Notes under the pieces: generated by a model
Told to the model about the DNA's origin: nothing
Seen by the model: only the letters and a program-made list of their open reading frames with translations
The model's database searches: none
DNA from: a bacterium TMED88
GTDB taxonomy: Bacteria; Myxococcota_A; UBA9160; UBA4427
Direction of reading: 5' to 3'
Length of the DNA stretch: 34,501 nt
NCBI GenBank assembly: GCA_002171515.1
Contig: NHEP01000116.1
Location: 1 to 34,501, forward strand
In this document: positions 1 through 34,501 of the stretch, one piece after another
Position numbering within the stretch: position 1 is the stretch's first letter
How the letters are laid out: every line of letters starts with the position of its first letter
Translations under genes and position numbers: made by a program

Positions 1-1
1 C

Positions 2-205
2 CTTGGCTATCCCTTGCTTGACTGGGTTGGTTTTGATCCCGATGGAACCAACGACCCTGCTCAACTCAATGGCTTGCGCTACGTCTTTGCCTTCGTGCCC
101 GTTTTTTCGGAGCTGCTTGTCGTCGCTCTCTTGATCACTTTTCCGCTTAACGAAGAGAAGCAACGCGAAATTAGAGCGCAGCTCGATCAAAGACGAGAAG
201 CGTAG
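2..205 (+). CDS. C-terminal end of a GPH/MelB-type MFS sodium-symporter-like transporter (5' truncated by window edge)
   Basis: The reading frame is open from base 2, so this is the tail of a gene starting outside the window. The 68 visible residues contain one hydrophobic segment (roughly LRYVFAFVPVFSELLVVALL) followed by FPLNEEKQREIRAQLDQRR. The pattern of a final helix, then a short 'FPL-xEE-xxxEIRAxLxxRR' cytoplasmic tail, is characteristic of the glycoside-pentoside-hexuronide:cation symporter family. Members move organic substrates across the inner membrane with H+ or Na+. Next to a catabolic island it could import the substrate or a conjugate, which is inference. It is followed after 58 bases by the DUF35 gene, with an AT-rich promoter-like stretch between them, so the two are probably separate transcripts. 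Confidence 0.72.
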   Translation, partial: LGYPLLDWVGFDPDGTNDPAQLNGLRYVFAFVPVFSELLVVALLITFPLNEEKQREIRAQLDQRREA

Positions 206-217
206 CCGAAGAGATAT

Positions 218-235
218 ATGATATAACTATATTGA
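218..235 (-). promoter_or_regulatory. Shared operator-like motif, site 1 (upstream of DUF35/Ltp2-like pair)
   Basis: Read on the minus strand the site is TCAATATAGTTATATCAT. It aligns without gaps to four other intergenic sites in this window (16657, 22652, 31454, 33979). It lies in an AT-rich island of an otherwise GC-rich sequence, 29 bases before the ATG at 264. Its core TAGTTATATCA loosely fits the FadR-subfamily GntR pattern TNGTNNNACNA. The binding protein is unknown. Confidence 0.55.
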
Positions 236-263
236 CCTAGCTCTCATCAGGGAGAATGCGCGG

Positions 264-677
264 ATGACCGAGACGGGGCCGCTTCCCGAACTGGACCCAG
301 ACAACACCTTCTTCTGGACGAGTGGCGCCGACGGGCGGCTGCGTTTTCTCCGGTGCAGCGACTGCCAGAACTTCGTTCACCCTCCCCGACCGCGTTGCGC
401 GGTATGCCGAGGGGAGAACCTGTCGCCGCAGACCGTCTCGGGCCGAGGCACCGTACACACGTTTACGGTCAACCACCAGCCATGGGTTCCTGGCATGAAA
501 GTGCCCTTCGTCGTGGCCATCGTGGAACTCAACGAGCAGCCGGGCCTTCGGCTCACGACGAACATCATTCAATGCCCGCCTGAAGAGGTTTACGTCGGTC
601 AATCCGTCCGCGTCGCCTTCGAACAAAAAGAGGACGTGTGGTTACCCTTCTTCGCGCCGGAGGAAGGCCGGTCATGA
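264..677 (+). CDS. Zn-ribbon OB-fold protein (DUF35 family), partner of the downstream Ltp2-like protein
   Basis: This 137-residue protein has the DUF35 layout: an N-terminal helix and rubredoxin-like zinc ribbon with Cys31-x2-Cys34 and Cys45-x2-Cys48 (RCSDCQNF and RCAVCRGENL), then an OB-fold with VSGRGTVHTFTVNHQ. DUF35 proteins act as obligate partners of thiolase-fold enzymes. In mycobacterial and Thermomonospora steroid catabolism the DUF35 domain of ChsH2 forms the side-chain aldolase together with Ltp2. The start has an AGGGAG ribosome site 9 bases upstream, and the stop overlaps the next gene's ATG (ATGA at 674-677), so the two are translationally coupled. A stand-alone DUF35 without a fused hydratase domain is common. 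A cytoplasmic structural or CoA-binding role in a complex with the next gene product is likely. Confidence 0.9.
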   Translation: MTETGPLPELDPDNTFFWTSGADGRLRFLRCSDCQNFVHPPRPRCAVCRGENLSPQTVSGRGTVHTFTVNHQPWVPGMKVPFVVAIVELNEQPGLRLTTNIIQCPPEEVYVGQSVRVAFEQKEDVWLPFFAPEEGRS

Positions 678-1858
678 AGTACCTTGAAAAAGAGGCCGCC
701 ATCACAGGCATCGGTGTCTCCGACGTGGGGCGCCCTGTCAACCGATCTGGACTCGCACTGACCGTGGACGCGTGCCTTCAAGCCATCGCGGATGCCGGAC
801 TCAACCCCGAGGACATCGATGGACTGGCCAGCTGGCCGGGCCGCTCGGATGATCACCCGGGTATGTCTCCCGTTGGTCTCATGGAGGTGAAGGAATCGCT
901 GGGACTGAAGCTCAACTGGTTCACCGCCGGCGGAGAAGCGCCATCCCAGATTGCAAGCGTCATCAACGCCGCTGCCATTGTGGCGGCCGGTTACGCTCGC
1001 CATGTGCTGTGCTTTCGCACGGTCACCGAAGCCTCGTCGCAAACTAAGAACCGCCGGGCCAGCGTCAGTGGTTCAGGAGGGAAACGCGTCCGGGGCGACC
1101 TTCAGTTCCAAGTTCCCTTCAAGGCCATGTCGGCCTCTCAATGGATAGCGATGTTTGCTCAGCGACATTTTCACGAGTATGGAACCACCAAGGAACAGCT
1201 GGGCTGGGTTGCGCTGAATGCTCGCCGTCATGCTGCCCATAACCCCCGCGCAATCTTTCAAAAGCCCCTGACCATGGACGATTACCTGGGCGCGCGAAAC
1301 ATTTCGACTCCTTTTGGCCTCTACGACTGCGACATCCCCTGCGATGGATCAACTGCGGTCATCGTCTCCCGAAAGGAAGAAGCTCGAGACCTCCGCAAGC
1401 CAGTCATCCGGATCGAGGCCATCGGCAGCTCAATCCACGGCCGGTACTCTTGGGACCAATATTCCGATCTCACCAGCATGCCCGCCGAAGAGAGCGCTGA
1501 AATGCTGTGGAATCGAACCGACCTCAAGCCGGCCGACGTAGACGTTGCAGAGCTCTACGATGGATTCAGCTTCCTGACCCTGGCGTGGCTAGAAGCCTTT
1601 GGCTTCTGTGCCAAGGGAGAGTCCGGACCCTTTGTTGAAGGGGGACACCGCATCGGGTTGGACGGAGAGCTTCCGCTCAACACACAGGGTGGACAACTCT
1701 CCGGCGGACGACTCCATGGGATGGGATACCTGCACGAAGCGTGCACCCAGCTGTGGGGAGAAGGCGGAGCACGCCAAGTCCCCGGCCAACCGCAAGTCGC
1801 CGCGGTGGGCGTCGGGGGGGGGCCCGTGTCCGGGTGCATGCTGATTGTGCGCGAGTAA
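674..1858 (+). CDS. Thiolase-superfamily protein lacking catalytic cysteines; Ltp2-like retro-aldolase candidate
   Basis: The ATG at 674 overlaps the DUF35 stop; an in-frame GTG at 638 would intrude 40 bases into that gene and is less likely. The 394-residue product has the SCP2-thiolase/lipid-transfer fold. The nucleophile loop reads GGEAPS (86-91) instead of a Cys motif, the usual HDCF is ELYDGFSF (Tyr295), the C-terminal GHP motif is replaced by NTQGGQLSGGRLHG (Arg346 in the His position), and the final Cys-Gly loop is GVGGGP. These substitutions match what is known of Ltp2, a thiolase-fold aldolase that cleaves tertiary hydroxyacyl-CoA side chains with a DUF35 partner. The predicted reaction is retro-aldol release of a short acyl-CoA from a cyclic or branched beta-hydroxyacyl-CoA. 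The substrate is unknown; a degenerate thiolase with another role is the alternative. Confidence 0.85.
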   Translation: MKYLEKEAAITGIGVSDVGRPVNRSGLALTVDACLQAIADAGLNPEDIDGLASWPGRSDDHPGMSPVGLMEVKESLGLKLNWFTAGGEAPSQIASVINAAAIVAAGYARHVLCFRTVTEASSQTKNRRASVSGSGGKRVRGDLQFQVPFKAMSASQWIAMFAQRHFHEYGTTKEQLGWVALNARRHAAHNPRAIFQKPLTMDDYLGARNISTPFGLYDCDIPCDGSTAVIVSRKEEARDLRKPVIRIEAIGSSIHGRYSWDQYSDLTSMPAEESAEMLWNRTDLKPADVDVAELYDGFSFLTLAWLEAFGFCAKGESGPFVEGGHRIGLDGELPLNTQGGQLSGGRLHGMGYLHEACTQLWGEGGARQVPGQPQVAAVGVGGGPVSGCMLIVRE

Positions 1859-1878
1859 ATTGACAGCGAAAGCGCTGA

Positions 1879-2070
1879 TCAGCTCTCGATCAAAATCGCT
1901 CGCTCCGGACACATGGTCTCAGCTCGCCGCACGTTGTCGTACTCCGATTCGGGCACGTCTTCATGGGCCACCGAAGCAAACCCCTGTTCATCGGCCTTGA
2001 AGACCGCGGGGCAGAAAATGACGCACTGCCCGTGACCCTGACACAACTCCGCATCGAGCTTCACTTTCAT
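1879..2070 (-). CDS. Single-cluster ferredoxin, P450 redox partner
   Basis: This 63-residue protein carries Cys10-x2-His13-x2-Cys16-x3-Cys20-Pro near the N terminus and Cys54-Pro near the C terminus (MCPERAI). The CxxHxxC...CP pattern is typical of the small [3Fe-4S] or atypical [4Fe-4S] ferredoxins next to bacterial P450 genes, where they pass electrons to the heme. An extra cysteine at position 20, often alanine in this family, is retained. The gene lies 26 bases downstream of the P450 stop on the same strand, with an AAGGGAA ribosome site. No ferredoxin reductase is visible in the window, so electrons must enter from elsewhere. It ends 20 bases from the convergent thiolase-fold gene. Confidence 0.93.
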   Translation of the reverse strand: MKVKLDAELCQGHGQCVIFCPAVFKADEQGFASVAHEDVPESEYDNVRRAETMCPERAILIES

Positions 2071-2096
2071 ATCGATTCCCTTTGGCCCTCTGCCGC

Positions 2097-3401
2097 TCAG
2101 CCCTTCACCAACGGCAGAGAGGACAGCCCCTTCATGCCACCAAATCCGATCGCCGGCTGGCTCGGGTTCAACCCATAGTCGGGCAGTCGGCGATGAAAAA
2201 CCTGCAGCGCAATTTTCAGCTCCTTACGAGCGAGGTGGATTCCGAGACAACGATGTGGGCCCATCCCGAAACCGAGGTGCCGGTTCGGAACTCTGTCGTA
2301 TCGAATGACGTTGGGGTCTTCGAACGCATTCACGTCGCGATTCGCCGCTTGGCTGGGCATCAGCACTGTGTCTTCCTGATGAAACAACGCGCCCTTAAAG
2401 GTCAGCTCGCGAGTAATCCGGCGGGGTAGAAGAACGATCGAATGGAACCGAACGAGCTCTTCAATCGCCATGCCGACCCGCTGCGGGTCGTCCATCAGCT
2501 CGATGAACTCATGCCGCTTCTCAGCATCTTGAGCAAAACCCTGAATCATCAACCCCAAAGCCGAGGCCACTGTATCGAGGCCCGCCAGAAAGAGAAGGAA
2601 CATCGTGTCTTCTAACTCTTCCTGAGTGAGCGGTCGTTCGCCCTGATATTGCGCACTCAACAGCGTGGTGATCAGATCATCCTGGGGTTCTTTACGACGG
2701 CGATCCAGAAGCTCCGTAAAGTACGCATAGATCTCCTGACCCACAGTTCCCCGCACGGCCATGTACCCGTCACCGGAGAGTCTGCCCTGATCATCCACTT
2801 CTTGGCCCAGGCTTCGCCCCTTTTCAGTCGCGAGCTTGTGCCCCCGTGGATGGCCATCATCCGCATGCATGAACATGTTTTTCCAGTCCATGATCTTCTC
2901 GTAATCCTCCTTAGGAAAACCCATGAGATTACAGAAAGTGACGGTGGGAAAAGGATCTGCAAAGTCTTCTACAAAATCGAAAGAGTCCTTCTGCAACATC
3001 TCGTCAACGAGTTGATCTGCGTACCTCTCCATTTGAGGCTCAAGCTTCGACATGGCCTCTGCGGTGAAGAGCGGGTTCAAAATTCGGCGATAACCCGTAT
3101 GCATCGGGGGATCGATCGCCTGAGGAATCCAAGGTCGAACGGGGTAGCCGCTGGCCTCACTTGAGAAGTCGGCCGGGTTGCGAAGAATATCGAGAGAATC
3201 CTCGTATCGCGTGACCACCCAACCTTTCCCGTCCTCGCTCCCCGGCGCCAAAGGCGGAAACGATTCACTTCGCGCAACCGGCATGTGTTTTCGAAGGAGA
3301 TCGTAGGTCTCAAATTCATGCTCAAGAAAATCGCCCGGGTAAGGGTTGAAGTCTCGCGCAGCAGAAACAGCTCGATTGAACTCGTCCTCTTCGTCACTCA
3401 T
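2097..3401 (-). CDS. Cytochrome P450 monooxygenase
   Basis: The product is 434 residues from the ATG at 3401, which has an AGGAGG ribosome site; a longer frame to 3455 lacks one. Diagnostic elements are the I-helix oxygen-activation motif AGLDTVAS, the K-helix ExxR (EELVR), and the heme-binding loop FGMGPHRCLG with Cys385 as thiolate ligand. This is a soluble class I bacterial P450 expected to hydroxylate an aliphatic or terpenoid substrate using the adjacent ferredoxin. It sits downstream of two acyl-CoA dehydrogenase genes, after a 105-base gap, in what is probably one operon headed by the GntR regulator. The context suggests terminal or ring hydroxylation before beta-oxidation. The CYP family was not assigned. 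Confidence 0.95.
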   Translation of the reverse strand: MSDEEDEFNRAVSAARDFNPYPGDFLEHEFETYDLLRKHMPVARSESFPPLAPGSEDGKGWVVTRYEDSLDILRNPADFSSEASGYPVRPWIPQAIDPPMHTGYRRILNPLFTAEAMSKLEPQMERYADQLVDEMLQKDSFDFVEDFADPFPTVTFCNLMGFPKEDYEKIMDWKNMFMHADDGHPRGHKLATEKGRSLGQEVDDQGRLSGDGYMAVRGTVGQEIYAYFTELLDRRRKEPQDDLITTLLSAQYQGERPLTQEELEDTMFLLFLAGLDTVASALGLMIQGFAQDAEKRHEFIELMDDPQRVGMAIEELVRFHSIVLLPRRITRELTFKGALFHQEDTVLMPSQAANRDVNAFEDPNVIRYDRVPNRHLGFGMGPHRCLGIHLARKELKIALQVFHRRLPDYGLNPSQPAIGFGGMKGLSSLPLVKG

Positions 3402-3506
3402 TTTTTGGCCTCCTAGCCTGTCCGTACTGCCAATGCCTTGCCCACCCTGAGTCAATTCTTCTGGTGGTCTTTTATTCGCCTGAATCTCGAGGGTCGGGAG
3501 ACGTCC

Positions 3507-4586
3507 CTACCAACCCGCTAGATCCGCGGCGCGCAAACGATGGACCCTCGGTGTGCCCAAGAAGGTCCGGCCAAAAATCGCTCTCTTGAGCCAGAAATGA
3601 ACTTCGCATTCCCACGTGTACCCGATCCCTCCGTGGGCTTCGACGGTTCCCCGTGCCACACGAGTGAATCGGTCGGTCACATGGCTCTTGGCGTGCGCCG
3701 CAGCGCGGGCCGATTCCTCGGGAATGTGATCCCACGCGTAGGCCGAGTACCAAGCCAAGGCTCGACAGGGCTCGATATCGAGGGCCAAGTTGGCCAGCTG
3801 ATGTTTGAGGGCCTGGAACTGACCGATCTTACGACCAAACTGCTCGCGCGTGCCCGCGTAGTCCACCGCAAGTTCAAGGCAGCGTTGCCCGCCTCCGTAC
3901 GCATCGGCCGCCAACAGGACCAGCGCCGCATCGCGCACCCGACCCGACACACCCGATCCACCGGGCAGCGGATCGCAAATCGCATCATCGAAAGTCACCA
4001 AAGCGGTTTTCTGGGTTCGGTCGAGACCGCTTGAGGGATCGAAATGGACCCCGTCAGACGAGGCCTCAACCAGAGCCAGTTCACCCTGATCTAGGCCAAC
4101 GAGGATGACATCCGCCGAATCCGCAGCAAGGACATTTTCCTTCTGACCCGAGATGCGCCCGTCGCGTGGAGAGAGCTTCCACTGCTCGGGTTGCCATAAG
4201 GCACCGGGCTCAGCAAAAGCCAAAGTGGCCACCCGCTCGCCGGTCGCCAATTGGGGCAACCACTTTTCTTTCTGCTCATCACTCCCAGCGAGGGAGAGGG
4301 CCAAAGCAGCGATGGTGTGGGCGAGAAAGGGGCCGGGTGCCGCCGCGTAACCGATTCGCTCGGCCACGCAGGCCAGGTCGAGCAACTCAAGGCCGGCACC
4401 CCCGTAGGCTTCCGGAAGCTGGACGCCGAGAATGCCGAGTTCTCCTAAACCCTTCCAAATAACCGGATCAATGCTCTGATCAGAGTCATAAAACTCACGC
4501 AGGCGAGACAGGGGGCTCTCCGTCTTCAAGTAATCATCAACGGTCTGCTGGAGCAGCCGCTGTTCATCACTGAGATCAAAGTTCAT
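3507..4586 (-). CDS. Acyl-CoA dehydrogenase, small (non-catalytic-type) subunit, pair 1
   Basis: This 359-residue acyl-CoA dehydrogenase fold protein has the FAD-contact motif REQFGRKIGQFQALKH (247-262) and HGGIGYTWE near residue 325. The helix position where the partner has a catalytic Glu (LKHER) reads LVLLAADAYGGGQ here, so it lacks that base. The shape (short, divergent, with a retained RxQFG) matches the small subunits of alpha2beta2 dehydrogenases such as mycobacterial ChsE/FadE28-type proteins. The start codon overlaps the stop of the large-subunit gene (ATGA, 4583-4586), consistent with stoichiometric co-translation. The role is alpha,beta-desaturation of a bulky acyl-CoA together with the partner. 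Steroid- or terpenoid-like substrates are an inference from family knowledge. Confidence 0.9.
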   Translation of the reverse strand: MNFDLSDEQRLLQQTVDDYLKTESPLSRLREFYDSDQSIDPVIWKGLGELGILGVQLPEAYGGAGLELLDLACVAERIGYAAAPGPFLAHTIAALALSLAGSDEQKEKWLPQLATGERVATLAFAEPGALWQPEQWKLSPRDGRISGQKENVLAADSADVILVGLDQGELALVEASSDGVHFDPSSGLDRTQKTALVTFDDAICDPLPGGSGVSGRVRDAALVLLAADAYGGGQRCLELAVDYAGTREQFGRKIGQFQALKHQLANLALDIEPCRALAWYSAYAWDHIPEESARAAAHAKSHVTDRFTRVARGTVEAHGGIGYTWECEVHFWLKRAIFGRTFLGTPRVHRLRAADLAGW

Positions 4587-5761
4587 GCAGTGGATTCCTC
4601 GCGTGGAAGACCGAGTCCCCTTTCCGCAATAATATTTCGCTGGATATTCGAAGTGCCCCCCGCAATCGAATTACCGAGAGAGCCCATGAACTGATTCATC
4701 CACCGCTCGTCTCCACGCTGATCCGGTGCAGCCGCGAAGGGCTCCTTGAGGCTGGCATCCCCGATCAACTCAAGCGCAACCGCCGCAACCTCATGACCGA
4801 TATCCGTCGCCAGCAGCTTGTTGAGCAGCGTGACGATTCCAGGATCTTTGCCTTGGAGGCCGCAGGTCATTTGGTGATACGCGGTGTACTTTTGAGCCCA
4901 AACCCATGCTTCAAGAGCCGCAATACGCTCGCGAATCGACGGGTCTTCCAAGGCCGGACGTCCGTCGAGGGTGGCCTTTCCGACGAGACGCATCAGACTC
5001 TCAAAAATAGCCTGCGATCCACCCCCGATGGCGTTGCGTTCATGTTTCAAGGTGGTTTTCGAAACCTTCCATCCCTCACCACGCTCGCCCACGATCCAGT
5101 CCGCAGGCGTTCGGGCGTCGTTCAAAAAAACTTCGTTGAAGTGGGACTGCCCTGTGATCATTTTGAGCGGTTTAATCTCGATACCGGGCTGGTCGAGCGG
5201 AACGAGCAGATACGAAATGCCCGCATGCTTGGATGCCTCGGGTTCCGTCCGGACTAAAGTAAACATGAATTGACAGTGCTGAGCCTGACTGGTCCAAATC
5301 TTCTGACCATCGATGACCCACTCGTCGCCTTCAAGTCGCCCCTGGGTTCTCAGAGAGGCCAAGTCACTGCCCGAACCCGGCTCGCTGTAGCCTTGGGCCC
5401 ACTGATATTCGCCTAGGATGGTCTTGCGGATAAATTTTTCCTTCTGCCACTCCTCCCCCCGCTCCAAAAGCGTTGGGACAAGCATGGACACCCCGTTCCC
5501 CGAGACCTCCATCGGTGCGCGCGCTCGACCAAACTCCTCTCGAATGACCTGCGCCTTCAATGCGTCGGCGGGCTGTTCACCACCGCCATACGCCTTCGGT
5601 ACCCCTCGGTAGAGGTAGCCCCGGTCCGTCGCGGTCTGCCGAAAATCGGAAGTCGCCTGGGGTGCGTTTCCTTCCCGAGAGCCCTGAAGCCAATGTTCGG
5701 CAAGAAAATCTCGGACCTCGAGACGGAAGGCCTCGTATTCTTTTCCATATGCTAAATCCAA
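4583..5761 (-). CDS. Acyl-CoA dehydrogenase, large catalytic subunit, pair 1
   Basis: The 392-residue product carries QGYSEPGSGSDL (123-134), the flavin/substrate loop, and GQKIWTS. The C-terminal segment is SIAGGTSNIQR, so the MCAD-type catalytic Glu is absent. A Glu lies in LKHER (Glu241), the position used by isovaleryl-CoA dehydrogenase and the heteromeric ChsE enzymes. It should therefore be the catalytic half of a two-gene dehydrogenase with the overlapping downstream small subunit. It starts 28 bases after the GntR regulator stop and is probably co-transcribed with it. The likely step is FAD-dependent formation of 2-enoyl-CoA on a branched or cyclic substrate. Confidence 0.92.
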   Translation of the reverse strand: MDLAYGKEYEAFRLEVRDFLAEHWLQGSREGNAPQATSDFRQTATDRGYLYRGVPKAYGGGEQPADALKAQVIREEFGRARAPMEVSGNGVSMLVPTLLERGEEWQKEKFIRKTILGEYQWAQGYSEPGSGSDLASLRTQGRLEGDEWVIDGQKIWTSQAQHCQFMFTLVRTEPEASKHAGISYLLVPLDQPGIEIKPLKMITGQSHFNEVFLNDARTPADWIVGERGEGWKVSKTTLKHERNAIGGGSQAIFESLMRLVGKATLDGRPALEDPSIRERIAALEAWVWAQKYTAYHQMTCGLQGKDPGIVTLLNKLLATDIGHEVAAVALELIGDASLKEPFAAAPDQRGDERWMNQFMGSLGNSIAGGTSNIQRNIIAERGLGLPREESTA

Positions 5762-5789
5762 CCGGTGACTCCGTTACCTGGGTTGCTCA

Positions 5790-6572
5790 CTACTCGAAGA
5801 GATCAATCTTTCTTCGTTCGCCCATCACCGCCCCCATACGGGCAGCGACACTGTTGACATGTTCTCGCCAGTGACTCATGGCCTTATCCGCCTCACCCGC
5901 CTCGATGAAGTCCACCAACTTCTTATGGGAACGGACCGCTAAATCGGTCCGGGTAGCCGCGATGGCTTCGGGGGTCAGAGCGCGAGCGGCGTGCGTTTCG
6001 ATGATGTCTCGCAGCATGCCCACGATTAAGGCCAGGGTCTGGTTGCCGGCCAATTCCATGATGAGTTCATGAAACCGGGTACTGAGTTGCGCGAACTCGG
6101 GTCCGTCAGCGAGGGCGGCCGATTCGAGCGTGATGTGGTTTCTCAAGACGCTGATCGCGCTCTCCGCGCGCTCTTCCGCGAGTCGACGAGCCGCTTGCGG
6201 CTCGAGAAGTACTCGAGCCGCCTGCACGTCTTCAAGGGTCGCACCCGAATGTTGAAGGAATAGCCCCGCGTAGCGTGCGGCAACCCGAATGTCTGGAGCG
6301 AGCACGCGCGCTCCACCCCGCGAACCCCGGGTGACCGCAATCAACGACTCGGATTCCAAGATCCGAATCGTTTCCCGGAGTGTCGGCCGAGACACACCGA
6401 ACTGCTCCATCAACTCCGCCTCGGATCGGAGCAAATCCCCCTCGCGCAGGGTTCCACGAATGATCTGTTGGCGAAGTCGGCCCGCCACAATCTCGGCGGT
6501 TTTGGGCACACGGATCGCCTTGTCAGACCTAATCCGCACGAAACCATTGCTCCCCGAAGGGGTACGCGGCAT
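5790..6572 (-). CDS. GntR-family regulator, FadR subfamily (FCD domain)
   Basis: From the ATG at 6572 (GGGAG ten bases upstream; an upstream TTG at 6596 lacks a ribosome site) the protein has 260 residues. Residues about 24-90 form the winged helix-turn-helix (SEAELMEQFGVSRPTLRETI, then the wing TRGSRGGARVL). Residues 110-245 form the all-helical FCD ligand domain, with His168 (FHEL), His217 (SHKKL) and His238 (REHV) at the usual metal-ligand positions. FCD regulators usually repress until an acid or acyl-CoA binds. It is divergent from the ligase operon at 6725 and heads the dehydrogenase/P450 operon. The palindrome GTATAATCATAC at 6627-6638 is its likely autoregulatory operator. Confidence 0.93.
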   Translation of the reverse strand: MPRTPSGSNGFVRIRSDKAIRVPKTAEIVAGRLRQQIIRGTLREGDLLRSEAELMEQFGVSRPTLRETIRILESESLIAVTRGSRGGARVLAPDIRVAARYAGLFLQHSGATLEDVQAARVLLEPQAARRLAEERAESAISVLRNHITLESAALADGPEFAQLSTRFHELIMELAGNQTLALIVGMLRDIIETHAARALTPEAIAATRTDLAVRSHKKLVDFIEAGEADKAMSHWREHVNSVAARMGAVMGERRKIDLFE

Positions 6573-6626
6573 TCCCAGTTGTCTCCCAGCGCCCAAATGA
6601 AGGCCGACGAAGCTGTCTTTCTTTGA

Positions 6627-6638
6627 GTATAATCATAC
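6627..6638. promoter_or_regulatory. Palindromic operator candidate in the GntR/ligase divergent promoter
   Basis: GTATAATCATAC (GTAT-4-ATAC) lies between a plus-strand -35-like TTGAGT (6623-6628) and -10-like TAGATA (6647-6652, 18-bp spacer). On the minus strand it overlaps a possible -10 TATACT (6626-6631). The minus-strand reading TTGTATGATTA fits TNGTNNNA-NA, the FadR-subfamily half-site pattern with one change. Binding here would block both divergent promoters. The assignment to the adjacent GntR protein is inference. Confidence 0.55.
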
Positions 6639-6724
6639 AACATCGTTAGATAAATGGGGCCGGTTTCCTCCGCTGAGAATCACCCGGACCCCAACAAACC
6701 AATGGTTTCGAGGAGACTGGTCCG

Positions 6725-8233
6725 ATGGGACTCGCGTCCCGTATTCAGAGTGTCCTCAAGATCGACCCCGACCGGATCGCGGTGGAGTTTGAGGCCCGGT
6801 CGCTCACTTGGGGCGACCTCGGCCGCCTCATTGAGCAAATCGATAGCCAGCTGAGCGACGCGGGAGTCGGGCCCGGACAGCCCGTCGGTTTGCTGCTCCG
6901 CAACCGTCCAGAAATGGTCGGCGCTGTGCTCTGCATGCTGTCCACCCGACGCTGCATTGTCTCCCTGAACCCCCAGCAAGGCGGAACCAAACTTCATCGC
7001 GATATCGTCGAGGTCAGGGTGCCCGCGCTGATCGCCGTGGAGGACGACTGGTCGAATCCCGATCTTCAAAAGGCGGCTCAGAAAACGGGGAGCTTCGGCC
7101 TACAGCTAAAAACCTCGGGTGATGGAGCGGTGCAGCGCGTCCCCGGGCTTGAGCAGGTCAGCGATGAACCCCACCGTACGGTCAACCCGGATATCGCGAT
7201 CGAAATGCTGAGCAGTGGTACCACGGGAAGACCCAAGAGAATCCCGCTGAGCTTCGAGGCACTCGAGGAATCCATTGTCGGCGCAGACCACTACGAATCC
7301 AACCGTAGCGAAACTCCATCACTTCAAAACAGCTTCGCCTTGGTGAGCACACCGCTTGTCCATATCGGCGGGATGTTTCATATGACCAAGTCAGCTGTCG
7401 ACGGGCGACCCATTTGTTTGCTGGATCGGTTCCGTCTCGACGCCTGGCGCGCAGCGGTCAAAAAGCACCGCCCCAAGGTCACGGGACTCGTTCCCGCCAG
7501 CATGAAGATGGTCCTCGATGCGGAACTCCCCCCGGAAGAGCTCTCGTCACTCCGTGCCGTGACCTCGGGGACAGCGCCTTTGAATCCTGAAATTCAAGAG
7601 CGATTCGAAAGCCGGTTCGGGATACCCGTCCTGATCACCTACGGCGCCACGGAGTTTGCCGGGGCGGTCGCGGGATGGACGCTTCGCGATCATCGTGAAT
7701 TTGGAAGCGCCAAGCGCGGTTCGGTGGGCCGCGCCCACCCCGGCTGCGAATTGCGGATCGTCGACCCGGAAAGCGGGGAAGTCCTCTCCGAAAATCAATC
7801 GGGGTTGCTTGAAGTCCGCTCGGCCCAGGCCCCTTCGCGGGGATGGATTCGAACCACCGACGAGGCACACCTCGACGAGGATGCTTTCCTATGGATCGAA
7901 GGCCGAGCCGATGGCGCCATCAATCGCGGCGGGTTCAAAATTGATCCGACTAGCGTCGCGGAGGCCCTTGAGCGACATCCCAGCGTTCGCGAAGCCGCGG
8001 TGATTGGGCTCGATGATGATCGACTCGGACAAATCCCGGCTGCGCTCATCGAGCTCAAAGAAGGGGCTGGGCCCATCGAAGAGAGCGAGATTCTCGATTT
8101 TGCTCGAGAAAATTTAACCCGGTACTACGTTCCTGTACATTTGAAGATCGTCGACGCCATTCCGCGTACGCCCTCCCTCAAGCCCAGTCAGCCCGACATC
8201 AGGGAACTCTTTGCGCAGGAGCTGTCCAAGTGA
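6725..8233 (+). CDS. AMP-forming acyl-CoA ligase (ANL superfamily)
   Basis: The 502-residue protein has the phosphate-binding loop SSGTTGRPKR (163-172; Arg in place of the usual final Gly), an A5-like YGATEFAG, the adenylate-binding RTTDEAHLDED segment, and a C-terminal lysine region (RTPSLKPSQ). It activates a carboxylic acid to the acyl-CoA through an acyl-AMP. An AGGAG ribosome site precedes the ATG. Its last codon overlaps the GTG of the SDR gene (8230-8233), and the phosphotransferase gene follows. With an SDR and a kinase next to it, the set resembles the ligase (LvaE-like) of the levulinate/4-hydroxyacid pathway. This is contextual; the substrate is not defined by the sequence. Confidence 0.9.
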   Translation: MGLASRIQSVLKIDPDRIAVEFEARSLTWGDLGRLIEQIDSQLSDAGVGPGQPVGLLLRNRPEMVGAVLCMLSTRRCIVSLNPQQGGTKLHRDIVEVRVPALIAVEDDWSNPDLQKAAQKTGSFGLQLKTSGDGAVQRVPGLEQVSDEPHRTVNPDIAIEMLSSGTTGRPKRIPLSFEALEESIVGADHYESNRSETPSLQNSFALVSTPLVHIGGMFHMTKSAVDGRPICLLDRFRLDAWRAAVKKHRPKVTGLVPASMKMVLDAELPPEELSSLRAVTSGTAPLNPEIQERFESRFGIPVLITYGATEFAGAVAGWTLRDHREFGSAKRGSVGRAHPGCELRIVDPESGEVLSENQSGLLEVRSAQAPSRGWIRTTDEAHLDEDAFLWIEGRADGAINRGGFKIDPTSVAEALERHPSVREAAVIGLDDDRLGQIPAALIELKEGAGPIEESEILDFARENLTRYYVPVHLKIVDAIPRTPSLKPSQPDIRELFAQELSK

Positions 8234-8970
8234 AGAACCCGCTGCTCCACAATCAAGTCGCCCTAGTGACTGGCTCGACGCGGGGCCTCGGCCGCTCGAT
8301 CGCCGAACGATTTGCCCGAGAAGGCGCCCAAGTCGTTATCAATAGTCGCACGCAAGAGGATGCCGAAGCCGTGGCCCAAGCGATTGGGCCCCCAGCCATC
8401 GGGATGGCCGCCGACGTGTCAAAGCCAGAAGAGGCCAACCGATTGGTCGAGCAGATTCAACGCGAGACAGGCCGACTCGATATCTTGGTCAACAATGCGG
8501 GAATTGCGTTGGACAATTTTGTGACGGGTATCAGCGACGAGCGATGGGATCAGGTGATCGCCACCAACCTTTCTGGACCCCTTTATTTGATCCGGGCAAC
8601 CGTTCCCCACATGAAACAGCAAGGCGGTGGCACCATCCTCAACCTTCTGTCTTGGTCAGGACTGCGGGGGAATGTCGGGCAGGCGACCTATTCGGCGTCC
8701 AAGGCCGGGCTGCACGGCCTCACACTCTCGCTTGCGAAAGAGCTCGGAAAATTCGGCATCCGGGTCAATGGCTTGGCGCCGGCCGTGCCGACTGATATGG
8801 CCGATCAAATGAGTGACGAGCTCAAGAAAAAGACTCGCGGTCGTCGACCGATCAAAATTGACGGCACAGTCGACGACGTCGCCGAGGGCGCGCTTTTCCT
8901 CGCCTCGGAGCGCTCACGATTCACGACGGGTCAGATCTTGCACGTCGATGGCGGCTTGCATCTCAATTGA
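8230..8970 (+). CDS. SDR oxidoreductase, FabG-like
   Basis: The 246-residue classical short-chain dehydrogenase starts with GTG overlapping the ligase stop. It has TGSTRGLG (14-21, nucleotide binding), NNAG (88-91), Ser141, and the catalytic Tyr154-x3-Lys158 (YSASK). The residue after beta-strand 2 is Ser-Arg (INSR), which suggests NADP(H). It probably interconverts a hydroxy- and oxoacyl-CoA or a similar cyclic alcohol and ketone. In the Lva-like reading of this operon it would act on the 3-hydroxy or 4-hydroxy acyl intermediate. The full length and intact motifs indicate an active enzyme. Confidence 0.92.
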   Translation: MKNPLLHNQVALVTGSTRGLGRSIAERFAREGAQVVINSRTQEDAEAVAQAIGPPAIGMAADVSKPEEANRLVEQIQRETGRLDILVNNAGIALDNFVTGISDERWDQVIATNLSGPLYLIRATVPHMKQQGGGTILNLLSWSGLRGNVGQATYSASKAGLHGLTLSLAKELGKFGIRVNGLAPAVPTDMADQMSDELKKKTRGRRPIKIDGTVDDVAEGALFLASERSRFTTGQILHVDGGLHLN

Positions 8971-9003
8971 AGGCCGTGCGCCCCCCCGAGGAGCGGATTT
9001 TGA

Positions 9004-10368
9004 ATGGCTGAAAGCGAGCTCCCGAATGACTTAAACCTGTGGATCGAGGAGACCGCGGACGGTCGCCTGATTCAAGCCACCCGGCGACCCGGCGGAGCCC
9101 GCCGAGAGGCTTGGTATGTCGACATCGAGAAAAAAAACGGTGAGGTGGAAGAACTCTTCCTTCGACTCGATCGGAGCCTGCGTTCCGAGACGGGTGATCC
9201 CTATTCCTCTCTCCGCGAAACCGAGGTCTACCTCGCCCTTCAGAACACCTCGGTGCCTGTCCCCGCAATTCACGGAGTCCTGAAATCGCCGCAAGCCGTT
9301 CTGTCCGATCGGATCGACGGTGATACGTGGTTTTCTCAAATTCAGGACCCGGATGAGCAGCTCTCCGTGGCCCAGGACTTTATGCACCACCTTGCGGCAC
9401 TGCACCGGATTGATCCGCACAGCCTCGATATTCCAGCCCTGGGGTCAGTGCCCACCGCACGAGAGAGCGCCTTAAGGGAAATCGATGCCTGGGAAAATCT
9501 CTACCAAGCGGCTCAGGCTGGGCCCCACCCCCTGATCGAATTCTCGCTTCGATGGGCACGCCAAAACATCCCCGACTACGAAGGCCCCGTCGTCTTGGTC
9601 CAAGGCGATACCGGTCCCGGCAACTTTCTCTATGCCGAGGGCAAGGTCACGACCATTGTCGACTGGGAGCTCGCCCATTGGAGCGATCCCATGGACGACA
9701 TCGCCTGGCTTTCCTTGCGAGCGGTCCAGGAGCCCTTCACACACCTCCCCGATCGCCTGCGGGAGTATGAACAACTCTCAGGGCACCCTCTTGATGAGAA
9801 ACGAATCCGCTTTTACCAAATCATGGCCGAGTTGCGCATCGCGATCATGGGTCATCAAGAAATGAAGCATCGCTCGTCGGATCGAGAGGTCGGAAACGGA
9901 CTCATTTTTGGAGCGCTTCACGAAAGACTCTTGGTTGAATGTCTGGCCAAATCCATCGACCTCAAGCTGGACCCACCCAAGCCGCCCTTGCCCCTCGAAA
10001 CAGACCGAAGCTGGCTTTACGACGCCGCCCTCGACCAAATTCGATCCGTGATCGTTCCCAAGAGCGAAGACCCTTTCGTCATCCTCAGAGCGAAGGGAAT
10101 CGCTCGGATCCTTAAACACCTCCGAGATGCCGACTCGATGGGCCAAGAGTTTGAAGCACAGGAAAAAGCCGATCTCGAAACGCTGATCGGCGAGCACTTC
10201 GAGGACGCCGCTCAAGGTCAGTCTGTGCTGGTCGATCGGATGCGCGATGGATCTCTCCCGGCGCAGGCACTGATTCACTTCTTCTATCGGAAAGCGATGC
10301 GCCGAACGGAATTGGTCCGATCAGCCAGCGGCGCCCTCGCCGAACGCCACTACCCCGCCCTCTTTTAA
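9004..10368 (+). CDS. APH-like acyl-CoA kinase fused to a DUF6285-like C-terminal domain
   Basis: Residues 1-330 form an aminoglycoside-phosphotransferase-like kinase: the catalytic loop is VQGDTGPGNF (Asp202, Asn207; the usual HGD His is Gln) and the metal site is DWE (Asp220). From about residue 335 to 454 follows a helical domain (YDAALDQIR..., ...LVDRMRDGSLP, ...HYPALF) that resembles DUF6285 proteins. Those are usually encoded separately beside such kinases. Related kinases include LvaA of Pseudomonas and the kinase domain of ACAD10/11, which phosphorylate 4-hydroxyacyl-CoA so that phosphate can be eliminated by an acyl-CoA dehydrogenase. Two dehydrogenases sit in the divergent operon. 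The fusion call rests on recognised pattern only. Confidence 0.82.
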   Translation: MAESELPNDLNLWIEETADGRLIQATRRPGGARREAWYVDIEKKNGEVEELFLRLDRSLRSETGDPYSSLRETEVYLALQNTSVPVPAIHGVLKSPQAVLSDRIDGDTWFSQIQDPDEQLSVAQDFMHHLAALHRIDPHSLDIPALGSVPTARESALREIDAWENLYQAAQAGPHPLIEFSLRWARQNIPDYEGPVVLVQGDTGPGNFLYAEGKVTTIVDWELAHWSDPMDDIAWLSLRAVQEPFTHLPDRLREYEQLSGHPLDEKRIRFYQIMAELRIAIMGHQEMKHRSSDREVGNGLIFGALHERLLVECLAKSIDLKLDPPKPPLPLETDRSWLYDAALDQIRSVIVPKSEDPFVILRAKGIARILKHLRDADSMGQEFEAQEKADLETLIGEHFEDAAQGQSVLVDRMRDGSLPAQALIHFFYRKAMRRTELVRSASGALAERHYPALF

Positions 10369-10415
10369 GTGGCTCAAGCCTGGGGGTTCTTTCACACCGA
10401 ACGGACCGACCCCCG

Positions 10416-11279
10416 CTAGCCGATTTCGCCGCGATGCTCGGCCAGCGCCTGGGCTGCCTCCAAGACCCCTTCGAGGGCACCTGTCTGGGCGAGATCCGGA
10501 TCCCCTCCGCCGAAACTGACGGCGGCCTCAATGCATCCGGCCTCCCGATAACGGGACAAGAGATCGATCAACTCCGCGGTGGTTTGGCCAAGGCCGTGGG
10601 CAAGACGAATCGTGCGGGGAATCTCGCGTCCCGCCACATCATCGACCGCCGCGCCGGATTCCTGAACCTCTTCAGGCGTCAGGCCCGTTGGGTGCCAAAC
10701 GTCGGCGTACTGGGCGACTCGTCGCATTGGGGCCCCTTGACCCGTTCGCGATCCAATCCAAAGCGGGACCCTCGGCTGCTGAATCGGAACCGGATCAAAT
10801 TGGATCCTGCGAAACTGAAAGTGCTTGCCCTCAAAATCGAATTCACCGCCCTGCCAACACCGAAGCATCACGTCGAGACTTTCGTTTGTCACGGAACCCC
10901 GCGCGTCAAACAAATCAACTCGCCCCAGCGCTTGATACTCTCGGCGCGCCCAACCGGTGCCCACGCCCAGATTGACGCGCCCCCCGGAAAGCTGGTCGAG
11001 GGTGGCCACCATTTTCGCCGTCAACACCGGGTCCCGGTAGGGCACCACTAGGACCCCCATGCCAAGCCGAATCCGGGAGGTCATTGCGGCCATCCAGGCC
11101 AGAGCCATCATGGGCTCCATCCATGTTGCCCCATAAACCGGCTGGAAAGAACGGACACCCACCACGTGATCCGTGACCCAAATCGAGTCGTATCCCCACT
11201 CCTCCGCCAACACGGGCATCCGCCGGACCGCCTCCGTCGCGGGCGCACCGTAATTATTGACGACGAGACCTAATCGCAT
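10416..11279 (-). CDS. LLM-class flavin/F420-dependent oxidoreductase (TIGR03619-like)
   Basis: From the ATG at 11279 (AGGGAGG site just upstream) the protein has 288 residues. It opens with MRLGLVVNNYG and continues with WGYDSIWVTDHVVG, IRLGMGVLVVPYRDPVLTAK and LDQLSGGRVNLGVGTGW, the standard luciferase-like TIM-barrel signature. These enzymes use FMNH2 or F420H2 to oxidise or reduce organic substrates, including Baeyer-Villiger-type ring opening. It is the last gene of the minus-strand operon starting at 16593. It is separated from the amidohydrolase by a 106-base region holding strong inverted repeats, so it may also have its own promoter. Whether the host makes F420 cannot be told here. 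Confidence 0.9.
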   Translation of the reverse strand: MRLGLVVNNYGAPATEAVRRMPVLAEEWGYDSIWVTDHVVGVRSFQPVYGATWMEPMMALAWMAAMTSRIRLGMGVLVVPYRDPVLTAKMVATLDQLSGGRVNLGVGTGWARREYQALGRVDLFDARGSVTNESLDVMLRCWQGGEFDFEGKHFQFRRIQFDPVPIQQPRVPLWIGSRTGQGAPMRRVAQYADVWHPTGLTPEEVQESGAAVDDVAGREIPRTIRLAHGLGQTTAELIDLLSRYREAGCIEAAVSFGGGDPDLAQTGALEGVLEAAQALAEHRGEIG

Positions 11280-11307
11280 CCCACCCTCCCTTTGAGCACA
11301 CGCAAGC

Positions 11308-11337
11308 GTCCACAATTCGGTTCAACGAATTGTGGAC
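11308..11337. repeat. Perfect 12-bp inverted repeat upstream of the LLM gene
   Basis: GTCCACAATTCG (11308-11319) and CGAATTGTGGAC (11326-11337) are perfect reverse complements separated by six bases (GTTCAA). The repeat starts 29 bases upstream of the LLM start codon, just before its ribosome site. No T-run follows on either strand, which argues against an intrinsic terminator. A dimeric-regulator operator or a 5' leader hairpin fits better. Confidence 0.7.
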
Positions 11338-11338
11338 T

Positions 11339-11355
11339 CGAATCATTCTGATTCG
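11339..11355. promoter_or_regulatory. Second inverted repeat within a possible LLM promoter
   Basis: CGAATCA-TTC-TGATTCG is a perfect 7-bp inverted repeat one base away from the 12-bp repeat. On the minus strand it lies just downstream of TTGACT (11363-11368), a consensus-like -35. A clear -10 is not visible. The two repeats together look like a control region for the downstream LLM gene. Confidence 0.45.
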
Positions 11356-11385
11356 TCGATCTAGTCAATTGAAGCCAAAAGCCTC

Positions 11386-12690
11386 TCAGCGTTGCAGTTG
11401 CCCGATGATGTCCTCGGAAGTCACGACCTTACCCGGCGCATAGCCGCGGGGAGCGGCCCCTTTCAAGGAAACCGGCTCAACGTCGACCCCTTCGCCCAGC
11501 TTGCGAAGTGCTCCAACTGTGCACTTTTCACGCCCGCCAAATCGATCAACCCCGTCGAATCGGTAGTGGCGAATCGCGTTCCCATAACAGATTTGATCGA
11601 TCTCTGCGTCCGGAATGCCACCCGGCACGCTCTCGAGGCTCCGCCAAAGCCCCTCAGGCATAGTGGGCCAAAGGCAATCAGAGTGCGGGTAGTCCACCTC
11701 CAAGCAAATGTTGTCGATGCCGACCAAGTGACGATTTGCGAGCCCCACGTCATCCTCGATGAAACACGTGATCACATGCTCACGAAAAATCTCACTCGGC
11801 TTCTTGGACCCATAACTCTTGTTCGTCCAGGCCCCGTGGTGACGATTGGTGAAGTCGGCGCGCTCAAGCAAGTAGGGAACCCATCCAATCCCCCCTTCCG
11901 AAAGGGCCATTTTTAAATCGGGATAGCGCTGAAAGGCCTCCAGCGTGATCCAGTCCGCAGCCGAGTTGGCGATCGAAATCGGCATCCCGGTGATCCACGC
12001 CTCGATGGGGGAAGCCATCGAGGGATAGGGAGGTTGATACCCCGTACCGATATGGCAATTGATCACAACACGTAGATCGTTACAAATTTTCCACAGGGGC
12101 TCCCACGACTCATCGTGAAGGCTCGGAAGGCCGACCGCCGCCGGGTTGTCGGGAAACGTGATGGCATGACAACCTTTGGCCTCAACGCGCTTCACTTCTT
12201 CTACGGCGAGGTCGACATCCCACTGCGGGATATTCGCCAAGGGAATGAATCGCGTGGGATGCGCTGCGCACCACTCATCGATATGCCAATCGTTGTAGGC
12301 CTGCAAGACACGGTGTGCATTCTTCGGATCCGAAGCCGCGCGATCGGTGAAGAGCTTGCCCGCAAATTTCACGAAGGTGCCAAAACAGAGAGAAGCAAAA
12401 ACGCCATTGACGTTCATGTCGTCCACCCGAGCATCGACGTCGTACGTCGCCTTTCGAACTTGGTCGAAACGCATGGGCTCCATTCCCCATTCGTTTTTCG
12501 GACGCCCCACAACAGCATTCAGACCGATATTGATTGATTTTGTATCGCCCCAAACCCAAATCTCGGCGCCTTCGTCTGTTTCGACGACTCGAGGCTGCTC
12601 GACTGATTCGGGCAGATGACCTTTGAACATGTCAGGCGGCTCAACCACATGGTCGTCGACGCTCACGATCACGATGTCTTCCATCTTCAT
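11386..12690 (-). CDS. Amidohydrolase-2 family TIM-barrel metal hydrolase/decarboxylase
   Basis: The 434-residue protein begins with VSVDDHVVEPPDMF, the subfamily version of the first metal-binding motif. It continues with NCHIGTG (barrel histidine), ALSEGGIGWVPYLLERAD and VDYPHSDCLWP (late Asp). This family contains ACMSD-like decarboxylases and hydrolases and often occurs in pairs with LLM oxidoreductases in actinobacterial and proteobacterial catabolic clusters, as here. A GAGGAG ribosome site precedes the ATG at 12690. It lies 38 bases after the large dehydrogenase stop and belongs to the same operon. A plausible role is hydrolysis of a ring-opened 1,3-diketone or a decarboxylation; the substrate is not readable from sequence. 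Confidence 0.88.
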   Translation of the reverse strand: MKMEDIVIVSVDDHVVEPPDMFKGHLPESVEQPRVVETDEGAEIWVWGDTKSINIGLNAVVGRPKNEWGMEPMRFDQVRKATYDVDARVDDMNVNGVFASLCFGTFVKFAGKLFTDRAASDPKNAHRVLQAYNDWHIDEWCAAHPTRFIPLANIPQWDVDLAVEEVKRVEAKGCHAITFPDNPAAVGLPSLHDESWEPLWKICNDLRVVINCHIGTGYQPPYPSMASPIEAWITGMPISIANSAADWITLEAFQRYPDLKMALSEGGIGWVPYLLERADFTNRHHGAWTNKSYGSKKPSEIFREHVITCFIEDDVGLANRHLVGIDNICLEVDYPHSDCLWPTMPEGLWRSLESVPGGIPDAEIDQICYGNAIRHYRFDGVDRFGGREKCTVGALRKLGEGVDVEPVSLKGAAPRGYAPGKVVTSEDIIGQLQR

Positions 12691-12727
12691 TGATTCGATT
12701 ACTCCTCAGCCTTCTATTCTGCTTTTT

Positions 12728-13900
12728 TTAACGATGTTTGGGTAAACCCAACACGCGTTCACCCACAATGTTCCGCTGGATCTCCGTCGTCCCGCCACCG
12801 ATCGACGATGCAAAGGATCGCAAATACGTGTTCGGCCAATCCTCCGAGGACGTACCCATCACCAGGCCGTCGGCTCCCAAGATCTCCATCGCCAAGCGCC
12901 GCAGACGCTGTTCAAGCTCGCTCAGGTAAATCTTAAGAATCGAGCCCTCCGGGCCAGGCACCGGGCTGCGTTGCGCACGCGAAACCGATGCCAGCGTCAT
13001 CGCACGCATCGCAGCCACTTCCGCTCGCAATCTCGCGAGCCGCAAGCCAATCTCGGCATCCTGCAGGGCCGTCCCCTGACCCCCGAAAACCGGCTTGCCT
13101 CGAGCGAGGTCGACGAGTTTTTCGACGTTGCGGGCCATGGCGATCTGCCTCGCCATAAAGGCGGTCCCTCGTTCAAACCCCAGGGTCGACATGGCCACAT
13201 CCCAGCCGTTATTCAATCCCCCGACTACGTTGCTCAGCGGGATGCGGACCTCTCGATAAAAGACTTCGCAAAACTCAGCCCCGCCATCCAAGGTCTTGAT
13301 CGGCCGAATTTCAATCCCCGGCTGATCCATCTCACCAATGACCCAAGTGATACCGCCGTGTTTCGAAGCGTCTGGGTCGGTCCTCACAAGCAGCTCTTGG
13401 TAATCCGCCACATCCGCAAAGCTGGTCCAAATCTTCTGCCCCGTCACCACGAGGTCATCGCCATCGATTTCTGCGCGGGTTTGCAAACCCGCCAGATCTG
13501 AGCCGGCCTGTGGCTCCGAAAAGCCTTGGCACCACACCACATCCCCACAGAGTATTTTTGGAAGATGGCGTTTTTTTTGCTCGTCATCCGCGCGCGCAAT
13601 CAATGTGGGCCCTGCGTGATTAACGCCGACAAAACATGATCCGATGTACGGCCCGTCCGCCCGGGCGTACTCTTCGTGCCAAATCATCTGCTGAATCAGC
13701 GTGAGGCCTCGCCCACCATATTCCGTAGGCCAAGAAACCCCCGCCCAACCCCCATCATATTGAGCCTTCTGCCACGCCAAATCCCAGGGGCGGGCTTCCG
13801 CTTCAGTCTCGGGTCGTCGCTCACTCGGCACATTCTCTCGTAGCCAAGTTCTGACTTCGTCGCGGAATTGCTCTTCTTCGACTGTCGTCTCAAGATTCAT
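12728..13900 (-). CDS. Acyl-CoA dehydrogenase, large catalytic subunit, pair 2
   Basis: This 390-residue protein has CQGFSEPQAGSDL (124-136), GQKIWTS, and a C-terminal IGGGTTEIQRNIVGERVLGLP without the MCAD-type Glu. Glu243 in LGFER occupies the isovaleryl-CoA-dehydrogenase-like catalytic position. Its start overlaps the stop of the small subunit gene (13897-13900). This mirrors pair 1 at 3507-5761, but the gene order is reversed (small first) and the sequence is clearly different, so it is not a recent duplicate. It probably desaturates a different intermediate of the same pathway. Confidence 0.92.
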   Translation of the reverse strand: MNLETTVEEEQFRDEVRTWLRENVPSERRPETEAEARPWDLAWQKAQYDGGWAGVSWPTEYGGRGLTLIQQMIWHEEYARADGPYIGSCFVGVNHAGPTLIARADDEQKKRHLPKILCGDVVWCQGFSEPQAGSDLAGLQTRAEIDGDDLVVTGQKIWTSFADVADYQELLVRTDPDASKHGGITWVIGEMDQPGIEIRPIKTLDGGAEFCEVFYREVRIPLSNVVGGLNNGWDVAMSTLGFERGTAFMARQIAMARNVEKLVDLARGKPVFGGQGTALQDAEIGLRLARLRAEVAAMRAMTLASVSRAQRSPVPGPEGSILKIYLSELEQRLRRLAMEILGADGLVMGTSSEDWPNTYLRSFASSIGGGTTEIQRNIVGERVLGLPKHR

Positions 13901-14928
13901 CCCAACGCCTCAGCGAGCGGCTCAAGTTCGAGTATGCGCTGTAGATGGAATCGGGAGGGACCCGCAACGGCATTGAGCACGTTCGCACGCTTGACAAGCA
14001 GGTGTGCATCGTACTCTGTCGTAAACCCGTAGCCGCCGTGCACCTGAACATTGGCCGATGCATTCTCCAGAGCGGCCTCACCAGCGAGGTGTTTGGCGGC
14101 GGAAATCTGAAAGCCGGCATCCGCATGCCCAGCCCGCAGCGCCAGAGCCGAATAGGCGACTTGGCTCCAGGCCGCTTCGCTGCGAACCGCCATATTGGCA
14201 CACGGGTGTTTGATGGCTTGATAGACACCGATGGGCCGCCCAAACTGCTTTCGTTCTTGGGCGTAGGTCGCCGATTGATCCCGCGCCGCTTCACCCACGC
14301 CGCTCAACAGGGCGGCGACCAAAAGAGCGCCAACCTGAAAGAGGCCCGGTCCCGAATCAACTCGGACACACGGAAGCGAGTCCTCTAGGACCGCTCGCCC
14401 CAGATCGGTAAATTCATCTACGCACGGATGCGGCGCATAGGGGAGAGGCTTTGCGTCGAAGAGAAATCCGCCGTCCTGGTCGACCACCACCCAAAAATCG
14501 ACCCCGTCCCCATCGTAGATCTGAATCTCACCCGAAACCCCTGAGCGACGAACCCACGAAGAAAGGGGCTCGGCCCATCCCGCCCGAGCTCGACCTTGGA
14601 TCAGAGCCTCGAGCCGGTCCTCATCACCCGCCTCGGCTGCGACCCGAGCGGCAACAACGGTCGCCAAAACTTGCAACGGACCGACGCGACGACCCAGCTC
14701 CCGCAACAGCAAGATTTCTTCAACGAGGGACAAACCAACGCCCCCGCTCGACTCGGGAATCGCCAACCCGAACCAACCGAGCTCGGCCATCTGGCGCCAG
14801 AGCCCGTCGTCTGGGCGAGAAGCTTGAGTGTCCCCTGTGCGCAGGCGCTCAATCGGCAGGACATCGTCCAAAAAGGAGGCTGTCGTATCGACGATCTCTT
14901 GCTGCGCTGAGTCGGGCAGAAGGTCCAT
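13897..14928 (-). CDS. Acyl-CoA dehydrogenase, small subunit, pair 2
   Basis: This 343-residue dehydrogenase-fold protein has ERKQFGRPIGVYQAIKH (225-241) for flavin contact and VHGGYGFTTEYDAH near the C terminus. It lacks the Glu-Arg pair at the catalytic helix, which reads ALLSGVGEAARDQ. The length and divergence match the non-catalytic subunit of heteromeric acyl-CoA dehydrogenases. The 4-bp overlap with the large subunit gene supports a 1:1 complex. It begins 10 bases after the stop of the dienoyl-CoA-reductase-like SDR. Confidence 0.88.
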   Translation of the reverse strand: MDLLPDSAQQEIVDTTASFLDDVLPIERLRTGDTQASRPDDGLWRQMAELGWFGLAIPESSGGVGLSLVEEILLLRELGRRVGPLQVLATVVAARVAAEAGDEDRLEALIQGRARAGWAEPLSSWVRRSGVSGEIQIYDGDGVDFWVVVDQDGGFLFDAKPLPYAPHPCVDEFTDLGRAVLEDSLPCVRVDSGPGLFQVGALLVAALLSGVGEAARDQSATYAQERKQFGRPIGVYQAIKHPCANMAVRSEAAWSQVAYSALALRAGHADAGFQISAAKHLAGEAALENASANVQVHGGYGFTTEYDAHLLVKRANVLNAVAGPSRFHLQRILELEPLAEALG

Positions 14929-14938
14929 CCAGGCGTCC

Positions 14939-15808
14939 TTAACTCGGCCGCTTCGGGATGGTGTCCCGAACGGCCGTGAATTCAGGCATCACCACATTTC
15001 GGCGTAACCAATTCGCACCATCGAGGACAAGCCAATGTCCACTGAGATAAGCCGCGAAGGGGGAACACAAGTAAGTCGTGGCCCATCCCAACTCTCGGAG
15101 CCGCCCAACACGACCGGCAGGAATCCGGCTCGCCTTCCCTTCTTCACGGGTATCTTTTCGAACGGCTTTGAGCGCGGCCGGGTGGTCCCCATGCGGGAAG
15201 ACGCCTGGAACGAGACCATTGACTCGAATTCCGTCCGGCGCCCACTCCACCGCGAGGGACATCGTTAAATTCCAGACACCCGCTTTGGCCGCCGCGGAGT
15301 GAGCATGACCGGGACCGCCGGTCCACGAGTAGGTCGCTCCAATATTCACAATGGAACCCGGCTCTCCGAGGGCGAGGCGTCTCCTCGCAAACTCCGTCGA
15401 GGCAAAAAATGTTCCGTCTAGAACGATTTGGTTGACGGAACGCCAAGCCCCCGGCGACATCGACTCGGCAGGCACAGGAAAATTTCCCGCCGCATTGTTG
15501 ATCAGGTGGTCGACCGGACCGAGCGTATCTTCCACCTGGTCGAAAGCGCTGGCCACCGCATCGGGGTCTCTCACGTCAACCGCAACCCCAACCGCCTGAC
15601 CGCCCACCGCTTCCACCGCGGCCACACCGCGATCGCGATGCTCCGGGTTTCGACTCGCAATCGCGACCTTTGCGCCAACACGGGCAAATTCTTCGCAAAT
15701 GGCTCGCCCAATCCCCGTCCCGCCCCCCGTGACCACGACCACCTCGTTCGCGAAGGTGTCCTCGGGCAGCATTCGGGCGCCTTTTTCCGGAGGCTCGGGC
15801 AACGGCAT
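14939..15808 (-). CDS. 2,4-dienoyl-CoA reductase-like SDR
   Basis: The product has 289 residues from the ATG at 15808; an in-frame ATG at 15772 is an alternative. It contains VTGGGTGIG (26-34) and the DECR hallmark NNAAGNF (104-110). There is no YxxxK: the lysine is in HSAAAKAGV (Lys175) and the tyrosine is 15 residues earlier in ATYSWTG (Tyr160), as in mitochondrial/peroxisomal 2,4-dienoyl-CoA reductases. It should use NADPH to reduce a 2,4-dienoyl-CoA to 3-enoyl-CoA, removing a pre-existing double bond. The gene lies two bases from the crotonase stop, inside the second dehydrogenase operon, which would supply dienoyl-CoA by desaturating an unsaturated acyl chain. Confidence 0.86.
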   Translation of the reverse strand: MPLPEPPEKGARMLPEDTFANEVVVVTGGGTGIGRAICEEFARVGAKVAIASRNPEHRDRGVAAVEAVGGQAVGVAVDVRDPDAVASAFDQVEDTLGPVDHLINNAAGNFPVPAESMSPGAWRSVNQIVLDGTFFASTEFARRRLALGEPGSIVNIGATYSWTGGPGHAHSAAAKAGVWNLTMSLAVEWAPDGIRVNGLVPGVFPHGDHPAALKAVRKDTREEGKASRIPAGRVGRLRELGWATTYLCSPFAAYLSGHWLVLDGANWLRRNVVMPEFTAVRDTIPKRPS

Positions 15809-15810
15809 GC

Positions 15811-16593
15811 TTACTTTCCCTTGTAGCGCGGCGAACGTTTTTCTCGAAGCGCTGAGCGGGCCTCTTGATAGTCCTCGGTTTTAAAGAGCGCCGACTGGGC
15901 CAAGAGCTCTTCCCGAATTCCACGCCGCACGCTCTCTCCGTGGAATTGATCGATCAATTGCTTCGCCATGGCGATTGCAAGCGGAGGCCCCGAGGCCAGC
16001 TGTTTGGCGATTCGCAAGGCCTCTTCATCCAACGCCTCCGGGGCCACCACCCAATCGACGATGCCCCACTGAAGGGCTTGCTCCGCCTCGACGGCTTGCC
16101 CACTCATGACGAGGTATTTGGTTTTCGAGGGACCGATCAATGCGGTGAGAAATTGAGTCCCCCCCGTGTCGGGCAGAATTCCGTAACGAATTTCAGGCAG
16201 GCGGAGCCGGACATCATCGGCCGCGACCCGCATGTCTGCGGCCAACGCCATCTCAAGACCGCCTCCGATCACATGACCCCGCATCGCCGCCACAATCGGC
16301 TTCGGAGCGTCGAGCATGGACAAACGGCCGTCTTGGGCCCGGCGGACAAACGCAAAATCGCTCTCGTCACCGGCCCGGTGACCCAACACCGTTGTATCTC
16401 GACCCGAGCAAAAAGAACGCCCTTCGCCCCGGAGGAGAACACAGCGGACCTCCGGTGTGTCAAACGCCCACTCGAAGGCTTGGCGTAACTCGGCGCTCAT
16501 TTCGTCATTGAGCGCATTGTGTTTGTCGGGGCGATTGAGGGAAACAATGCCGACCCCTTCTTCGAGTCGCTGCTCTACCGTCGGTTTCGCCAT
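15811..16593 (-). CDS. Enoyl-CoA hydratase with both catalytic glutamates
   Basis: From the ATG at 16593 (GAAGGA ribosome site; a longer in-frame ATG at 16614 has none) the product has 260 residues. Both hydratase residues are present: Glu114 in HVIGGGLEMALAAD and Glu134 in LPEIRYGILPDTGGTQ. The oxyanion-hole segment is GRSFCSGRD. It should add water to trans-2-enoyl-CoA. It is the first gene of the minus-strand operon running to 10416. Its promoter is probably TTGACT (16655-16660)-N18-TAGATT (16631-16636) on the minus strand, and the -35 overlaps shared motif site 2. Confidence 0.93.
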   Translation of the reverse strand: MAKPTVEQRLEEGVGIVSLNRPDKHNALNDEMSAELRQAFEWAFDTPEVRCVLLRGEGRSFCSGRDTTVLGHRAGDESDFAFVRRAQDGRLSMLDAPKPIVAAMRGHVIGGGLEMALAADMRVAADDVRLRLPEIRYGILPDTGGTQFLTALIGPSKTKYLVMSGQAVEAEQALQWGIVDWVVAPEALDEEALRIAKQLASGPPLAIAMAKQLIDQFHGESVRRGIREELLAQSALFKTEDYQEARSALREKRSPRYKGK

Positions 16594-16630
16594 ATGATTC
16601 CTTCGCACGGCCATGCTGGGCCGAATTTTG

Positions 16631-16660
16631 AATCTAGCCCCCCAGGCGACAAATAGTCAA
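16631..16660 (-). promoter_or_regulatory. Predicted sigma70-type promoter for the 16593-10416 operon
   Basis: On the minus strand TTGACT (16655-16660) is followed after 18 bases by TAGATT (16631-16636). Initiation near 16624 would leave a leader of about 30 bases before the crotonase ATG at 16593. The -35 overlaps the shared 18-bp motif, so a protein bound there would be expected to repress. Confidence 0.5.
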
Positions 16661-16674
16661 ATCAGTTATACAAT
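16657..16674 (+). promoter_or_regulatory. Shared operator-like motif, site 2 (between divergent crotonase genes)
   Basis: TCAAATCAGTTATACAAT lies in a divergent promoter region 41 bases before the plus-strand ATG at 16716 and 63 bases before the minus-strand start at 16593. It is identical to site 4 over the core ATCAGTTATACAAT. With its flanks it matches site 5 over 28 positions with only four differences. Confidence 0.65.
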
Positions 16675-16715
16675 AAAACCCCCGAGGGAATCAACGAGGT
16701 TTGGAGAAGCAGCCG

Positions 16716-17492
16716 ATGGACTACGAAACAATCCTCTACGAGGTCTCCGAAGATCGAGTCGCCACGATTACGATCAACCGACCCCAGGCACTCAACTCGT
16801 TCAACCAAAAGATGATGGACGAGTTCAAGGACGCTTGGCACCAGATTGGCTACGACGACTCGGTGAACGCCGTGGTCTTGCGGGCGGCGGCAGGCCGCGC
16901 CTTCTGCACCGGAGTCGACGTCAAAGAAGGCTACGACTACTCAAGCCAAACGATTCCGTGGATTCGGCGAGACCCCAGCGAATGGCTCGGTCCGAAGCAA
17001 AACCGACTTTGGAAACCGGTCATCTGCGCCATTCATGGCATGGCGGCCGGCGGTGCTTTCTACTGGATCAACGAATGTGATGTGGTCATCTGCTCGGAGG
17101 ATGCCCAATTCTTTGATCCGCATGTGAGCTTCGGCATGACGGCCGCGTGCGAACCCATTGGACTGTCTCGGCGCATTCCTCTGGGCGAGGTCATGCGAAT
17201 CACTTTGATGGGTAACGACGAGCGCGTGGGCGCAGACACCGCCCTACGGATCGGACTGGTGAGCGAAGTCGTCGCAAATGATGAACTTTGGAATCGCGCT
17301 CATGAACTGGCCGCGATCATCGCAGCCAAACCAACAGCGGCCACTCAGGGGAGCGTTCGAGCCATCTGGGAATCCCTCGACATGGGGCTGCGTGCAGCCC
17401 AAAACTGGGCGATGCCTTATACACAGCTCGGAAATCCCGCCGGGGCCATCGATCGAACCAAAATACCCAAAGTGAAACCGAGCATTCGGTAA
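16716..17492 (+). CDS. Crotonase-fold protein lacking both hydratase glutamates
   Basis: The ATG at 16716 has GGAG nine bases upstream; an in-frame TTG at 16701 is unlikely. The 258-residue protein has the crotonase core: TINRPQALNSFN, the oxyanion-hole segment AGRAFCTGVDVKEG and the central helix HGMAAGGAFYWINECDVV. The first catalytic Glu position holds Phe115, and the PEV position is DPHVSFG with His136, so neither hydratase Glu is present. Crotonase relatives with altered residues act as isomerases, dehalogenases, hydrolases or C-C lyases, so the reaction is open. It is followed 11 bases later by an SDR gene with a strong ribosome site and probably forms a two-gene operon with it. Confidence 0.85.
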   Translation: MDYETILYEVSEDRVATITINRPQALNSFNQKMMDEFKDAWHQIGYDDSVNAVVLRAAAGRAFCTGVDVKEGYDYSSQTIPWIRRDPSEWLGPKQNRLWKPVICAIHGMAAGGAFYWINECDVVICSEDAQFFDPHVSFGMTAACEPIGLSRRIPLGEVMRITLMGNDERVGADTALRIGLVSEVVANDELWNRAHELAAIIAAKPTAATQGSVRAIWESLDMGLRAAQNWAMPYTQLGNPAGAIDRTKIPKVKPSIR

Positions 17493-17503
17493 GGAGAAAG
17501 CGT

Positions 17504-18307
17504 TTGGACCTCGGAGTGCGGGATCGGGGTTACGTGATTTTCGGAGGGAGCCGCGGAATGGGCCGCGCGGCCGCCGAGGTCTTGGCTGCGGAGGGCGCTC
17601 GGCTCGCCATCGTGGGTCAGGACTCCCATCGCGCGCAGGCGGCTGCCGATGAAATCTCGAACAACTATGGCAACTCAACCATTGGCCTCGCCGTCGAATC
17701 CGAGACGTCCTTTGCGGCCATCGAGTCGCTTCTGGGCAAAGCCACCGAAGCGATCGGACCTCTCCGAGGATTGGCCGCGGTGGCCGGACCGATGGGGCCC
17801 ACCGGCGACCTCCTCGACCTCGACGACGAAGCGTGGGAGGCTCACTTTCAAACGCAGCTCATGCTGACCGTTCGAAGTTGCCGTGCCGTCCTCCCGCACC
17901 TGATCGCCGAGGGCGGCGGTCAAATCGTGACGCTCGCGGCGTACTCGGTGCGGGCCCCGAAGGCCAACTTGGCCCCGTATGCCGCCATGAAGAGTGCCCT
18001 CGTCAATCTCACCAAAAACATCGCCAAGACTTACGGCGACCGCGGCATCCGAGCCAATTGTGTCTGCCCAGGCATGATCGAAACCTATGCCTTGGCTGAA
18101 GCGAGAGACCAGGCCGAAAAGCGATTTGCTGGAAGCCAAGGCGACCCGCTCTATTTGGCCGCGGAGCAAGACTGGGGGATGAAGATGGCACTTCGTCGAG
18201 TGGGGCAGCCTAATGAAGTCGGAGAACTCATCGCCTTTCTGCTCTCGGAGCGAGCCGGCTATATGACCGGGGCAACACTCAACATCGACGGCGGGACGGA
18301 CTTCTAA
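17504..18307 (+). CDS. SDR oxidoreductase with atypical N-A-G motif
   Basis: Translation most likely starts at the TTG at 17504, because AAGGAG lies seven bases upstream and the frame directly gives the Rossmann strand. The 267-residue product has FGGSRGMG (13-20) and the catalytic Tyr159-x3-Lys163 (YAAMK). The usual NNAG is AVAGPMG (92-98). The C-terminal GYMTGATLNIDGGTDF is standard for classical SDRs. The substrate is probably a hydroxyacyl-CoA or ring hydroxyl made by the upstream crotonase-like protein. It ends 23 bases from the convergent crotonase gene. Confidence 0.9.
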   Translation: MDLGVRDRGYVIFGGSRGMGRAAAEVLAAEGARLAIVGQDSHRAQAAADEISNNYGNSTIGLAVESETSFAAIESLLGKATEAIGPLRGLAAVAGPMGPTGDLLDLDDEAWEAHFQTQLMLTVRSCRAVLPHLIAEGGGQIVTLAAYSVRAPKANLAPYAAMKSALVNLTKNIAKTYGDRGIRANCVCPGMIETYALAEARDQAEKRFAGSQGDPLYLAAEQDWGMKMALRRVGQPNEVGELIAFLLSERAGYMTGATLNIDGGTDF

Positions 18308-18330
18308 AATTGAAGTCGGGGGTCAGCCCT

Positions 18331-19104
18331 TCACTCCGAGCGAGAGGCTAAGACCTTTCGGGCAGCCTCATCGAATCGGCGAGTCGGACGAAGCATCTCA
18401 CGCACCTGTTTCGCGTACCCCAGAGACTCCTCTTTTGAAAGATCCATCGTCCGAGAAAGATGAGCCTGTGTGACCCGAACGCCCTCGGGATCCATCTCGG
18501 CGATCTGCTGGGCCATTTCCATCGCCCTTTCCCAGAGTTCTGCAGAAGCTTCAACGCGATTCGCGAGACCGATTCGAACCGCTTCGGCCCCGTCGATCAC
18601 TGCGCCGGTCAGAATCAATTCGCGGGCCTTCGCGAGACCCACCAGCCGAGGCAATCGCGTACTCGCGCCCCAGCCCCCCAATCCCGATCCCAGTTTCTTG
18701 AGGTGCCAATCACTGATCTCGGCGGTTTCACCCACGATTCGAAGATGACACGCCATCGCCACCTCAAGGGCTCCGGTGGTACAAATCCCATCAATCACAG
18801 CGATCGACGGTTTCCAACACTGATCGATCAAGTTCGTGAGAACGCCGCCTGGATTGCCCGGCGGCAACTTCCCCGAAGCGGCCTCCTTTAAATCGTCGCC
18901 CGCACTAAAGCACGGCCGGCCATCGGGCCGGGGCGAGCCGGCAATCAGATAGGTGCGAATCGACTCATCGCGACGAATCCGCTTGATGGCGTCTGTCAAC
19001 TCGTTCAGGAGTTGAGTGTTCATCGCATTCAAGCGCTCCGGTCGATTCAGTCGCAAAATGGCGACGGCGCCCTCTTGCTCGATATCCAGGACATGCTCGC
19101 TCAT
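18331..19104 (-). CDS. Enoyl-CoA hydratase/isomerase family protein with one conserved Glu
   Basis: The 257-residue crotonase has RLNRPERLNAMN, the oxyanion segment PCFSAGDDLKEA and GICTTGALEVAMAC, in which Glu114 sits at the first catalytic position. The second Glu is missing: the matching stretch is SDWHLKKLGSGLGGWGAS, with Lys near position 136. This arrangement is known among hydratase/isomerase relatives whose reactions are undetermined. The start overlaps the stop of the DUF7064-like gene (ATGA, 19101-19104). It is the last gene of the ligase operon, pointing to a dedicated job on that ligase's product. Confidence 0.88.
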   Translation of the reverse strand: MSEHVLDIEQEGAVAILRLNRPERLNAMNTQLLNELTDAIKRIRRDESIRTYLIAGSPRPDGRPCFSAGDDLKEAASGKLPPGNPGGVLTNLIDQCWKPSIAVIDGICTTGALEVAMACHLRIVGETAEISDWHLKKLGSGLGGWGASTRLPRLVGLAKARELILTGAVIDGAEAVRIGLANRVEASAELWERAMEMAQQIAEMDPEGVRVTQAHLSRTMDLSKEESLGYAKQVREMLRPTRRFDEAARKVLASRSE

Positions 19105-20084
19105 ACTGACCCCTCACCTTGACGACGCAAATCGTAGAAGTGCGCCATGGACCAAACATCCTGATCCTCGCCCCACCCCTCTTGGCCATCGATTTCCCAT
19201 CGCAGAAAGGTGTTGATACAAAGGCTGTTGCTCGGGAGAAAAAGGCAGCTGCGGGCACGTCCCAAAGCATGCAGCGCCCTCCCGTCCGTGTCCTCAGCCT
19301 CGATCTCGATGGTTGAAACGCCTCCATGCGCTGGGTCTCGTGTCACCCGACGACGGGCCGATTGGAGCCGTCTCAAAACGCCATCACGAAAAAGAAAACC
19401 CGAGGTCAATGTCTCTTCCTCGGACAAAGGCGCATCTTTCGGAGGGACACAGAAGGCCAAAAATGCGTCGTTGGGAGTACAAGACCCAAAGGCGTAGCTC
19501 AACCGCGTGCTTCGACCGATTCGCTCGGGTCGACGCCCCCAGGATCGATCACGGACCGAAACACAATCGACATCCACCCGCTCGCCATCAACTTCGATCG
19601 TCCCTCTCAACCGTCCGGGCTGGTCATAGTGAGTCGAACCGATGAAGGGGGGTGCCCCCTGGACGTGTGGAACCGGCGGCACGAGACCTTCGAATTCTAG
19701 GTCGGCGACGAAATCTTTCATGTCGCGAAATTGATAACCCAGTGCGTAACGCATCCCCGGTTCAAGGCAACGCAACGAAAAGCCACTTTTGAATTGGACG
19801 TCAGTCAAATCCAAGGGCTCGGGAACGGGGTGATGCGAAAACCATCCGTAGTACGGCTGCTCCCAAGGACCGGTGAAACCAGGTCCGTAGACAAAGGCTC
19901 CCCCGGTCACTGTTCCGATGTTCGGTCGCACCTGCGCATACAGCCAGCCCGCCCAGTCGCGTTCCGGGACATGAAAGCTAAACCAGAGCGTTTCGGTCCA
20001 ATCCGCAGCCGACTCAAAAGAATGCAAACAGTCGTCGGAAGACTGAAAACAAATGGACTCGTCAAACGGGAAATCTATTTCCAT
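19101..20084 (-). CDS. Uncharacterised DUF7064/DUF7065-like protein (CrtC-like beta-rich fold suspected)
   Basis: The 327-residue protein is predicted soluble, with no signal peptide or membrane segment. It is rich in Trp, Tyr and acidic residues. Features include WTETLWFSFHVPE, YGPGFTGPWEQPYY, the basic/aromatic block VSVRDRSWGRRPER (around 170-185) and the late segment WEIDGQEGWGEDQDVW. The VRDRSWGxR stretch and two-part layout recall the DUF7064/7065 proteins found beside lipid and steroid catabolic genes and distantly the lipocalin-like hydroxyneurosporene synthase (CrtC) fold. I recognise this only by pattern. A GGAGGT site precedes the ATG. It lies 46 bases after the ligase and overlaps the crotonase, so a lipid-binding or hydratase-like role in that pathway is plausible but unproven. 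Confidence 0.8.
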   Translation of the reverse strand: MEIDFPFDESICFQSSDDCLHSFESAADWTETLWFSFHVPERDWAGWLYAQVRPNIGTVTGGAFVYGPGFTGPWEQPYYGWFSHHPVPEPLDLTDVQFKSGFSLRCLEPGMRYALGYQFRDMKDFVADLEFEGLVPPVPHVQGAPPFIGSTHYDQPGRLRGTIEVDGERVDVDCVSVRDRSWGRRPERIGRSTRLSYAFGSCTPNDAFLAFCVPPKDAPLSEEETLTSGFLFRDGVLRRLQSARRRVTRDPAHGGVSTIEIEAEDTDGRALHALGRARSCLFLPSNSLCINTFLRWEIDGQEGWGEDQDVWSMAHFYDLRRQGEGSV

Positions 20085-20130
20085 CGGCTACCTCCGGGCA
20101 TTCAGTGATTCGTTCGAACTCCCCTATCCG

Positions 20131-21744
20131 TCATTCCTGTGGCGGGCGAAGTTTCTCCCGCAGCGCAAACTTCTTCACTTTCCCGGCTGCGGTCCGCGGA
20201 AAGTCTTCAACCGCTACGAGATGCTCGGGCGTCTTCTGTTTCGCGACGCCGACCTGCTGAAAGTGGTCTCGAACGCCTTCAAGATCAAGCGACTGTCCTT
20301 CGCGAAAAATGATAAAGGCGCAGACGCGTTCGCCGTAGCGCTCGTCCGGCATCGCAACCACAGCCGACTCCTGCACAGCAGGGTGGCGAATCAAGATATC
20401 TTCCACTTCCTTTGAAGCGATATTTTCTCCACCGCGAATAATCACATCTTTTTTTCGGTCGGTGATCCTGAGATAACCCGCGTCGTCCAAGACACCGATA
20501 TCGCCGGTCAAAAACCATCCGCCGGGCAAAAAAGAACGTTCATTGAGGTCCTCGTCCCGATAGCCGACAAAAAGCTCGGGCCCTCGACTCACAATCTCGC
20601 CCGCTTGGCCCACAGGCAAGTCATGCCCATCGTCGTCGATGATCCGAATTTCATTGCCGGCCAGCACCGGGCCGTCTGTCGTGGCCCGTTGCTCCACCGA
20701 GTCGCTCGCCGAGCCAGAGCTGATGGTCGGATGTTCGCTGGAGCCGTAGGCGCGATAGGTCGGGAGGCCCACCGCTTCGGCGCGCTCAATCAAGGCCGGC
20801 GGGACGCTGGCAGCTCCGCTCATATACCCCTGCAAGGAGCTCAGGTCATATCCCCCAGCTTCGGCCGCATCGAGTAGGGTCGCCAAGTGAAAAGGCGTCC
20901 CCGAGGTTCCCGTGACACGATGCTCCTCGACAAGCCGGGCAGCCGCTGAGGCATTCCAAGTGTCCATCAAGACCGTCCGGCCACCGTGAACAAAGAGCCG
21001 AATCGTGCTGAGAACGCCCGCAATGTGACCAGCCGGAAAAGCAGAGAGATTCACCGGAGCGTCCACAACATCAAGCGTTCGTCGCGTGCTGCGGACTTCG
21101 GCCAACAGCGTGTTGTGCGTATGCTGAACGCCTTTGGGCTCGGCCGTCGTCCCGGACGTGTAAACCAAGAGGCAGACGTCATCCGGATGCAGCGGCGGCG
21201 GGGAAAAATCCGGGGCTTCGCGACGAACCAATTCGGCCCAAGACATTGTGTCTGGAGCCGGGTCTCCAACCACGATGACATGCTCAAGCTGAGGCAAGGC
21301 GCTTCGATCGAGGCGCTCAAGACGCTCAAGATAATCGATCTGGCGCCAGCGATCCGGACAGATGAAAGCTCGAGCACCCGATTGTCGAAGAATAAAACTC
21401 ACTTCAGAAGGGCCGTAGATATGAATGATCGGCAAGACGACTACGCCAAGGGCGAGAGCGGCCTGAAACATCAACGTCCCTTCAAGCCAATTGGGCACTT
21501 GAATCGCCACCACATCACCGAGCTCAAGTCCGAGGCTCTGAAGACAGCCGGCGAGGGCCACGCTCTTGCGATGCATGTCGCCCAGGGTCGCTACGTCGGG
21601 CCGAGTATCGGAATGAAACACCATCTGAACATTCGGACGGGTCACCGCGCCTTCTCGAATGGCATCGCTCAGGGTCAAGCCGTCGTAGAGACCCGCTTCG
21701 TAGTAAATTTTTCGACGCTCAATGAGATCCGACTTCCAGCCCAC
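20131..21744 (-). CDS. AMP-forming acyl-CoA ligase (cyclohexanecarboxylate-CoA ligase-like)
   Basis: The chosen start is the GTG at 21744, which has GGGAG eight bases upstream; an in-frame GTG at 21777 has no ribosome site. The 537-residue protein has VYTSGTTAEPKG (194-205), YGSSEHPT, FLTGDIGVLDDAGYLRITDRKKDVIIRGGENI and the C-terminal catalytic lysine in RTAAGKVKKF. The N-terminal half (VPNWLEGTLMFQAALALGVV) resembles alicyclic-acid and medium-chain ligases such as AliA. It activates a carboxylic acid to its CoA ester and heads an operon with the DUF7064-like and crotonase genes. Confidence 0.92.
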   Translation of the reverse strand: MGWKSDLIERRKIYYEAGLYDGLTLSDAIREGAVTRPNVQMVFHSDTRPDVATLGDMHRKSVALAGCLQSLGLELGDVVAIQVPNWLEGTLMFQAALALGVVVLPIIHIYGPSEVSFILRQSGARAFICPDRWRQIDYLERLERLDRSALPQLEHVIVVGDPAPDTMSWAELVRREAPDFSPPPLHPDDVCLLVYTSGTTAEPKGVQHTHNTLLAEVRSTRRTLDVVDAPVNLSAFPAGHIAGVLSTIRLFVHGGRTVLMDTWNASAAARLVEEHRVTGTSGTPFHLATLLDAAEAGGYDLSSLQGYMSGAASVPPALIERAEAVGLPTYRAYGSSEHPTISSGSASDSVEQRATTDGPVLAGNEIRIIDDDGHDLPVGQAGEIVSRGPELFVGYRDEDLNERSFLPGGWFLTGDIGVLDDAGYLRITDRKKDVIIRGGENIASKEVEDILIRHPAVQESAVVAMPDERYGERVCAFIIFREGQSLDLEGVRDHFQQVGVAKQKTPEHLVAVEDFPRTAAGKVKKFALREKLRPPQE

Positions 21745-21795
21745 CCAACCGTCTCCCTTATGAATCAAACAATGCACTGACCCAATCAGCTAAAA

Positions 21796-21815
21796 GGAAG
21801 TCCATCGGGTCTTCC
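21796..21815 (-). terminator. Possible weak intrinsic terminator after the SDR at 21877
   Basis: On the minus strand GGAAGACC and GGACTTCC form an 8-bp stem with one mismatch and a 4-base loop, followed directly by TTTTA. It lies 62 bases after the SDR stop and 52 bases before the ligase start, so it could separate the two minus-strand transcripts. The T-tract is short, which makes the call uncertain. Confidence 0.4.
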
Positions 21816-21876
21816 AAAACAATGATGAGCCACACGGCCCCTCTACAAGGCCATCAAGAAGAACGCCTTCGGAAAG

Positions 21877-22632
21877 TTAATGCCGAGTGCGGACGCGAAA
21901 AACGTCGAGCACTTGAGATCGGGGGCGCGTGACGGCGTAAACAATCGCATCAGCGACCTCGGCGGCTTTCATTTTAGTTTCGTCCCATCCCTCTTTCAAA
22001 AATCCTTGCGACTGCCACACCGCGTAGCCACGCTCGGCTTCTTCCTGCGACCAGTCCAGCCCAAACTCAGTTTCGGTTCGGCCCACGACGATCAAGCTCA
22101 CCCGAATATCATGCGGGAGTAACTCCCGATTCATGCCTTCACTAAAAGTGGCGAGACCTGCTTTTGAAGCCGCATACAGGGTCAAAAGAGGATACGGATC
22201 GAGAACGGCCTCTGACGTTACGTTGATGATGTCGCTCCCACCCGCCCGCTTGAGCAAGGGAATCGCCGCACGGGTACACCAGATGGGCCCCATCAGATTG
22301 ACGCCGACCTGAAGCAGAACCTCTTCATCGCTGCACTCCTCTAAAGAGCGAATGCGTGCGAGACCCGCATTGTTCACCAGGACATCGATGTGCGAGAAGC
22401 GATCACCGATTTGATCGAAGGCTGCGCGGAGGGACCGGGGATCGCTCACATCGGCCACTATGGGGTGAGCCTGCTCCCCGATGGCTTCGGCCGCTTCACG
22501 CAGGCGGTCTTCGCGGCGGGCCAACAACACAACCTCGGCCCCACGCTCAGCGAGATGGACTGCGGTGGCCCGGCCGATCCCTCGAGATCCTCCGGTCACG
22601 ACGGCGACTTTTCCCGCACAGTCCGCCTCCAC
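21877..22632 (-). CDS. SDR oxidoreductase, classical
   Basis: The 251-residue protein starts at GTG 22632, with GGAGGAAG seven bases upstream. It shows VTGGSRGIG (12-20), LLARRED after strand 2 (NADPH-type basic residues), NNAG (87-90), Ser140 and the catalytic Tyr153-x3-Lys157 (YAASK). The C-terminal tail (ITRPRSQVLDVFRVR-like ending) lacks the common DGG, as in SDRs acting on steroid-like or retinol-like substrates. It is divergent from the crotonase at 22702, and shared motif site 3 lies in the 69-base gap between them. Confidence 0.9.
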   Translation of the reverse strand: MEADCAGKVAVVTGGSRGIGRATAVHLAERGAEVVLLARREDRLREAAEAIGEQAHPIVADVSDPRSLRAAFDQIGDRFSHIDVLVNNAGLARIRSLEECSDEEVLLQVGVNLMGPIWCTRAAIPLLKRAGGSDIINVTSEAVLDPYPLLTLYAASKAGLATFSEGMNRELLPHDIRVSLIVVGRTETEFGLDWSQEEAERGYAVWQSQGFLKEGWDETKMKAAEVADAIVYAVTRPRSQVLDVFRVRTRH

Positions 22633-22651
22633 CCGAGGACTTCCTCCGTTT

Positions 22652-22669
22652 TCTGATCAGTTATATTAT
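22652..22669 (+). promoter_or_regulatory. Shared operator-like motif, site 3
   Basis: TCTGATCAGTTATATTAT lies in the 69-base gap between divergent SDR (22632) and crotonase (22702) genes. On the minus strand the adjoining sequence provides a TATAAT hexamer (22665-22670), so the motif overlaps a probable -10 box. It is the most divergent of the five sites but keeps ATCAGTTATA intact. Confidence 0.5.
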
Positions 22670-22701
22670 ATACCCTCTTGACTCAAAGGAGACCAGCCCG
22701 A

Positions 22702-23511
22702 ATGGTGAGCGATCCAGCGTCTTCGGGCATTTCCATTGAAAGCGCCCCCCCGGTCCTGAGGATTCAAATTCAACGACCGGAACGGCGGAACGCGATCCAC
22801 GGGGCCAGTTTTGATCGACTCGCCGAGGCCTTCGAGGCCGCGATGAGCAACGACGCCCTTCGTGTCATTCAGCTCACCGCCGAGGGAGAGCACTTCTGCG
22901 CGGGGGCAGACCTCGAAATCTCCAATGCACCGAGTTCAACGCGGCCTCGAACCGGCCATATGGTGCGAGGCCTTGGACGCGGCGCGCACCGCATGATTCG
23001 AGCCATGCACGAATGCCCGGTTCCGATTGTGGCAGGTGTGCGCGGATTCGCGGCGGGGGTCGGCTGCAATCTTGCCTTGGCGGCTGACTTCGTGATCGCC
23101 TCGGAGAACGCCCAATTTGTCGAGCCTTTTGTGGAAAGAGGGCTCACGCCCGATAGTGGCTCCTCTTGGATTCTGCCCCGTCTGGTCGGCCTGGCCCGGG
23201 CACGCCGGATGCTGTTGCTCGGGGAACCGATCTCAGGAGAAGAGGCGGAGGCCTGGGGCATGATTCACCAAGTCGTCCCCGACGCGCAGATGGATCACGC
23301 GGTGGTGCAACTGGTCGCTCGACTGGCCTCGGCGGCGTCCCTTTCAGTCGGTCTCGCCAAATCACTCATCCATCGAGGGCTCTCATCCAGCTTGGCTGAA
23401 GCCTTGGAGAACGAAGCCTACTCCGAGGAACTGGCGATCCGCTCCAAAGACTTTAAAGAGGGCCTCAAGGCCTTTCGCGAGAGACGCAAACCGAAGTTTG
23501 AAGGCCTATAG
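22702..23511 (+). CDS. Enoyl-CoA isomerase/hydratase-like crotonase (PaaG/ECI-type features)
   Basis: From the ATG at 22702 (AAGGAG upstream) the product has 269 residues. The oxyanion segment is EHFCAGADL. The central helix GFAAGVGCNLALAADF has Asn123 instead of the first hydratase Glu. The next part reads PFVERGLTPDSGSSW, with Asp151 in the PD motif typical of PaaG and delta3,delta2-enoyl-CoA isomerases. It is therefore more likely an isomerase, shifting a double bond before hydration, than a simple hydratase. It lies 40 bases before the carboxyltransferase gene and is probably co-transcribed with it. Confidence 0.88.
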   Translation: MVSDPASSGISIESAPPVLRIQIQRPERRNAIHGASFDRLAEAFEAAMSNDALRVIQLTAEGEHFCAGADLEISNAPSSTRPRTGHMVRGLGRGAHRMIRAMHECPVPIVAGVRGFAAGVGCNLALAADFVIASENAQFVEPFVERGLTPDSGSSWILPRLVGLARARRMLLLGEPISGEEAEAWGMIHQVVPDAQMDHAVVQLVARLASAASLSVGLAKSLIHRGLSSSLAEALENEAYSEELAIRSKDFKEGLKAFRERRKPKFEGL

Positions 23512-23551
23512 AGTCGCTGACCCTCGCGTTTCAGAACTCAGGAGAAATTTG

Positions 23552-25045
23552 ATGGGCGACCGCAAACGGCGGGCTCAGAATCGAGAAGACTGGAGCCCGT
23601 GGCTTCAGAAGCTCAACGAAGTCCGCCAGCGCTCTCGTGAAATGGGCGGTCCCGAAAAAGTCGAGCGGCTGATGCATCAGCGGGGCAAGCTCGACGTGCG
23701 CCAGCGCATCGAGCACCTCTTTGATCCGGAGACATTCACCGAACTCGGCGGCCTCGTGGGAAACAAGAGCGACGCTCCGGCGGATGGATTCGTGTGCGGA
23801 GCCGGCCAGATCAATGGCCGCATGGCACTCGTTGGCGCCGAGGACTTCACGTTCCAAGCTGGGTCCGCTGGTCGCGGCGGCGGCTACAAACGGTATCGCC
23901 TCGCCGAACTCGCCCTCCGCGAGGGCCTCCCCTTGGTCTGGATGTTGGAGGGGGCGGGCGCTCGCATCGGCAAGCGCACCGACACGCCCGCCCGAACCCC
24001 CGTCGACCTTGAGGCCATGGCGGACGCAAAAGGCGAGGTCCCGATCGTTTGCTTGGTTCTGGGCGTCTCCGCGGGACACGGGGCCCTCGCGGCTCCGCTC
24101 TCGGATTTCGTCGTCATGACTCGGAACGCCTGCATGTTCACTGGAGGACCGCCCTTGGTCCGGGCCGCCACCGGTGAAGAAATCACCAAAGAGGAACTCG
24201 GCGGCCCGCAGGTTTGTGTCGAGCAGGCGGGATCCGTTCACAACGTCGTCGAAGATGACGCGGCCGCCATCGCGCTGGCCCGCGAGTACCTTTCTTTCTT
24301 CCCAACCAGTCGCCCACTGCCCCCGCCCCGGCAATCCAACCGTGACATGGCAGAACGATCGACGGACGAACTTTTGGAAATCATCCCGCCGAACCCACGG
24401 GTTCCCTATGCCATGCGGGATGTCATCGAAGTTCTCGTCGACGAAGGTCGCTTTCTCGAGATCCAACCCGACTACGGCCGAACGGTCGCGGTCGGACTGG
24501 GACGCTTAGGCGGTCAACCCGTTGCCTTCGTGGGCAATAATCCCGCCTACGGGGCCGGTGCCCTCGACGCCGCCGGGGCCATCAAGGCGACGGACTTTAT
24601 CGAGACCTGCGGCACCTTCGGAATCCCGGTCGTTTTCCTCATCGACAACCCGGGTGTTTTGGCCGGATCCCGTGCGGAACAGGAAGGGATTCTCAAATGG
24701 GGAGGCCGCCTGTACCTTGCCGGCAGACGACTTCAAACTCCGAAGATCAGCGTCCTGATGCGAAAGGGCTTTGGATTCGGACTCGTCACGATGGCCCATA
24801 TGCCGCATGATGGACAAACCCTGACCTTGGCTCTGCCCAGCGCCAACATCGCCGCCATGCCGGCCCAGAGCGGTGGCCGGACGGCCCACCTCGACTCCGA
24901 AACCCGAGAAAAAATCGAACAGGCGCAGCGCGGCGGACCCTGGGGCTTGGCGGACCGATTGGGCGTCGACGATGTCGTCGATCCTCGAGCGCTGCGAAAC
25001 GCCCTCCTCCACGGGCTCGCCCTCTCCGCCCAGCGCGCCCGCTAA
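23552..25045 (+). CDS. Acyl-CoA carboxylase beta (carboxyltransferase) subunit
   Basis: The ATG at 23552 has AGGAG seven bases upstream; an in-frame ATG at 23498 would overlap the crotonase and has no clear site. The 497-residue protein has both crotonase-like halves of carboxyltransferases: GAGARIGK and FTGGPPLV in the first, and FLIDNPGVLAGSRAEQEGIL with a MRKGFGFG-type loop in the second. It transfers carboxyl from biotin to an acyl-CoA such as propionyl-, methylcrotonyl- or geranyl-CoA. No biotin carboxylase or biotin carrier gene is present in the window, so the partner must be elsewhere. It may process propionyl-CoA or a branched enoyl-CoA released by the pathway, which is inference. 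Confidence 0.92.
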   Translation: MGDRKRRAQNREDWSPWLQKLNEVRQRSREMGGPEKVERLMHQRGKLDVRQRIEHLFDPETFTELGGLVGNKSDAPADGFVCGAGQINGRMALVGAEDFTFQAGSAGRGGGYKRYRLAELALREGLPLVWMLEGAGARIGKRTDTPARTPVDLEAMADAKGEVPIVCLVLGVSAGHGALAAPLSDFVVMTRNACMFTGGPPLVRAATGEEITKEELGGPQVCVEQAGSVHNVVEDDAAAIALAREYLSFFPTSRPLPPPRQSNRDMAERSTDELLEIIPPNPRVPYAMRDVIEVLVDEGRFLEIQPDYGRTVAVGLGRLGGQPVAFVGNNPAYGAGALDAAGAIKATDFIETCGTFGIPVVFLIDNPGVLAGSRAEQEGILKWGGRLYLAGRRLQTPKISVLMRKGFGFGLVTMAHMPHDGQTLTLALPSANIAAMPAQSGGRTAHLDSETREKIEQAQRGGPWGLADRLGVDDVVDPRALRNALLHGLALSAQRAR

Positions 25046-25275
25046 GCCCCCTCCCATCGGCCTTCTCGAGAACACCAAACGGCGGCGACCGTTGCGCATG
25101 TTCTGCCTCTTCCTTTGGCCCATCCCTTGCGTTTTTTTTGAGAAATATCCGCCTCATAACGCACTCGCTGCGAGCGATCTGCCGGTCATTCATAAAATCA
25201 TTTAACTTATTTAATCTAATTCCTGTATATTAATTGAAGGATGATTCGACGCGCGACCAAAAGGCGGGATAGGCG
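25046..25275. promoter_or_regulatory. 230-base intergenic region with a probable promoter for the ligase at 25276
   Basis: This is the longest gene-free stretch. The first half is GC-rich without structure. From 25190 it turns strongly AT-rich. TTAACT (25202-25207) and TATATT (25226-25231) with an 18-base spacer form a plausible sigma70 promoter. The stretch AAATCATTTAACTTATTTAA around 25197-25216 resembles the shared motif at only about 13 of 20 positions and may be chance. Confidence 0.45.
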
Positions 25276-26847
25276 ATGACAACGGGGGGGTGGGCGAAAT
25301 CGAGGCGGTTGGGGTTCTGGCATCTCGCCAGTGATGAACCCGACCGCGTCGCCCTAATTCTCTCCAGCGGCGCGCGGGTAAGCTTTGGAGACCTGCTCGC
25401 CCGAGCCAATCAGTTGGCCCATGGATTCAAGACCTGCGGGCTCAGGCCCGGTGACACCCTCGCGATGGCCGTGCCCAATGACGATTCGTACTACGTCATC
25501 TACTTGGCCGCCATGCAGAGCGGCCTATACGTCACGCCCATCAACTTCCACCTTAAATCATCCGAAGTCGCGTACATTCTTCGAGACAGCGAGGCATCGC
25601 TCTTCATCGCCGATCAGAAGTTTGGGGACATGCCAGCGGGCGCCGCGCGCGAGGCGGAACTCTCAGAAGATCGCTGTTTCGCCATTGGATCGATCGACGG
25701 CTTTCGCTCTTGGGAAGCCTTGACCGACGGCCAGCCAACAAGCACCCCGGCCGAGCGCCATCCGGGGGCCATCATGGGATATACCTCGGGCACCACCGGA
25801 TTTCCCAAAGGCGTTCGACGCCCCCTCCCCTCTGAAAGCCCGGATTTTGTTGCCGAGCAAAGCACAATTTTCGCTCGTGCTTTCGGCCTGGTCCCCCTCG
25901 ACGGCACCAATTTAGTGGTCGGACCGCTTTATCATGCGGGTCCATCCATTTTCAGCTGGGGCTCGCTGCATGTTGGTCATACTCAGGTCCTGACAAACGG
26001 CTTTGACGCGGAGCAAACGCTTCAATTGATCGAGCGCTACCAAGTCACCAACACCCATGTGGTGGCCACCATGTTCCATCGACTGCTTGCGCTGCCACCC
26101 GATACCCGCAGTCGATACGACGTGAGTTCCCTCCGCATGGTGGCTCATTCAGCGGCTCCGACACCGGTCGAAGTCAAGCAGGCGATGATGGATTGGTGGG
26201 GCCCGATCATCTGGGAGACGTACGGTGGAACCGAAGCCGCCGCCACCATCGCGAAACCCCATCATTGGATGGCCAAACCGGGCACCGCGGGCCGGCCCGT
26301 TCGCGGCGTGCAGATCGAGATCGTTGATTCGTCCGGAAACCCCTGCCCGCCGCAAAAGCCGGGGATGGTCTACATCCAAAAAGAGGGGGAGCTGTTCGAG
26401 TACTGGAAAGACAAGAAAAAAACGGAGGAAAGTCGACGCGGGCGGGCATTCACATTGGGGGATCTCGGATACCTCGACGAAGACGGCTTTCTCTTTCTGA
26501 CGGGCCGCCAAGCTGACGTCATCATCTCGGGAGGCGTCAACATCTACCCTTCGGAGGTCGAGAGCGCCCTCCTCTCTCATACGGCTGTCGCGGACGCAGT
26601 GGTGATCGGAATCCCCAACGAAGAGTGGGGCGAAGAGGTCCTGGCCATCGTTCAACTGGAGTCCGGCTACGCCGAGGGATCTGAGACCCAGGCTGTACTC
26701 GTCGACCACTGCAAAAGTCGAATTGCGCGCTACAAATGTCCCCGGGTGGTCCACTTTCGAAAGGACCTCCCCCGGGAAGAAAACGGCAAGATCTATCGCC
26801 GCCGGATCCGCGACGAATATTGGAAGCACGCCAACCAAGCCATTTAA
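25276..26847 (+). CDS. AMP-forming acyl-CoA ligase
   Basis: The 523-residue protein contains GYTSGTTGFPKGVRRPLP (168-185), LYHAGPSIFSWGS, MMDWWGPIIWETYGGTEAA, TLGDLGYLDEDGFLFLTGR, IISGGVNIYPSEVE and the C-terminal lysine motif ENGKIYRRRIRDEY. The RRPLP extension after the phosphate loop and DWWGP are shared with the ligase at 28884, so the two are paralogues. It activates an acid as its CoA thioester in the cytoplasm. It heads a plus-strand group (ligase, isochorismatase-like protein, CoA-transferase, ligase) with short gaps, preceded by an AT-rich promoter region. Confidence 0.93.
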   Translation: MTTGGWAKSRRLGFWHLASDEPDRVALILSSGARVSFGDLLARANQLAHGFKTCGLRPGDTLAMAVPNDDSYYVIYLAAMQSGLYVTPINFHLKSSEVAYILRDSEASLFIADQKFGDMPAGAAREAELSEDRCFAIGSIDGFRSWEALTDGQPTSTPAERHPGAIMGYTSGTTGFPKGVRRPLPSESPDFVAEQSTIFARAFGLVPLDGTNLVVGPLYHAGPSIFSWGSLHVGHTQVLTNGFDAEQTLQLIERYQVTNTHVVATMFHRLLALPPDTRSRYDVSSLRMVAHSAAPTPVEVKQAMMDWWGPIIWETYGGTEAAATIAKPHHWMAKPGTAGRPVRGVQIEIVDSSGNPCPPQKPGMVYIQKEGELFEYWKDKKKTEESRRGRAFTLGDLGYLDEDGFLFLTGRQADVIISGGVNIYPSEVESALLSHTAVADAVVIGIPNEEWGEEVLAIVQLESGYAEGSETQAVLVDHCKSRIARYKCPRVVHFRKDLPREENGKIYRRRIRDEYWKHANQAI

Positions 26848-26868
26848 TCGATCTAAGAAAGGTCCATC

Positions 26869-27492
26869 GTGCCCTACGATCCCGCACCCTACTTGGACCC
26901 GGCCCGCTGCGGGATCGTGGTTTTCGAATGCCAAGAAGCCGTCATCGGCGAAAACAGCCGCCTCAAAGGACTGCGCGCGGACGTCCTCCAAAGAGGCATG
27001 ATCGACAACCTCGCGAGGCTGCTGGACGGCGCACGCGAAGCCGGCGTCTTTATCGCGTATTGCAACATGGCCTTCCGGCCAGATGGCCTCGCCGCGCCCA
27101 ACACGCCGCGCGCTGACAACATGCCGGCGGCCCCACCCTCGGGCCCCGCCAAGGTCAGTCCCGTCGTGCCTCCGCTTCAGCCGCTTGACCACGAACTGGT
27201 GATCGAACGCATTCACGGCATGGCCTCTTTTCATGGTACGCCTCTGGAACCGGCCTTGCGGGATCGGGGCGTCACCACATTGATCCCCACTGGCGTGAGC
27301 GCCAACATCGGCATCATTGCCACCACGGTCGAGGCCTTAGGGCGCGGCTTGCGCGTGGCGATCGCTCGAGATTGCGTCGCCGGCGACCCGTCGAGCTACG
27401 TCGAAGACATCTTCAAGAACACACTCAACAACTTGGCCTACCTCACTGATGGATCCACCATTTGTCAGATCTGGCGCGACGCCCGTCGCTAA
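26869..27492 (+). CDS. Isochorismatase-fold (cysteine hydrolase family) protein without the catalytic triad
   Basis: The 207-residue protein starts with GTG (AAAGG upstream), 21 bases after the ligase stop. The fold signature is clear: CGIVVFECQEAVIGE at the first strand, HGMASFHGTPLEPALRDRGV, and PTGVSANIGIIATTVEAL. The Asp-Lys-Cys triad of active members is replaced by Glu20, Arg114 and Gly148. To my knowledge a subgroup with GVSxNxG in place of the Cys motif exists, so this is probably a subfamily trait rather than decay. A binding, regulatory or different hydrolytic role is likely. Its genes are flanked by two related acyl-CoA ligases and a CoA-transferase. Confidence 0.85.
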   Translation: MPYDPAPYLDPARCGIVVFECQEAVIGENSRLKGLRADVLQRGMIDNLARLLDGAREAGVFIAYCNMAFRPDGLAAPNTPRADNMPAAPPSGPAKVSPVVPPLQPLDHELVIERIHGMASFHGTPLEPALRDRGVTTLIPTGVSANIGIIATTVEALGRGLRVAIARDCVAGDPSSYVEDIFKNTLNNLAYLTDGSTICQIWRDARR

Positions 27493-27603
27493 AACGATCT
27501 ATTCAAACAAAATAGGTCTCGAGGCCTGCTTCCGAGACAAGGCCTTGACCAGCCCTCGTGGTGCCTTCACAGAACCCGCATCGCGACAGAAGGACGAAGC
27601 AAG
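27493..27603. other. Intergenic spacer with nested inverted repeats
   Basis: The 111 bases before the CoA-transferase contain GTCTCG (27516-27521) paired with CGAGAC (27533-27538), and GGCC-centred palindromes at 27522-27527 and 27539-27546. No T-run follows, so a terminator is not convincing. No clear -10 or -35 is seen. A GAAGGA-type ribosome site lies just before the ATG at 27604. Confidence 0.35.
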
Positions 27604-28806
27604 ATGAGCAAACCCCTCGAAGGCATTCGAGTACTGGAAGTCGCCGCTTGGACCTTTGTGCCTGCAGCCGGCGCGATCTTGGCCGACCTCGGCGCCGACG
27701 TCATTAAAGTCGAGCCGCCGGCGGGTGACCCCCAGCGCGGACTCAAGAACATGCTCAATCTCGAAGGCCAGGGACCCAACCCGTTCAATGAAATTCCGAA
27801 TCGTGGAAAACGCAGCATTACCCTCGATCTGAAAAACCCAGCCGGAAGGGACTTGCTGCTTGAAATCGCCAAAAAGAGCGATGTTTTCCTGACCAGCTAC
27901 CTGCCGACCATTCGGGAAAAGTTACAGATCGATGTTGAGGACATTCGTGCCGTCAACCCGAAAATCATCTACGTCCGGGGAAGCGGCTGGGGTCACCACG
28001 GGCCGATGCGCGATACGGGGGGCTATGACCTCGCCGCCGCATGGGCGACGTCGGGCATGGCCCAGCATGTCATGCGCGATACCGACGGACCGATGCCGAT
28101 GCCCTCTGCGTTTTTCGATTTACAGGGCAGCAATACGATCGCCGGCGCAATCGGCATGGCGCTGTTCAAACGAGAACGAACCGGCGAAGCGCCGATCGTC
28201 GACGTTCCTTTGATGAACGTTGGACTCTGGACGATGGCACCTGGGATCGTGAGCGCCCCTTACGTGAGCGAGTCGCGTGCAATGGTTCGGACAGCGCCCG
28301 GGAATCCGATTACCAACTGGTACGAAACCCGTGACGGTCGATGGATCTATCTCGTGATGCTCCAGGGGGATCGGTTCTGGCCTGAAGTTTGTCGCGTTCT
28401 GGAGCGGGAAGACCTCATTGAAGACCCTCGCTTCGCAACGGCGGCGCTCCGCTTCGAGAACCGCAGTGAATGTGTCGCCGAACTCGACGCCATCTTCGCA
28501 GAGCGCCCCCTTGAGGAATGGCTTGAAAAGCTCCAAGCCCTGACGGGCGTTTGGGCCCCGGCCATCAACTACCAAGAAATACACGAACATCGGCAAGTCG
28601 ATCCAAACGGATATCTCCCCACCGTTACGGGGCACGATGGAGTCGACTTCAAACTGGTCGCCCCAGCCATGCACTTCGATGAAACACCGACCGCTCCCCA
28701 GGGTCCAGCGCCGGAACTCGGCCAAGACACCGAGACCGTCCTGATGGACATTGGTCTGGATTGGGACGCCATTTCAAGCTTTCGGGATCGCGGAGGCCTC
28801 GGCTAA
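27604..28806 (+). CDS. Family III (CaiB/BaiF) CoA-transferase
   Basis: The 400-residue protein opens with LEGIRVLEVAAWTFVPAAGAILADLGADVIKVE, the family III signature. It carries the catalytic aspartate in SAFFDLQGS (Asp172), which forms the aspartyl-CoA thioester, and GMALFKRERTGE after it. Such enzymes move CoA from one acyl-CoA (for example succinyl-CoA or a pathway product) to a free acid, in this family often a steroid, bile acid, carnitine or dicarboxylate. It offers an ATP-free activation route beside the neighbouring ligases. The length and key motifs are intact. It is followed after 77 bases by a ligase with an upstream-extended open frame that overlaps this gene but is not the likely start. 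Confidence 0.93.
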   Translation: MSKPLEGIRVLEVAAWTFVPAAGAILADLGADVIKVEPPAGDPQRGLKNMLNLEGQGPNPFNEIPNRGKRSITLDLKNPAGRDLLLEIAKKSDVFLTSYLPTIREKLQIDVEDIRAVNPKIIYVRGSGWGHHGPMRDTGGYDLAAAWATSGMAQHVMRDTDGPMPMPSAFFDLQGSNTIAGAIGMALFKRERTGEAPIVDVPLMNVGLWTMAPGIVSAPYVSESRAMVRTAPGNPITNWYETRDGRWIYLVMLQGDRFWPEVCRVLEREDLIEDPRFATAALRFENRSECVAELDAIFAERPLEEWLEKLQALTGVWAPAINYQEIHEHRQVDPNGYLPTVTGHDGVDFKLVAPAMHFDETPTAPQGPAPELGQDTETVLMDIGLDWDAISSFRDRGGLG

Positions 28807-28883
28807 AGCCTGAGAGGGCAGAGCCTTCTCCGAGCGTTGCGTCAGCCACCTCTCCTTTATTCGAGAATCGCGAGGACACCTTG

Positions 28884-30404
28884 ATGCATATTGGTCGACA
28901 CGCCCAGGCCTTTGGCGAAAAGCCGGCGGTCATCATGGTGGGCTCAGGCGAGTCCATCTCTTTCGCTCAGTTAAACGCGCGATCCAATCAACTCGCCCAC
29001 TTTTTTCGTTCCAGAGGCCTTGGGGTCGGCGGGCATGTCGCCATTCTCCTTGAAAACCACCCTCGCTACTTTGAGGTCTGCTGGGCCGCTCAGCGCTCGG
29101 GGCTCTACATCACCCCCATCAACTGGCACCTCGGACCAGAGGAAGCCGGTTACATCATTCGCAATTGTGGCGCGAAGGCCTTGATCACCTCTTCTCGTCT
29201 CAGCGAAGTGATTGGCCGCCTCGGAGAAAACCTCGAAGGCGTCGACCTTCGCTTGGCGATCGACGGAAGTCTGGATGGGTTTGAAACCTATGAATCGGCC
29301 CTTTCGGAACAGTCCGAACAACCCATCGAGGATGAGCAAGAAGGGGCCTTCATGTTCTACTCCTCGGGCACCACAGGCCGCCCGAAGGGCATCCGCCGGC
29401 CTTTGCCCGGGCAACCGTTCGGGACCGGTGCTTTTTTTGAACAGATGCTCTCGGGTCTATACGGCTTCGACGAGTCGACCCGCTACCTCTGTCCCGCACC
29501 GCTCTACCACGCCGCCCCAATCGGATGGTCGATGGGAACCCAGCGGCTGGGGGGAACCGCCGTCATCATGGAACGCTTTGATGCCCATGGCGCGCTCCGG
29601 GCCATTGACGAACACCAGATCGACCGAGCCCAGTTCGTTCCCACCCACTTCGTTCGCATGCTCAAGCTGCCCAAGGACGATCGAGAACAGCACGACTTGT
29701 CCAGCCTTGAGCGCGTGATTCACGCTGCGGCGCCATGCCCCATCGAAGTCAAAGAACAAATCATGGACTGGTGGGGCCCCCTTCTCTACGAATATTACGC
29801 CGGCAGCGAAGGAAACGGTTTCTGCGCCATCGGACCTGACGAGTGGCTTTCGCACCGCGGTTCGGTCGGCCAATCAAAGAAGGGGCCGATCCACATCGTG
29901 AATGAAGAGGGCGTCGAACAAGCCGCGGGTGAAATCGGCCAGATCTGGTTCGAAGGGGCTGATCGCTTCGAATATCACGGGGATCCAGCAAAAACCGCGG
30001 AGGCTTGGAACGACCAAGGCTGGAGCACGCTCGGGGATGTCGGCTACCTCGATGACGAGGGCTACCTCTATCTCACCGATCGAATTTCCCACATGATTAT
30101 TTCCGGGGGCGTCAACATTTACCCGCAGGAGATCGAAGACGCCTTGGTGCTTCATCCCGCCGTCGCGGATGTCGCGGTCATCGGAGTCCCGCACCCAGAA
30201 ATGGGCGAGCAGGTCAAGGCTGTTGTTCAAGCAGATCAAAGTGCTCAGGCTTCGGATGCACTCGCTGAGGAATTGATCGCCTTCTGCCGCGAACGAATCG
30301 CCCACTTCAAATGCCCGCGTTCCATCGATTTCACAGAAGAGCTGCCACGACTGCCCACCGGCAAGCTCCTCAAGCGGACGTTGCGGGATCAATACTCGTC
30401 CTGA
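28884..30404 (+). CDS. AMP-forming acyl-CoA ligase, paralogue of the ligase at 25276
   Basis: The ATG at 28884 gives the family-typical start MHIGRHAQAFGEKPAVI and a 507-residue product; the open frame extends back to 28761, inside the CoA-transferase, and is unlikely to be used. Motifs are FYSSGTTGRPKGIRRPLP (158-175), LYHAAPIGWSMGT, IMDWWGPLLYEYYAGSEGNG, TLGDVGYLDDEGYLYLTDR, SGGVNIYPQEIE and the catalytic lysine motif PTGKLLKRTLRDQY. The shared RRPLP and DWWGP blocks show descent from a common duplication with the 25276 ligase. Divergent substrate-pocket segments (GPSIFSWGS versus APIGWSMGT) suggest different acids. Confidence 0.93.
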   Translation: MHIGRHAQAFGEKPAVIMVGSGESISFAQLNARSNQLAHFFRSRGLGVGGHVAILLENHPRYFEVCWAAQRSGLYITPINWHLGPEEAGYIIRNCGAKALITSSRLSEVIGRLGENLEGVDLRLAIDGSLDGFETYESALSEQSEQPIEDEQEGAFMFYSSGTTGRPKGIRRPLPGQPFGTGAFFEQMLSGLYGFDESTRYLCPAPLYHAAPIGWSMGTQRLGGTAVIMERFDAHGALRAIDEHQIDRAQFVPTHFVRMLKLPKDDREQHDLSSLERVIHAAAPCPIEVKEQIMDWWGPLLYEYYAGSEGNGFCAIGPDEWLSHRGSVGQSKKGPIHIVNEEGVEQAAGEIGQIWFEGADRFEYHGDPAKTAEAWNDQGWSTLGDVGYLDDEGYLYLTDRISHMIISGGVNIYPQEIEDALVLHPAVADVAVIGVPHPEMGEQVKAVVQADQSAQASDALAEELIAFCRERIAHFKCPRSIDFTEELPRLPTGKLLKRTLRDQYSS

Positions 30405-30469
30405 ATTGCGCGTTTTTACACAGCGCGCTTCGGCACGTCGGCTCCTTCCCACATCCGGTCAAGCCCCGC

Positions 30470-31372
30470 CTACTCTTTTCGGAATTCCTTCAGGGGCTCC
30501 ATGCTGACGAGGGCATGATCGATCTCTCGAAAACCGTCGGTCGCTCGAATCTGATCCCAATGCGCGGCCACGTCCTCGGGCGAAACTTCGGCGTTCTCCG
30601 CAGCGGCCCAACCAGGCGCTTGGGCCATAAAACAACGGGTGTACCAGTTGTAACCCGCCATGAAGGTTTCCCCGGTGATCGAACACGACTCGTGGACTGC
30701 CGCCAGAACCAGAGGCATCACGCTTCGCGGTGATGTGGAACCGGTTTCGCTTTCTCCGCCGGTCAGTCGCGTCGCCGCAGCCGGCGCGATGCAATTGACC
30801 TGAATATTGCTCCGCGCGCCCTCGATGCTGAGTGTCCGCATCAAGCCCCAAATCCCCATTTTGGCAGCGCTGTAGTTGGTCTGTCCAAAATTCCCGAAGA
30901 GCCCCGACGAAGAAGTCGTCAGAATAATCTTGCCCCCACCCGCCTCTTTCATCTGACGGAAAGCGGGCTGCGCGGTCGAGAAAGAGCCCATCAAGTGAAC
31001 ATCGAGCACCGCTTGAAGATCTTCAGGGCTCAGCTTGGCAAAAGACTTATCTCTCAGAATCCCGGCGTTGGCAATGAGAATGTCGCAACCGCCGAATCGC
31101 TCGATCGCGGTATCCACAATGCGCTGCCCCCCTTCAAGCGTCGCCACCGAGTCGAAGTTGGGCACCGCCACCCCGCCGGCCTTCTCAATCTCGGCAACGA
31201 CCTGGGCCGCGGCGGTCTCCGATCCGCCCGTTCCATCGGTGGCGCCCCCCAAGTCGTTCACCACCACCTGGGCGCCCCGAGCGGCGAGCTCCAGGGCATA
31301 CTGCCGGCCGACACCCCCCCCGGCCCCGGTGATCACCGCAACTTTGCCATCGAAATTCATCGGTTGGGCCAT
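30470..31372 (-). CDS. SDR of the (3R)-hydroxyacyl-CoA dehydrogenase (MFE-2/HSD17B4-like) type
   Basis: The 300-residue protein has ITGAGGGVGR (14-23), then VVVNDLGGATDGTGG, the insertion typical of the dehydrogenase domain of peroxisomal multifunctional enzyme type 2. It also has NAG (102-104), TSSSGLFGNFGQTNYSAAK with catalytic Tyr167 and Lys171, and a C-terminal extension past the usual SDR end. The acidic Asp40 after strand 2 indicates NAD+. It should oxidise a 3-hydroxyacyl-CoA to the 3-oxo form. It is divergent from the ligase at 31538, and shared motif site 4 lies in the 165-base gap between them. Confidence 0.92.
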   Translation of the reverse strand: MAQPMNFDGKVAVITGAGGGVGRQYALELAARGAQVVVNDLGGATDGTGGSETAAAQVVAEIEKAGGVAVPNFDSVATLEGGQRIVDTAIERFGGCDILIANAGILRDKSFAKLSPEDLQAVLDVHLMGSFSTAQPAFRQMKEAGGGKIILTTSSSGLFGNFGQTNYSAAKMGIWGLMRTLSIEGARSNIQVNCIAPAAATRLTGGESETGSTSPRSVMPLVLAAVHESCSITGETFMAGYNWYTRCFMAQAPGWAAAENAEVSPEDVAAHWDQIRATDGFREIDHALVSMEPLKEFRKE

Positions 31373-31453
31373 ACTGCTCTCTCCTTAATGATTCGGGGGC
31401 GTCATTCGCCGTCGGCCGGATTGGCTTTGAATCCGAATCTTCATCCACAGTCA

Positions 31454-31471
31454 ATTGTATAACTGATTGTA
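31454..31471 (-). promoter_or_regulatory. Shared operator-like motif, site 4
   Basis: On the minus strand TACAATCAGTTATACAAT. It lies in the divergent region between SDR (31372) and ligase (31538). It is nearly identical to site 2 (only the order of two bases at the 5' side differs over 21 positions, TAGTACAA versus TAGTCAAA). A plus-strand -10-like TAGATT sits two bases downstream (31473-31478), so binding would cover the ligase promoter spacer. Confidence 0.65.
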
Positions 31472-31537
31472 CTAGATTCATGACGGGGACCCAACGCGGA
31501 GCGCCCCCGTCACGCCAACCCAAAGGAACCCCCGGAG

Positions 31538-33136
31538 ATGGTCTCGCAATTCGATCCAGCCTCTTTCCCACGAGCGGATGACGACGCGGCCACCCTCGCG
31601 CTCGACCCGAACTTTGTCTTGCCTCGGCGGGTCGCGCACTGGGCGGAGCGCGACCCCAACCGGCCCTTTCTCATCGAAGTCAGCGGCCGAACCTCCACCT
31701 ACGGCGAAACCCTCGACGGAATTCGCCGCTGGGTTCGTTACCTCAAAGAAGTTGGCGTTCGTCGAGGGGATTACGTTCTTTCGATGCTGCCGGCCTCAAT
31801 CGACGCACACTGCCTTTGGATGGCAACCAGCTGCCTCGGCGCGTGCGAAGTGCCCATCAACCCCGAGCTTCGCGGGGCATTTCTTGAGCACGCCTTAACC
31901 GATGCAGGGGCCCGAGTTTGTTTTGCCCGACCGGAAATCGCACCCGTCGCGATCGATGCCGGCATCGCGAACCTCCAAGTGTTCAAGGTCGATCGTCAGC
32001 AGCCCGAGGCCGCGCAAGCAGACCCCGAGAATATCGAACTGCCTCTTCCCGAAGATCCGTCGTGCGTGATCTACACCTCTGGCACGACAGGCCCTGCCAA
32101 AGGAGCCATCCTCTCATGGGCCCAGATGAGCGCCACGATCGGACGCATTCCACGCTCCTGGTTTTCGGAGACGGACGCGGTCTATAGCTGCCACGCGATG
32201 TTCCACATCACGGGTCGCTCTCCCATGCCAGCGATGAGCGACGTCGGGGGTCGGATTGTCCTCCGGGAGCACTTTTCTCTCGCCGCCTTCTGGGAAGATA
32301 TTCGCCACCATGGTTGTACCAGCACGACGGCTTTCGTCAGCCTTCTGATGGGTCAGCCGGAACGCGAGGACGACGACCAAAACCCGCTCCGGGTGGTCTT
32401 TGGCGGCCACGATGGCCGGGCCAACCGTCGCTTCGCCGAACGGTTCAACGTCAGGACCCTCGACTTCTATGGCAGCACGGAGGCGGGCTTTCCGATCGGA
32501 CTTCGCCGACCCCGGGAAGAAGCCGCGCAACGCCGGGACTGCGGCTGGCTGCGGCGGGGGTACGCCGCCAAAATTTGTGACGAGGCCGGCGACGAGGTCG
32601 ATCGGGGGGTCGCCGGCGAACTTCTCATCCGTCCGCCGCATCGCCTTTTGATGACGCTCGGCTATCTCGGTCAGCCGGAGAAGACCGCCGCCGCCATTGC
32701 GGAGGGCTGGTACCGCACCGGCGATCGGCTCATCCAACACGTCGACGAGAGTTTCGAATTCGTCGATCGCATGCGGGACACGATTCGCCGAATGGGTGAA
32801 AACATTTCCTCTTCCGCTTTGGAAGCCAGCGTCGCCTCCGATCCCGAGGTACTCGAATGCGCTGCCATTGGCCTTCCCGATCCCACCGCCGGACAAGAGG
32901 TGGCCCTGGTCGTCATCCCGCGACCGGGGTGCTCGCTTGAGCCTTCAGCCCTGTTTGAGCGACTGGCCCAAACGTTGCCGCGCTACATGCAGCCCGCCTA
33001 TATCGTGGTGACCACAGCCGATGATCTACCGCGAACCCCGACTCGGAAGATTCGCAAAGTGGCGCTGCCGGAATGGATCGACCTCGAAGAGGCTTGGACC
33101 TCCCCTCGCGCCCAAGTCGCTCTGAAACCGCGCTAA
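31538..33136 (+). CDS. AMP-forming acyl-CoA ligase, CaiC-like
   Basis: The 532-residue protein contains IYTSGTTGPAKGAILSW (178-194), MFHITGRSPMPAMS, FGGHDGRANRRFAERF, FYGSTEAGFPIG, WYRTGDRL and RMRDTIRRMGENISSSALE. The C-terminal lysine motif is RTPTRKIRK. The combination of the NxFHxxG-like region and RxGENIS resembles crotonobetaine/carnitine-CoA ligases and related enzymes for polar or branched acids. It appears monocistronic: its convergent neighbour ends 15 bases downstream, and it shares a promoter region with the SDR at 30470 across motif site 4. Confidence 0.92.
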   Translation: MVSQFDPASFPRADDDAATLALDPNFVLPRRVAHWAERDPNRPFLIEVSGRTSTYGETLDGIRRWVRYLKEVGVRRGDYVLSMLPASIDAHCLWMATSCLGACEVPINPELRGAFLEHALTDAGARVCFARPEIAPVAIDAGIANLQVFKVDRQQPEAAQADPENIELPLPEDPSCVIYTSGTTGPAKGAILSWAQMSATIGRIPRSWFSETDAVYSCHAMFHITGRSPMPAMSDVGGRIVLREHFSLAAFWEDIRHHGCTSTTAFVSLLMGQPEREDDDQNPLRVVFGGHDGRANRRFAERFNVRTLDFYGSTEAGFPIGLRRPREEAAQRRDCGWLRRGYAAKICDEAGDEVDRGVAGELLIRPPHRLLMTLGYLGQPEKTAAAIAEGWYRTGDRLIQHVDESFEFVDRMRDTIRRMGENISSSALEASVASDPEVLECAAIGLPDPTAGQEVALVVIPRPGCSLEPSALFERLAQTLPRYMQPAYIVVTTADDLPRTPTRKIRKVALPEWIDLEEAWTSPRAQVALKPR

Positions 33137-33151
33137 GGCGAGTTGCGGTCT

Positions 33152-33955
33152 CTATCCACCGAGCGGTGAACCAAAGCTTCCTGTGATTCCGGAGTTGATT
33201 TGGCCATTGTCCACCAAGAAGGAAATGCCATTAATTCCCCGGGCCGCGGGGCTGCACAAGAACGCCAAGGGCGCCGCCATGTCCTCAGGCCGCAAGGCAT
33301 CCAAACCAGCCGCCTTGTTGTACTCGGCCGAAAAGCCAAGCCACACTTCCGCGTTGGCGCGCGCCAGCGGCGTATCTGTGGGGCCAGGCTCAATGGCATT
33401 GATGCGGATGCCCTTCTGGATCAACGAGAAGGCAGACTGAGCCACCCAGGCATTGACCGCCTTCTTGCTAAAGAGGTACTGGTCGGTTCCCTCGTGGGCC
33501 TCCGTCCAGGCCACAGCGGCATCCCAATCACTCAGCTGAATGAATTCGCTGAGGGTTTCGAACTCCATCTGCCATCCCAATCCAGCAACAGATGAAATAC
33601 AACCGATCGCGCCTCCTCTCGAAATCGAATCTCGCTCCAGTAGACGATCCACGAGATAGCGCTGCCCGAGGTAATTGATTCGAATCAGTCCCTCGACCCC
33701 ATCGGCGACGCCCGCGCAGCAAAAAACAGCATCGAAAGATCCGGAGGCTTGCTCGACCGCCGCATCCAGGCTCGCCTTCTCCCTTAAGTCCACGCGGATC
33801 TTCTGTTCGGCCGGCCCATCAATCTCGGCCACGTCCATCACGACGACGCTGCCCCCCAATTCACTGACCAAGCGGGTGGTCGCCGCCCCCATTCCGGTGG
33901 CGCCACCGATCACCAGAGCGCGGCGACCGGAATATTGAAAAGAGTCCAGATTCAT
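33152..33955 (-). CDS. SDR of the 3-alpha-hydroxysteroid/coniferyl-alcohol dehydrogenase type
   Basis: The start is the ATG at 33955, with a strong GAGGAGGAGGT ribosome site; the open frame to 34021 crosses the promoter and is not used. The 268-residue protein has VIGGATGMG (15-23), VVVMDVAEID (acidic residue, NAD+ preference) and CCAGVADGVEGLIRINYLG instead of NNAG. Its catalytic pair is Tyr160 and Lys164 (YLFSK) with Ser121/122. The short VDLRE segment, the CAG variant and the extended loop before the tyrosine (FIQLSDWDAAVAWTEAHEG) are features of the 3-alpha-HSD subgroup. A role on a cyclic secondary alcohol is plausible. It is divergent from the aldehyde dehydrogenase. Confidence 0.9.
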   Translation of the reverse strand: MNLDSFQYSGRRALVIGGATGMGAATTRLVSELGGSVVVMDVAEIDGPAEQKIRVDLREKASLDAAVEQASGSFDAVFCCAGVADGVEGLIRINYLGQRYLVDRLLERDSISRGGAIGCISSVAGLGWQMEFETLSEFIQLSDWDAAVAWTEAHEGTDQYLFSKKAVNAWVAQSAFSLIQKGIRINAIEPGPTDTPLARANAEVWLGFSAEYNKAAGLDALRPEDMAAPLAFLCSPAARGINGISFLVDNGQINSGITGSFGSPLGG

Positions 33956-33974
33956 GTGACCTCCTCCTCGTTGG

Positions 33975-34003
33975 TTTAATGATATCACTGATTTGACTAT
34001 AAT
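33975..34003 (+). promoter_or_regulatory. Predicted promoter of the aldehyde dehydrogenase gene
   Basis: TTTAAT (33975-33980) and a perfect TATAAT (33998-34003) are spaced 17 bases apart. The shared motif site 5 fills the spacer almost exactly (33979-33996). This geometry is what is expected for repression by steric block. The ATG follows at 34054 with CAGGAG eight bases upstream. Confidence 0.55.
33979..33996 (-). promoter_or_regulatory. Shared operator-like motif, site 5
   Basis: On the minus strand TCAAATCAGTGATATCAT. It is flanked by ATAG on one side and TAAACC on the other, matching site 2 (ATAG...AAAACC). It lies between -35 and -10 of the predicted aldehyde dehydrogenase promoter and 24 bases upstream of the divergent SDR start at 33955. 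It contains the small palindrome TGATATCA. Confidence 0.65.
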
Positions 34004-34053
34004 GGGGCGAGGCCGATCCACCGTGCCCCCCCCGAACTTCAGGAGATCAGACC

Positions 34054-34501
34054 ATGGACACCCGCTGGAACTACGACCTTTATATCGACGGCCAATGGAC
34101 GGCCGCCGGACAACGGAAAACGATCTCTGTCATTAATCCGGCCACCGAGGAGCCGATTGGTCAAGTCCCGGAGGCCACCGTCGAAGATGCGCGTTCGGCG
34201 ATCGCCGCCGCCCGTCGGGCGTTCGACGAGGGACCTTGGCCCTTCATGAAGCCAGCGGAGCGCGGAGCGCGACTGAAGAAAATGGCCGAAATCCTGGATG
34301 CTCGACACGCCCATCTGCGCGAGTTGATCGTGGCGGAAACCGGCTGCGCGGGCATGATGGTCGATGCGGTGCAGTGCGGCGGGGCCATCGGGATCGGCCA
34401 CTTTAATGCCGAACAAGCCCAGGGCTTGGTCCACTGGATCGAGTCATCGCCCCCCACCGGAGGCCCCGGCGGCGTGGCCGGCAGTGCCGTGGTTCGCGAG
34501 C
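34054..34501 (+). CDS. NAD(P)+-dependent aldehyde dehydrogenase, N-terminal part (3' truncated by window edge)
   Basis: The 149 visible codons encode LYIDGQWTAAG, VINPATEEPIGQVPEATVEDARSAI, ARRAFDEGPWP, RGARLKKMAEIL and ELIVAETGC, the standard N-terminal part of the ALDH superfamily. The cofactor loop and catalytic Cys/Glu lie beyond the window. These enzymes oxidise aldehydes to acids. In this locus it could take the aldehyde from alcohol oxidation after P450 hydroxylation or from retro-aldol cleavage, which is inference. The start has CAGGAG eight bases upstream and a well-formed promoter overlapping shared motif site 5. Confidence 0.95.
   Translation, partial: MDTRWNYDLYIDGQWTAAGQRKTISVINPATEEPIGQVPEATVEDARSAIAAARRAFDEGPWPFMKPAERGARLKKMAEILDARHAHLRELIVAETGCAGMMVDAVQCGGAIGIGHFNAEQAQGLVHWIESSPPTGGPGGVAGSAVVRE

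Follow-up and report, generated by a model that had tools for sequence, protein, structure and literature searches.

In the 34,501-nucleotide window analysed here, comparative sequence analysis points to two encoded proteins, an APH-family kinase and a DUF7064/DUF7065 protein, that probably act together to dehydrate a hydroxylated steroid or similar isoprenoid at the expense of ATP. The DUF7064/DUF7065 protein is related to 25-phosphosteroid lyase (25-PSL), a recently solved enzyme type (PDB). The window is a whole contig of an 81% complete MAG of an uncultured myxococcal bacterium. This reading offers a testable function for DUF7064 and DUF7065, Pfam families so far uncharacterised, and for the 'phosphotransferase family proteins' that are often left unassigned, and it corrects a plausible but wrong pairing of the kinase with the neighbouring acyl-CoA dehydrogenases (ACADs). 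If true, hydroxyl phosphorylation-elimination would be a general tool of bacterial steroid and isoprenoid breakdown, not peculiar to one anaerobic cholesterol degrader or to levulinate users.

Gene content of the window

The six genes of the interval 3507-10368 are intact ORFs, each with a best Pfam match of E = 2e-17 or better. They are listed here with the other relevant genes of the window:

264-1858, +: two overlapping genes, for a DUF35/ChsH2-type OB protein and an SCP2/ltp-type thiolase-like protein
1879-2070, -: 3Fe-4S-type ferredoxin (CQGHGQC..CP..CP pattern), likely redox partner of the P450
2097-3455, -: cytochrome P450; among solved structures CYP125MRCA (8vxi) is its best relative
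3507-4586, -: ACAD small subunit, steroid-type heterotetramer, without a Pfam middle domain
4583-5761, -: ACAD large subunit, steroid-type heterotetramer; best PDB match Tcur3483
5790-6596, -: GntR/FCD regulator, 43% to its counterpart in the R. rhodochrous island
6725-8233, +: AMP-dependent acyl-CoA ligase, 26% to LvaE and 44% to a ligase of the R. rhodochrous island
8230-8970, +: SDR oxidoreductase, 37% to LvaD, yet generic FabG-like
9004-10368, +: APH-family kinase, 454 aa (Pfam APH, 8.7e-21)
12728-14928, -: second ACAD large/small subunit pair, without the LvaC signature
18331-19104, -: enoyl-CoA hydratase/isomerase family protein (Pfam); 4-bp overlap with the next gene
19101-20084, -: DUF7064/DUF7065 protein, 327 aa (Pfam), proposed phosphate-eliminating lyase of 25-PSL type
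20131-21777, -: second AMP-dependent acyl-CoA ligase (ligase2; Pfam), directly upstream of the lyase gene on the same strand, 46-bp gap

The preliminary description had ligase, SDR and APH kinase genes facing a GntR gene and two ACAD genes, and this arrangement is borne out. Gene spacing fits two divergent units on either side of a 128-bp gap at the GntR gene, with ligase, SDR and kinase on the forward strand (6725-10368) and GntR, the two ACADs and the P450 on the opposite strand (2097-6596), and with 4-bp overlaps between the two ACAD genes and between ligase and SDR. The P450 and ferredoxin genes assigned to these units are present, both just beyond the interval 3507-10368 to which that description referred. 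From their sequences, the ACADs, the CYP125-like P450 and the DUF35/ltp proteins give the surroundings a steroid-like appearance.

The kinase and its conserved neighbour

The kinase domain spans approximately residues 26-247 and carries D202 and N207 in a QGDTGPGNF loop and D220 in a DWE motif, all three invariant in an alignment of eight kinase homologues; identity to LvaA is 28% (7e-23). The C-terminus, approximately residues 335-430, probably represents a diverged form of the LvaB (DUF6285) domain, matching the LvaB/DUF6285 family at 93% in hhalign (P = 2e-7, against 0.3% for a control) and lying below the Pfam cut-off. Authentic LvaB scores 4.8e-24 as a DUF6285 protein, which identifies it as a member of a family that probably turns up again in fusion with kinases of this sort and on which an open-literature search returned no paper. 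Also invariant among the homologues is the pair R71-E72; its counterpart in ACAD11 may be R86, a residue beside the αC Glu for which modelling has implicated a role in CoA binding (PMC12440821). The AlphaFold2 model of the kinase was poor (pLDDT 61) and a Foldseek search with it uninformative. The solved 379-residue kinase 9fsg, recorded only as an 'aminoglycoside phosphotransferase-like protein', may be 25-hydroxysteroid kinase (25-HSK), and is only one of several relatives with similar scores.

The named MAGs with kinase orthologues belong to the Myxococcota/Deltaproteobacteria. A DUF7064/DUF7065 gene is directly adjacent (0-116 bp) to the kinase gene in seven of the eight nearest kinase relatives, cases that span three phyla (Myxococcota, Actinomycetota and Alphaproteobacteria). 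Rhodococcus rhodochrous GD02 likewise has, on a plasmid, a kinase gene next to a lyase gene, its kinase being 46% identical. Around 60 related kinases picked by kinase score alone, ten such genes were observed against 0.37 expected, a 27-fold enrichment, and on the kinase tree the adjacency label requires 4 changes compared with 16.4 when shuffled. The ACADs behave differently: none lies within 5 kb of the kinase in the eight closest relatives, and around the 60 kinases there were 7 against the 8.3 expected by chance. The preliminary description had itself staked its proposal on relatives keeping the kinase with these dehydrogenases, and they do not. Nor was the ligase-SDR-kinase unit, half of the divergent arrangement whose conservation it suggested checking, found in kinase relatives, where the gene preceding the kinase encodes a PQQ/cytochrome c protein (L019, L021), an SMP-30-like protein (L030), the lyase itself (L033) or others. 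In one relative (G021) the lyase gene occurs together with genes for an ACAD, DUF35, an ltp thiolase and SDR6 (59%).

The DUF7064/DUF7065 protein as a candidate lyase

The DUF7064/DUF7065 family profile matches 25-PSL (1.9e-4), and in a Foldseek search with an AlphaFold2 model of the window protein (pTM 0.73; pLDDT 68, built on three sequences) the top five PDB matches were all 25-PSL (E = 5e-12 to 2.5e-10). The similarity is remote: residues identical in the Foldseek alignment make up 14%, and the relation emerges only with the profile of the family or by comparison of folds, a phmmer search of PDB with the single sequence having given no match. The fold is common to AttH, a hydratase and Diels-Alderases, so a different reaction is possible for the protein. 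Among the matches listed in a literature search, no paper concerned DUF7064 or DUF7065.

Residues 178-182 of the window protein form an RDRSW motif. All 23 proteins of the kinase-linked clade have RDR[ST]W, as does 25-PSL, while the 13 unlinked DUF7064/DUF7065 proteins all have RDHSW or RDKSW. The product-complex entry of 25-PSL (9g4c) reads RNRSW at this position, indicating that the motif Asp was mutated there. In the lyase tree the window protein falls inside the kinase-linked clade, grouped in a starred set with the proteins that partner kinases of the window kinase's own clade, and a leave-one-out profile recovers it at E = 2e-94. In the window itself the lyase gene lies 8.7 kb from the kinase gene on the opposite strand, so co-expression of the two is assumed.

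The gene content, the kinase-lyase linkage, the matching clades, the relation to 25-PSL and the absence of the LvaC signature form the sequence basis from which we infer the chemistry of the pair, the order of its steps and its substrate. The kinase would move the γ-phosphate of ATP onto a bulky intermediate, isoprenoid or steroid-like, at a hydroxyl that the P450 and ferredoxin could put in place, and the DUF7064/DUF7065 protein would next eliminate the phosphate to give a C=C bond, the two acting as an ATP-dependent dehydratase of 25-HSK/25-PSL type. The ACADs beside the GntR gene would work separately, as an α2β2 dehydrogenase in β-oxidation of the activated side chain or a ring fragment. 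We are evenly balanced on a broader proposal, in which linked kinase/phospholyase gene pairs are a widespread undescribed family that carries out ATP-dependent dehydration in bacteria whose steroid or isoprenoid catabolism includes a P450. The window kinase would then be a fusion of LvaA-like and LvaB-like parts and its lyase a relative of 25-PSL, so that two known phosphorylation-elimination routes would join in one module, a new combination of parts.

Alternative readings and known systems

The preliminary description assigned phosphate elimination to the facing ACADs, following phosphorylation of a 4-hydroxyacyl-CoA by the kinase as in the Lva/ACAD10-11 route. The ligase, SDR, kinase and ACAD enzyme types are all present, and the analogy is right only as far as the kinase goes, which resembles LvaA with an LvaB-like C-terminus. 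None of the four window ACADs has the catalytic Asp or the R/H/R residues that bind phosphate, seen in LvaC as LAPARLTHCMR and IYDGP and in ACAD11 as LGPGRIHHCMR and LADGP (the Lva reference facts being taken from papers that cite the original work and from an annotated operon on a plasmid). The window ACADs match instead the steroid-type heterotetramers Tcur3481/Tcur3483 and ChsE4/ChsE5. The large subunit (best PDB matches Tcur3483, 4.8e-43, and ChsE4, 4x28_A, 6e-41) has a Glu in KHERN, with AGG at the position of the MCAD Glu and LvaC Asp; the small subunit (best PDB match Tcur3481, 5e-32) matches NCBIfam IpdE2 at 2e-50 with 172 bits against an equivalog cut-off of 450, and is therefore not called IpdE2 itself. 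By these sequence criteria the two are subunits of a steroid-type α2β2 enzyme, not LvaC/ACAD10-11 enzymes, and as eliminating enzymes they were rejected on the signature residues and the neighbourhood statistics. An ACAD with the full signature does occur in the same genome, where it adjoins another, LvaA-like kinase (contig C168). The facing-ACAD route thus seems highly improbable; the phosphorylation-elimination step it contained is likely to stand, with the DUF7064/DUF7065 protein as the eliminating partner.

A variant of the preferred dehydration has the fused kinase act on a hydroxyacyl-CoA thioester, the 25-PSL-like protein again eliminating the phosphate. The LvaB-like domain would suit such a substrate, as would R71-E72 if it matches the ACAD11 residue and the position of the lyase gene between ligase2 and the enoyl-CoA hydratase gene. 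However, Arg-Glu pairs are common in this kinase superfamily, and where linked kinases belong to other clades, the kinase-profile match stops short of any such C-terminus. The substrates of 25-HSK, moreover, are free sterols (PMC8449060), and we hold the thioester variant to be possible but doubtful. Still less likely is that kinase and DUF7064/DUF7065 protein serve modification, transport or binding of a hydroxylated lipid by a lipocalin-like protein. While the fold is found in AttH and non-lyase enzymes and dehydration by the pair is itself a prediction, the nearest fold and motif match is a lyase, and the Asp that was changed in the 25-PSL product complex does not vary here.

Dehydration by kinase and lyase would most resemble the 25-HSK/25-PSL chemistry of Sterolibacterium denitrificans (PMC8449060, PMC11061730), with which the window shares an APH-like kinase, a β-rich lyase of 25-PSL type with RDRSW and steroid-type surroundings, the likeness to 25-HSK being one of kinase type. 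The window kinase differs in its LvaB-like extension, and its relatives have linked kinase and lyase genes, whereas no lyase candidate was reported near 25-HSK (PMC8449060). Hydroxylation in the known pathway is the work of Mo-hydroxylases and needs no oxygen; the window has a P450, and no Mo-dependent C25/C26 steroid hydroxylase is found among its annotated ORFs. From lvaABCDE, ACAD10 and ACAD11, similar in the kinase domain and in the LvaB-like part here fused to it, the window is set apart by ACADs that are neither of LvaC type nor conserved partners, and by an unrelated proposed eliminating enzyme. The ACADs resemble ChsE4-ChsE5, Tcur3481-Tcur3483 and IpdE1-IpdE2 in their adjacent large and small genes, a small subunit without a recognisable middle domain and their best PDB matches, but fall below the NCBIfam equivalog cut-offs. 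Phosphorylation by an APH-like kinase followed by elimination by a separate lyase is also seen in LanK/LanY of class V lanthipeptides (CaoK/CaoY), which act on peptide Ser/Thr, LanY being a HopA1/OspF-like lyase of an unrelated family (PMC9486802).

Divergent units and the kinase

The preliminary description had combined a ligase, SDR, kinase and facing acyl-CoA dehydrogenases (ACADs) with a P450 in an Lva/ACAD10-11-like phosphorylation-elimination route. Every gene claimed around GntR was found with its ORF intact. The genes for the P450 and ferredoxin, at 1879–3455, fall beyond the span first given. A 128-bp gap separates two divergent units:

Plus strand: ligase-SDR-kinase (APH family, 9004–10368)
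Minus strand: GntR-ACAD_L (large subunit, 4583–5761)-ACAD_S (small subunit, 3507–4586)-P450-ferredoxin

The window is one complete contig of a MAG of 81% completeness, and outside these units forms a catabolic island, where a DUF35 protein, a thiolase of the ltp type and a second ACAD pair are encoded along with crotonase-family members, SDRs, more ligases and one DUF7064/7065 protein, the proposed lyase (19101–20084, minus strand). The latter sits in a ligase-lyase-hydratase gene order (18331–21777), 8.7 kb from the kinase gene and on the opposite strand. At 22678–25045 a crotonase-family gene overlaps an mmdA-like carboxyltransferase gene; neither biotin carboxylase nor biotin carrier was recognised within the window.

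The catalytic residues of the kinase are intact and invariant among homologues, and it is 28% identical to LvaA of the levulinate (lva) operon, with ∼180 residues C-terminal to the kinase domain. LvaB, the small protein that LvaA needs as its partner, belongs to DUF6285 (PF19802; 4.8e-24 for authentic LvaB, L034:7969–8325, P. aeruginosa plasmid p12939-PER). Profile-profile comparison matched the kinase C-terminus to the DUF6285/LvaB family (93%, P 2e-7; unrelated control 0.3%), while the Pfam DUF6285 model gave a match under threshold. Because of this match, and because contig C102 of the same MAG encodes an APH kinase fused to a clear DUF6285, the kinase is probably a diverged LvaA-LvaB fusion. 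Orthologues in named MAGs belong to Myxococcota/Deltaproteobacteria, and full-length relatives (30–58% identity) occur in same-family MAGs and in Rhodococcus, Mycobacterium, Methylobacterium and Sphingomonas plasmids. In kinases of other DUF7065-linked clades (L173, L174, L109, L110, L112, L114, L176) the kinase-profile match ends before the LvaB-like C-terminus, and the extension looks absent or strongly diverged.

The facing acyl-CoA dehydrogenases

LvaC, ACAD10 and ACAD11 require Asp as catalytic residue and a phosphate site of the form Arg...His..Arg (PMC12440821, PMC11342911). These occur as LAPARLTHCMR and IYDGP in LvaC of the benchmark, an annotated lva operon on a Pseudomonas aeruginosa plasmid (lvaB named in the annotation, other genes assigned by order and product), and as LGPGRIHHCMR and LADGP in human ACAD11. 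None of the four window ACADs, aligned to both, shows any of these residues; ACAD_L, like its steroid-type relative, has Glu within KHERN and AGG where LvaC has Asp. The best solved relatives of ACAD_L are Tcur3483 (4.8e-43) and the 4x28 large subunit, ChsE4 (6e-41), and that of ACAD_S is Tcur3481 (5e-32); these are steroid-type α2β2 enzymes. The facing ACADs are therefore poor candidates for Lva/ACAD10-11-type partners, and their families and position point to a β-oxidation role. On contig C168 of the same MAG (L181:5302–8013) an ACAD with LGPGRIHHCMR and LADGPDEVH adjoins an LvaA-like kinase, so the ACAD10/11-type pair is probably sited there, outside the window, and a genuine 4-hydroxyacyl-CoA pathway is probably encoded elsewhere in this genome. 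The MAG also carries eight IpdE2-like small ACAD subunits, all under the NCBIfam cut-off, which suggests a large repertoire of heterotetrameric ACADs of the steroid type.

Neighbours of related kinases

What relatives conserve is a DUF7064/7065 gene rather than the ACAD arrangement: it adjoins the kinase gene (0–116 bp) in seven of the eight closest relatives (L068 included). In the remaining one, L020, the kinase is at a contig start; its genome encodes a lyase orthologue on a different contig, where an ACAD small subunit, DUF35, ltp thiolase and an SDR with 59% identity to window SDR6 also occur. The neighbourhoods of 60 related kinases of this class, picked on kinase score alone, contained 10 DUF7065 genes against 0.37 expected and 7 ACADs against 8.3, expectations being derived from approximate genome-wide rates for both families; conservation of the kinase with ACADs is thus not seen. 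The DUF7065 detection profile derives from linked members, and independent Pfam hits and a leave-one-out test concur: a profile made without the window protein scores it at 2e-94 and unlinked proteins at 7e-25 or worse. In quick maximum-likelihood trees (support by SH-aLRT only), adjacency changes four times on the kinase tree against 16.4 in shuffles, and DUF7065 proteins linked to kinases separate from unlinked ones, the window protein grouping with partners of its own kinase clade. Many other ∼450-aa APH kinase clades away from DUF7065 have their own recurrent neighbours (L069–L127), among them LLM oxidoreductase genes (L079–L087, L095) and crotonase genes (L071–L075, L077–L078).

A putative kinase-lyase dehydration

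Among solved proteins, 25-phosphosteroid lyase (25-PSL) is the only kind matched at E < 0.01 (1.9e-4) by a profile of seven DUF7064/65 proteins. Foldseek with a predicted structure (AF2; 3 sequences, pLDDT 68, pTM 0.73) likewise ranks 25-PSL in the top five places (best 5e-12); an AttH protein, pericyclases and kievitone hydratase come next. At 14% identity in the structural alignment the relation to 25-PSL is remote. The motif RDRSWG falls within the aligned core; the 25-PSL product-complex entry 9g4c has RNRSWG there, hence the Asp was mutated by the depositors. RDR[ST]W is present in 23/23 linked-clade proteins, RDHSW or RDKSW in 13/13 unlinked ones. In Sterolibacterium denitrificans, the tertiary alcohol at C25 is phosphorylated by 25-hydroxysteroid kinase (25-HSK), and 25-PSL removes the phosphate by elimination (PMC8449060, PMC11061730). 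No lyase candidate was reported near that kinase gene (PMC8449060), whereas kinase and putative lyase genes are linked in relatives of the window kinase; the linkage is therefore an addition.

Our best reading, from homology, linkage and context, is that the phosphorylation-elimination route holds with the DUF7064/65 protein in place of the ACADs. The kinase would phosphorylate a hydroxylated steroid-like or isoprenoid intermediate and the lyase would then act, completing an ATP-dependent dehydration. The P450, by family and position, may hydroxylate the same compound and so be the source of the hydroxyl. The LvaB-like domain and the ligase-lyase-hydratase order speak for a CoA-ester substrate, kinship with 25-PSL for a free alcohol.

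Much of the window is resembled by an island in Rhodococcus rhodochrous (identities: kinase 46%, lyase 36%, ligase5 47%, ligase 44%, ECH2 56%, GntR 43%), and this repeated gene set suggests a shared pathway, for which R. rhodochrous offers a culturable host for testing.
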